From contig OX424561.1 of assembly GCA_949152475.1 (NCBI GenBank), positions 4,154,001-4,218,000 on the forward strand: DNA of 64,000 nt, written 5' to 3'. This DNA is from Terebella lapidaria. Lineage: Eukaryota; Annelida; Polychaeta; Terebellida; Terebellidae. The translations under genes and the position numbers were made by a program. Shown here piece after piece: positions 1 to 64,000 of this stretch. The notes under the pieces were generated by a model. It saw only the letters and a program-made list of their open reading frames with translations, did not search any database and was not told the origin of the DNA. The stretch's first letter is position 1; each line of letters opens with the position of its first letter.

Positions 1-116
1 GTGGGCGTTGCTGCACTTCATCATGCCGACACTGTTCGACTCTCATGATGAGTTCAACGAGTGGTTCTCCAAAGACATTGAGAGTCACGTAGAGAAACAA
101 TCCATCCTCGATGAAA
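1..116 (+). CDS. INO80: INO80 exon 1 of window (partial)
   Basis: It encodes the end of the first ATPase lobe, reading [18 protein letters not shown] and then NEWFSKDIE. Base 1 is the last base of the preceding codon. The exon ends in phase 1 before the donor gtaggt at 117. The start of the exon lies outside the window. Confidence 0.95.
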
Positions 117-3100
117 GTAGGTGGCGCCCCCTGTGTACACTATAGGCCCTATTCTTGTGCAGTAGTAAGATATTCGGTCAATCAAAGTTTTATTACCTTA
201 ATCATATCCTGAAGTAACACTTGTTCCATCCAGACCAACTGTCGCGTCTACACATGATCCTGAAGCCGTTCATGTTGAGAAGGATCAAGAAAGACGTGGA
301 AAACGAGCTCTCGGACAAGGTCGGTTATGTTTAATATCTCTGACAGATATCTGTATAGTCAGGATTCTCTTAAATGTCATCATTTTGTAGTGAACACGAA
401 GTTGAGGAAAGAGATACAATAATGTTTTGAATACAGGTCATGAACAAGTTGAAAAATCTGTTTGTAATACTTATTGTATAAGAGCACGGTATCCGAAAGA
501 AAATATGCATTTAAAACAACGGTGATATTTGACCATGGATGATGTGTAACAGCTGTGATATACTTTCTGATGGCCAGATCGAGATCATGGTGTGCTGTCC
601 GCTGACACTGAGGCAGAAGCGGCTCTATCAGGGCATCAAGAACAAGATCTCTATCGAAGATTTGCTCCAGTCGGCCAGCTCCACCAACACCTCACAGGCG
701 CAAAACACAGCCAGTAGCCTCATGAACCTCGTCATGCAGTTCCGCAAGGTCAGAATAGGCTACTGAAGCTGTGAATGAAAGGATGGGGTTAAAGTTTTGA
801 CAGCTTCAGTGCAAATCAAATGAAATTACTCGGTTCTCCATTGGTCATTCATTATATGTGGGTTGTCTTGACTCACCACCATGCTGGAATAATATAAGAA
901 AGACAACCTGTACCTTCAGTCAATTGCCTTGTGTCCAATATTAAAATATAAGTCAAAACATAAACTTGCAGGTGTGCAATCACCCAGAGCTGTTTGAAAG
1001 ACGAGATATTCGCTCTCCGTACTTCATGACCCCGGAGCCTTACATCATACCAAAACTTCTCTACAGGGAAGGTAAGGACATTCATTTTATAGAACATTTT
1101 ACAAATTTTAATTCTCAAAAAATCAGCCTGGTTTACAAAACCTCAACACTAATACATGTAGTTCATTTATAATATATAAACAGTTGATATATTCATGTTC
1201 CAGCCAACTTGCTGCAGATGATACCAAGCAAAAACCACCTCCTGTACAACAAGTTATACATCTTCGACCCTGCACATGTTCATCAGTCATTATCATCTAA
1301 TAGTGCCAATGGTATGTTAGGTTAGCAGTCGCATTGGATGAATGGGTAACATATCAAGCAGTACATCAGCAAAAGCTGAGTATAAAATCTTCAGCTTGGG
1401 TAAAAGTACAGATTTGTAAAATGGAATCTTATTTTAAAAATTCATGTGAATTTCAATGTTTTTTAACATATTGAGTGCAACATTCTCTTGTAGGGAACCA
1501 GTCAGACGGCACCTTTTCCTTCACGAGATTTGTCGACCTGAGTCCTGCCGAGTTGTACGGCATCATGTTCAAGGGTCTGCTATACAGGTCTGTACACTGG
1601 AGAAATACAAAATTATATATACCGGGGTACAGGTGTTAGTCTGTCAGATAAACTGGAGAGCATTATGAAGTGCTACACTGAAAATGCAGCCAAATATTGG
1701 ATTGTATACAAGGAAGATTACATTATACTTCTATCCAGGTGGCTGTGGATCATCAAGTCGTACAGAAGGTCCATCCAGATCCGACACCGCAGAGAGTGGC
1801 AGGAAGACCTGACGGAGCGCTCCACCAGGTATGAACATTGAGGTGGTACATTGTAACCATGGTACTCTAGAAAATATCAAATCCTCTAATGTAGCCACAT
1901 AGTCTCCAGTTTATTGATGAAGTTTCTCGCCCCATAAGGTCACATGTTTCTCGATGTAGGTATTTCGGCCGCCATGACCTTGACGTTGCTCCAGACTTCC
2001 CGACGTCGGCACCACGCCGGAGTCAGTGCTGCCACCTACAGTCCCTTGTGTTCACTAGTCCGCAGTCAAGCATGCACGCTTTCCTAACGCACACCAAGCA
2101 CTTTGTGCCGGAGACGATAGCACATAGGAAAATCCGACTTCGGCGTCACTCCGGGAAGTCCGACCCGACAGCCCTCAGGTCGCCCGTTGGGGGTAGGAAA
2201 GGCCTCACAAGTCCACCCAGCTCCCCCACAAAAACTCCTCTCTCCCCCACACGAGTGAGTGTCACTTCACAAGCAATACAAAGTTATACTTCATAAAGTA
2301 ACAAATTCATTATTTCACTGAATCTTGGGACATTTATATGATTTCGATCAACGAAAATTCCAGAGCTGAATGTAAAAAATATGATAATACATAGAACAGT
2401 GGAAACAGTATTGACAACCTTTGTTTCAGTCACTGCTTCACTGACTGTATGTTTCTCTCTGGACAGAAGCACTCAACTGAGCTGGAGAACCTTCACACCC
2501 ACACAGAGCGCCCGCCTGTGGACCTCGAGTGTCAGCCTTCGGACATCCCACCCTTCCTGCACTACATCATGCCAAAGGTACAGGGCAAATAGCTCTGCCA
2601 GATTGTGTCTGTATATTCATATCGGTTGTATTAGGAACAATTATTAACCTGAAGATATGAGAAATATGTAATGTGATAGTTATATGCCTATATCTTACCT
2701 CCAAAACACATTACGGGTTATGGCTTATTAGCCTTACTGACATAGGAGTTCTCCATAGAGAGAACCCCATTTGGAAAATGGGCTAGACAATGAATTGTCC
2801 AAGCCACTAACCCACGTGACCGGATGGTGACGTCATTCTCGTCTCCTATGGCTGCTCTACCACATTGGATTTGCCTTGCTGACATAACTTTGCGAATTTT
2901 TTAGTTTTCATCGTCTTACGAACACTTTCTTTGCATGCCTTTTTGGATATTTCTTTTCCTCGCTCTTTTGGCGTGCTTCGCGTGGATAGTTTCCGCTCCT
3001 CGGACTTCGTTTTGTGTTTGGAGCGCGGACTCCCCTCTTGCCGTGATGCGCCGCTGTGCTCAGTGCGGGCAGCAGCTTCCGTCGTGGGAAGTACACTCAG

Positions 3101-6100
3101 AGTGTATTGCGTGCCAGGACCCGGTGCATACGGATCAACTTACGTGCGGTTTGTGTGCGGACCGTTCGCGGGAGGAGTGGGGGCAGGTTCTTGGAGCTGT
3201 TCTCGCACGGAGAGACAAGTTGTCCCGTCAAGTGTCTCCAGCCCCGTCCTCTTCATCTTCCGCGTCGTCGGCCAAGCGTCGCCGCCATCAGGAGAGGAAG
3301 ACTTCTGCCCTGCTGGGCAAGCTGGATCATACCCTGGTTTGCCTAGAAGCTAAGTTTTCTTCCCCTTCCTCTTTGTTTTGTTCCGCGGGTGATCTGCTGG
3401 TGGGAGAGTCGCACTCGACCCACGGTGGCACGCCCCGGGAGTCAATTCACTGTGTATTTCATGTACCGTCAGCGGGGATCCTGTTTGCGCGTGTCACCTC
3501 CGCTGTTATCGGCGAACAGGTTCCTGCAGCTGCGCCCGCGCCTTTTCTGGCCAGTTCTCCCGCGTTTTTCGGTTCCCGGCCCTCGGGGTCCGGTCCAGGG
3601 GCTTTGTGTGGCCCGTCGTAGCGGTGCTCTGGTTAGTGTGATGGCGCGGAGTCCGGACCCCGTACGGGGTCCGGACCCCGACCCTTCGGGTATTCTGCGC
3701 TTGGCACAGCCTCAGTCGCAGAGGCCGGCCCCCGTGCTTCGGGGGCCGGGCCCCGTGTCACGGGGGCCGGGCTCCGTCCGACGGGGCCCGGACCCCGTGC
3801 CACGGGGTCCGGGCCCCGGGGTGCGGATCCGGCACTCGACTCTCAGTGCTGTTTCTGCCCTGCCGTTGCCCGCTCGGGGCTCGGCCCCCGTCCTACGGGG
3901 TCCGAGCCTTGAGTGCATGCTGTTGACAGCTGCTTCTATAGAGAATTCTACCGCTTCTTTCTCTTTGCAGAGTTCATCGGCGTTGACTGCCTCTTCGGCC
4001 TCTCTCACCGTGACGACTAGCTCGGCGGCCCAGCCTTCCTTGCCAGGTCCTTCTTCGGTGGTCTCTCGGCCCCCCTCTCCGTCTGGAGTTCCCCCAGCGG
4101 CCCCAGCGATGGATGTGGCTAGCCTTGTTACGGCTGTTTTGGCAGCTCTGGACGCCCGCGCGGGTGTGTCCCTTCCCCCCACGTCAGATGCCTTACGGCG
4201 TACTCAGGCCTTGGAGCCTCCCCAGCAGTTGCCTGCGGAGATCTTCGGGGAGGAGTCTGATGAGGACTCTGGGGAGGAGTCGCTTGCGTGCGGGCCTACT
4301 CCTTCGGCGCCACTGGCTCCAGTTTCCAGGAAGCGCCCAGCCTCCGTCGTGGCTTCCGTGGCTCCCAGCGACAAGCGCTCACGTCTTGACGCCGAGCCGG
4401 CCGACAGTGAGGAGGGAGAGGAGGACCTTTCCTTTGATCACAAGCTCGACCTCGTGCGTTCGACCTTGGAGCCCACCCTCTTTCCAGCTGAGCCGAAGCC
4501 CACAGTGTCTAAGCGTCCGACGTCGCTGCTGGCATCCCAGCGGTCCCCGGAATGTCAGCCTCGACGGGGTCTCCCTATCCCGGACGGGCTCCGCGAGGAG
4601 TTTTCCCGGCGCCGCTCTGAGACACTGGACCAGGGGAAAACAGAGTTGGGGAAGTTTCCCCGTCGGCCTCCTTTCCACAAGAAGGACTACCTCCCGTCCA
4701 ACCCGGACTACCTGGATAAGCCAGCGGTATTCCCCGAGCCGCCACCTGTGTGTCCTCCCTGGAGGACTGGTTCCGTACTGCGGCTTACCGCCAACTACAG
4801 TCTGCCTTGACAGCGCTGGAAGACCTGGAATCCCCACCGTCTCAGCTAGTGTCCCTGGGGGACCACCTCCGTTCGGCGTCCCAACTCCTGGAGTCTTGTG
4901 ACTTGGCGTCAGCCCACCGGATGGAGCAGTCCACGTACGTGGAGTGGGTCCTCCACTTACTGAGGAGAGACGATTTTCTAGGCCAAGCTAGGTTCAAGCT
5001 TCCCCCGGCCTTGGTGACGGAGCTCCGCTGTGCCCCGCTCGTAGATCCAGAGGCAGCGGCTGCTCTTACCTCTCCTCCACCTCTCTTCGCCGGCCTAGAG
5101 TCTAAGCTGCCTGCAGCTCGTGAGCTGGCCCGTCAGGAGGAGTCGGTCTCGACCAGTAAGCGTCTCACGGAGACGATCGCCAAGCGTCTGGCCTCCCCTC
5201 TTCAGGCGTACGCCCCCTCTTCCTCCAAACCTCCACCGACCAAGTCCAAGGAGAAGAAGGAGAAGAAGCCCTTTCAGAGGGCCCCTGCCGGCAGTAAAGT
5301 GACCAAGAAGTCGAAGCAGAAGGGCAAGCCCAAGCCAGCAGGGGAGAAGAAGTCCTCCGCCCCCGCAGCAGGTGAGTACTTCACAGAATCAGCTCCCTGC
5401 GATGGACCCTGCGATACCTCGGGCTGTCCCACCCTCGCTCCAAAATTCAAGCGAGCCTGTGGGCGCCCGTCTAACAAATTATTGGCAAGAGTGGCAGACA
5501 CTCGGAGCCAGCCCGTGGATCGTGTCGGTCCTTCGCAGGGGCTTTCGCATCCAGTTCAGTCAGCGTCCTGCACTGGCTACCGAGCCTATTCCCTTTTCAC
5601 TTCCCGGAGCTCACGCCAAACGGTTAGCACTCTCGCTCGAGATCGCCGATATGCTGGCCAAAAACGCGCTCGAAAAAGTAGGAATTTCCTCTCCAGGTTA
5701 CTACAGTATCCTGTTCTTGACTCCCAAGAGCTCAGGCGGGTGGCGCCCCGTGATCGACCTATCCGCTCTAAACCGCCATGTCAAGACCCCCAAGTTCGCC
5801 ATGGAGACGGCGGAATCGATCCGCTTGTCCCTTCCAAAGAACTCTTGGGTCGTCTCCCTGGATCTGAAGGACGCGTTCTTTCACATCCCGATTCATCCGG
5901 TCTCCCGCGAATATCTGCGCTTCGTGCACCGGGGCACCGTGTATCAGTTCCGTGCCCTGCCATTCGGACTGTCCCCGGCTCCATGGATCTTCACAATGGT
6001 GGTGAAAGAGTTACAGATACTCGCCCACAAGGAGGGCATCCTCCTCTACCAGTACCTAGACGACTGGATTGTCTATCACCAGTCTCCCGAGGTTCTGACT

Positions 6101-9100
6101 CGGCACTTACAGTGGGTCCTGGACTTGTGCAAACGCATGGGTTTGCTGGTCAATCTCCAGAAATCAGAGCTAACGCCGGCCCAGGACTTCGTGTTTGTCG
6201 GGTACCAGTACAAGACACAGCTGGGTATGGTTTTTCCCACCTAGGAGCGGCTGTCAAAGATACGGTCCTTACTCCGCAGATTCTTGGACGAGCCCAGTCA
6301 GTCAGCACAGATCTGGCAGTCGATGCTCGGGTTGCTGGCAGCAACCGAGAAGTTAGTTCCTTACGGTCGACTCCACATGCGGGAGTTACAGATCGACCTT
6401 CGCTCCCAGTGGATCGCAGCCACGGATTGCCCTCAGCAACCGGTCGTCCTTTCTCCAGCAGGGAAGGCGTCCATACTGTGGTGGATGTCCGCTACCAACC
6501 TCACTCGGGGCTCACCCTTCCGTCAGCCTCCTCCCTCCAAGCATCTATTTACGGATGCCTCTACGGAGGGCTGGGGGGCACACCTGGACTTCAAGGAAGT
6601 GTCTGGGGTGTGGACAGAGCCCGAGAGCTCATGGCACATCAACCGCTTAGAGTTGGAGGCGGTTTCCCTGGCCCTGGCCCACTGGGAGGAGGAGTGTGCT
6701 GGTCGTGCTGTCCTGGTGTCCACGGACAACTCCACTGTCGTGGCCTACATAAACAAACAGGGGGGTACAAAGTCCGTTACCCTGTGTCGGCAGGCCACGA
6801 CGCTTCTTCTGTGGTGCCGGTCTCGGAACATTCACTTGCGTGCACGTCACATCCCGGGCCGGTTGAATGTGTTGGCGGACCAGCTGTCACGCAGGGGGCA
6901 GATCCAGCCAACAGAGTGGTCTCTCCATCCTCAGGTGTTCAGTTCCCTGTGCCTCAGGTGGGACCGCCCTACAGTGGATCTCTTCGCGACCAGGTGGAAC
7001 AACAAGCTTCCAGTGTTTGTCTCTCCGCTTCCGGACCCCCTTGCGATGTCCATCGACGCGTTGTCCACGGATTGGGACGGCCTGTTCGGGTATGCATACC
7101 CTCCGGCGATTCTGCTGCCCAAGGTTTTGGCCAAGATCAGGTCCCACACATGCCGTATTCTCTTGGTCGCTCCATACCAGCCACAGCGGCCTTGGTTCCC
7201 AGAACTTCTGGGCCTGTTGGTAGATCAACCAGTGGCCCTACCCCCTCGGGACGACCTTCTCAAACAGCCCCGGGCGCAGCTGTTTCACAGCCGACCCGCG
7301 AGCCTGAACCTCCACGCGTGGCTTCTGTCCAGCGATCCCTTCGCGCAAAGGGATTTTCTTCAGAAGTGTCCAGTAGGATCGCCCGCCCTAATAGAAACTC
7401 ATCCTTGGGAGTCTATGAGTCTAAATGGCGAGTCTTCGCTGCTTGGTGCGATGGCAGGCAGGTTGATCCATTCAACGCCTCTGCTCAGACAGTAGCTGAT
7501 TTTCTCTTGGAGAAATTCCAAGCGGGTGCGGCCCCTTCGACATTAGCGGGTTATAGGACCGCTCTAGCCAAGACTATTTTGCCTCACACTGGCATCAATC
7601 TCGGCGAGGATCAAGATCTGAGCGCCTTGCTCAATAACTTTAAAGTTGAACGTCCGCTTACCCGTAACTCAGTTCCGGAGTGGGATCTATCCCTGGTTTT
7701 GAACCGTTTGGCGTCTGCTCCCTTTGAACCTATGTCTTCCGCCCCCCTAAAGTTCCTTACTTGGAAGACAGTCTTCCTGCTGGCTCTGGCTTCTGGACGT
7801 CGCAGGAGCGAAATCCACGCCTTGGATTTCTCAAAAGTTAGATGGCGAGAGGATGGCCTCCAGGTCTCCTTGCAGGTCATCCCTTCTTTCCTGGCGAAAA
7901 CCCAGCTGGCGTCGTCTCCCCCGCTGGCCTTCACGATTCCGGCTTTGTCGGCGTCTGTAGGTCCGAATCTCGAGGAAGACTGTCTCCTGTGCCCGTTGCG
8001 GGCTTTGCGCTTGTACCTTAAGCGGACAAAAGGTCTCCGGGCTGGCAAGCGACTGTTGTTCATTTCACATCAGTTGAAATTCCAACGGGACATACGTTCC
8101 GCTACCATCTCATCCTGGATTCAAAAATGTATCCGCACCTGTTACGATTTGGCCGAGCAGGACTCCGCCTGTTCGTTCAAGGTACGCGCCCATGATGTTC
8201 GGGCCATGGCGGCCTCTCTTGCATATATGGGACGGGTTCCACTTGATCAGGTCATGCAAGCATGTTCATGGCAATCCCATAACACCTTTACGTCTTTCTA
8301 CCTTAGAGACCTGACGTGGACAGTGAGTGAGGGCTACCACCTCGGGCCCGTGGTAGCTGCTCGGAGCGTCGTCACCCCTTGAGGATGACGTGGCCCATCT
8401 TGTACATACGTTCCTCTTGTACATATGTTGAAGTTCCGTGTTGCGAGTTCCGGTTCCGATTACCGTTAAATTGGTCTCCTATGTCAGTACGGTCGTACTC
8501 CTTAGTTCGGTATGCATTGTGACTCAGTTGCGTCAGCAAGGCATATCCTCATGTACATACGTTACGTCACTTATGACCGGAAGCCAGTCACTCGACACTC
8601 GGAGGTAAGTGGTTTTTTCTACTTACCCTATTGTTAAACCATAAATGTTTTGGTGACCCTGAGGACACCCTCCTTTGGTTCCTCCAATCATTCAGGGGAA
8701 AAGCCCACCCTGTCCCTCACTGAGGCCCTAGGGTTGAGCTTTTGGTTATGTCAGAGTTCTTTTTGGAGCACCCCGCCTCCAATCTTTATTCTGATTTTAC
8801 CCGTAATGTGTTTTGGAGGTAAGATATAGGCATATAACTGGCTGTTTTATGTTAATAAAACTAGTGTTATATACTATACTTACCTCCAAAACACATTCAG
8901 AGTGTCCACCCGGCCGGCCCCGCGTACTCCTTCTGGTTGGTTCCTAGAATCGACGAGAATGACGTCACCATCCGGTCACGTGGGTTAGTGGCTTGGACAA
9001 TTCATTGTCTAGCCCATTTTCCAAATGGGGTTCTCTCTATGGAGAACTCCTATGTCAGTAAGGCTAATAAGCCATAACCCGTAATGTGTTTTGGAGGTAA

Positions 9101-12100
9101 GTATAGTATATAACACTAGTTTTATTAACATAAAACAGCCATTTATTGCCATTTTTCAACTTTGATAATATTACTTTTGAGATCCATCTTAGAGGTTAGA
9201 TTGTCTTGTTGTGAATTCTTCGAAAAAACTGAAATCAATAAAATTGGAATGTGAACCTTCTTTGTACAGCTTGCCTATATCAGTGTACTGTTGTCAGATG
9301 CGCGCTCGGATGCCGGAGTTGTACTGTAGTGATCGCAGTGCCGCCTGGGCTCGCATGCAGGAACAACTCTGCGGCACACAGGAGGCTCGGCAGTCGCTGA
9401 TGTATGGGTCACCGACCGACGCAGAACTGTCGCGGTACTCCCGATACTACTTCCAGAGCCACATGCCAGGGGGCGTGATGGGGATCTCACCCAAACACGG
9501 AATCTCGGGAGTCTTAGTTCCAGGTCAGTAGTGAATACTGTGTTCCTGATTTATGGTAACAGAAATATGACATGTTTATACATGTTCTAATGTCACAACT
9601 TAATAATGTACTTGTGTAATTCCAGTTGATTTGTAAGATATTTTTGCCCCATGTACTTCTCCTGGCCTCAAAATGTATTTCCAGAGCCACTCACTAGGGG
9701 AGCTGTAGTGCAACAAACATTCACTAGGTGGCAGTTCCAATTTTTAACATCGTTTCTCTGCTATTCACTAGGTGGCAGCACTGACATTGTGTAAATGCAA
9801 AGTATTCAACATATTCATTGCTAATATCATGACATATATTATATATCCTCATTCAATGAAGCACGAGATTACAGAGGAAAATAAGGAACATGATATTCTG
9901 TATTCCTACTTTTACAGTCAGTTCCAGGCACACAACACTAGTTGATAGGCTCAGCGACTCTCACTGCTCGTGTCATCAACAATTACAACAGTCCAGATAA
10001 AGCTAATAAATCATCTTCTGACAGTTATTGAGTTCACGATAGTGCGTGTATGGCGGGGACCCGTGCAGGAGTGTTTTGACAACCAATGCAGCTTTAGTAT
10101 ATTTATCATCAGGAAATGTATCATATGGCACCTGTCGTAAATCTAAGCGCATATAATTTATGCGAACCTGTTAATACCGGTATGCCAGCTTTTATTTGAT
10201 ATTGTGGTTAATAAACTGGGTCAAAAGATAAGGTGCACTGAAATTTAGGTTCTATTTTTTTTTTCAACAAAATTTTATTGGTCTGTTTATATCATAGATT
10301 TGTCGAGGTATTATGCTGTTATTGAATAGGGTTTGATCAATGCATGAGATTAAAATCATGATCTATAGTGTTGATGACAATGATGAATTGAGAACTATAC
10401 ATTTGGCAGGGTGCAAGCGATGGAGGTCACTGTACTGAATGATGGATATTGAACCACTTTTGTTTGTTGTTTGTCGTGTGCGAGTGAAGCATGGACACAG
10501 AAACTTCATTATTACTCGACTCCCCACATCACCCTCCCCCTGATTAGTGATCACCCAAGTGCATACTACTACGCTTCAAATTCTTTAATATCCTGGTTGA
10601 CACTGGCTACTACTTGGCTGTTGAATGAAGAGGACACATTTCAAATATACATGTAAATATATCGGTTGTATGGTCATTGACCAATGGAAATTCTAGGCAA
10701 TTAAGTGTGGTAACCACGGAGACTTGCAATTAGTAGTTTTCCTTTTGCTCGTCAGTTGTATTCTCCCTCGATGGATTGAACTACCAGAAGAGAGGCAGTA
10801 TTGATTAGAACATTCAGTAGACAGTAATGTTGTCAGTTATGTTGCTCAATGTGCTGGATTCTGTTCTTTCCTACATGTATTCTGTATTCGTTATCTCTAG
10901 CTGAAAGTGAAAGGAGCATCTTATATATACATGTACCTCTGTGCCCCCCATCACCGGAGTGTCCACTGAATGTGTGGCGTGTGCAGGTCTTCTCTCCACG
11001 GTCCAGTGATCACAGATCTGCCGCGGCCAGGTGCGACAGTCAGGGTGACCCCTGTGGGTGGCCGCTGGAACTATTGTCCGCCTCGCGCGGTCACCTGGCC
11101 GCGACATACACACAATAATGGGGCTGCTAATATCTGGGCCCTTCGTCTGATTTATGGGCTTGGAGGAGACGATAATATGTCAGAGAAAAGTGGGACTCAA
11201 ATGAATGGAGCGGAGGAGGGGGGGGGGGGGGGGGGGGGCAGTAGAGTGACTGGACCAGATGGACAGCACACTCGGAACTATGAACTCTAGTTTATCCTCT
11301 TCAGGTACCGTACTTGAATTTGACCTTTCAAGCGGCCAGCTGGACAGTTATTTGTGAGAGCAGGGTCCAGATAACAAATGATAATATTGTTGTAGCACTC
11401 CTGAAACACATATATATATGTAGGCAATCATCGTTCTACTTTGGGATACATATGATTTGTGGTGTTTGAAACAGTTCTGTTAATGTTTGATTTCTTGTGA
11501 TTGCTTGCTGTATTTCCATGGTTATGACGTGAAGACTGGCAGCTGTGGGGTGAGGCTTTACGGTCGCCATGGTGACCTGTCCCACCGTGGTAATCACTGG
11601 TCCTAGTGCCATGGTTGTCAGGCAACTATAGGCATAGGCTGCAACATAGAAGTTACAGTTGGTTTTACAGCAACACACAGAGAATCAAATGCTTTGTGAT
11701 TTCTAGTAGAAAATTTGGCAGAAGTATATTCACAACCCGTACAGATATCAAGGATGTGGTTAATATCAATTCTAAGTTCACCAGTGTTTAGAAGTATTTG
11801 GATTTGTAGCATTGAACATGACATGAAAACCGCAGAAACTGTTGAATTTTATAATATAACCCTTGTCATTTGTTGCTGGGGAAGAAAACTAAATAAACAA
11901 AACAGTTGATAGACACTAGTGTTCTTTGCATGTCCACTAAATTATGGCACCATCACCATTTTCATTAATTGAAATAATCACGCCTTGCCTGGGAAAGAAT
12001 CATAAATATCCCTGGTACACAGATACAATTGTCGTGTGCACGACCATCAATCCCTTGTGCCACCCGCAGAAATCAAGCAAAAAAAATGTCCACATTAGTG

Positions 12101-15100
12101 TGATGTATACAGCCAGTATATCCACGGTCTCCTTGTCATAATCACACGGAAGGATTGGTGCAACTTTTAAACAGAGAGAAAAATTTCATGATGCAATTTG
12201 GAGCAGTGGAAACAAAGAAAACTTTTCCGGGTGCACTTTTTTCTCCGCAATGAATGCAATTAAATGAAACAGATCCGAACTTTTGCAAAAAAAAATTCCC
12301 CTCAAATTTATTTCCGCACTAGTTTAATAGAATTTTTTGTGATTTATGTCCTGTTTCATTTGTCGTTGTCTCTTTGCCACGTGACAACCATACCCCCCCC
12401 CCCTCCCCACCGCCGAGCAACCACCCCCATGCCACACTGTCATCCAGCAGTAATTACCCCAGTCCTGCCCCTGATGTAACAGAGCAAATCTCCACTCTTG
12501 CTGCAGTTGACTTGTCCCATGCAAAACTCGTCATATTAGCGTAATCGCCTGGCATTGTCCACTTTGCACCAAGGTCGTTTTGTCACGGAGGTCAAATGAC
12601 CAGAACCAGAAAGTACATGACAATACAGGCCAATAAATCCTCAGGGCACAGATTTTATTCCCAATTTAAAAGCAATCTGATTTGCATTTTATCATCGGTT
12701 GGACGCCAGCATTCAAAGTTAACAGGGTAAGGCCAATAATGGATTGGACATTGGTGAAAATTAGTTAGAAATGTAGATGTGTTGGCGAAATGAATCATTG
12801 AACATTTTGAAGCTATGACCAAATATTTGTATATTGTGAACCTACATCTACCCCCCAATACAATGTATGATAAGCACCACAATCAGCACTTCTGCCTATT
12901 GGATGGAACAATGATATCATACTGTTACTGATAATACAAATCCAATTGACTCAGCATGTTCAGGGTATTGAAGGTAGATTGACATGAATAATGACCCCAT
13001 TATTTTGGTCATTCAGCACGGCATTGTGGACATTATGATCAATGGCAAATGTAAACAACCCTTTATGTTATAATTGTATCCCCCGAACAAAGTTCGGCGG
13101 ATACTATGGATTTGGCTTCGTCGTCCGCGTCCGCGTCCGTGTCCGCGTCCGCAGAGATTTTCTTGTGAACGCGCTACAGGCCGCAATTCTCACCCGATCA
13201 CCATTATTTTTTGCAGGCACATATATAATGGTAAGATCCCGACACCAATCGATTTTGGTTGCCGTGGCAACTGAATTGGTCGTTTGGGGACACATTTTGC
13301 ATTGAAAACAGCCTGTTTGAGACACATGGCTTGTGAACGCGCTACAGGCCGCAATTCTCACCCGATCACCATTATTTTTTGCAGGCACATATATTATGGT
13401 AAGATCCCGACACCAATCGATTTTGGTTGCCGTGGCAACTGAATTGGTCGTTTGGGGACACATTTTGCATTGAAAACAGCCTGTTTGAGACACATGGCTT
13501 GTGAACGCTCTACAGATGGCAATTTTTGACGAATCTCGATAATATTTGGAAGTGTTGTTGGGAAGGGCTGTCACACGAAACCAATCGTTTTTTAGAATGA
13601 TCATATAAATATTAATATGTTAACAGCCTAACTTATTACAGAATTTTGAAATATCCATTTTGACATGTACGATCATTCCAATAGCCTGTACAGTGGAAGG
13701 TAATGACACTGGTTTCTTGTTCAGAATGGAGAACTGAAGTTTTCAGTGAAAACAGGACAATATTACTGAATAAGTTAACATTAGTTTTATTAGTTAAGTC
13801 TATTATTGTCCACAATAAAAATAGTTAAGACGAGAAACGTTTATTATTAAGCTCAACAAGGTAAAGGTTTTGTCCAGTACAAATTTCATGGGTGTAACTG
13901 AATAAGTTAACATTATTTTTAATAGTTAAGTCTATTATTGACCACAATAAAAATAGTTAAGACAAGAAATATTTATTATTAACCTCAACAAGGTAAATGT
14001 TTTGTCCAGTACAAATTTCATTGGTGTAACCGAATAAGTTAACATTATTTTCACTAGTTAAGTCTATTATTGACCACAATAAAAATAGTTAAGTCTATTA
14101 TTGACCACAATAAAAATAGTTAAGATGAGAAATATTTATTATTAAGCTCAACAAGGTGAAAGTATGTCCAGTACAGATTTCATGGGTGTACTGAATAAGT
14201 TAACATTATTTTTACTAGTTTAGTCTATTATTGACCACAATAAAAATAGTTAAGACAAGAAATATTTATTATTGGGCTCAACAAGGTAAAGATTCTGTCC
14301 AGTAGACATTTTATGTCTGTAACCAAATAAGTTAAAAAATTTTTTGCTAGTTAAGTCTATTATTGACCTCAATAAAAATAGTTAGGATGAGAAACAATTA
14401 TTATTGAGCTCAACAAGGTTAAAGATTTGTCCAGTACAAATTTCATTGGTGTAACCGAATAAGTTAACATTATTTTCACTAGTTAAGTCTATTATTGACC
14501 ACAATAAGAATAGTTAAGTCTATTATTGACCACAATAAAAATAGTTAAGATGAGAAATATTTATTATTAAGCTCAACAAGGTGAAAGTATGTCCAGTACA
14601 GATTTCGTGGGTGTACTGAATAAGTTAACATTATTTTTAGCTTACCGGCCCTTTGGGCCGATAAGCTATTGTCGTGGTATTTCGTCCGTCGTCCGGCGTC
14701 CGTCGTCCGTCCGTCGTCTGGCGTCCGTCGTCCGTCCGTCGTCCGTCCGGGTCTTTAACTTTTTTTTGACATGATGAATTTCCCCATAAATTTGTCAGAA
14801 CATACCTTGGGCCAGTATCTAAAGACGTTTTTTAAATTTTTTTGATTGAATCGTTTTGGCCTATTTGGCGGCCATTTTTGACGAAAAATTGCCAATTTTG
14901 GACTTTGGAGGCCATTTTCTCAAAAACTGTCTGATCAGTTTTGAGATTTTCGTTTCAAAACATTCCTCTCATGTACCTTTATGATGTTTATAAGTTTCGT
15001 TGCCCTTGAATCGCCGGTCTGCGTGTGGCGGCCATTTTGATTTTTTGACGGGTCGGCAAAAAAATTTTTTTTTGTCCCAAATCAAGTCACTATTCGTTTT

Positions 15101-18100
15101 GAGCCATTTCCAGCAAAAAAAAACAATTTTTTTTTTTTTGGCCATTGAAAAATTTGTTGGACTTAAAAAATTTCACCCAATTTTTCCTTCATAATGGGAG
15201 CTGTGCGGAGTAAACTCATAGAATACTTCAAAATAGAGCCTAAGTATTGGCACATTCAAATGGGAAATCATATATTGCGGTTTGAGTGATGACCTTGGAT
15301 TTGACCTTCAATGACCTTGAAAGGTCAAAAACGATGAATTTTGTCTTTGGTGGCCAATTTGTCAAAATCTATTCAGACAGTTTTTCTCAAAATAATGTAT
15401 AAGATTATCTTTATCTACCTTTGTGATGTGTCACTTGATTTCGTATTATAGTCCATGCAGAAAATGTGTTTCCAGCAACATTTACGAACATGTTTTGACA
15501 ATTAGAGTTCAAGATCAGTGTAACAATTTATATGTTGGAAAATCAATACTCTGAGTTTCTCATGATTGCCGGTAAGCTACAGCACCCTTGGTGCTATGTT
15601 TACTAGTTTAGTCTATTATTGACCACAATAAAAATAGTTAAGACAAGAAATATTTATTATTGGGCTCAACAAGGTAAAGATTCTGTCTAGTAGACATTTT
15701 ATGTCTGTAACCAAATAAGTTAACATTTTTTTTGCTAGTTAAGTCTATTATTGACCTCAATAAAAATAGTTAAGATGAGAAACAATTATTATTGAGCTCA
15801 ACAAGGTTAAGGTTTTGTCTGGTAGAAATTTCTGGGTGTAACCGAATAAGTTAACTTTATTTTTACATGTTAAGTCTATTATTGACCACAATGAAAATAG
15901 ACAAGAAATATTTATTATTGGGCTCAACAAGGTGAAGGCTTTGTCCAGTAGAGATTTTATGTTTGTGACCAAATAAGTTAACATTATTTTTTTGCTAGTT
16001 AAGTCTATTATTGATCACAATAGCTTTTTATGAAAACATTGATCAACTTTTACTTTGAATTTCAACTTGAGACCATGTTTGGCACAAATTATGAGTTAAA
16101 ATATAACTCATGGCGAAAAGTTTGATCTGGGTCCAATTTCGTCATCTTGAAATGCAGTTTTGGTCAACTTTTACTTTGAATTTCAACTTGAAAGCATATT
16201 TGGCACATACATGTATTATGAGTCGAAATATAACTTATGGTGAAAAGTTCGATCTGGCTCCAATTTCGCCATCTTGAAATGCAGTTTTGGTCAACTTTTA
16301 GTTTGAATTTCAATTTGAAACCAAGTTGGGCAGGTATTATGAGTTAAAATATAACTTATGACGAAAAGTTTGATCTGGCTCCAATTTTGTCATCTTGAAA
16401 TGCAGTTTTGATTAACTTTTACTTTGAATTTCAACTTGAAACCATGTTTAGCCCATACATGTATTATGAATCGAAATATAACTTATGGTGAGAAGTTCAA
16501 TCTAGCTCCAATTTCGTCATCTTGAAATGCATTTTTGGTCAAATTTTACTTTGAATTTCAACTTGGAACCAAGTTTGTAAAATATTCTGAGTTGAAATAT
16601 AAATAGGTGAAAAGATTGATCTATCTGTATTTTCGTTATTTTATCAAACATGTCGAATGGAAATTCATATAAAGAGATTTCAGTGCTGATTTTGAATTCG
16701 ACCTTCAATAACCTCGGAAAATCAGTGCAGCAGTTTTGGTGGGGAAAAGAAAACAGTTGTGACTTGGGATTTAACATTTCTCTGGTAATCTTTTTTAGCC
16801 CTTGCTCTAGTTTTTCACACTTGACAGTGATATATTTGGGGCAACAGAGATGATAGGGCTACGGGGGATACACCCAAGCGGTCGTAGGCGACCGGAAGCG
16901 TCTAGTTGATAAGGGGTACAGCCTAATATATTCTGGCCACAACTATCTTTGCTGATTCAATATTTATGCACGTATGCATCAATTGCATTTACTCTGTTAC
17001 TGAGCTGTAACTTTATTGCCATATTCCTTGCTGTGACCTTGGACAAGTGACCTTGATTTATGACCTTGGCTGCTGATTGGTCGATTCTGGATGTAACAAT
17101 GGGAGACTGTGGTAATTTACGCTGTATAATGAAGGGGAAATGGAACCATAAACATGGCTTATTGCGATGTTCTGAATGGGTGTGTAATCATTGCGCTCCA
17201 GAAAGCGTGACTGATGTGATGTCGCCCAACAAAAACATCCTGGAGGTGTTGTCACCAAACAAAAAACTTCCTGGTTCCTTCCTGATATTCATGAACATCT
17301 TAGATATGCTAGTGTTCTTTGGAATTAAAAGTAATTAAGAATTTTAGAAATATGTACAAAATAACAATATTAATATGCTAGAATCTATGGTGATATGCTT
17401 TGTTTTCAAGTTAACAAAAGACACAAAAACGTCATGAATTGGAAGCAAGAATTGTTGCTGCACAATCAAGCCTAACACATCTCGCAGTCATAACAACGGC
17501 TATCAAGTGTCAGATTACAAGAAGTTAATTTTCGTGCAAGTCTCCATCTCCATCAGTTTCACTGACTGGCTCCCCCAGTGCTGGTGTGTGTCGCCGGTGA
17601 CAGGCGGACCGAGGGAGTGAAGGCGTGAGCTGGGCGCAGGCGACATGAATGATGCATGTTTGTGGACTGGAGCTCCGATACGGGAGACAGCGAGGCGCTC
17701 CACATGTAACTCACACACGCGCACACGCTGCACGAGAGTGGCGGGGTAGAGCATGCTGTAACCTTGACGAATTCATAATAAATGTAACATCATCCATGCA
17801 TGCAAATACTGTCATACAGCAGTCAATCATGTGGGACAGGCTTTAAATATTCCTTACTGGGCCACTGCCAACTTCTCTGTTGAGTTATGGCACTTCCGTT
17901 GATTTCTTTCGTCTTGTTTATGTGAAATACGCAATTCACTAATAATATTTATTTACACATCTGAAATATTTGTTAATGATGTAGGTGCCTGAGTTTGGTG
18001 TAGAATGGTCGGTATATGAGAAGCGAAGAACATTCATAAATGGTGGAGAATCTAAAATGATGAAATCGTTGTTTTAGCATGTATCATGACCTGTGGCAGT

Positions 18101-21100
18101 TACAACTCCTGCAGGCTTGACAGGATACAGGAGAATCAACAAATAGTTGTGACGTTTGGAGATTTATGTGTCATGTTATGTCATATCACATGCATTGCCT
18201 CTTCCTACTTGATTTTTACTCCATTTAATTTCAGCTTCTACCCAATAGCTGACTTCATCATGCTCTGTGTCATTCATTCAATACACCAGACACCGGGAGC
18301 AGAACTTCCTTTACTACAAAATGTATATAGATAACAACGTACCAGTAATTTCCAACTGACCAATGTCTCTTTCTCTGCCCCTCGCCCCACAGACAAGGAG
18401 ACCCTGGTGACGGACGCCGGCAAGCTATACGTCCTGGACACGCTTCTCCTGCGACTGAAGAACGAGGGCCACCGTGTCCTCATCTACTCACAGATGACCC
18501 GCATGATCGACATCCTCGAGGTAACGTACCGGTACAGGCAACATGAGCAGAACCGTGGTACACAACTGTCTCAAATCACAGTGTTAGTGCTTACCGGTAT
18601 CAGTGTCTTACACAACACCCGTAAATACAGACAGGACAGGATATGAACCTGTAATATCAGATAAAATCCTCCGTGGGATATTACACTTGTTTGACTGGCA
18701 CCAACACATTAGTGTGATGTTTTGATCATTTCAGTTTTGAGAAGTTTTTAGTATGATGTTTTGACCATCCTTTATGTAGATATGAGAAGTTTTGCATGAT
18801 TTCTTTGCATTGATACACATCTATAGGAAGTAGAAATCAGATTATAGACATTGATCATCTTAACTGGATCAGGAAGTTGTAAAGCTGCAGATGGCGAGCA
18901 GTAAAGATAATCTATGATTGAAGTAGATTTCCTGACTTTGTAGTATTCCATGTTATCTCTATTTGTGTGGCTGACATCTAGCAAATAAATAATGCAATAC
19001 AACTGTATTAGAGGGAAATAGCTGGCTGGTTGATGGGCTTGTTTAGTAATTGATGAGTATATGACACTGCACTGACAGTCCGTCCCTGTGGTGTGGGTCC
19101 ACGGAATGTAGGCGCAAGTTCACTGTCACCTGTTGTGAGAGGTAGGCTGGGTATTCCCCACAGCTGGAATTCCCATTCCTTATAAAGCTCTGTACTATAG
19201 TCTAAAAGACATCCCTGGGCAATAATATTGTTGGGGATAATTGCGCAAGAGATATATCCAGGGGTTATTCGGTGCAAGAGTTTCCAAGGCACATGTTCCG
19301 TAAATGGCAAGGTGCTGGGGAATTACGCGCCAAGGATGGCTCCTGCCAAGAATCTACGCAGCACATTTTCCAAGGAACCAAGGGAGAGAAAAAAGTTATC
19401 ACATCAATCAAAACCATGAGGGAATCCACCGAGGGATGATAAAATTCGCAGTGCAAGAAGCAATTGATTTAAATGTCGCATTGATCCAATCTCTATACGT
19501 GCAGTTCCATGAAGCTGACCATCTCTCACGTCAGTGTCCGAGCGATGGTGTCGAGGATATCTGCCATCATTCCAGCCATTCAGTGTAATCTCGCAGCCAT
19601 TCTCCGTGCTGGTCCTTGTTATGTAGAGCCGTGTTCTTCTATTGTCAACTTCCTGGAACCAAGCTTCATTGATTGCGTACCCGGAAACCGTCCCCAGTCC
19701 ACCAGGTGACTGAAACCACGGCAACATGGGAGAGAGGAATATCAGCCAATGACCGCAATGTTTTATACCATTTGAGACCTGTAGTTGGCATTTATTACTC
19801 ATATAAATATCTTTCTTCAATATCTTTCCATGGAAAATCTGCACATAGTTCGATAGAGCAACTTGGATCTTCGAGTAGTTTGATAAATTTACATGAAATT
19901 GAAAAGAGTTTGTATATGAACTAAAAGACATCCTAGAGGGCCTCTATCTTGTCAGAAATATGTCTCATTATGTATTTCTGATCTTGTGTAATATCGTTCA
20001 TGTTATTCAAAGGAGTGGAAAATATTTAACCACACATACAGATCAGTGAACACGAATACATGGAGGAAAGATGACATCTATCTTCATAACTACACGTACT
20101 GCTGCCTCGTCTCTGGGGGTTTTCACACTTTCTAATGGCAGCAATCACACTGAATTATTCCCAATGACTCTCATCAAATTATGCTAAGCACGACCATCAA
20201 ATTATGCCACTGTCATCTAGAAGTGTTTTGTCCTCACTGACAATCAGACAGGCCCCACTGACTTGTAAGCTAGGGTCCAAAGCGGCTGGCAGCTCATTTA
20301 CACCTACAGAAAGGTGGTAGTTTTGGAGCGATTTGAGGTCCATAAAAACCGTTCAACTGTTCAATGGCCCAGCAATAAACATTCGTACAATGCAGTATAA
20401 CAGATAGAACTGTATTCTGAAAAAAACTGATGGAAGAGATTTGCATTCACTTGGAATAAAAACAACATCCAGATTACTGGCTGGAATAGTGATCGATGCA
20501 TGACTTCAGAATATGGAAAACAAAAAATTGCTTCGTTCCGTATGGACTAATATGACATGTATGTCGACTGAGTGATATTTTCTGGTGGTTGTCTTCGTCC
20601 AAATACCTAGAAATTTATTAAATAGTACTGACAGCTGTCCTATTGTTTCCAAATTGGGATGGATATTGCCAGTATCAATATATGTGACTTGATATGATTC
20701 AGTATATTTCCATTAAGTTCCATTAATTTTATGGCTCATACATGTAAATTTTCAGCAAGTGACCCAGTAGCTTCAGATAACAATCTTTGTTTGGCTGAAC
20801 CCTGTAGGTGCCCTGCTTGTGTTACCATGGTGACAAGCCCTGGGGCTAAGGACTGTTGTCAGGCATGTGCATGTGTTGGTCGCGAGCAGACGGCAAACTC
20901 ATTTATGAAATTTTATGGGTAGAACATGCTTTGTAATAAACTTATTTCTTGGTGTAGATTACTTGTTTGTGGCGTTTTAGTCAGTTTTAGCCACGGGGCA
21001 TCACGCGTGCCATGTCTAGTGATAGCTTTTGTTTACCGTCAAGCGAGTGTGTCCATCCACACGATGTTTGTTTGTGGGTGCTGCTGATACCAAGCGTAGT

Positions 21101-24100
21101 ATCACCATGAATATGCCCTGTTGCATGTTCTAGACCGGTCCTTTATCACAATTTGCATGACAGCAAACCAGCAACAATACAGAGATAAACAGGAAAGCAA
21201 GTGGTCACGAGGATAGTTTTATTTCAAAGCTTTCAGTTGTCATCACGATACATGGATTTGAAATCCGCTCTGGTACCACGTAGTACATGTAAATATGACA
21301 CTGGTGTCAGATCTTGTAGTCTTTGGCCTCAGGGATCAACGGATGGGGTAGTTTGAAGTGTCTTTTGTTGGTTTTGAAAGATGTCGTTTTTAGCATTCAA
21401 TTTCAAAGTTGACACAAAAGACACAAAAGATCAGGTGTTGAAGTCCCTGCTCGATATCACCACAGCTAAGAAAATTTTCATGGCAAAAATCTACACGAAT
21501 TATATCATTGAAAAAAATGATGAATGTTTTGAGATAACAGGATAAACACCCAGCCATTGGAGTCACTGACGTCATTTTGTTTGATTGTGTCTACCTGAAC
21601 AGAACAAAAATGAGGCCGTAAATTGCCACGAATTATCAATAATTGCTTAAGAACATGTTCATGATGACTGAAACATCAGGAGTCATGCATAATGATGATG
21701 AAGGTATGGAGATATTTATCAACATTAGTTTCTCAGCATAAAACTTTTCAATATTAATGGAAATATAATAATTTTGTCATTTGTATTGAAGTATCCGACC
21801 TGAATGTTGGACAGTAACCATGGCGATAGTGAACGATTTATGGGAAACAATAGAAAAAAACTCGTAGAACAATCATAAAAACTAACACAAATTACGCAAC
21901 TGCTCGATATTCCCATAATTTGCATGTTTGTCATGACAACAGTAAACAGAGCGGCGCCAGTTGTTGACCCTTGTTTAATCTCCGGCGGGCAGACGAGTCC
22001 AGTCACCAGGGGGCGCTGGTCTCCGGAGAGCACGCTCGTCAGAAATCACGTCATGTGTCCTGTGATTGGCTCTTGTGATTGACGGCAGTGAGAGGGGGAT
22101 GAATACCAAGTGCGAGTTTTCTGTGTTTCCTTCGGTGTGTTTTTGAAGATTAGTTGAGTTCTGGCACATGATGTCATGTGCAGTCTGAAGATCTTTTTGA
22201 TCATGTTGATTTAGTTGTTCTGTTCTTACGGTGATCATGGCATTAATCAACGAAATGCATCTGTGTTTTAGATCACAAAACAGCTAGTTGCTGTGCTTTG
22301 GAAATGCGTCACTCGTAGACATGATGGCATCCACCCTGCTAACATTCTAGTCAGGGTAGTGCTCCTGAAGTCTACCCTCCCTCCTCCCAAACACACCCTG
22401 CCATGTCAACAAACTCCATTTTGTAAAATACTAATGACATTACCTTATCATTGCCATCACATTGGATACTGACATGGGCCTGATGTTCCGTGGATACATG
22501 CTGTACATGCCTCCAGCTGCCCCTGCCAATTACTCCTCACTGACTCCCATAGCTCCCAGCTTCCCGCAATCTTGTTCGATCAGCCTCTCTTTGTTACCTT
22601 CTCTCAGAACTTGTAGGACAGGACATCCCAAACAAATTAGACAAAAACCACTTACACCCTTCATAGCTCAGAGCAAAGAGGATGTTCCGAGAATACCCCT
22701 GGTTCAGATAACACAGCGATGATGTTGTAGATATGCTGACTGGTGACATCGGGGAAGGCTTTTACTGTGGAGGATATCGCCGTGGTGACAGTGGTGAGGG
22801 TCGCTCCCTGACGGCCTGCACCTTGACCAGGTGGCTTGCTGCTCATTAAGATAAAGTCTGCGATTGGAATTAGTATGTGTCCCTGCGGCAGTGAGCAGTA
22901 TTGTTCTACAGACCCACATCACCACTCCGGAGATATGATATAGTGTGCCTGGGGGGGGGGGGGGGGGGGGGGAGCGTGTGTCTCCACGGTGATGCGCAGT
23001 TACCATGGTCACTGCCTGGGGTCGGGGACTCTGAAAATTGACTTTGTTTGGATAAATTTCTAGTTATTTGCCGATGCAAAATCTCTGTTGCTATACTCAT
23101 TCGGAAATGTTCTCAAAATCATGTTCTCAAAATCTCAAGAACTAATTTCAACCCCTTGGGTATTTTTAGATTTGTCTTTGGAAAAACCTGGAGAGAACTA
23201 CTAATCAACATTGTGTGTCCTTTTGAGTTACTCAGGTGTTAAATTTTTCCCCATTACAACTATTTTAACGGTTTATTTCTTGCCCAGCAGACAAAGGACA
23301 TTTGTGTAGTTAGAGCTGCGTGGCACTTCACCGTTTCCGAGCTTTGTTTGGCATTTTTCGTTACCATTCAGTGTAGAGAAGGTTGTTGAACACGGGGTGT
23401 TTCCCTAATCATGTGTAGCTGCATTGTCTGGGAGCAGCCAGGTATGCAGATTTGGATTTCACTGTCCCCTGGCTGTCGCCGAACTTGCAGACATCTGCAT
23501 AATGAAAACATTCGTCGGGCGTGGAAATGTGGAAATAATAGAATATCATTGAGATGACGGACAACTCCGGGTGATCGCCATCTATCGCAGCGTGGTGTGT
23601 CCTGTCTGACGTATTAGGTTTTTGATACGGCTCGTCGCAGTCCAAATACAACTCACTGTTGGTGCTTGTGTGTGTGTTGCTGTAGTAACATTGCGTTCTG
23701 GACACGTGACCTGTCGTTTCCACCAGGTGACGAGGAAATTGGGCAACTTCACGTCATTCAGCTCAGATATAGGCTCCAAATTTTATTGCTACTCATTTGG
23801 ACCTGTCATTTTATTCATTCGGTGAACACTCATTTCCCTGGGGGCCACCCAATTCAGCGCATTGTCCCTCCAATTTACTCGCGATTTTCATGGCATTTCC
23901 TTTGTGTGAAAGCCTGGGCTGTGATACCAGAAAAAAAAGGAAGTTGGAAGAAAGACACTGACAGCACGAATAAATGATCAGCTGTTGAGTGCAGTCACTC
24001 TTCTTCAGTCCTGCTTAGCCGACTGGTGTTAAATGGTTTTTGATCAACGGTATCAACCTAATTGTGCGAAGGTGTTATTTTGACATTGCCACCTTTACTG

Positions 24101-25738
24101 AAACCGCACATAATTTGGAATAAATTTCAGTCATTGACTTATAAGTCCTCACAAGTTCCCACTGAGGCTGGTGACACTGATTGCAATTTAACTTAGGGAT
24201 CCTAGTATCATTAGCTGCAGATATCCCACCCAATTGTAGGGAGATTTATTCACACCTGAAGCCAAAACATTCTTAGAAATTTCGGACAATTACTCATACA
24301 GGTTACTTATTCATGGAACTGATATGCACATTTATTGACTGGTCTCCATCTTTAACAAATTACTTTATTGCTGAAATTAATTTTATGACCAATTTTGTTC
24401 CAATCAGGTTTTGCTCAGGGGCAGTATTTTATCTTGACTTGACATTCTTCCATTTTTGTTGCCCTAACAGATGTGCATACCTCGTAACGGATGTCCAAAT
24501 ACCTAACCTCCTAAATTGTAAACCATTTCCTTTGATGAAAACATTAAGTTGTCAGACATGCGATCTTTCTGCTATAGAATTGTTGGTAAAATGGGAACAA
24601 AATACAGTATAGCCATTTTCCAGTCTTGAGTAACTTGAGTCGTCACATCCTTTTAGTTATGTAGCCCTTCTCAAACATAGTATTTAAAATTTTTGTGTAA
24701 TACGTAGCACTCTCAATGCTTACAAACACGGTCATGGCATCTCTGTAATACTATACAGGTATTTACCCTTGAGTTGGAAAGTGCTGTTCTATTCTGTACT
24801 GACGTGGGTACAATGTCAAACTCCCAAACTCTTATCAGTCTGGTCAACTTTCTGAATCCTTTGAGTTCATAATTTAAACGTCACACAAAATACAGCTTAT
24901 AAGTTCTGACACCTTCTTATCTTGGATGCAGAGAATATTAATACATGCTTTTGCAGTCTCATGCTTCAATCAGTGTTGCTGTTCTGCAGTCTACAAATAC
25001 ATACAGAATACTTGAATGTGATTGGCTGATTGTAGGAGTCTGCTCTGAGATGGCAAAATTGGGTGAAATTGCTGCAGACAAAAGACAGCAGATAGACTGG
25101 CACAAAGCCTTTGACACGGTGTAGTTCTCTGACTGGACAACACACGAGGTCACCAGGGCCAGCTCATCCCTCTCACTCCCAACAACTGGGCCCTGTCAGT
25201 CATGCTAATGAGGTCGCGACCTATTTAGGTCAAGTGAGAGTCAACCAAATGTTCGCCTTTCTCTGTCATGCAATGCCTTGCCCCCTTCGGGAATTTTTAA
25301 AAAAAAAATACAGTTATGTTTTTCTGGTTACTGAATTTTATAGATGTCTGAGGCCTCTTAAGTCTTCGATTCACTCAGATTGATGGAAAAAGTCTGTGCC
25401 GGAAAGAAAAAAAGATAGAGTTTAAATTTACTGAGCATTAGGCGACAGATGTCGTAAATGATAGTAACAAGAATATAATAGGATGGGATCATGGTAATAT
25501 GAATGGAAGTGAAGTCACTTCATGTATAAAAAAGACAAAAGATTAATACTGCTTCTCAGGCAGAGTGGGGAGATTTCCATGTTGACTATTGAACTTTCAA
25601 TTTATTTGATGAATATTTTGAAATTTGTTCTCCTTGAGGCTATTTTATTTGAAATTCGAATGTGGTGTTCAAATGTAATGTTATGTTTGAAATATGAATT
25701 AGGGCATTTCGGCCCGAAATGCCCTTATGGTTTTGTCT

Positions 25739-25773
<35 letters not shown>

Positions 25774-28700
25774 CTTCTTTTTTTTTTACTTTCCGCCGTT
25801 TTGGTTTCCGATCAATAACTCGGGAACGCCTGAATGGATCTTGTCCAAATTTACACCACTGGTCAGAAATATTACATGGAAGACCCCTATTGTTTTGGAG
25901 GCGGCTCCGGGGTCCGTGAGGTCCGTGAGGATGAAATCAAGGTTTATTTTGAGACTTGGTTTCCGATCGATAACTCAAAAAGTATTCATGCAATGGCAAA
26001 TATTCTATGCATGGGAGTTCATATACCACCAGGGAAGAACCCTATTGATTTTGGGATCAATCCGTCGAACGACCTCTGACCTAGAGCTCGGAAGAATTTT
26101 TGCTGATTCATCCTTGAGGCTTTCATGCATATCTCGGAAACGGTGCGTCGTAGAGCAAAACGGAGCTCAATTTCGGCCTCCTGGCACTAGACAAACTAGT
26201 CTAGGGGGTATCTTGGGTCGAAACGACCCCTGGTGTCGAATTTTTTTTTGCCGAGTCGGCACTTCCTGTTCGGCCGTATCTCGGAAACGGTGCGTCGTAG
26301 AGCGAAACGGAGCTCAATTTCGGCCTCCTGGCACTAGACAAAGTAGTCTAGAGGGTATCTTGGGTCGAAACGACCCCTGGTGTCGAATTTTTTTTTGCCG
26401 ACTCGGCACTTCCTGTTCGGCCGTATCTCGGAAACGGTGCGTCGTAGAGCGAAACGGAGCTCAATTTCGGCCTCCTGGCACTAGACAACTAGTCTAGGGG
26501 GTATTTTGGGTCGAGACGACCCCTGGTGTCGAATTTATTTTTTCGCCGACTCGGCACTTCCTGTTCGACCGTATCTCGGAAACGGTGCGTCGTAGAGCGA
26601 AACGGAGCTCAATTTCGGCCTCCTGGCACTAGACAACTAGTCTAGGGGGTATTTTGGGTCGAGACGACCCCCGGTGTCGAATTTATTTTTTCGCCGACTC
26701 GGCACTTCCTGTTCGACCGTATCTCGGAAACGGTGCGTCGTAGAGCGAAACGGAGCTCAATTCCGGACTTCTGGCACTAGACAAACTAGTCTAGTGGGTA
26801 TTATGGGTCGAGACGACCCCTGGTGTCGAATTTATTTTCGCCGACTCGGCACTTCCTGTTCGACCGTATCTCGGAGACGGTGCGTCGTAGAGCGAAACGG
26901 AGCTCAATTCCGGCCTTCTGGCACTAGACAAACTAGTCTAGTGGGTATTTTGGGTCGAGACGACACCTGGTGTCAATTTTTTTTTCGCCGAGTCGGAACT
27001 TCCTGGTTGGCCGTATCTCGGAAACGGTGCGTCGTAGAGCGAAACGGAGCTCAATTCCGGCCTTCTGGTACTAGACAAACAAGTCTAGGGGGTATTTTGG
27101 GTTGAGACGACCCCTGGTGTCGAATTTATTTTCGCCGACTCGGCACTTCCTGTTGGGCCGTATCTCGGAAAGGGTGCGTCGTAGAGCGAAACGGAGCTCA
27201 ATTCCGGCCTTCTGGCACTAGACAAACTAGTCTAGTGGGTATTTTGGGTCGAGACGACCCCTGGTGTCGAATTTATTTTCGCCGACTCGGCACTTCCTGT
27301 TCGACCGTATCTCGGAAACGGTGCGTCGTAGAGCGAAACGGAGCTCAATTCCGACTTCTGGCACTAGACAAACTAGTCTAGTGGGTATTATGGGTCGAGA
27401 CGACCCCTGGTGTCGAATTTATTTTCGCCGACTCGTCACTTCCTGTTCGACCGTATCTCGGAAACGGTGCGTCGTAGAGCGAAACGGAACTCAATTACGG
27501 CCTCCTGGCACTAGACAACTAGTCTAGGGGGTATTTCGGGTCGAGACGACCCCTGGTGTCGAATTTATTTTCGCCGACTCGGCACTTCCTGTTCGACCGT
27601 ATCTCGGAAACGGTGCGTCATAGAGCGAAACAGAGCTCAATTCCGGACTTCTGGCACTAGACAAACTAGTCTAGTGGGTATTATGGGTCGAGACGACCCC
27701 TGGTGTCGAATTTATTTTTGCCGACTTGGCACTTCCTGTTCGACCGTATCTCGGAAACGGTGCGTCGTAGAGCGAAACGGAGCTCAATTCCGGACTTCTG
27801 GCACTAGACAAACTAGTCTAGTGGGTATTATGGGTCAAGACGACACCTGGTGTCGAATTTATTTTCGCCGACTCGGCACTTCCTGTTCGACCGTATCTCG
27901 GAGACGGTGCGTCGTAGAGCGAAACGGAGCTCAATTCCGGCCTTCTGGCACTAGACAAACTAGTCTAGTGGGTATTTTGGGCCGAGACGACACCTGGTGT
28001 CAATTTTTTTTTCGCCGACTCGGAACTTCCTGTTTGGCAGTATCTCGGAAACGGTGCGTCGTAGAGCGAAACGGAGCTCAATTCCGGCCTTCTGGCACTA
28101 GACAAACAAGTCTAGGGGGTATTTTGGGTCGAGACGACCCCTGGTTTCGAATTTATTTCCGCCGACTCACCACTTCCTGTTGGGCCGTATCTCGGAAACG
28201 GTGCGTCGTAGAGCGAAACGGAGCTCAATTCCGGCCTTCTGGCACTAGACAAACTAGTCTAGTGGGTATTTTGGGTCGAGACGACACCTGGTGTCAATTT
28301 TTTTTCGCCGACTCATAACTTCCTGTTCGGCCGTATCTCGGAAACGGTGCGTCGTAGAGCGAAACGGAGCTCAATTTCGGGCTGCTGGCACTAGACAAAC
28401 TAGTCTAGAGGGTATCTTGGGTCAAGACGACTTCTGGTGTGGAATTTTTTTTCACCGACTCAGCACTTCCTGTTTGCCGTATCTCGGAAACGGTGCGTCG
28501 TAGAGCGAAACGCAAAGATGCCTTAGGGTGGGGTATGTCACTTAAACTTTGACCACGGACAGTTTCAGAGTCATCATGGTTCTAGACACGGTCTCTTAGG
28601 TATATGTTAGCTAGGAATAGAACTCACACGAAATGCCCCAAGGCATCTTCAGGCCTTGACGTCTAGTTAATATTAGAAGTGATTAATCACTTGTCATATT

Positions 28701-31700
28701 TCCAAAAGTGTGAATTGTGAATACACATATTCCCCATTCAAGCTCTCCTTAAAACAATCTAGGATAATGCTCTAGGATAGTGCAAGTTTAATACAATTTC
28801 ATGTATACATACAATTTTATTGAGATATCCCTATCTATCTACTCACTTACAGGAGTACATGTGGCACAGAAAGCACACTTACATCCGATTGGACGGATCA
28901 TCCAAGATCTCAGATCGTCGGGACATGGTCGCAGACTTCCAGAGTCGTTCCGACATCTTTGTCTTCTTGCTCAGCACACGCGCTGGAGGCCTCGGGATAA
29001 ACCTGACTGCTGCGGACACGGTAGGTACCGGTAGTCAGTATGTTGGATCTGGAGATAAAGTTGACTGCGGCAGACACGGTAGTTAGTCAGTATGTAAGAT
29101 CTGGAGATAAAGTTGACTGCGACAGACATGGTAGGTAGTCAGTATGTCGGATCTGGAGATAAAGTTGACTGCGGCAGACACGGTAGGTAGTCAGTATGTC
29201 AGATCTGGAGATAAAGTTAACTGCGGCAGACACGGTGGGTAGTCAGTATGTCGGATCTGGAGATAAAGTTGACTGCGGCAGACATGGTGGGTAGTCAGTA
29301 TGTCAGATCTGGAGACAAAGTTGACTGCGGCCGACACGGTAGGTAGTCAGTATGTCGGATCTGGGGATGAACCTTACTGCGGCAGACACGGGGGTGATCA
29401 GTATGCAGGGTATAGGTATAAATTTGCCAGCTAAAGTGCATGTACAATATAGCCATTCCGAGTAAAAAAAAGAAAATTGTATGACCAATCGTCTTCTCTC
29501 TAAATCCTGCAGGTGATATTTTACGACAGCGACTGGAACCCGACAGTTGACCAGCAGGCGATGGACCGCGCTCACCGCCTGGGCCAGACCAAGCAGGTGA
29601 CGGTGTACCGGCTGATTTGTAAGGGCTCCATCGAGGAGAGGATCTTACAGCGCGCCCGCGAGAAAAGCGAGGTTTGTGTTGTCAGGGGAGTGCTGGCTGG
29701 ATTACCCTGGTCATCTGCTACTTATACAGTAGATACATGTAATAATGCATAAACTCTGGTGTATTTGGTGCCAGTATATCTCAAAATTTATCAAGTAATT
29801 GGAAGAAATTGCAAACAGGATTGTCATCTGGCATACTTGTATTGTATTTAGCGGGGCATTAACATTTCCAAAAACACTTCTTAGAGATACTACAGTTCAG
29901 AAGTGTTTATGCATAGTGGACCATTAAAAATTCAATGACTATTGAAAAAACTAAGCCACAAATTTGTCGATTAGGACATTTACTCACCACTTAACAACAA
30001 TGTGTACTTAATAAATTATTTGCGTTTCGATTGAAACAGTAATGCAAAATTGGTAACTTGATAAGCTAATCTGTCTTGAAGGTCATTGTTAATGCCAAAC
30101 TTATTCTCCCTGAAATGTTCAACATCTATAATATTATAATTCTGGCTAATACAAGGAGCTATCACAGCAGATTTGCAATTGGTCTCATTTGTTGAGTGGA
30201 GTGTCCTTGTAGTGACAAGTGCGTGTGGGGTTTCTGGGCTCTAAACCCCGGCGAGCGCACGCCACATGGATGCTGTCGGAATTATTTCAAGAAGATAAAT
30301 TTGAAAGGGCCCTGTTTCTGTCCAATCTGTGCTTATGTGCATGTGCCGTTTGTGAGCTTGCTTCGTGGCTCAGCATGTACAGACTTCTCGGCAATTAATC
30401 GGACAATGCTGTGTTGTTGTTCATCGGGACATATGTCGGGTGCTATATCGCATAAAGTGATGGAATGTCTGCTTCTTAACGAAACCCGTGGATTGCTCTT
30501 TATAAAGTGTATAAGCCACTTAGCACAGTTCTGTACATGTCCTACAGAGTATGTGCGATTGTCTCAACGGGATGTCCTGGAAAATTTTCACCTGGAATGC
30601 CGAGAGAACACATTCACACCAGCCAAAGACTTTATGTCATGGTAGTGTGATGCCCGGTCTCTAGCTGTACAAACCCCTGGACGCGGTGGGGCCGGGCTGA
30701 CCCAGCGACAGCCTGGCGTGCTGGCAGCACATATGGCGACTAGCCACTCGTCCTTGTGTGAGGAGGGGCAAGGTTGATTCGAGAGGCGAGTCTCCTGTCC
30801 GCGTGGTGCGGTCTGAGAGGGTCGATCGTCATGGCATCAGGGCTTTGATCTGTCCCTATCGTGGTTCATCATGGTTGTGTGAATGTCACCCGTCTGACAA
30901 CATCAACGTAACACGCCATAACCACCCCGATCAAACATAGCAAGTGTCAATATGTTTGCCCACACGACGACGGTCCGTAGGGCCCCATTGGTCATTGATG
31001 GAGAGATGAGCCGATTTAATTATTGGTCACTTGCCTCGTCCACACCCAAGCAACCTTGTGTCACCGCACATCAAAGTGACCGTCCACAATGGCTGCGTAA
31101 CCTTACACCACAGTCCACATGGGCAGTGTAACAGAGGCACGCGCTCTCACAAAGTGGACAATTGGTTACTGACAAGTTGTTTGCCACTTCAAGGTACCAC
31201 AAGTATCCTCCTAAGTCATCAATATCTCAGTGTACATGCTGTCAAATATCCAACTGCTGCACAGACTTTCTTAATGAGCTGTAGACATCGTCTTCCAACT
31301 TTCAAAAATAAAAAAATTATAAATAGTATACCCGTATAAGTTGGCAGTGAAAAGTGCACATATATCATGTACATGTATCATGTATGTAGTGCATGTGCAT
31401 ATTGCATTGCAAGTTTTTCAAGTGTTCTCAATGAGATTTCACAAATCACCTGTCAGAAACAAAATCTGAATTCCAACTTCAACATTGTTGTGAATGTTCT
31501 TGGATTCCATATGTGATCAATTCCACTGGGAACAGACTCGACAGTTTGTTCATCAACTGAGTGACTCTCTTGTTGCGCAATACTCAGACTTCTAGACTAC
31601 ATTTCCATCAGTGAGATATGCTGAAGGTTTGTCTGTGGACGCTGGAGCTTCTGTCTTGGTCATGAACTGGTACTTACGTGCAGCCAACATGGCTGATAAC

Positions 31701-34700
31701 CTGTAGGATTAATAACTTCCATGACACAGCATTTCCTTCTCTTACCAGACTTTTGCGTAACCATTCGCTGGTCGAGAACGCCCCATGCAATACCGGTATT
31801 TAGAAAAGATAGCATTAAGCAATCTTAGATGCTTGCAGTATGTAGACAGACCCACGTCTCGCCTGTGTGACTCGTTAGGACGCACTCGTAGCTCCAGTCT
31901 CCTGCTTATCTCGTCTCAACAGCCAGAAACAACAGGTCGCGGCACGAGTCGGCAGTCAGTTACATCATGACACTGAAGTCATGAGTATGTATGTGAACGT
32001 ACATAATGAGACAGACCTACGAGTGATGTCGAGAATGGCTAAATCTGTTGTTGGAACCACATGCATGTTTTGTAGACAATGTAAAACAAATTTATCTTGA
32101 AATATTTGCAGAAAAATAATTACCGGTACAACACAACAAAAATATATGTTGTGATTAAGGTGGTTGCAAGTCCATTTGTTGCATTGGAGCTGCATTATCA
32201 TGAACCATATATTACATCAAAGCTCGAAATATGTTTTTAGTCATGTTTAATTAATGGCTCAGTCTTAGGATATTACTGTGAATGATTGATGACATGCATA
32301 AAGATAATGATAACTGTACCACCCCGTGAATCTGAATCCCATCTGTGCAGTATGAATCCATGTGTGTCAGAGTCTAAAGTCTACACCTACCCGTATAATC
32401 AGCCTTCATAGTCTCGTTTGGTTGTGATTAGAACAAATTTGACATTTTCTCCAAGTTATGATGATGAATGCTTTGATTAATACACAACAATAATGTATTG
32501 CTTTTGATCCTACATTGTATGACATTGATTTGTACCTATGCCTTCATTATGGATAAACTTTATACATTTTTAATATTCATGACCTTGAATGACCTGTCAA
32601 GTTTCGGAACAGAATTAGTTCTGCGTAAATTTTGAAGATAATATTTGACCAAGAAACATGACTGCTTTCCAATCAATCACTCGCACTTTGACTGGATGCT
32701 TACACGGTTTGGCCTGATGCCTGTAATTATCTGTCGTTGGCCTGGCCTTGATTGTCTCGGCTTGCTGACATGGATGTTAGCCATTGACGCAATAAGTGGG
32801 TGTAAGATTACCAGGAACGGGGTACAAGTAGGTAAACTCGGAACCGTTAAATACCTGTGGAAACCGCTCTGAAAACTACAGCCTTTGTACGAACACTCAT
32901 TGAAATTCATGAATTGCGTCAGTCAATTGCGGTGAATGCCGACTTGTTTGGTCGACATCCTTGGGGTGCACATGGCGATGTTTGCAGTAACTAATAATAA
33001 CAAACGTCAACATTACACCTAGCACTAATTAGATGTTGGCCGAGCAATAAGACCAGATGTCCACCTCGTGGGGCCGCAGACTCTCCTCCACCCAGGTGGT
33101 ATGCTTCCACACTCAAACATTCACTCCATTTAGTCAAACGTTTTTCAAATTTTGAATTGTCCTCAAACAAGCATGGAATTGATGTCAAGATGCTGTTTCA
33201 CGATGTCAACAATTTTTGGTTTCATACTAGTATGTACCGGGTACCATATATGTATGGCACATGAATAGCATAATGATTAAATAGAGATGCTCTGAAATGA
33301 TAACAGAAGATATACTTGACAGAATCTCGAGGTGAAGGAGCACACTGTGTTTCTCAAGTGTGTAATGACACTGGATGCAAAAATACCTTATGGTATTTCA
33401 CATGAAACGATTAATAATGTCCGTAATTCTCAACAAACAATCTGGTGCCATATGTTGATCGAATTTTGAAAAAGGATTACTCAAAAGAAATATTTCTGTA
33501 AAGAAAGTGCTTCCATCTTCGTTTACGATCAGTTTATTCAATGTGCTGACTGAAGGAAATAGTGAAATAGCTGGCGTGAATTGCGCACATGCTTCTGTGT
33601 TTGGTAGCAGAATGTTAATCAAGATTATCTTCAAAGGCCCTGGTGATATAACCCCTGTCTTCAGTCATTGAAGTCTCCCGCAAAGATACAGTTCAAGATC
33701 TCTATATCACTTTCATTGCACCACAGCAGGGGTGTGGCGTAAGACGTTTGCGGAAGGTTTTAGGCCACCTGTGTCGGTGCGTCTGTCCATGTGTCCGTCT
33801 GCTATGTTCCACGAAGTGTGACCACAGAAAGTGAACGGCTGCCTGTGTGGATTTAGTAGATGTGAACTGTGCCAGATTGGTCTCCTCTGGCATTCAGAGC
33901 TGATCCGTACTTAACTAAAGGGATGACAAACTAACAGCCGTTAAAGTCCCCACTTACTGACCACAAGGGCATAGCGATACAGCGCTAATCCTCCGTAATC
34001 AACCAATCAGAGCCTCATCGGACCTGATACTGTGCAAACTCCAGGAAATAATGAAATGCTTTGATTACCGCAGTATTCTTTAATTCGCCTCCCCATCCCC
34101 CCAAAGTATTTCTAAATGATGCCTTTGCACAATGCCTGTGTTTGTTTGTTGCATGATAGCGTTTTTTCTTGGAGGCCAAGCCATGCATGGCGATTACAGG
34201 CGGCTGTGCCCCGGCGGACAGCCATGTCGTGACTGTCGTGAGGGATGTGGCTGTGTACTGGGGACAGATGGACAGGAACATCTGATTACGTGGTGCGATT
34301 GTCCCAGCAAACATCCACACAAAGCACGGCTCTGTTACCGAGGACCCGCGGCAATAAGCGACCAGTCCTTCACGTGAATTAAAATTGAATTATTTGAATA
34401 GATGAAGCGGCCAAGAGCAGGTCATACCGTATTAAGCCAGATTGTGCTCTTCAAAACGGGACGGAAAAAAAAAGAAAAATTAATGACTGGATGTAATAGA
34501 TCCTACGCTGTGCTGCAAGGTTGATGGGGATTGAGTGGTGGTCGGGGGACTTCAATGTTTAATGATACCACAATAACAGCTCTGAAACCACACCTGTTCA
34601 GGTTCAACTCCCGTCTCGTGAACACCTCCGACAATCTTTTACTGTCAAAATCTGCAAGCGATTGAAAGCAGTTTGTACAATTCTACCCCAGATTCAAATT

Positions 34701-37700
34701 GAAATTTGAACCAAAGCATACGGCTCAAATGTATTTGCTATTGCAGTACAAGTTCATGATTTATAGGGTGCTGTTCGTGGGTTGTTTTGGTTTACGTCTT
34801 GTTGCTAAAAATAAAACACAAAATACACAATGACATTCATGTTACATCGCTTCAGTACTATTGATTGGCATTGTTTGCTTTGTCTATATATAAGATACAC
34901 TCCAGATCCAGAATGTTATTATTACGTATTTCTATACTTGTACAATAGAAACTTCAGGGTAACCTTTACTGGCATTCAGAGAAGAAGGAAATGAAATATT
35001 TGAATGGCGTGAAATTCAGACTAATGAAAGAAATCACTATCACGCAGCTCAGACTCTTGTATGTGTCTGTCATTCCAGATCCAGAATAGTACATGATGAG
35101 ATAATGTTTATCCCTCTAATTGCAGATCCAGAAGATGGTGATCAGTGGTGGGAACTATCGGCCGGACACTCTCAAACCCAAGGAGGTTGTGTCCCTGCTA
35201 CTGGACGATGACGAGATGGAGAGAAAGTGTAAGTCCGTTGTGGACAAATGTCTAATGGCAATGTACATGAATCTGGAATGTAGTAATGCACAAAGGTACA
35301 AATTGAAGACATTGAAGATGATATGTAGAAAAGTCTGCAATGTCTTGTCAACATGTAGAAATGTAGTGGGGAGAAACTATGGCTCTCGACTGGATGAGTC
35401 TAGATGATGTGCACAAGGGTTTTGCTGGGGTTGATCACTCAGGTGTGGTGTCTCCCAACTTTACAGGTGGCCTTGCCTGCAGCCAGCAACCTAACTCTGT
35501 CAAACTGTCATAATGATAGACATTGCATGGTCACATATAACTTTCTTTTTCTATATCAATCACTCAAGCATTTCTCACGTCATTCACACTGTTTGAAGGA
35601 ACATGAAAGATATGTTGAATGGAAACCTATGACCTCTGACCTCACGCTGGGCAATTAAAAGTAGCCGACCTGCCTTCTCTCTGGGCACTACTGTCGTAAC
35701 TAGCTTCCTTCCATTCATAAAGGAATTAAGTCCTCGTCACGGGAGACTTTATTGCTTTCTTCAAGTCGTTATTACCCTGACTGGCGGACAACGGTGGTCT
35801 TTCGGAAGTTGTAACATCAAAGCGGTGACCCACTATGACTGGGATCGACAAGTGTTTGCTTCACCGATTTTTTCTGGCCAAATACGGGAGAGTGAGATGT
35901 AAAAAACAGCCGGGTCCAAATTAACATTCTTCCAAAGCCTAATAAAGAAGTTCACTTTCCAATGAAGAAAAAAGCTATCCCGCTGATTTTGTTTTCGTCA
36001 AGTAGGTCGAGCAGGAAATATGAAATTGTTGGACTGAGAATGTTGAATGCCCTGCAGCTGTTGGATTGAGGTGTAGTAACACTCGAGGATTGCAACGGTG
36101 CATTGTGGACACCCGAGCTGTAAAAGTTGAACGTGGACTGGGGTTGTGGGAGGGTGGGGGAGGGAGGTGGGATGGTTGATTGGGAGATGATGGAACAGCG
36201 GCATCAAGTTTCTGAACATGCATACGTAGTTTTAAGTTCGATCACATTCAAATGAATTCAATTCAGAATCTGAATCAGCAGAATCTCTGTTGAAAATGTA
36301 TAATATTTTACTAAAAACAAGCTAATACCAGAAACCCATGGGTTCCTGCTAATACTCAAAGCAGTCAATGAACCACCCTGTCTATCAGCCTTGCAACCTG
36401 CAACAGTGTCCCCACAACAACTCGATCAAAGGGAAGCGATAGACTTTAGAAGCTCTGTACACACTGTTTAAGGTCCTCTGACAATAAGTTACCACTCAGT
36501 GGCCCAGCTTTTTCCCGCTACATCTTTGCTCGCGTGGGTCATTGCGGTGAGTCCCTTTGTGGTCAGACTGTTTGCTCAACTCTTGTCTTAAACTCGCTAA
36601 AATCCTTGGACGTCAGCTGCTCGTGTGTCAGCTGCAGTTGTAGGAGTGGACAGGGAGGAGTGGTCAGGGATCTGCAGGGCCATGGAGTGCATTGAAGTCC
36701 CTCTCTACAGAAGTGCAAATCTTCATCAGCTTTGTTCTAAGACAAGTCATGGGCAGATTTTAATGTTAGGTGAACACATGCACACTTTTGATCAAATTGT
36801 CGGTACTCCTCTGTTCTCACTTTGTTAACTTATTGTCTTACATCAAGCACAGTGTCTTAGCAAATGTTTCAGAATACTATTCACAAAATGATAAAATAAC
36901 CTGCTTTCATCAATGTTTCTAACAAGAATAATACCATAAAACTCTTCTTTTTGAGTAGAGTGTGTACCAGAAACAAGATAATATGCAGTTAATAAAAAAA
37001 AAAATTCCATCTGGTATTAATTTACATTGCTGTCCAAGGACTGAATGTTTACTTTTCCCACTGACTTGACATCGCAATCTCGATTTTTCCACATGTCAGG
37101 TCGAAGGCTAACAGTTGCTAGGTTTTGGACCCAGGAAGCCATGGGACCCTAGAACATGATACTGTGTAAACAGAGGCTCGAGCTCTCCCTCCAGGAGTGG
37201 TGTCTGGGGTAACGATTTATACAATATTGGGTTAGTTCCCCAACGTGGAGCCGTTTGTCAAACACTGGAGTCCGTGCCTGGATTCATTGTTGGCATTGCG
37301 CAATAGGTTGTCATGGAGTAGTACTCCAAAGCTAATATTCTCTTCCTTCCCATCGTTCGAGATGGCTGGAGGAACAAGTGACAGGACATTGTGTTGTCTT
37401 CCCATAAACCATTACATGATTCACTGTAGATGGAATTCCCAGTATGTGATTATAGCTGATATACAGCCAATAATTACTGGGGAGCTGCTGAAGTATATGT
37501 TCTGAGTTTTACATCATAGTACAACCAATATGAGCTCTCCAGCAAGTGGAGGGTAAAAGATGACACTAAACTCCACAGGTACACCATTCAGTGATACACA
37601 CTGACATTGCATGAGTGCTCGTGAAAAACCACAGAATGTAGATCTACCCAAAAAAAGCATCGAATACATTGTCCACACTTCTGCCACAAGTTGGACTGGT

Positions 37701-39000
37701 GTAATAACGAGAGTGAGCCGGCGTAGTAATGCGTTACACCTTGCTCTATCATCCTTATATGTCAGACAGTGGATGAGCACCACTTGTCATCCTTCAAGTA
37801 TCCATGGCTCTCATCTCCTGGCATCTGCTGCCGTCCGGGCAGACGACCCCCGATTGTCAGACGGAACGGACGAGAAATGCTTCGAATGTCACAAATTTGT
37901 ACCTTCAAAAAACGTGTTTTTTCAATGCATCTCGTTTTGCATTTTTTTTCTCCTCGAGAGACCTATTTAATGCTATTTAAAACTGAAGCATCAAGTTTCA
38001 TTTCACACCATCTGTGCTGTATAAGAACGCTTGAGTCGCAAACAGCAACAACTAGCAGAGATGGTTTGAAATCATTCCACAGTCAGGTGTGTTTACTGTT
38101 TAGGTATCGGGAAATTCAAATAAATTCATACTCTTGTCTCATACATTTTTAAAATAAGGCCTGGAACAGTGCCTAAAATAGTAGTAATAAATTGGAGACT
38201 TTGTGTTGTTTGCAGCCTGATGAATTTTCATATCCTGTCACAACCCGCCCGATATTTATTTCTGTGACAATATGACAGTATGTCACTCCATCATGTGTAG
38301 CAATCATCCGGTGCCTAGATCCTTTAATGACACAATTACACGCTCTATCTACACACTGTGTTGTCGGTTATCTGCTGTTTGTACTATCAAGGCCATTAAT
38401 ACAACTACATCAGTTCCTTGTGCAGTAAATCCACCAACTCACTGTGCTGGAGTTTCTAACAGAGTTAGGAAAGAAAATAATGATAATTTTGCATGATGAC
38501 AAAAAACTGGACTTCTGCTCATGCACGAAATAACGGCATCTGCATAATAAAATTTTGCAGGGAGAAAGCATAGACCTACATCTGATGTAGGTCCATGGAG
38601 AAAGCTTGTAAATTGATGATTGCATTGCAGTATTTTGGCTGTCATCATGGCAACACAAGTGATATAATTAGGTATAAGAAAAAAAAAATGGTTGATATTT
38701 TTTTACTTTGGCCCTACCCTGCAAGATCTCTTATATCCGCAAGGCCCTGAGTCAGACAATTTGACTTAAATCAAGTTGACAGACCCAGATACAGCTGTGA
38801 AGCTGCCCACACCCTGACAGTCCTCACTAATGGCACCATCCCCCTGAACCCCCCCCCCCCCCCTTGCCTCCCACCCCCACTCACAATGTGACCCTTAGTC
38901 CATGTAATCAGGTTAGTCCGGATTATCCACCAATTAGACACTTGCATGAAAGTCATTGTTGGAATGGGCATTTTGAAGTGTTATCAAGGGCAGTCACACC

Positions 39001-39048
<48 letters not shown>

Positions 39049-42000
39049 TTTGCAATATATCTTCTTACTTCTCACTGTGGCGATACTGGATGCACTAACA
39101 ATCGTTAGTGCATCCCGCAATGGCGGACAGTAAACACGGTCAGTTTGGCTTTTAATCGTATTTTATCAAATGACAGGTCCATTTGTGATAAATGGATACT
39201 TCGAAGGTAGCTTAGTGTTTTGGTCAGACATGCGGAGTTATTTCAAGCAGATCACGCCTTCTTGTTGAGATACATGTATGTTGAGGTAAAGAATTACCGA
39301 TAAGATTTACCATATTGTAATAGGTCCATATCATACACCATTGTGAATTCATTGATTTATGCGACATAAATTAGCGAATGTCACATTAAAAATAGCAAAT
39401 CTGTACTAGAAGATCATCTGTACACATCAATACATGTCAATTGGTACTTTATTTCACGTTTAACATTTAAATAACGTAGATTTGAATCAATAAAGAAAAG
39501 ATCGTTAGGGAATCTTCACATGTTCGTTAGGGAATCTTTGATTTTAGAAAAACAATCGTTAGGGAATCTTTCAGCTTTTTTTCAGACGAGTTTTTCATGC
39601 TCAAACCAACATAAATCGCCATGTATTTGCAACGAGCAGTTGTTTCATGCACATAAGAATCTGCAGGTGTATGTGTGTATCGATCACAATCGTAATTATC
39701 GGGAAAATGAAGAAAATTCAAACGAACCACTAGTGGTGTTCACCATTGCGGGATGCACTAACGATCGTTAGTGCATCCAGTCTGACCACTGACTTTAGTT
39801 CTCCACATTTTGATGTACAGAATGAGGAGTGGCAAGGTTGAAATCTTTGCTGCCATTTTGGGATCAACTTAGAAAATCTGTTAATGACAAGATTTATTCA
39901 GCGTTAATGAACTCCGGATTTATCTGCTTGGAAAAGAAGCAATCAAACTTTCCAAAGATGGACATCATAGGTCGAGAGGAGAGTAGAAATAGCGGAGGCA
40001 GCATGCAGATGGGAGCTGTCAAACTAAGAGCTAACAGCTGTCCCGTGATTGGTTGGATCTCTGAACTTAACGAAAGTGGCTTGAAGGACGACTTCACGAG
40101 CTGACCCACCAGACTCTCTTGATGTTCCTCACCCTGAGGCTGGGGCCCTGCATGGTCAATTGTCCAGTGCCATCGGTAATCAGCTGGCAGACGACCAGCG
40201 CACTTCACTCGAGAGGCTCTGTATATGCGGAGATAATCGTCAAGTGTTGCTGGGTTTGTTGTCAGAGGTTGATGGACATGTTGTCTGTTTTATCCGCTAG
40301 TGTGGATGTCCAGTAAGTGTTTGGTTTGGGAGATAGCAGAGGTCTCGTGTCTCTGTCGTGTCACCAGGTGGAGCTAGCATCACCTGCGAGCCGCCTCTCA
40401 GAACTGGACCGGGCGAGTTGACGGAGTGGTCACTTTTGATTAGGTGGGGTCCTGATAACGGCATTTTCCCTGTGTGGAGTGATCTCAGAGTGACCAGATG
40501 TCTGCCAGATTTCCCGCCCAAAGTGGACAGGGTGGTCGTCGCTGGCAACGTAACAAATCCTCCGCCTCTTTGATTTACTGGTCACGTCAAGTGCTCAGTG
40601 TTTGTTCAAGTAACATGATTAAATTGCAGTTTTATGATATCAGTGATGTCATTGTTATTGTCACGACAACCAGCAGATTGAGCGGAAGTTATTGTTATGC
40701 AATAGAACTGATGGCTGTCGGCACAATGTCTACGTCCGGACCAATAAACACACCAAACACCCAGTCGTCTCGCGGGAAATACATCAATAAGTCACGCACG
40801 TGTAGTTCCATGTTTGTCCCACAGGGGGCAGTCCGACAGTCAGGGCAATTTTCCCCCAAATCTGTCTCAGTTTATGCACCACGTGTGTCCAGGAAGTTGG
40901 ACTTTTGTCGGTTACTGTCGGACATTTTGGCGCGATAGCGACCAATCATAGAGAGATATCGGGGATGTGCTGTTGCCTTTGTTTCGTAGAGTTTTGTTGG
41001 AGTTGCTTCTGATTTACAACTGTCCTTGTTGTTCATTAATTTTGAGCGGGGAAATGAAAAATTCACTCCGACTGGGGTGAGTTTGTAAGGAATGAAGTGC
41101 TTGGTATGGTCCTACTGGGAGTTGTAAATCTGCTGGGACCGGAGGTACTTCGTTGTCGTGGCGACAGTATTGCCTGAACAATGCTTGCACAGCCACCCGT
41201 GCTGCCAAGTTTTAATCACTGATAGATCAACTGGTTTTCATGCAACATCTTTGAAGTTTGTTTGTGTTGGACCCATTCCACTGTGGACAGAGCATTTCAA
41301 TTGCTGATTGCGATCCCTGTTTATCTTAGGAGTTTTGAAGCGTGCTCATTTGAATACAGGTGACGCTTTTGCGTGTGTCACTCGTGTGGCAGTGTACACA
41401 GTAATTGCTTCTGTGAAGTCCACTTAATTACGACACCTGGTTTAAGTGACATTTACAGACAAGTACACGATGGGTGACATCACAGCGACCGTACAACACA
41501 CTTACTCGCTTTTCTCTGTAACTGAGCCGCAATGATTTTCTACAACGGACAGACGTGTGGACGGACGACAGACGCCCGCCTGCCAGAGATGTGCTAAGAC
41601 TTCTCTGAGAACTTGGCCCATCTTCACCACGTGTGCATGTCGCGCCCTGGTGCCCTCTGTCTCTGTGTAGAACCGTCATTGTAATCCTGTTGATATACGA
41701 GTTTCCAGGGAAACTTGCCACCTGTCCGTTCTTGTGACAGCAGTCTGCTGGGGAAAGTTGTCATAGCAACGGATGAAGATCCCTCCCACCCACCAAGACA
41801 TGTCTCCATTGGCAACAAAATTAACGGGTTCTGGACCAGCACTTGAAATGCTAGAAGAGGAATTGATCGCACAAAATGGGACGTTGATGGAATGTCATCG
41901 CAGAGAATGGTAACCACATAATTTCCTATCACTGATTGTTTTGACCCTTTTAACAGTGACACAGTCATGTTTTGTGGTGATTACAGTTGACAATTGCTTC

Positions 42001-45000
42001 TCACACACTTGATATTTTCTACTCCACCCTAGAACATGTACCTTCTAGTCCTGATTCTCTGTCAGACTCTCGCCTTCTAATAAAATAACATTTGCACCAA
42101 GAAATTCCTGCCAATTCTAGTACCTGACGTGCCCTCTATCACGTCTATGTGACCCGCACGCGCCTCACAAGACTACTGTCCACCATCCACCCTGCCTCTC
42201 ACTACATCCTGTATATATGCCCTCATGACATTGTGAGGTGACAGTCATTAGTGCACAATTACAGCGGGTTTACGAAGTCAATTTAACTTCCGAGTGACAC
42301 GTGGCACAGTATATTTGATGTGGCCTGGTATATTTGACGCGAACAGCTGCCAGACTTCAATTTTGGACAGTTTATTGCCAATATACCACGTTAAACACAA
42401 TACATCTGTAATAATATGTGCTAGCACGGAGCCATAAAGGGAACAGTTGGTCAAGTTATAAAACACAATCATTTACGTATCGGCGTCCAATCATTTGGCT
42501 TCATGAGGTTTACGATAAGAACTCTTTTTAGGTTACCGGACCTTTGGTCCGATAACCTATTGGCATGGCGTTGCGTCCGTCGTCCGTCCGTCCGTCCGGG
42601 CAAACGGAACGGAGTTATGGGGATTTCTTAGGGGGAATAAAGCTGAAAACGCCCCACAACCACAGTTTAAGCCGAAAGTGCGGTCTTATGGGGATTTTTC
42701 CAGGACTTATGGGGAAAGTTAAGATAGGAAATTTAACATTGGGTCCGCCCGTAACGCCCATCCGTTCACCCCGTCCGTCCGGGCGGACGAGAGTGCGGAC
42801 GAGACCTTCTTGTGTGCCTTTTACATGTTAAATTTCCTATCTAAAATAGGCACACAACTCCCCAAAATAGGCACACAAGAAGAAATTTCCTCACAACTTA
42901 TGGTTGTGTGCCTTTTCTAGTCACACAACCATACTCTCGTCCGTCCGTCCGTCCGTCCGTCCGCCCGTCCGTCCGGCGTTAACATTTTTATCTTTAAAGT
43001 TAACGATCGAATCTTTCTGAAATTTTGCACAAAAATGCCTAAAAATATTTTGAGAAGGAGGTATTTTTTTGTTTTTTGATTTTTGCATTTTTTTCAAAAT
43101 GGCGGCCGTTTTTGTCGAAAAACGCTCAATTTTGGACTTTGACGGCCATTTTCTCAAAAACTGTCTGATCAGTTTTGAGTTTTTGGTTTCAAAAGATTCC
43201 CCTCATATACCTCTGTGATATATATAAGTTTGGTTGCCCTAAATCTGCCGGTTTCCGTGTGGCGGCCATTTTGAATTTTTGGCGGGTCGGCGAAAAAAAA
43301 TTTTTTCGCCCCAGATCGCATTACTATCCATTTTGGGCCATTTCTAGAGCAAAAAAAAATTTTCACCCTTTGAAAAAAATTTTGGACTTAGAAAATTTTT
43401 GGCACTTTTTCCCTTCATAATGGGAGCTGTCCGGACTGTACTCATAGAACGCTTGAAGATAGAGCTTAGAAATTGGCACTTTCAAATGGGAAGTCATATA
43501 TGGCGACTTGTGTGGTGACCTTGAATTTGACCTTGGATGACCTTGAAAGGTCAAAACAGCCATTTTTGGGTCGAAAAACGCTCAAATTTGCACCTGGTCT
43601 GTATTTTCTCAAAAAGTCTCTGATCAGTTTTGAGATTTTTGCTTTAAAAGATTCCTCTTATATACATCTGTGACGTGTATAAGTTTTGTTGCCCTTGAAT
43701 CGCTGATCTCAGTGTGGCGGCCATTTTGAATTTTTGACGAGTCGGCGAAAAAAATTTTTTTCGCCCCAAATAACATTACTATCCATTTTGGGCCATTTCT
43801 AGGCAAAAAAAAATTTTCACCCTTTGAAAAAAATTTTGGACTTAGAAAATTTTCGGCACTTTTTTCCTTCATAATGGGAGCTGTCAGGACTGTACTCATA
43901 GAACGCTTGAAGATAGAGCTTAGAAATTGGCACTTTCAAATGGGAAGTCATATATGGCGACTTGTGTGGTGACCTTGAATTTGACCTTGAATGACCTTGA
44001 AAGGTCAAAACAGCCATTTTGGGGTCAAAAAATGCCCAGATTTGCCTTTGTAGATGAAATGCTTGCAGATAGAGCTCATGTTTGCATTATGAACATATAG
44101 GAAGACATATATGGCACAACTAATGATGACCTTGAACTTGACGTCAGATGACCTTGAGTGCCAAATGTCTGACTTGGAATGTGTAAATTGACCTGAGCGG
44201 CCTAAACGATTCCACCCAACATATAGAATATCACATACATGTAATGGTTACATCGAAGTTCATACGGATGACCTTGATTGGTAAATCCCAAGGTCATATG
44301 TTTACACTGCGAACCTTGATTGGTAAATCTCAAGGTCTGTTACCTGCCAATGCTGCCATGGCCAAACCAAAATTGTCCGGTAACCTATCTTAGCCTTTGG
44401 GCTAATTTTCTTTGTACATGTATTTTGTTTTGAACATACTTTGACAAAAGCTTGTTTCACAAGATCAAGTCAGTATGGCAAGACAAGACACACCACAAAA
44501 TCCAAAATGAATGCATGAACATTTGAACAGATCAAATTGTGGTATTTCATCACTTATCTTTTCTTCAGTCAGATATTTTGTGGATATTCTAGTTCTACAT
44601 CTTTCATGACTTGTGTATTGCTCGTTTGGTCATCACTGCGCAAATGTTCGGAATGAGGTGAAACCATCAGAATGTAGTGGAAATGGATGTTGATAACGTG
44701 GGATAATGCCAAGGAATAGTTAATGGTAGACTGCGATTCAACATCGAGAAAACAAGCAGTATGAGATAATCAGCCTTGACCTACTCTCTCTCTCTATGTC
44801 AAGGACGCTTCCGTCCGAGCACCCAAACCCCTGTTTGATAATAGATAACGATTCATTTATCAATCCGCACGATTGTGGCACAATTTATGTGAGCCTGTCC
44901 CACTTCTCGTATGAGACGCATGCTCTTGGACGATTGATGTGTATTGTTGGTGTTGATCAGCAGAGAGCATCCGATATCAATCACTTTTCATAGGGAAAAT

Positions 45001-48000
45001 CCAGGCTTTGTTCTAACTGCCTCACTGGTAATAGTCAACTGTAGTCATGATTCTTGGAAGTGTCAAAAGTCTAGATGCATTCTGTAGTTTCTTTGGTACT
45101 TGGTGTGATTTTGTAACTTGCAAACTGTATTAGCAATGATGATTGTGCAACCTGAAACAAGGGCCACTAACCTGTCAGGTAGATACTAGTACTGAATGAA
45201 TGGCAATTGAAGCTGTGATTGAGAAGTTGTTTAGCTGTTGGAATAGCTGAGAGATCCATACATGTAATCATCAATCTTCACATCTCAGTCCCTGTGAATT
45301 AGATGAATCATGATTATCTACCATTTGTATCATTGTTGAAGGTCATTTCTTTAATGGATCATACACCCCTAGTCTCTCTGTGATCGCTAATCTCCAGCAA
45401 TCTGCCCCGCCCTGAATCCGTCCTACTTTGTAGTGTTTCCCACGGCCTTGCGAAGAGCCCTGGACACTGAGTGGTCAGCACTTGTTATCCCGGACAGATT
45501 ACAATCGCTGTGTGGGCAGCCGTGATCACATCTGTGGGCGGACTGTACGAGCAAGCAAGCAGTGACCCGGTGCCACCCGTAAATCTCCCGGACTGATGGG
45601 CGGCAGACTGGGAGGGTCGCCATAAATCCTGTCACCTCGGCATCTCAGGAGTGACCATGGAAGCTGGATGCATGGGAAAGCTGTGGCTCGTGGCGCCAAC
45701 TGGTCAGGGTCTTAATTTGTCCCTGATTGTGATCCAAAGTGTATTTGCTCAGGCCCATTGCGCCCATAGTTTTGGGGGCGTGCGTGGCGCTGTTTGTGAA
45801 AGGAGATGGCATCGTGACCATGATGTTTTTATTGTTGGAGCCTGAAGTGTGGTGTTCTATTGCAGTGTTTACTCACTGACCACTCGAGGAAGTAGCATTA
45901 CAGTGCTGGCGTCAGTCCACGTGTGACGGACGACCATGCCGACACAAACACAACAACAGCCGCACAACTACGTGTTTAGACATCAACACATTACAATTCT
46001 ATGACGACTGGCTTGTGACCGTAGTCATACATAACTATGAATGTGATGTGAGGTTGGCAGATGGGCATGGAAGGAAACTTTTTGCTGTCACCAAGTTTTT
46101 AGGTGGGGTTGGTGGAATGGGTGTGGAGTCTGGGAAGTGAAGAATGCGGAAACTTTTTGGCTGCGGACGAGAATAATCGATAGCATGTCGTATTTGAGCG
46201 AGAGCTCTCGAGTCGGCTGTCACACGGGCTGTCGGTAGTCAACATGTCGCTGGCAGAGCAGGCCACTCCATTGATAAAGAGAAGTCATTGATCCCCCACT
46301 ACGGTAGTACGCATGTTGTCATGGTAACCAATACTCTGTCCTTGAGTGTAATCTCTGGAAGCCGAAGTGATGCCCTGTATCGTTGTTCTACGCGGGGACA
46401 AGTTTTAATTGTCATCAGTCCAGGGCCCTGTGTCCTGTAGCTGGGTCTGTTGTCATCTCGCTGTGCAGTCCACCGCGCTAAATGTGACGAGACAGACCGA
46501 ATAAAACGAGGGTAAACCCGCCACTGGGCTCACCGCATGCTCATCCCAGGCATGCGACAAAGACTGCAAAATACCATAGGCGCGATTCTGGCAAAAACTC
46601 GGACAGAGATTGAGTGGAAAGCGCTGTGCGGTCCACACCACGACAGCTGGATCTGTGTTGTGGGGGCAATGCTGGCAGGTTACTCGGGGTTTTTTTTCTG
46701 GCGAGGGTAAAACAAAATTAGATTCACAAATTTTTTTTTTAGAAGTGACTTTCTGCAGCTCCCTACAGGTGTGTCCAGGGAACCTCCCTTTCTTCCACGG
46801 TCTGGTTCCCGCCTACTCTATACTACTTGGGAATGCAAAATGTTGGCTGGTGCAAAGGTATCTTTTAGGAGTTGCCAGCATGCATAAAAAAATTAGTGCG
46901 TTTGACAGTATGTGAAGGATATTCGGAGAGGATGATTGATATATTAGTGCGTGCGGGCTCAGGACAGCAATAGCAATATAGTGTGATTCAGTGCAGCATT
47001 ACTCTACTGGAAAATTGGTTTCTCCTTTATCATGACTTTTACTCCCGCTACATATTCTAACAAGAACAGTTGAATAAATCTGAAATATACCAATTATGAT
47101 GTAGACACAATTTGCCAGCATTTTAACTTCCAAGATTATGTTGTCTTGATTTAATTCAATGTGACATTGAATCTTTTGGTACATTTAGTTGAATGTGACT
47201 CAATATTCTGAAAAATAATCCGTTGCAAGAATCTCCATCCAGATCTATGTCCTCATTCGGACATTCCTTGGAAATTCTGTCGAATTGGTGCAAATTTATG
47301 AGACAGGCCCGCTAATCAACTCCTGTAGTATAGCGCACTACAACTGCTTTGCGCGTGTATTCCAGCCAATCAGAGCCGTGGAGACAAGCTGCCCCTGCCC
47401 ACCTGGATAATCCCCTGATGACCTTTATGTCGGACGCACCAGGGGATTACGTGCGTTAAATATGCAGCCGGTTACCGTAACGACCGTGTCCTGGGGACTG
47501 TTACGTCACGATAAATCAGTTTTATATCTGCAATAAAAACCCGCGGAGCAGTCGCCAGATCAGGGGACTGGCGCACGCTGATGATGAATGGGACTTGCAG
47601 GAATTGAACATGCCACGACTTTTTTGCGAGATGTGCTTGATCGGCTACAAATTAATTGAGGTTACACGGCTCCTGGGGTTCCCTGGTGAATGCCAATGAG
47701 AGTGCCATTTTTCTGGCAAGAACAAAAGCCGAAATGTGTTCTTCCTCAATGAGAGATTAGACGATGTAATTAGGGTATTGAGGAAGAAATTCATGAAAAT
47801 TTGATGATAATTGTGAAATACCGTGATTTCTGCATGTTGATAATGAGCATCAAGGTGGTCTCATGGATTTAAAAAATTGCAACATCCACCGGATTCTTCA
47901 TGGTTTTAATCAGCAAGTTATGAATTAAACATCATTCTTCTGTCCTTCTTTCCGTATACATGTATATTTTCTCACAAGATGCCAGTTGACCACTTTCCTG

Positions 48001-51000
48001 GTATGGTTTCAAGTTTCTACTCTGGACTTTACCTGATCAACACCGTTCTAGGTGATCATCACCAGGATGATATCTGGGCCATTATACTTGCATCCATGTC
48101 TCCCTCACTGATTGCAAGTTTCTAATTGCTAATTAGCGGGAAAACCTTATTGGCAACTGTGTGTCTGAACAGGTCTCCTATCCAAGCCTGAAATTAATTA
48201 GTTTTTGAAGCGATCAGAGTTGACACAGTGAGCTAGATCTCTTGATTGTTTGACCAGTCACCATAGAAACTTTGACTTTTTATCCTCATCTTACCTGATT
48301 GGAATTTGGTCAGCAGATCAGTGCATTTGGGTGCAATATTAACTCTCCATGCTCATTGCCTGAGACAACGGGGCTGTCTATGGACAAACTAAAATCTACT
48401 TCTGAATCAGACTCATTAAATTCGTGCAACTGCAAAGAAAAATTTTTCTTCACCTAAATTGAAGAAAGTTTGCTCAATGGTTACAATGACATGCACTGTT
48501 GTTAACATGTATGGCCAGTTACCTGTCACCTGACACTAGTACACCTGAAGGCCAGCGTTGTCCACCCCCTTCTCCCTGATCAGTACATAAGCTCAAGGCC
48601 AACCATCAAAGGGCAGTCCTCCTCACTGGCCTTGACCTCTGAGGTACCTGACCACCGATATCAGGCAGTCCCAGGGACAGGGGTATCCATGGCGATCTGT
48701 TGTAACTTTGGTGATGGGGGCAGGTCGCTTGTGAGTTATTGAGCGCCGACACAAGCGCGCCTAATACAATCCTCGTTAATTAATTTGCTCCAGTGAGTAC
48801 TGACGGATGGACGGACGGACGGTCCTTTTGTGGACAGTCGATTGTGTGCGTCCGCCGACCATTAATCAGCCCTCTCTGACAGAAATATCTGATGGTCATT
48901 CCAGTGACAAAACTGGCCATAGAATTAGGGAGGAAAGATGCCAGAGAAATGACAATTAATAGGTGGAGTGTATGGTCATTTACTCAGCACCGTTTTGTCA
49001 GTGGAACCAAAGGCTGTTTATCATTAGGAACCTTTAGACGTCCTTTTACTGAACCGGGTCATGTGGTTTCAGTCTCTTGAATGATAGATGTAAAAAAGGG
49101 GTTCTGTTCCTAGTTCCTCTAACTTGTGCTGCATAGGGAGTTCACTGAAGATTTTATGTCATTGAACTGTTCTATAACCACGAAGTGTCTTGCTGTGTCA
49201 TCTATCATTGTATACCGGTACCTTGGGCAAATACCCAGGTATATTCCAGTGTAGAGGTAGATCTGTTATTCAAAGGATATGAATCCATTGAATGGGTATG
49301 ACAAACTTGCTATATCAAATGTGCCTCTATTTTGATACTTTTGTTCATGTCTCTTTCATATTTCCCGTTTTGCTCGTCGTGTTTTCATGTCATGAATTTT
49401 TCACCACAATTATACATATGTATATCTGACACAGTAGAAATCATGCAGATGTATTATTGCATGAAATGTCACGTTGATTGAGTGTCGATGGCGTAGGTGG
49501 GACCAGCAGGCTGGCACGGGTTACCCGGTGCAGTCTGACCACAGACGACAGAAAGTAGAATGGGAAAAACATGAAACCATTGGAACAAATGCCATTGTCT
49601 ATGTTGAAAAGCAGGTAAACTCGATGGTAATTGTTTCATATTCGTGGGAGGAGAAAATTCATTCTAGTTTGATTGCAATATACCATAGTCTGTTTGAGGA
49701 TCATGAATGATAACTCGAACCTCATTAACCATGTATCATTTTGCACTAAATAATGTGTTTGCAAATTTACCTCAAGTGCATATATTTGATAGATCTACAT
49801 AGATTCATATGGTAACTCTGTTTCCATGGTTACATGCTGTGTTACAAGCTGACCCTGTTTCCATGGTTACCTCAAGCTTACCCTGTTACCATGGTTACCT
49901 GCTGTGCTACAAGCTGACCCTAGCTGTTACCATGGTTACTTGCTGTGTTACAAGCTGATCATAACTGTTACCATGGTTACTTGTTGTGTTACAAGCTGAC
50001 CCTAGCTGTTACCATGCTTACTTGCTGTGTTACAAGCTGACCCTAGCTGTTACCATGGTTACTTGCTGTGTTACAAGCTGACCCTGTTACCATGGTTACT
50101 TGCTGTTTTACAAGCTGACCCTAGCTGTTACCATGGTTACTTGCTGTGTTACAAGCTGACCCTAGCTGTTACCATGGTTAATTGCTGTGTTGCAAGCTAA
50201 CCTTGTTACCATGGTTACTTGCTGTGTTACAAGCTGACCCTAGCTGTTACCATGGTTACTTGCTGTGTTACAAGCTGACCCTAGCTGTTACCATGGTTAC
50301 TTGCTGTGTTGCAAGCTAACATTGTTACCATGGTTACTTGCTGTGTTACAAGCTGACCCTAGCTGTTACCATGGTTACTTGCTGTATTACAAGCTGACCC
50401 TAGCTGTTACCATGGTTACTTGCTGTGTTGCAAGCTAACCCTGTTACCATGGTTACTTGCTGTGTTACAGTGCGTTTGAAGCAGGAGGAGAGAAGACGAC
50501 AGAAGGATGATGACCGCACGCGAGAACGAAAGCGAAAAGCCTTTGTCCCCGGAGTGGGAAAACCCGTAAGTATTGGCTAATGATTGTATCATTATACTGT
50601 ATCAGCAGCGTTTGATACAACTGAAACTGAACGTTTGTCAGCATAGTCAGGCAAAAATGAAGACTACTTTCAATGTTAGTTGTGCAGGTAAATGAGCTTC
50701 ATCTTTTTGTGCTCATTTTGAATCGTCAAAACATTGATTCTTCTTGGTAATTTCCGGTTATATTCAGATCTTACATGTATTTTCTGGTAGATTTGCATGT
50801 TCATTGCCCGTGTGGCTGCCTCTAACCCAAACCATTATACTCATTCCAGTTGATACGGTTTTGGAGCCGTGCGCTATTGTGTTACACCCACCACTTGTTG
50901 TTGTTGCGGTAGCGTGCAGGTTTCTGTAGTTAGCTTGTCATGCGGCGGCGAAGGACGCATCCTTGGACCCTGTCAGGGCCGCGTGACACGCACAGTTTTA

Positions 51001-54000
51001 CAAATAAATCTCTGAGCCCTGTTCCACGCCAATCACCCCGCCCAGTTTTAGATCACTCACTCAGTCCTCATTAATCATCCCGAAGCCTGTGCTGTTGCCT
51101 TGCTCCTGCTGCTTTTAGTCCCATTCCCTAGTCTTTATAGATACTTTTCCCCTGAGAATATCGCGGACTCTCCCTCCTCCCCTCCAACCCACAATACAAA
51201 ACTTTCCATTTACTGTTTTCCATTTATCTTTTCATTCAATCAAGAATAAACACACACACTTCCACGCATGTTGCGCGATGACAGCCATTCCCTGCACCCG
51301 TCCGCTGTTGCACTTTACATGCCTCAGCAAGGTCGACCGTCATGCAGAAATGAGATATCGTTGCGTCATGATCTCCCCCGTTACTGTACAAGTGTGCAAA
51401 GCGAATATGCGCCGTCACGCACGACTGATTGATTGGAATCAGTGTCGTTGACCGATCTGAGACCAATAAATTCTGATCCGGGGTGGATGTGCTCACGTGA
51501 GTGCAGCCTGTTACAGGTAAAGATAAACAATAAACATTGCTAGGAAAGTCATTAATAATAAAATGGCATGTGATTTTGGCATTTCTACATGCTGTGAAAT
51601 GTTTGTCTAGGGTGGGGAAGATGTGAGCAGAATATTAAAAAAAGAACATTGTTTGATACATTGTTGTAACCATGGTAACCAATGAGACTGTGAGGGTGGG
51701 GAGAGGAAAACCTGGTGGAGAATCTGGGTGGGAAGGGGTACAATAACTAGGCTGGGGGGTGGGAGAGGGGGTGGAATGGAAAGTGCATCAAACAGGCTGA
51801 TTGTGGCGCGTTAGGCCGACATCGTACAATTTTCTATTGTGCGTGCACGCTGCGTCCCTGACTGACGTGCATGTCCTTGTCTCTGGGATGTGCGCTTACG
51901 CTGATTTACCTCGGCATGCCGCGGTGGTGCTGGAACACAGCTACTCCCGGGCCCCGTAACACCACTTTGTCATGCAAAACACGCGAGTGATGTGCCGTTA
52001 ATAGCCGTAGCGACACACTGACCAGCGCCGTGATTGATCGGGGGTGTGGGGAGATTGACAGCTTCGTTCCACGAGGCTCCACATGGTTCAAGGTTGCAAA
52101 AAATCCTCGGGATGAGAATGAGTTATCTCACTACAGGCTGTTGCTGATTTTGCCATTATTGAATCGAATTGAAAGTTTAACGTGCATCTTTTCCATTTTG
52201 ATGAAAGCGTCCCCCCCCCCCCCCCATCCTTCCATACTTCCCCTACTTCCCAATCAACGTAGAATTCATGTCGTAGCACAGTACCCTGGAGCTACCACAC
52301 TGGGTCCTTCCCCCTCTCATCAGCTCAATGCTCTTCAATTTAGCAGTTTTATCCTATTGTCAGCCTGTGATTCTCGTCAGCTTTGGGATTTAATAACTAT
52401 CACGCGCACGATGATGCTTCAATAAATGCCTTGGGTATTGATATACATAGACGATGATGAATATTTCAAAGCTTGAGCCTCTCTGGAGTGCGGAATGAGT
52501 CCTTCCTTGAGGCGCAGGCAACTGTTGGTGGCTTCACATCGCTCAATTTGTGAAGGATGCTACTGGTGGGAACTGTAGCTTCTGGCGTCCGTCGTTGGGC
52601 GAGTTTTGTGCTTTATTGGCACAATTAATGGATTAATGACAAGTTTTGACTTTTGAACTGAAAAAAAAGGTTTTTCTCCCCAAGGGTGTGTTTTCTCTGT
52701 CCATAACTTGGATTATGAGCCTGATAAATACTGAAGCCGAATAGGTCTCTTGAAGAAAGACGATGGCCCTTTAGCAATTAGCTGGATTGTCAAGGCTCTC
52801 CCATGGAAGTATGTGTGTACAAATGATTCCTACGAGATTGTCCCACAGACAAATTTGCATGAAACAAATCAAACAAACAACAAACAAATCAAACAGTAAT
52901 ATAGTAAGAGACACTGTAAGACTGATGATTATATATATATATCTTCCATATCGTAATCTAACAGCTTGGCAGTTGAGTGTGGTATGGGATACAATATCAA
53001 AACCTGCTGAAGCAGTTGTCACTGAATTTAGACGTCATTATAACCAGAACTGATCTGACACTTATCGATTCTGTTCCCCAGCGGTCAGGCCGAGGCCCAG
53101 GCAGACCCCCCAAGAAACCTCGAGTGGACCTGGACCAGAACACAACGGTTGCCGCGGCGACTGACGGAGACTTCAACATCAGCTTTGACTCAATCTCGGC
53201 TGCCGCCAGTCCTCAGAGTGTGGTACGTGTGTCTATGGGCTACTTAGAAACTTACCTCTATAATGAACACTATTCATTGTCTATCATAGAAATAGACATA
53301 ATAAACATTATGTAATAAACATTTTGTGTCTTGCATTATATTCACACTTGTTTCCTGTGATCATGTGATAGTACAGAGGATTTCCATGAGATTCTGAATG
53401 AGACTTATTTTCAAGCTGCAATGTGACTATAGGTAAAACACTCGATTGTCTTCTGTTTCAGATATCTGGTGGTAGCGAGCTCACACAGAACTCTGCGCTG
53501 TTAGGAGATGAGAGCAGTAACGATGCTCTGGTGATTGTAGACGACAGCTCACAACCCCCCTCAGGTATTTTTGTGGTCTTGCATGCTAATCATTCAACAC
53601 CCACATGCAGTTTTGGTCATGACAATTAATTACCCTAAGACGCAGAAAAAATGAATTGTAGATCACTTTTCAAATACCGGTAAGGAGTATTTTGAACATG
53701 ATCATTTTGACATTTCAAAAGTTGAACTTCTGTGTCAAAATGTCAAGAGCAAAGAATATTCTCCGTTGAGGTGTTTGATTACTGCTGTTGACATGAGTAG
53801 TTTTAAGATTCCTCACTTTGACTATCTCCCCGTCTCTCCCCACCAGGTTCAAGTCCTGGTACACCTGGTCGACGAGGGCGACCACGGGGTCGGCCCCGCG
53901 GGTCTGGGGGAGTAGGTCGCCGGCCGCGGGGGCGAGGCAGTGTCCAGAAGGCCCTGGGGGCAGCCGAGGCCGCTGCCGCACATGCCGCCAAGAAGGCAGC

Positions 54001-57000
54001 CTATGAGGCCTATGGCTACAGCTTCAGCGGTACGTATCTATGCACCATGTGTGAGTCTGAAAGAATGGAAAACGAACTGAAAGGACTTTGCTCTTGGTAT
54101 TTGAAGATGCATCGTAAACTTCGGACATGAAATCGTGGTCTAAGATGACCGGTAGTCTCTGATAAGAACAGCAATCAATTATGATCTCCATGAAAAGTCA
54201 TTTTGGTCTCATATTCCTAACTACATGTACTTACTCAGATGGCATTTATTGACCCTTGAGAACTGTCTGCCCCGTTGGTTGTACATATTTCATGAGGCTC
54301 ACTAGGTCACTCCTATCAGCTCCTGCGCCATCAATCAGACATAAAGTGCTGATTGCCTTCTCTTGAATCATCCCCACTCCACATTGAGTCACAGACGTCT
54401 CAAGTCAGGTGTAGAAGATACCTGACCAAAGCCCATCAATAAATCAGAGGTGTGGGTGCCACATTCTACATGGCTGACAAGGCCCGGGACAAGGATTGTA
54501 CTTTGAAATTCGCAGCCCTAGATGCTATGTTGTTGTTGAGGGGTTCTCTGGGAGTGGGTAGCCTCCTGGCTTTCAGCGGTTGTCATGCAATCACAGAATC
54601 TGGACAGCGTTGCATGACAACGCCGCTCATTCCCTTGGTCAGAGTACGGCCCGGCCTAATGAAATCATCGTGTGACCCAGGGAAAAAAAGGCAACACCGC
54701 CGGTCCCCGGCACGAGAATATACTATCATTTCAGAGGTGGTGATTGGAGGAATTGGCGTGTGTGTAAGGGTCGAGGGATTTCATTGACAGAAATCCGTGA
54801 AATGAAAGAGACAAGTTCTGCTATTGATTTTGATTGCTGCAGCATTTTGTTCCTGTCGGAACCAGGAGAATGGAGGCTTGAGAAATGCAAAGCCATCAGA
54901 ATTCTTGGAAGTGATTCCTGGAACAGAGGATCACGATTTCTCTGGCACAATCTCTGTAATTCCCTGCTTTTGCCTCGGTGTTGTCTCAATTCTTTTGTGG
55001 CTCATTATATGTAATCCCACATATTGTGGGATTCATTATTATCCCTGTCACAGACATTGAACAATAATGATATGAATAAGAAAATTAAATCGTATTTACA
55101 GTATGTAATCTGATGATTATGGAAATACAGGTACATTTCGTGAGAGATAAATTCTGTTATCACTTTATCAATTAGCAATCGTTGTCCACGTGTAGTTTGC
55201 CTCCAGCTATTGAATAAAAAAACTTTTTATTTGTGTTCTGTTCGATAAAAGTCAAAAGTACATACTCAAGTGGAGATAACTCACTCAACTCTTGAAGCAG
55301 ACCTGCGCAATCACCGGGGTCTGTTGTTACCTGGTTACCGTGGTGATGGTTAATCTAGGGGCTCGAGTGTCAGCCTCTACCGCGGACCTTGTGTTTACTC
55401 TCTCCTCGACCACAGTTTTTTCCCTCGGGTCTCCAGAACGATCTTATATAGGTCATCAGGTGCAGCTTTAGGCGGGGAGGGGTGGGGGGGAGGGGAGAAA
55501 GAAAAAACTGACCACACAAGTGGTTTACGCTGGAGTACGATATCTCCCAGATGAAGATCCACAGGCTTTGGTGACACAGAACCTTGCAGGGACATTTCGT
55601 GCGGGGCGAAATTTTCCCCTCGTCGCTCTGTCAGTGCCAATGTTTGCCCGCGATAAGCCATAAATGAGCTATGGATAGCCACGTGTGTCAAAAACTAGCC
55701 CCATTACACAAATATTTTCCCAAGCGCCGTTGTCAATAGAGAGCCTTGTGGGACCAGGTATCAGAAGTTCCAGCAGGGTTTCTCTTTTAGCCCTCAAAGA
55801 ATTAGATTATTGAACAGCACTTCGTCTACACTGGGACACAAAAACGTCGCATCGATTGATTCTTCAGTTTGTGGACGTAGGCAGCACAGAAACTATTTGT
55901 TTTGAACCATGCTATAGCTGGATCCAGTCCGGGATGAATCCTTTAAAAAAACAGAAACACACAAAAAGATGAATTGCTGCTTTTCTTCGGGAGTCCATTA
56001 TATAACAGACTCGTGACCAATTCGAGACAGCCGAGTATCATTGGTGGAGAATCCGCTAATGTCGTTGGAATTGTTCAGAGCTGTGAGCCGGTGGGTTCGC
56101 TCTGTGGTGGGTCGGGTTCGTTGTTCAAAGCCCTGACGATAACATAATTACATACACAGTCAAGTGTTGGCCCACCGAGGAACACTCGCTCGATAACTCC
56201 CTTTGACAAGTCCGTCCAACTGATGGTCCCGAACACTGCACTGCATTGTCTGCCAATGCCCGCAACGGAACCAAAATATATTGAAATGAGTCAAGTCTCC
56301 TGGAAATGAATCGTTGTGCTCTATTATTTTCAAAACTTATAGTAATAACAACATGAAGCTACGTTCTTATCTGATTCGCTGTCAGTGCATTTCTCCTCAT
56401 GCTCTTTGTGAGGACAATTGATCATATTGTATGGGCTGAAACATATTTTGGATATATATATCGTCTGATACATTCAATATAGTGATTTGCAGGCCTGACA
56501 CTCCACAGGGCCCTATGGTGACTGAGACTCTATAACTATAAATATGAGACATATTATATACATGTGAATCTGATCACAATTGGAAAACTTTGAATATAGG
56601 TCAGTAGTCAATGTTAGCATCATGCAGAAGATCAAAATAAAAATGTTCAGGCTGGAGTCAAACTTGGCAGCAGGTACATCCATTCATTCTCTCGGTGGCA
56701 TTACCCCAGGTAGTTTTATGGTTCAGGTGATGCCCAGATTTATTGCTGGCCCAGTCATTATGTTGTAGTGGTCAGTTCCGTTACCTGGGCACCACTCAGC
56801 CAGGACAGATCGGGTCAAACGTTGGCTGACACACGTGGTCAGTTTTCCAGGCACTCTGCTGATGGTTTTATGTCCCTATAGCTAGCGGAAACGGACGTCC
56901 TGCACACTTTCCTACTGTCATAAAATCTACCCCCAGTAAAATGTCATCTCGTAAAAAACGCATGTCCCCAGAGCTCGGTCAGTAGTGGTCAACTGAATCA

Positions 57001-57511
57001 GGAAACTTGTTTCAAACCAATAAAATCACCAGATAATTGAATTATGGTGAGCAGTAGCAGTTATCAGGTGATGAACTCCACTTCTGATCACTAGCCATTC
57101 ACAGAAGCACACCTAACCATGCACATTGCATATCTCAGTGCTTCCACATTTGTAATCCTGGTTTGTAAATCCTTTCAGTTACTTTTCATGTTCCAGCGAG
57201 TCTAGCATATGAAGAGAAGAAAATAATTTTGTGAAGTTGATGGTGCAAATAGTTCGTGAAAACCTTTGTTCACCACATTTTAATGATTTTTGTTTGATTG
57301 AACATTAAATTCTTTTCCAAGATACAATCAGTACTGAAGTAATGAAGTTTACGAAATAATTAACCTATACATGTACATGCTTCTCTCCTCAGAGAACGGA
57401 GACAGTCCGCCGTCGCTGAAAGGAAGCTTCCCCGTGGATCTCAAGCCATCACGGCGAGGTCGAGGGCGTGGCCGCGGGCGAGGGGCGGGTGGAGCCTCCA
57501 GGAAGTCCTGA
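1..57511 (+). CDS. INO80: INO80 chromatin-remodelling ATPase, C-terminal 864 residues in 19 exons (5' partial)
   Basis: This is the catalytic subunit of the nuclear INO80 complex, which uses ATP to slide nucleosomes and exchange H2A.Z (family knowledge). The joined exons are 2..116, 234..319, 578..748, 972..1071, 1204..1311, 1494..1587, 1739..1828, 1960..2254, 2467..2577, 9298..9523, 18393..18520, 28853..29020, 29513..29671, 35126..35228, 50471..50565, 53082..53222, 53462..53564, 53847..54029 and 57393..57511. All introns are GT-AG and the phases agree throughout. Residues 1-67 are the end of the first ATPase lobe ([29 protein letters not shown]). Residues about 125-465 are the family-specific insertion that binds RUVBL1/2. 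Residues 466-617 are the second lobe with motif IV ([13 protein letters not shown]), motif V ([16 protein letters not shown]) and motif VI ([13 protein letters not shown]). The tail has two AT-hooks and an RG-rich end. The HSA and DBINO parts must lie upstream of the window. The match to metazoan INO80 is from memory of the human protein and is strong in both lobes. Confidence 0.97.
234..319 (+). CDS. INO80: INO80 exon 2
   Basis: It encodes [20 protein letters not shown] and then DVENELSDK, a block near-invariant in INO80 orthologues at the end of the first lobe. The acceptor is catccag. The split AAC codon joins it to the previous exon. Confidence 0.96.
578..748 (+). CDS. INO80: INO80 exon 3
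   Basis: 57 codons, phase 0 on both sides. It includes [16 protein letters not shown] and [12 protein letters not shown], the conserved entry into the inter-lobe insertion. The acceptor is ggccag and the donor is aag/gtcaga. Confidence 0.95.
972..1071 (+). CDS. INO80: INO80 exon 4
   Basis: It encodes [19 protein letters not shown] and a less conserved continuation. [10 protein letters not shown] is a SNF2-family block at the base of the insertion. The exon ends in phase 1 at gtaagg. Confidence 0.95.
1204..1311 (+). CDS. INO80: INO80 exon 5
   Basis: Part of the inter-lobe insertion, variable among animals. It reads [20 protein letters not shown] and continues [16 protein letters not shown]. 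It was placed by the phase-1 codon from exon 4, a cag acceptor and the donor gtatgt. Sequence similarity alone would not have identified it. Confidence 0.88.
1494..1587 (+). CDS. INO80: INO80 exon 6
   Basis: It encodes [20 protein letters not shown], matching the insertion segment that in human INO80 reads close to FLRFIDISPAEMANLMLQG. It starts after ttgtag and ends in phase 2 before gtctgt. Confidence 0.93.
1739..1828 (+). CDS. INO80: INO80 exon 7
   Basis: A short basic and aromatic segment, [20 protein letters not shown] then [11 protein letters not shown]. It corresponds to the RWLALFLSLKASYRL region of the human insertion. Both ends are in phase 2, so exons 6, 7 and 8 join through split arginine codons. 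Confidence 0.9.
1960..2254 (+). CDS. INO80: INO80 exon 8
   Basis: The longest exon here. It encodes the middle of the insertion, rich in Ser, Pro, Arg and Lys in its second half (the run [15 protein letters not shown] includes several SP or TP sites). The donor is the consensus gtgagt. Conservation is low, so placement rests on the open frame, phase and splice sites. Confidence 0.88.
2467..2577 (+). CDS. INO80: INO80 exon 9
   Basis: 37 codons, phase 0. It ends [12 protein letters not shown], comparable to ELPSFLCVASP in human. The acceptor is ggacag and the donor is aag/gtacag. The DIRS element lies 100 bp after it. Confidence 0.9.
2694..2843 (+). repeat. DIRS left inverted terminal repeat
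   Basis: 150 bp beginning CTTACCTCCAAAACACATTA. By eye it is the exact reverse complement of 8952..9101. Confidence 0.95.
2935..5350 (+). pseudogene. DIRS gag-like region
   Basis: The 5' coding region of the DIRS fossil. It opens with a short cysteine-rich segment (CAQCGQQLP then CIACQD and CGLC), similar in style to the N-terminal CxxC pairs of other DIRS first ORFs. A long Pro, Arg and Ser-rich stretch over a GC-rich palindromic block follows, then an acidic Ser/Glu tract. The region is spread over more than one frame and is treated as broken. The product would be the structural protein of the element (family knowledge). Confidence 0.65.
4750..8382 (+). CDS. DIRS tyrosine recombinase frame (recombinase domain about 7380..8382)
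   Basis: A long frame of the DIRS fossil whose last 330 or so codons resemble a phage-integrase-type tyrosine recombinase. Landmarks are a SAM-like N-terminal part ([14 protein letters not shown]), the first catalytic arginine in [11 protein letters not shown], the box [14 protein letters not shown] and a final W/H/Y segment ([11 protein letters not shown]). The upstream part of the frame begins with a Lys-rich stretch that may belong to the gag-like region, then overlaps the RT/RNase H region in another frame. Overlap of this kind is typical for DIRS elements. The enzyme would integrate a circular DNA without target-site duplication (family knowledge). Confidence 0.85.
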   Translation: MSSLEDWFRTAAYRQLQSALTALEDLESPPSQLVSLGDHLRSASQLLESCDLASAHRMEQSTYVEWVLHLLRRDDFLGQARFKLPPALVTELRCAPLVDPEAAAALTSPPPLFAGLESKLPAARELARQEESVSTSKRLTETIAKRLASPLQAYAPSSSKPPPTKSKEKKEKKPFQRAPAGSKVTKKSKQKGKPKPAGEKKSSAPAAGEYFTESAPCDGPCDTSGCPTLAPKFKRACGRPSNKLLARVADTRSQPVDRVGPSQGLSHPVQSASCTGYRAYSLFTSRSSRQTVSTLARDRRYAGQKRARKSRNFLSRLLQYPVLDSQELRRVAPRDRPIRSKPPCQDPQVRHGDGGIDPLVPSKELLGRLPGSEGRVLSHPDSSGLPRISALRAPGHRVSVPCPAIRTVPGSMDLHNGGERVTDTRPQGGHPPLPVPRRLDCLSPVSRGSDSALTVGPGLVQTHGFAGQSPEIRANAGPGLRVCRVPVQDTAGYGFSHLGAAVKDTVLTPQILGRAQSVSTDLAVDARVAGSNREVSSLRSTPHAGVTDRPSLPVDRSHGLPSATGRPFSSREGVHTVVDVRYQPHSGLTLPSASSLQASIYGCLYGGLGGTPGLQGSVWGVDRARELMAHQPLRVGGGFPGPGPLGGGVCWSCCPGVHGQLHCRGLHKQTGGYKVRYPVSAGHDASSVVPVSEHSLACTSHPGPVECVGGPAVTQGADPANRVVSPSSGVQFPVPQVGPPYSGSLRDQVEQQASSVCLSASGPPCDVHRRVVHGLGRPVRVCIPSGDSAAQGFGQDQVPHMPYSLGRSIPATAALVPRTSGPVGRSTSGPTPSGRPSQTAPGAAVSQPTREPEPPRVASVQRSLRAKGFSSEVSSRIARPNRNSSLGVYESKWRVFAAWCDGRQVDPFNASAQTVADFLLEKFQAGAAPSTLAGYRTALAKTILPHTGINLGEDQDLSALLNNFKVERPLTRNSVPEWDLSLVLNRLASAPFEPMSSAPLKFLTWKTVFLLALASGRRRSEIHALDFSKVRWREDGLQVSLQVIPSFLAKTQLASSPPLAFTIPALSASVGPNLEEDCLLCPLRALRLYLKRTKGLRAGKRLLFISHQLKFQRDIRSATISSWIQKCIRTCYDLAEQDSACSFKVRAHDVRAMAASLAYMGRVPLDQVMQACSWQSHNTFTSFYLRDLTWTVSEGYHLGPVVAARSVVTP
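5372..7495 (+). pseudogene. DIRS reverse transcriptase and RNase H region
   Basis: The RT domain is recognised by [41 protein letters not shown] and the catalytic YLDD box, between about 5600 and 6230. The RNase H domain lies between about 6530 and 6900 and shows [14 protein letters not shown], the conserved NRLELEAV glutamate segment, [10 protein letters not shown] and [15 protein letters not shown]. These are signatures of DIRS polymerases. The region is treated as a fossil with about one break. Confidence 0.85.
8800..8897 (+). repeat. DIRS internal complementary region
   Basis: Bases 8800..8839 are the reverse complement of the left terminus 2678..2717. Bases 8840..8897 are the reverse complement of the right terminus 9083..9140. 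The two matches meet with no gap. In DIRS-1 models this region templates the joining of the ends into a circle (family knowledge). Confidence 0.93.
8952..9101 (-). repeat. DIRS right inverted terminal repeat
   Basis: 150 bp, the exact reverse complement of 2694..2843 by eye. A further 39 bp of right-end-specific sequence follow before the terminus at 9140. Confidence 0.95.
9298..9523 (+). CDS. INO80: INO80 exon 10
   Basis: It encodes the end of the inter-lobe insertion: [20 protein letters not shown], comparable to human LDSYCNDRSAEYERRVLKEG, then [20 protein letters not shown]. The acceptor ttgtcag at 9297 is the only nearby AG that keeps frame with exon 9; those at 9269 and 9283 do not. 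It ends in phase 1 before gtcagt. Confidence 0.93.
9524..13074 (+). other. Intron 10, 5' part: no gene seen
   Basis: AT-rich intronic sequence. It holds two close CTCF-like motifs near 9722..9779 and a 21-base G run at 11218..11238. I see no exon, RNA gene or bounded mobile element. Confidence 0.6.
9722..9779 (+). promoter_or_regulatory. Pair of CTCF-like motifs
   Basis: CACTAGGTGGCAGT at 9722..9735 and CACTAGGTGGCAGC at 9766..9779 both fit the CTCF core CANNAGRNGGCRSY with no mismatch. A third, imperfect relative lies at 9692. Function is inferred from the motif only. Confidence 0.4.
13162..13530 (+). repeat. 168-bp tandem repeat, two copies plus a partial third
   Basis: Units begin cttgtgaacgc at 13162, 13330 and 13498, exactly 168 bp apart. 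The first two units are nearly identical and the third decays after about 30 bp. Bivalve pearl elements have core repeats of similar length (about 160 bp). Confidence 0.85.
13768..16030 (+). repeat. 132-bp satellite array (interrupted)
   Basis: About nine units beginning gaataagttaaca (13768, 13900, 14032 and so on). Each contains agttaagtctattattgacc, and a few carry an extra internal 29-bp duplication. The array is split by the insertion at 14638..15600 and resumes on the far side in register. Confidence 0.85.
14638..15600 (+). mobile_element. Nested hairpin-ended element inside the 132-bp array
   Basis: It starts AGCTTACCGG with the stem CGGCCC-TTT-GGGCCG and a (GTCCGTC)n tract. It ends with the inverted CCGGTAAGCT (about 15569) and the hairpin AGCACC-CTT-GGTGCT. 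Sister units of the array show the empty site, so both borders are known to within a run of T. Its body (ataatgggagctgt, a strand-biased T-rich middle) is related to the element at 42530..44409. The end position is uncertain by about two bases. Confidence 0.7.
16034..16640 (+). repeat. About 120-bp satellite array, five units
   Basis: Units contain ggtcaacttttactttgaat, then a variable part, then catcttgaaatgcag, repeating every 118-123 bp. It adjoins the 132-bp array but is a different sequence. Confidence 0.8.
16906..18392 (+). other. Intron 10, 3' part: no gene seen
   Basis: Ordinary intronic sequence. The only pattern noted is three TGACCTTG octamers between 17033 and 17068. The 3' end has a normal pyrimidine-rich tract before the exon 11 acceptor (ctcgccccacag). 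Confidence 0.6.
18393..18520 (+). CDS. INO80: INO80 exon 11
   Basis: Start of the second ATPase lobe. It encodes [20 protein letters not shown] and then [17 protein letters not shown], helicase motif IV of SNF2 proteins. Phase 1 in, phase 0 out at gtaacg. Confidence 0.97.
18521..25700 (+). other. Intron 11, 5' part: no gene seen
   Basis: About 7.2 kb of intron. It contains a 22-base G run (22951..22972), a strong CTCF-type motif at 22004 and a 175-codon open frame on the minus strand (19404..19931) that I do not recognise. No bounded mobile element was identified. Confidence 0.55.
22004..22017 (+). promoter_or_regulatory. CTCF-like motif
   Basis: CACCAGGGGGCGCT fits the classic CTCF core exactly. 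It sits in a short GC-richer patch of intron 11. Binding is inferred only. Confidence 0.45.
25701..28666 (+). mobile_element. Helitron/HINE-like element with 147-bp satellite core (intron 11)
   Basis: The 5' end is a perfect hairpin, GGGCATTTCGG-C-CCGAAATGCCC (25702..25724), followed by a T tract. The 3' end repeats CGAAATGCCC in inverted position (28629..28638), then the stem CAAGGC/GCCTTG (28639..28658), then CTAG at 28663..28666 before TT. The centre is a long satellite array. The layout (subterminal inverted repeat, core tandem repeats, 3' hairpin, CTAG) matches pearl/HINE-type derivatives of Helitron-like elements (inference from architecture). No transposase coding is present. Confidence 0.65.
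26131..28510 (+). repeat. 147-bp satellite array, 17 boxes
   Basis: The box atctcggaaacggtgcgtcg (small variants) starts at 26131, 26278, 26425, 26573, 26721, 26868, 27015, 27162, 27309, 27455, 27601, 27748, 27895, 28042, 28189, 28335 and 28481, a spacing of 146-148 bp. Each unit also carries short palindromes such as GGGTCGAGACGACCC and ACTAGTCTAG. Units 26721..27308 recur as units 27748..28334, all four 1,027 bp apart, which indicates a higher-order repeat of seven monomers. Confidence 0.95.
28853..29020 (+). CDS. INO80: INO80 exon 12
   Basis: 56 codons, phase 0. It encodes [20 protein letters not shown] and [18 protein letters not shown], helicase motif V, which contacts DNA and couples to ATP hydrolysis (family knowledge). 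The donor is cacg/gtaggt. Confidence 0.98.
29041..29403 (+). repeat. 52-bp minisatellite copying the exon 12 donor boundary
   Basis: Seven units of 52 bp fill most of the 492-bp intron 12. Each unit contains ctggagataaagttgactgc and then ggcagacacg/gtaggt, resembling the last 34 bases of exon 12 plus its donor. In the exon's frame the unit reads [10 protein letters not shown], against [10 protein letters not shown] in the exon. Units 1-6 keep a GT at the donor position and unit 7 has lost it. Confidence 0.9.
29513..29671 (+). CDS. INO80: INO80 exon 13
   Basis: 53 codons, phase 0. It encodes [20 protein letters not shown] and [18 protein letters not shown], helicase motif VI with its arginine finger region. 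The donor gag/gtttgt is weaker than its neighbours. Confidence 0.98.
29672..35125 (+). other. Intron 13: no gene seen
   Basis: 5.45 kb with no bounded mobile element or RNA gene that I can define. It contains a 149-codon cysteine-rich open frame (30196..30645), which is about what chance allows, and a small cysteine-rich frame at 34132..34377. Confidence 0.55.
34132..34377 (+). other. Small cysteine-rich open frame, doubtful
   Basis: An 81-codon frame on the host strand. Its N terminus is hydrophobic ([15 protein letters not shown]), like a signal peptide. It is followed by eight cysteines including [16 protein letters not shown] and WCDC. I recognise no family. No promoter, splice partner or poly(A) signal is evident, so it may be chance. 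Confidence 0.15.
35126..35228 (+). CDS. INO80: INO80 exon 14
   Basis: It encodes [20 protein letters not shown] and [14 protein letters not shown]. This post-lobe segment is very close to human [20 protein letters not shown]. It ends in phase 1 with aagt/gtaagt. Confidence 0.97.
35229..39084 (+). other. Intron 14, first part: no gene seen
   Basis: Intronic sequence with a canonical G-quadruplex motif at 36148..36164, a C run at 38849..38863 and an (AGT)n microsatellite at 39001..39048. No exon or bounded element was found. Confidence 0.55.
39001..39048 (+). repeat. (AGT)16 microsatellite
   Basis: An uninterrupted AGT triplet run of about 48 bp, just upstream of the palindromic-ended element. 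Confidence 0.97.
39085..39781 (+). mobile_element. 697-bp element with palindromic 39-bp terminal inverted repeats
   Basis: The left TIR (39085..39123) and right TIR (39743..39781) are reverse complements with one mismatch. Each TIR is itself largely a palindrome built from GGATGCACTAAC and GTTAGTGCATCC arms, so each end can fold alone. The interior has three copies of cgttagggaatctt (39500..39570) and no convincing coding. No clear target-site duplication was seen. The superfamily is not assigned. Confidence 0.75.
39782..42529 (+). other. Intron 14, second part: no gene seen
   Basis: Nothing coding or bounded was identified. It includes a few near-CTCF motifs (for example around 40369 and 41650) that each miss one or two consensus positions. 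Confidence 0.5.
42530..44409 (+). mobile_element. Hairpin-ended non-autonomous element with internal 455-bp duplication
   Basis: It begins AGGTTACCGGACC with the stem GGACC-TTT-GGTCC and a (GTCC)n tract. It ends with the inverted TCCGGTAACCT (44376..44386) and the hairpin TTAGCC/GGCTAA. The middle holds two consecutive 455-bp copies (ctgatcagttttgag at 43165 and 43620). Each copy contains the cluster TGACCTTGAATTTGACCTTG. It has the same architecture as 14638..15600 and shares sequence with it. A minus-strand relative lies at 58851..60611. Confidence 0.65.
44410..49814 (+). other. Intron 14, third part: no gene seen
   Basis: About 5.4 kb of intron without a recognisable gene or bounded element. 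It contains a perfect X-box (46315..46328) and a patch at 47360..47560 dense in regulatory-type motifs (ccaat, ttacgtcacg). Confidence 0.5.
46315..46328 (+). promoter_or_regulatory. X-box (RFX-type) motif
   Basis: GTTGTCATGGTAAC fits the X-box consensus GTHNYYATRRNAAC at every position. Function is inferred. Confidence 0.35.
49815..50470 (+). repeat. X-box minisatellite abutting exon 15
   Basis: About 17 units of roughly 38-42 bp built on gttaccatggttac followed by ttgctgtgttacaagctgac. Thirteen units have the exact 14-mer, whose reverse complement GTAACCATGGTAAC fits the RFX X-box consensus. The last four positions of each kind show a three-monomer higher-order unit of 119 bp (short units near 50086, 50205, 50324 and 50443). 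The array stops exactly at the exon 15 acceptor, which is part of its last unit. Confidence 0.93.
50471..50565 (+). CDS. INO80: INO80 exon 15
   Basis: A highly charged segment after the ATPase core, [20 protein letters not shown] and then [12 protein letters not shown]. It matches human LRLRQEEKRQQEETNRVKER in place and character, but is shorter than the human linker. Its acceptor tgtgttacag is the truncated end of a minisatellite unit. Confidence 0.95.
50566..53081 (+). other. Intron 15: no gene seen
   Basis: 2.5 kb with a second perfect X-box match (GTAACCATGGTAAC at 51666..51679), a 15-base C run (52211..52225) and G-rich stretches at 51690..51780. No exon or bounded element was found. 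Confidence 0.55.
51666..51679 (+). promoter_or_regulatory. X-box (RFX-type) motif
   Basis: GTAACCATGGTAAC is a perfect consensus match. It is the exact complement of the minisatellite core 1.2 kb upstream, so it may be an escaped unit or an ancestral site. Confidence 0.35.
53082..53222 (+). CDS. INO80: INO80 exon 16 (AT-hook 1)
   Basis: 47 codons, phase 0. It begins [20 protein letters not shown], with a canonical AT-hook core (GRP flanked by basic residues) that binds the minor groove of AT-rich DNA (family knowledge). An acidic and Ser-rich stretch, [17 protein letters not shown], follows. The tail is poorly conserved between phyla. Confidence 0.93.
53462..53564 (+). CDS. INO80: INO80 exon 17
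   Basis: It contains [20 protein letters not shown], aligning with human PLDESSSDMLVIVDDPASS. This short acidic block is the best conserved part of the tail. Phase 0 in, phase 1 out. Confidence 0.95.
53847..54029 (+). CDS. INO80: INO80 exon 18 (AT-hook 2)
   Basis: GC-rich exon encoding [15 protein letters not shown], a double AT-hook-like run, then an Ala-rich helix ([20 protein letters not shown]) comparable to human SAAAYAAYGYN. Both ends are in phase 1. Confidence 0.95.
54030..57392 (+). other. Intron 18: no gene seen
   Basis: 3.4 kb. It contains a strong G-quadruplex motif on the transcribed sense strand (55474..55495) and a weak tRNA-like segment near 56761..56825. No exon was found. 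Confidence 0.55.
56761..56825 (+). other. Possible tRNA-derived SINE remnant, weak
   Basis: tgtagtggtcagttcc resembles a pol III A-box region, and gggtcaaac about 40 bp later resembles a degenerate B-box. No tRNA cloverleaf or poly-A tail is convincing. Confidence 0.15.
57393..57511 (+). CDS. INO80: INO80 exon 19 (terminal coding exon)
   Basis: It encodes [20 protein letters not shown] and a C-terminal RG-rich tail ([14 protein letters not shown]) ending ASRKS and TGA at 57509..57511. RG-rich tails are common arginine-methylation and nucleic-acid-binding segments (general knowledge). The last codons lie in the first unit of a 59-bp tandem repeat. Confidence 0.95.
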
Positions 57512-57645
57512 TAGACGTCGTCAGGATGGGATCAGGGATGAGGGGGGCCGGCAGAGCCAGGGAGTCCTGATAGATGTCGTCAGGATGGGATCAGGGATGA
57601 GGGGGGCATGCAGAGCCAGGGAGTCCTGATAGATGGCATCATGTA
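57490..57645 (+). repeat. 59-bp tandem repeat spanning the INO80 stop codon
   Basis: agtcctgatag recurs at 57504, 57563 and 57622. Units share gtcaggatgggatcagggat and gaggggggc. The first unit contains the last codons and the stop. Confidence 0.9.
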
Positions 57646-58635
57646 CACCATAGCTGTAAAATCTCAGAGGGCGACTTTGGGGAACTACTCCAGATCTAGG
57701 GTCACTTGAAGGTTAAAGCTTGTATCAGGATGTGTTTGCATGAGTGTACAAACATTAGAGGTGTACATTAAAACAAATCAAATCAAACTTGATATTAGTG
57801 TGATTGTGAACCGTTGGTTAACTTATGGAATATTTGTTTATTCTTCAAAATACATGTATTGAATTATGTGTGCATTATCTTAGATTGTCAGATCAGGTTT
57901 CATACATCTTCTAGCTCAGTGGTGTTAGAGATCGATTATGTTTTAATGACATTTAAGAATGTGTACAATAATGCATATCAAGCCGCCATGCATATGACTA
58001 AAAAAAAAAATTTGCAAAATTTTGTATGGTTTGTTCAAGTGTCTGTTTCTTGCATTTCTGTTAATGATTTATCGATTGTAGCTAAAAAAAAAAAAAAAAA
58101 AAGATACTGTTCAATATATATATATGTAACAGACTCCATGAATTAAAAAATTTAAATTGTTGTGTGGTGAATAAGAGACATGTATTTCACCAATGATTTG
58201 AAATTTTGAGTCTGAAATCAGCCAGCTCACAAGAGCCTATCATGCTGGAATATCTGACAGGGTATCTCTGTATCCAGTGTTCATTAAAAAAACATTTACA
58301 CCATGGCTGTGAATGTATTATCAGTTTTAATGGTCTAATGTTTTTTTTTTTGCAGTTCGCTAACCTCGCTAATGATATTCATTATTTATTTGCCTGTGTT
58401 CATGATATGTAATAGGTAACATGCAATGTACTTCATTTGTACATTGAATGTACAAAGGAACTTAGGAATTTCACCTGATGTACATACACTGTTTAGTGCC
58501 TGTATATGTAAATGAAGACATAGACTGGGCAATGCAACAAAGAGAAATGTTTGGCAAAAATATTTCTTCTTAGTTACCTGTAAATTATACAATCAAGAAA
58601 ATTTATCGAAATAAAGAATCTAGATGAATGTTGAC
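57512..58635 (+). other. INO80 3' untranslated region (probable)
   Basis: AT-rich sequence from the stop codon to a canonical poly(A) signal. The end is inferred as 15-25 bases after the AATAAA at 58610. An A run lies at about 58083..58100. An earlier, weaker ATTAAA occurs at 58142. Confidence 0.6.
58610..58615 (+). terminator. Poly(A) signal AATAAA
   Basis: Canonical hexamer with a GT-rich stretch (tgttgacttgtg) about 20 bases downstream. It is the best candidate for INO80 mRNA 3' end formation. Confidence 0.55.
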
Positions 58636-59131
58636 TTGTGATTCTAAAAATTTTATTACAATCCGTAATAGCTGCAATATAATAAGTATCCCAAGTTGTC
58701 TTTTCAAAATTTAAACAGAAATGTTCCCATGATGGCAATAGGACTGACAGGAATTGCTGGAGTAGAATTGCAGCAGTATTATGAATCATAACGAAGCTTT
58801 GTATAAAAACCTATGAGCGTTCCCTGTTGAAAGAAAAGTACTCTGCCTTCAAAAATTACCCCAAAGGCTAGGGAAGGATACCAGAGAAATTTATAGTGTT
58901 GAGTTTGTTTTTTCATCAAAATTGCGGTTTTGAGAGTCACTGAAGGTCAAATTCAAGGTCACCACAGAAATCACTATAAGATCTATCTTGGAGTGTTCTA
59001 GACGTTTACTTCACACAGTTGCCATTATGAAGGAGCATTGTCACCTATAAAGAACCAGGTGATGTGAATGCCTATATTCCAACGATAAAGCCTAAGCTTC
59101 CTCTAAGAAACTTGTCTACATCAATCAATGT

Positions 59132-59303
59132 TGGATCCTGTGTTTTAAGACCACCCAAGGGACCCCAAAAAGGTGGTCTTAAATGACAGGTTGTCTCTCC
59201 TGACGGGTTCATTAACATGATAAAAGGCCACTTGGGACCAAGTATAGTGGTCTTAAAACACAGGGTGGTCTCTCAAACCAGGTGGTTTTTAACACAGGAT
59301 CCA
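59132..59303 (+). mobile_element. 172-bp foldback element
   Basis: The ends TGGATCCTGTGTTTTAAGAC and, inverted, TGGATCCTGTGTTAAAAACC form imperfect 23-bp terminal repeats. Two internal ggtggtctt/ggtctctc segments echo the ends. It is nested in the minus-strand element. No target-site duplication was recognised. Confidence 0.55.
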
Positions 59304-59528
59304 CTGTACATGTACCTCGAAAAGTATCACTCAAGTCATATTAGGTCAAGTTCAAGGTCATCAAGAGATGCCCCATATCAGACATGCTATATGGATATAT
59401 TTAAAACCTGAGGTCTATGTACAAATATTATGGCTCCAGAGGCCAATCTGTACATATCCTGTGATTTTGAGCCGTTCTGGCTTATGTATGGGGCCTTAAG
59501 CCGCTCCCACCTGTTAATGCAACATTAA

Positions 59529-59943
59529 GGTAGTCCGCTCCAAACAGTGAGGGGAGGGGGTCAAAGAGTTTTTTTTTTTAAAAATAACTCAATATAATCT
59601 AGAGCTTCAAAATGATATATTTCATAGAGTAACTGTTCAGCATCCTGAAACTGAAAAGAAAATAGGGGGTCACCGTATCCGTTCGCATGGAAAACACGAT
59701 GCAAGATGTGAATATGAACGAAAAAATATGCAAAAATGCCATAATTTATGTCATTTTAGGTAAATTTGTGTGATTTCGATCGAATATGTAGAAGAAACGA
59801 GCACGGTGACCCCCTTTTTTCTTTTCAGTATTAGGATGCTGAACATTTACTCTATAAACAAATGTCATTTCGAAGAGATAATATTCAAGAAATGACTTTT
59901 AAGTTTTGACTTTTCGTTACCTCACTGTTTGTAGCGGACTACG
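59529..59943 (+). mobile_element. 415-bp TTAA-flanked MITE, copy 1
   Basis: Terminal inverted repeats start GGTAGTCCGCTCCAAACAGT and end GTTTGTAGCGGACTACG. TTAA is present on both sides (59525..59528 and 59944..59947), the target-site duplication typical of piggyBac-type elements. Long inner inverted segments (gggggtcaccgt and cacggtgaccccc) let most of it fold back. No transposase is encoded. Confidence 0.85.
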
Positions 59944-60611
59944 TTAAGTATCTCAATTGACATGTTCTGAAATAAAATAAAAAATCTCGAAACTGGTCAG
60001 ATTGTTTTTGAGAAAAGACACAGATTGCAAATTTGGGCATTTTTTCACAGAAGAATGGCTGTTTCGACCTTTCAAGGTCATCGAAGGTCAATTCAAGGTC
60101 AGCACACAAATCACCTTATATGATTTCCCATTTGAAAGTGCCAATATCTAAGACCTATAGATCTTCAAGTTTTCTAGGAGTACAGCTGCGGCAGTTAATT
60201 CCCATTATGAAGTCCAAAATTTTTTCAAATGGCGTTTTTAAGGGGCCTAGGAATAGCCCAAAATGGATAGTGACGCAATTTGGGACAAAAAAATGTTCAC
60301 CGACCCGTCAAAAGATCAAAATTAGCCCAAGGGTCAAAATAGGTTACCGGACAGTTTTCAAAGCTGATCAGACAGTTTTTGCGAAAATGGCCTCCAATGT
60401 CCAAAATTGACTATTTTTCGTCAAAAATGGCCGCCATTTTGAGGAAAATGTGAAAATCATAAAGCTAAAAAATACCTCCGTCTTGAAATATTTTCAGGTA
60501 TTTTTGTTTAATATTTTGGAAAGATTCGATTATAAACTTTAAAGCAAAAAATGTGAAAGGACGGATGCCACGCCATGACAACAGGTTATCAGACCAAATG
60601 TACAGTAACCT

Positions 60612-60854
60612 CAAGTCTCGTTGATTTCGTTAGAATTTTATTTTAGTGAAAATGGCCAAAAATGACCCTTTTTGGAAGTATTTTGGGGTTGAAAATACCC
60701 ATAATTCCACATTGTAGAAAATATGCCATCCAAATTTCCTGTTTTCAAATGCATAATGTCATATTCACTGGGTGTAAATGAAGAACTGCGTACAGTATTG
60801 AAAGCTACAAGCGCTACCCGGATGTGTACACTGTATACCCGGATGTGTACGGAT
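60612..60854. other. Intergenic spacer, nothing seen
   Basis: AT-rich flank between two repeats. No gene or element recognised. Confidence 0.4.
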
Positions 60855-61305
60855 GTATCCCCTTTGAGCGGGTCCCTCACTAGATTTTTCCTTAAGGCGA
60901 TATATATTTATTATTGGAATAAACTAGCAAAGCTTTTGTCCTGAAGAGATTTGTCTTAAGTTAAGTCGCTAACTTATTACAAAAATATAAGTTAGCTTAT
61001 CACATATCCATTGTCAGCCATTGTAGAATTTGAAATCATCCAGTATGTTAGGGATTGAGCAAGGTTTCATATTCCAATCTTGTGACAAACTTTTTTTGGT
61101 AAGTATTTGGTAAGATATAAAAAGTTGATGACTATTTTAGTTGTTGAGATTATTACTGCATGGAATAAAATTAGTTAAGGCTCAGAATTTTTTTTACTGA
61201 CATTCATAAAAAAAAAACACTGGCCCAGCAGTGATGATATTTTGCCAACAGGGGTGAATCAAGAGGATACACCCACGCGGTCGTCGGCGACCGGTAAGCT
61301 TCTAG
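60855..61305 (+). mobile_element. Helitron-like element, 3' end clear, 5' end doubtful
   Basis: The right end (GGATACACCCACGCGG, hairpin CGGTCG-TCGG-CGACCG at 61278..61293, then CTAG at 61302..61305 before TT) is nearly identical to the right end at 16864..16905. The left border is tentative: GTATCCCC at 60855 could be its subterminal partner, but the expected 5' hairpin is not there. It lacks the satellite arrays of the intron 10 copy. Confidence 0.45.
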
Positions 61306-62787
61306 TTAGTATCATAATTGACCTTCAGCATTCCGTAGTGCGTGCCGTAATGCGCCTTGATGAGTTGTTATCTTGGATACATCTTGTTTTAAACCGTGGC
61401 GCATATGAAACTTTGCGAGAGACAAATTTCAAGAAGCAACATTGGGACTGGCGCCGCATTTCAATCGGTGACCTTGGTGTCAACTTTGCTTTCAACTTGG
61501 TGTGTTTTCCACTACACGATCTGATAGAGGACTGGTCTACTCAGTATACACAAGGATTGAGTAGGAGTGATAACAGGGCATCTATGAAAATAAATAATCC
61601 ACAAAATTGACGCGTCTTTGGATGATATTTTTACACTTTCGACGATGTTACCCATTTTAACAAATGTGGGTACAAGATATGTTTCTGTGCGCTGCAGTGA
61701 ACCTACATAGACTTGGCTTGAGCATTTGACGAAGTCAATTTTTTATGTGAGAGGTGAACCAATACCTTCTGCACTGCGGCATTAACGGTCTTCCGTACTC
61801 TTCCGTACTGCAAACTGTATCCCGGACAACACGATGTACACCCAGAAATATTGTGAAAGTACATGCGACAAAGGGCAAGAAAATGTGGAAAAAAAAAACA
61901 TAGGCTTATACTTTGTCCCCGTCTATGCTAATGATTGTTTTGATTTGACAAAAGAAACTTTTTCATCTTTTCCTGGTCCTTTGTTTCAGATCTCTTCAAG
62001 TTTCGAGAGGATTTGGTAGTGAGTGATCTCACAGATGTCGAGCGTCCAGGTCTCTCAACCCCTCACACCTGGCTGGGTCCGGTGGGGTGAGGCGCGGGCC
62101 CCGTGACACCCCCTGGCCCATTTGAGGTGTCGCCCCCAATTTCCGCGGTGGGGTGCCCCCTGTTTGGCCATGGTGACGGATCCCGGGGGTCTGGGTTACC
62201 AACGGGCGAGCGCCAGGGAACGGGGGTTTCTTAGCGATGGAATTGAAGCATTGGGACAAAAACCCGGTAGAGATCGGTGGTGATACCGTAAAAGGTTAGG
62301 CGGTGGTGTCGGATTTCTTGCGATGTTGGTTCAGTTAATCGAGACACCAACGTTTCCGCTGGCAAAGCAAGAAAAAAGATGTGATTGTTTCTGACACAGC
62401 TGTGAGATCACACAAGATCAAATCTCATTCCTCTGTTAATTAATTCATCTGAGAGGGAGACCGGGAAAAGAATATCTGGGAACTGTTTACTGTTGAGGTT
62501 TTAGCGGCCAAAGAAGTCCATAAAGAACAGTCTGACCCTATCATCTGTTGTCTTTTTGGTGCCGTTTATTCGGCAAAAACTGAGCGAAGCACGCCATAAA
62601 ATGGCAGAGGAAACCACAGCATGTGTGTGTCTTTTGTGTGGAGACTTCAATACGTCTGTCTGACTCATTTTAGTTCGAGATCAGTTTTGTAAGGTAAATC
62701 TCTGAATATTATTTTTAACTTTAACAGTTGTACTAAAGTTTGTGTAAATTTTGTTCTCATGGATCTAGGACTTACAACCTCCATTAA
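61306..62787. other. Intergenic region, no gene seen
   Basis: A mostly AT-rich stretch with a short GC-rich patch at 62030..62240. Open frames here (up to 122 codons) have no family resemblance that I recognise. Confidence 0.45.
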
Positions 62788-63204
62788 CGTAGTCCGCTAC
62801 AAACATGGAGGTAACGGAGAGTCAAAATTTAAAAGTCATTTCTTGAATATTATCTCATCAAAATTATATTATTTTATAGAGTGAATGATCAGCATTCTAA
62901 TACTGAAAAGAAAATAGGGGGTCACCGTGCTCGTCTCTTCTACATATTCGATCAAAATCACACATATTTACCTAAAATGACCTAAATTCTGGCATTTTTG
63001 CACATTTTTTCGTCCATATTCACATCTTGCATCGTGTTTTCCATGAGAACGGATACGGTGACCCCCTATTTTCTTTTCAGTTTTAGGATGCTGAACAGTT
63101 ACTCTATAACATATATCATTTTGAAGCTCTAGAATATGTTGACACAGTTATTTATTTTAATAAACTCTTTGACCCCCTCCCCTCACTGTTTGGAGCGGAC
63201 TACC
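62788..63204 (-). mobile_element. 417-bp TTAA-flanked MITE, copy 2 (inverted)
   Basis: It has the same sequence family as copy 1 in reverse orientation, starting CGTAGTCCGCTACAAACA and ending TTTGGAGCGGACTACC. It is flanked by TTAA at 62784..62787 and 63205..63208. It is a few percent or more diverged from copy 1 by eye. Confidence 0.85.
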
Positions 63205-63208
63205 TTAA

Positions 63209-64000
63209 AGTGTCAATAATCAAAAATCGCAAATAAATAGTTACATCCGGATTTGTGATAATGTATATGGTACCAGTGTGCTCAGTGGTCAGTTGAATGA
63301 TGGAGGAAATGTAAAAGTCACGACTTATTATTACAATTTACTTCCTGTTCTAGATCACGAATGTGAAATCGAGTACTAAGAGTGTGCTTCCAATTCAAGA
63401 AACTACTAGTAATCTGATGAAATGGACAATTCAATTTAGTTTTGGTAAAACTGTATTTCTGTAAAGATGGTCAACACTGGTATAATATTCGAGTGAGATA
63501 TAATATTCCATAAACACCTACAACAATGTACACATATATACACAGACTTTATGGCAAAACACTGCAATAAACCAACATGCAGGCACAGCTAGAATCTACA
63601 TAAATATGACAATAGCACCTCCTTGAGACACAAATTCTCCAAAAACACCTTTTATATCTACTGGCCGGCACTACTTACATGTACAAGTACTAGTATATTT
63701 CAATAGCATTTATATTTTGTAGTTATGCAATCTGGTAGCTGCAATATATTGCATTCCAGCAGACAATGACACAATATGTACTGAGCATTGAAAATGGTAG
63801 CAGCTTAAATAATGCACGTAGCCTCCCAAATTTAATTTGCTACTTGCCTACAAATATGAACTTACACAGTTACATCACGTGTATACAATAAACATGTATT
63901 CTATGATAAGCTCCCCGACCAATCACAGTAAATGTATGGTCACTTCTCTCTCGAACGCATTACAATGGTGAGAGATATCGGGCGAAACCACTGACCAACT
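63209..64000. other. Window end, no gene seen
   Basis: AT-rich intergenic sequence. No coding exon, RNA gene or bounded repeat was identified. Confidence 0.45.

Follow-up and report, generated by a model that had tools for sequence, protein, structure and literature searches.

Minisatellite-like tandem duplications of exon-intron boundaries have been described in lancelets under the name of "mirage" minisatellites. In the excerpts of the papers on which we draw here and below, they are reported from Adh3 and the globin genes BflGb6 and BflGb9 (PMC3087553) and from troponin C, with similar imperfect repeats in PGBD5 (PMC3902484). The arrays show concerted evolution from which the boundary units are left out (PMC3087553), and RT-PCR suggests regular splicing that is reportedly undisturbed by them (PMC3087553; PMC3902484). 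The closest case of a repeated donor is the VNTR in intron 18 of human ABCA7, a 25-bp array whose first two bases are the GT of the exon's donor (PMC5954066). Alleles of 315 to 9711 bp are on record, and their effects on splicing were measured: An isoform that retains one VNTR unit, by use of the donor one unit on, amounts to 2 ± 1% and carries a frameshift and a premature stop; transcripts with premature stops rise on cycloheximide; and array length leaves the retained-unit isoform unaffected and raises skipping of exon 19 (PMC5954066). Elsewhere, human genes in segmental duplications hold internal tandem repeats (mean, 30 bp × 4) that alter gene structure (PMC2812944), and a tandem duplication across a boundary led to intron gain in a potato RdRp gene (PMC4974935). 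Within the open-licence literature, we found mirages with minisatellites in lancelets alone, from which we derive no claim of priority, and a single annelid case of minisatellites with splice sites, the earthworm metallothionein genes; the excerpted text does not present the intronic arrays of these genes as copies of a junction (PMC12783039).

Here, we describe a 52-bp tandem array at an exon-intron junction of INO80, which encodes a chromatin remodeller, in Terebella. The window (the whole 64,000-nt stretch of DNA that was analysed) lies within this gene, which reaches upstream of it, as SNF2 matches are found from C7:4152733 onward. The exon pair that flanks the array and the true donor are the following.

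28853..29020, + strand: INO80 exon, placed by homology and frame; its last 30 nt (28991-29020) match the repeat unit.
29021..29022, + strand: true splice donor GT (ACG/GTAGGT), with a U1 energy of -10.4 kcal/mol.
29513..29671, + strand: next INO80 exon, placed by homology, with a translation ending REKSE and the acceptor AG at 29511-29512.

When translated, the two exons match PDB chain 9ge5_G, which bears the name INO80 and is presumably human, over 109 residues (E = 1.7e-63) and without a gap across the junction, so that both the donor at 29021 and the start of the next exon at 29513, which is preceded by TCCTGCAG, are well placed. The authentic INO80 junction, spanned by this ungapped match, is intact beside the array. 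The intron that follows 29020 measures 492 nt, 376 nt of which are taken up by the 52-bp array.

29030..29405, + strand: 52-bp minisatellite of 7.2 copies (Tandem Repeats Finder, TRF: 89% matches, score 591).
29361..29390, + strand: exon-derived part of copy 7, with its 10-residue peptide kept and its donor lost (GG at 29391).

An earlier note on this DNA had placed the array at 29041-29403 and derived its unit from the INO80 exon end and donor. The array is indeed present, with limits that need correction, since TRF starts it at 29030 and the homology to the exon begins at about 28991. As for the derivation, all seven copies hold, in register, 30 nt that match the exon end, a donor position, and about 18 nt of intron start, and the repeat unit crosses the exon-intron boundary in 7/7 copies; the real junction has 6 extra nt 3' of the donor relative to the array units. 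The exon end (28991-29020) is identical to copy 7 at 25 of 30 nt and to copies 1-6 at 22 to 24 of 30 nt. The alignment to the exon scores 35 for copy 7 and 30 for the unit consensus; in 2000 mononucleotide shuffles of the exon for each, neither score was attained (maxima, 25 and 26, respectively). When the consensus was run against the window after masking of 29051-29412, its best place was the exon-donor junction (28996-29050), with a score of 58, an alignment that takes in 21 nt already assigned to the array by TRF, versus 26 at the next place.

The resemblance could be fortuitous, the array being an ordinary intronic minisatellite that happens to look like an exon end, and the exonic part of the consensus alone gives this reading some room, as it scores 30 at the exon versus 26 elsewhere in the window. 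We consider it scarcely credible, given the shuffles and the masked scan, the better separation of copy 7 (35 versus 23 elsewhere), and the continuation of the match between consensus and exon through the donor into the intron. The codons of copy 7 point the same way. Read in the frame of the exon, this copy retains coding sense, and 5/5 of its differences fall on third codon positions, for which the chance is 0.0018 in a post hoc test that places changes at random over the 30 sites; because changes on the exon's own lineage would be mostly silent, the fair chance is higher, and we reckon it nearer 0.03. As copy 7 thus keeps the coding sense of the exon with third-position differences only, the coding end is very likely where the unit originated, and the origin proposed in the earlier note stands.

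The same note had counted a GT in six of the seven copies and had called these sites decoys of the true donor. The count is confirmed, with GG in copy 7, and the sites are as follows, together with the first stop that they would bring into frame.

29079..29080, + strand: decoy donor 1, ACG/GTAGTT, weak (-5.0 kcal/mol).
29131..29132, + strand: decoy donor 2, ATG/GTAGGT (-10.4 kcal/mol).
29183..29184, + strand: decoy donor 3, ACG/GTAGGT, the 9-mer of the true donor (-10.6 kcal/mol).
29235..29236, + strand: decoy donor 4, ACG/GTGGGT (-10.2 kcal/mol).
29287..29288, + strand: decoy donor 5, ATG/GTGGGT (-10.0 kcal/mol).
29339..29340, + strand: decoy donor 6, ACG/GTAGGT, the 9-mer of the true donor (-10.6 kcal/mol).
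29084..29086, + strand: first in-frame stop (TAG) if decoys 2-6 are used.

Pairing energies were computed against what we take to be the 5' end of U1. Among the 58 GT dinucleotides of the exon and intron, the six that rank highest are the true donor and decoys 2-6, and the next best reaches -6.4 kcal/mol. Decoys 2-6 hence equal the true donor in predicted U1 pairing, while decoy 1 is weaker, and one 9-mer, ACGGTAGGT, is common to the true donor, decoy 3, and decoy 6. The term decoy, understood as a competing donor, therefore describes a potential, which U1 pairing bears out for decoys 2-6 and does not bear out for decoy 1. Use of any of the six GT decoys would give a premature stop, as the note had held, by two routes: Decoys 2-6 include the TAG at 29084-29086, in line with its statement that the first repeat supplies the stop, whereas decoy 1 lies upstream of this TAG and would instead add 58 nt, shift the frame, and lead to a stop in the next exon at 29548-29550. 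Transcripts with such premature stops are expected to undergo NMD.

A cluster of this kind might also act unspliced, as an intronic element that recruits U1 and thereby helps the true donor to be recognised or keeps polyadenylation from occurring too early. Counting the true donor, there are six sites of -10.0 to -10.6 kcal/mol within 318 nt, with weak decoy 1 among them; they are well separated from the other GT sites, which would suit such a role. An intron of just 492 nt has little evident need for help, though, and the units are without a purifying signal (see below), so that we hold this role to be very improbable.

Alternatively, the decoys might form a switch. Their use would then be substantial and perhaps regulated, and the resulting premature stops would, by way of NMD, reduce the yield of productive INO80 mRNA to a degree that depends on the number of copies. 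The equality of decoys 2-6 with the true donor would fit a switch, as would their stronger pairing than that of a further six apparent donors of INO80 within the window (-6.4 to -8.0, a partial list picked by eye from the frames) and the premature stop that follows from every GT decoy. Precedents cut both ways: ABCA7 does use the donor one unit on, and its array length does alter splicing, via exon 19 skipping, but the retained-unit isoform stays at its low level irrespective of array length (PMC5954066), and the lancelet mirages are reported to be harmless to splicing (PMC3087553; PMC3902484).

The divergence among the units adds to the case against a switch. Of the 52 sites, 2-5 differ between any two of copies 1-6, and 19-23 between these copies and copy 7, the latter partly owing to a one-base shift after the donor position of copy 7. 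Judged by sequence, this looks like the edge pattern of tandem turnover, with homogenised inner units and copy 7 excluded at the edge. Within copies 1-6, the diversity of the donor 9-mer was 0.156, compared to 0.049 for the exon-derived and 0.058 for the intron-derived part, and a permutation test for lower donor diversity gave P = 0.95, with little power for six near-identical copies. With copy 7 included, the values were 0.233, 0.093, and 0.247, respectively (P = 0.87). Selection on the decoys is thus unsupported, as in the small sample of copies 1-6 the donor 9-mer varies more than either other part. Splicing of the units themselves as internal introns was set aside on sequence, as the distance from GT to AG would be <52 nt and a pyrimidine tract is lacking.

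Folding predictions bear on the choice of donor with mixed results. Around the true donor, base pairing is possible between the end of the exon and the beginning of the intron, yet the predicted fold there was unexceptional both as RNA (z = -1.23; 25/200 shuffles as good) and as DNA (z = -1.11; 30/200), as was that of the whole exon and intron (z = -1.63; 2/20). Predicted openness of the whole donor 9-mer was 0.003-0.021 at all sites and did not separate the true donor from the decoys. For the GU alone, the predicted unpaired probability was 0.67 at the true donor, 0.68 at decoy 2, and 0.08-0.37 at decoys 1 and 3-6, and openness at the corresponding position of the lost site in copy 7 was 0.75. 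In these models, structure might favour the true donor over most decoys, decoy 2 excepted, which speaks against a switch at five of the six sites. Taken together with the lack of extra conservation at the decoy donors, we regard the switch as unlikely.

The rarity of such an array was gauged within the same genome. A search of the 761.6-Mb assembly, with the best candidates scored, gave one match, the array itself; a single array in one assembly has no bearing on length instability. As a control, we used matches to PF00271 and PF00176, keeping the best 30 for each family (out of 151 and 65 matches). Of the 60 loci around them, 9 were dropped as lying on short contigs; among the 51 on chromosome-size contigs, several overlap, and two (L045 and L063) are upstream exons of INO80 itself. 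An array was counted if it had a period of at least 12 and at least three copies and lay no farther from a match end than ~80 nt on the outer or 20 nt on the inner side, a rough criterion, as match ends are not exact exon ends. By this measure, 0/51 control loci had an array of at least three copies at a match edge; two-copy arrays occurred at L031 and L055, both in non-coding sequence as judged by eye. Because arrays cover 11% of the window versus 2.4% of the control sample, some overlap between arrays and junctions is expected by chance in a stretch so rich in repeats, and the control speaks for the rarity of the arrangement, not for a special mechanism in INO80.

The window contains two further arrays at INO80 exons.

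49845..50469, + strand: second INO80 array (TRF rows 49845-49900, 28 bp, and 49883-50469, 41 bp × 14.7).
50471..50565, + strand: exon with its acceptor in the last unit of the second array, with INO80 assignment and bounds by eye.
57498..57635, + strand: third array, 59 bp × 2.3, whose unit holds the end of the apparent last INO80 coding exon.

The second array (49845-50470) is the counterpart, at an acceptor, of the 52-bp donor array. TRF also calls its row 49883-50469 as 119 bp × 4.9, and it extends up to the 3' splice site (AG 50469-50470), with its last unit as the source of the branch-point-like CTAAC, the tract, and the AG before exon 50471. In total, it has 14 branch-point-like CTRAC motifs, each with an AG 24-37 nt on, compared to a mean of 1.1 and a maximum of 5 in 500 mononucleotide shuffles; since the units derive from one another, the 14 count as a single motif that was multiplied rather than as separate occurrences. 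The 13 upstream CTRAC modules end in AAG and the real acceptor in CAG. The homology stops short of the exon, so that this may be an ordinary array that has grown up to the junction. In the third array, the unit contains the apparent INO80 stop codon (TGA 57509-57511). One could imagine that donor ladder and branch point/acceptor ladder, both tuned by copy number, jointly set productive INO80 mRNA, with minisatellite length as a heritable and possibly somatic dial, but we consider this a far-fetched proposal.

Other repeats of the window include a 147-bp satellite of 16.2 copies (26130-28512) in the long intron just before exon 28853-29020, and an array of 147-bp period is also present in control locus L017. 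At 2905-8379, between INO80 exons, long overlapping frames resemble by eye a DIRS-type retroelement, with reverse-transcriptase-like and tyrosine-recombinase-like frames.

The assembly also holds sequences of other kinds. One contig of 15,973 bp (C438) carries, on one strand and with frames named by eye, cox1-cox2-cox3-nad6-cob-atp6-nad5 and a second run of nad4L-nad4, a gap with room for rRNAs, and nad1-nad3-nad2; the two runs join if the contig is circular, and the order is presumably that of annelid mitochondria. ARAGORN, run with the bacterial code, found no tRNA on it. On many short contigs (for example, C150, C235, C255, and C363), kinase, AAA, TCP1, and myosin matches are broken by TAA or TAG and seldom by TGA (7 TAG, 15 TAA, and 0 TGA in the myosin match of C150), which perhaps reflects the nuclear code of a ciliate in or on the animal. 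At C417:44633-46450, on a 61-kb contig, COX1 is matched a second time; this match is split into two pieces, contains TGA, and may belong to the mitochondrial genome of another organism.

Returning to the donor array, its homology to the exon end, its register, the intact true junction, and five decoys equal to that junction in predicted U1 pairing are direct observations. We think it highly probable that the array is a junction-spanning "mirage" minisatellite, with mostly correct splicing and rare use of the decoys. A segment of ~52-58 bp, reaching from the exon's terminal 30 nt into the beginning of the intron, would have been duplicated in tandem and would have grown to seven units by slippage or unequal exchange, after which the inner six units were presumably homogenised while the outermost copy 7 drifted. 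Most transcripts would use the true donor, a low rate of decoy use would yield transcripts with premature stops that are degraded by NMD, and the array, having no selected function, would vary in length between individuals. Of the splicing outcomes considered, rare decoy use with otherwise correct splicing is the most likely. Classical work on equal donors favours the one nearest the acceptor, which would favour the decoys and so argues against this explanation. Skipping of the next exon with array length, as in ABCA7, could likewise be the larger effect, and the lancelet and human precedents need not transfer to Terebella.

The locus amounts to a natural experiment in splice-site choice, with six donors near-equal in predicted U1 strength, one weak donor among them, and an identical 9-mer at the first, fourth, and seventh donors of the series. 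Near-exclusive use of the true donor would mean that the choice is made not by U1 pairing but by exon context, structure, or order; use of the decoys would let the number of repeats contribute to variation in expression. The array at the INO80 acceptor provides a complementary test.

Compared to the known systems, the INO80 array shares with the lancelet mirages, as far as the excerpts go, the minisatellite-like tandem duplication of an exon-intron boundary, splice signals in many units, and inner units that are homogenised while boundary units are not; in both, 5' and 3' boundaries are affected, and many mirage units keep AG/GT. It extends this pattern to a distantly related animal and to a gene of deep conservation. 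Differences from the mirages are that five of its units are on a par with the true donor for predicted U1 pairing and that one gene combines a donor array with an array at an acceptor. With ABCA7, it has in common a tandem array directly 3' of an exon, a unit with the exon's donor, and donors at unit spacing, whereas the ABCA7 unit of 25 bp starts at the donor and the INO80 unit of 52 bp includes 30 nt that match the exon, so that the INO80 array would work like the ABCA7 VNTR and yet differs from it. Some minisatellites of the human segmental-duplication genes also lie at exon-intron boundaries, although these genes are recent paralogues with novel introns and INO80 keeps its original junction (PMC2812944). 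In the potato RdRp gene, as in INO80, a boundary-crossing tandem duplication supplies splice signals, but there it made a new intron, whereas none is indicated in INO80. Introns from tandem arrays were reportedly the subject of Zhuo et al. in 2007. The array described here is of a known kind, represented in lancelets and, in a similar form, in one human gene, and is a new case in the INO80 gene of an annelid.
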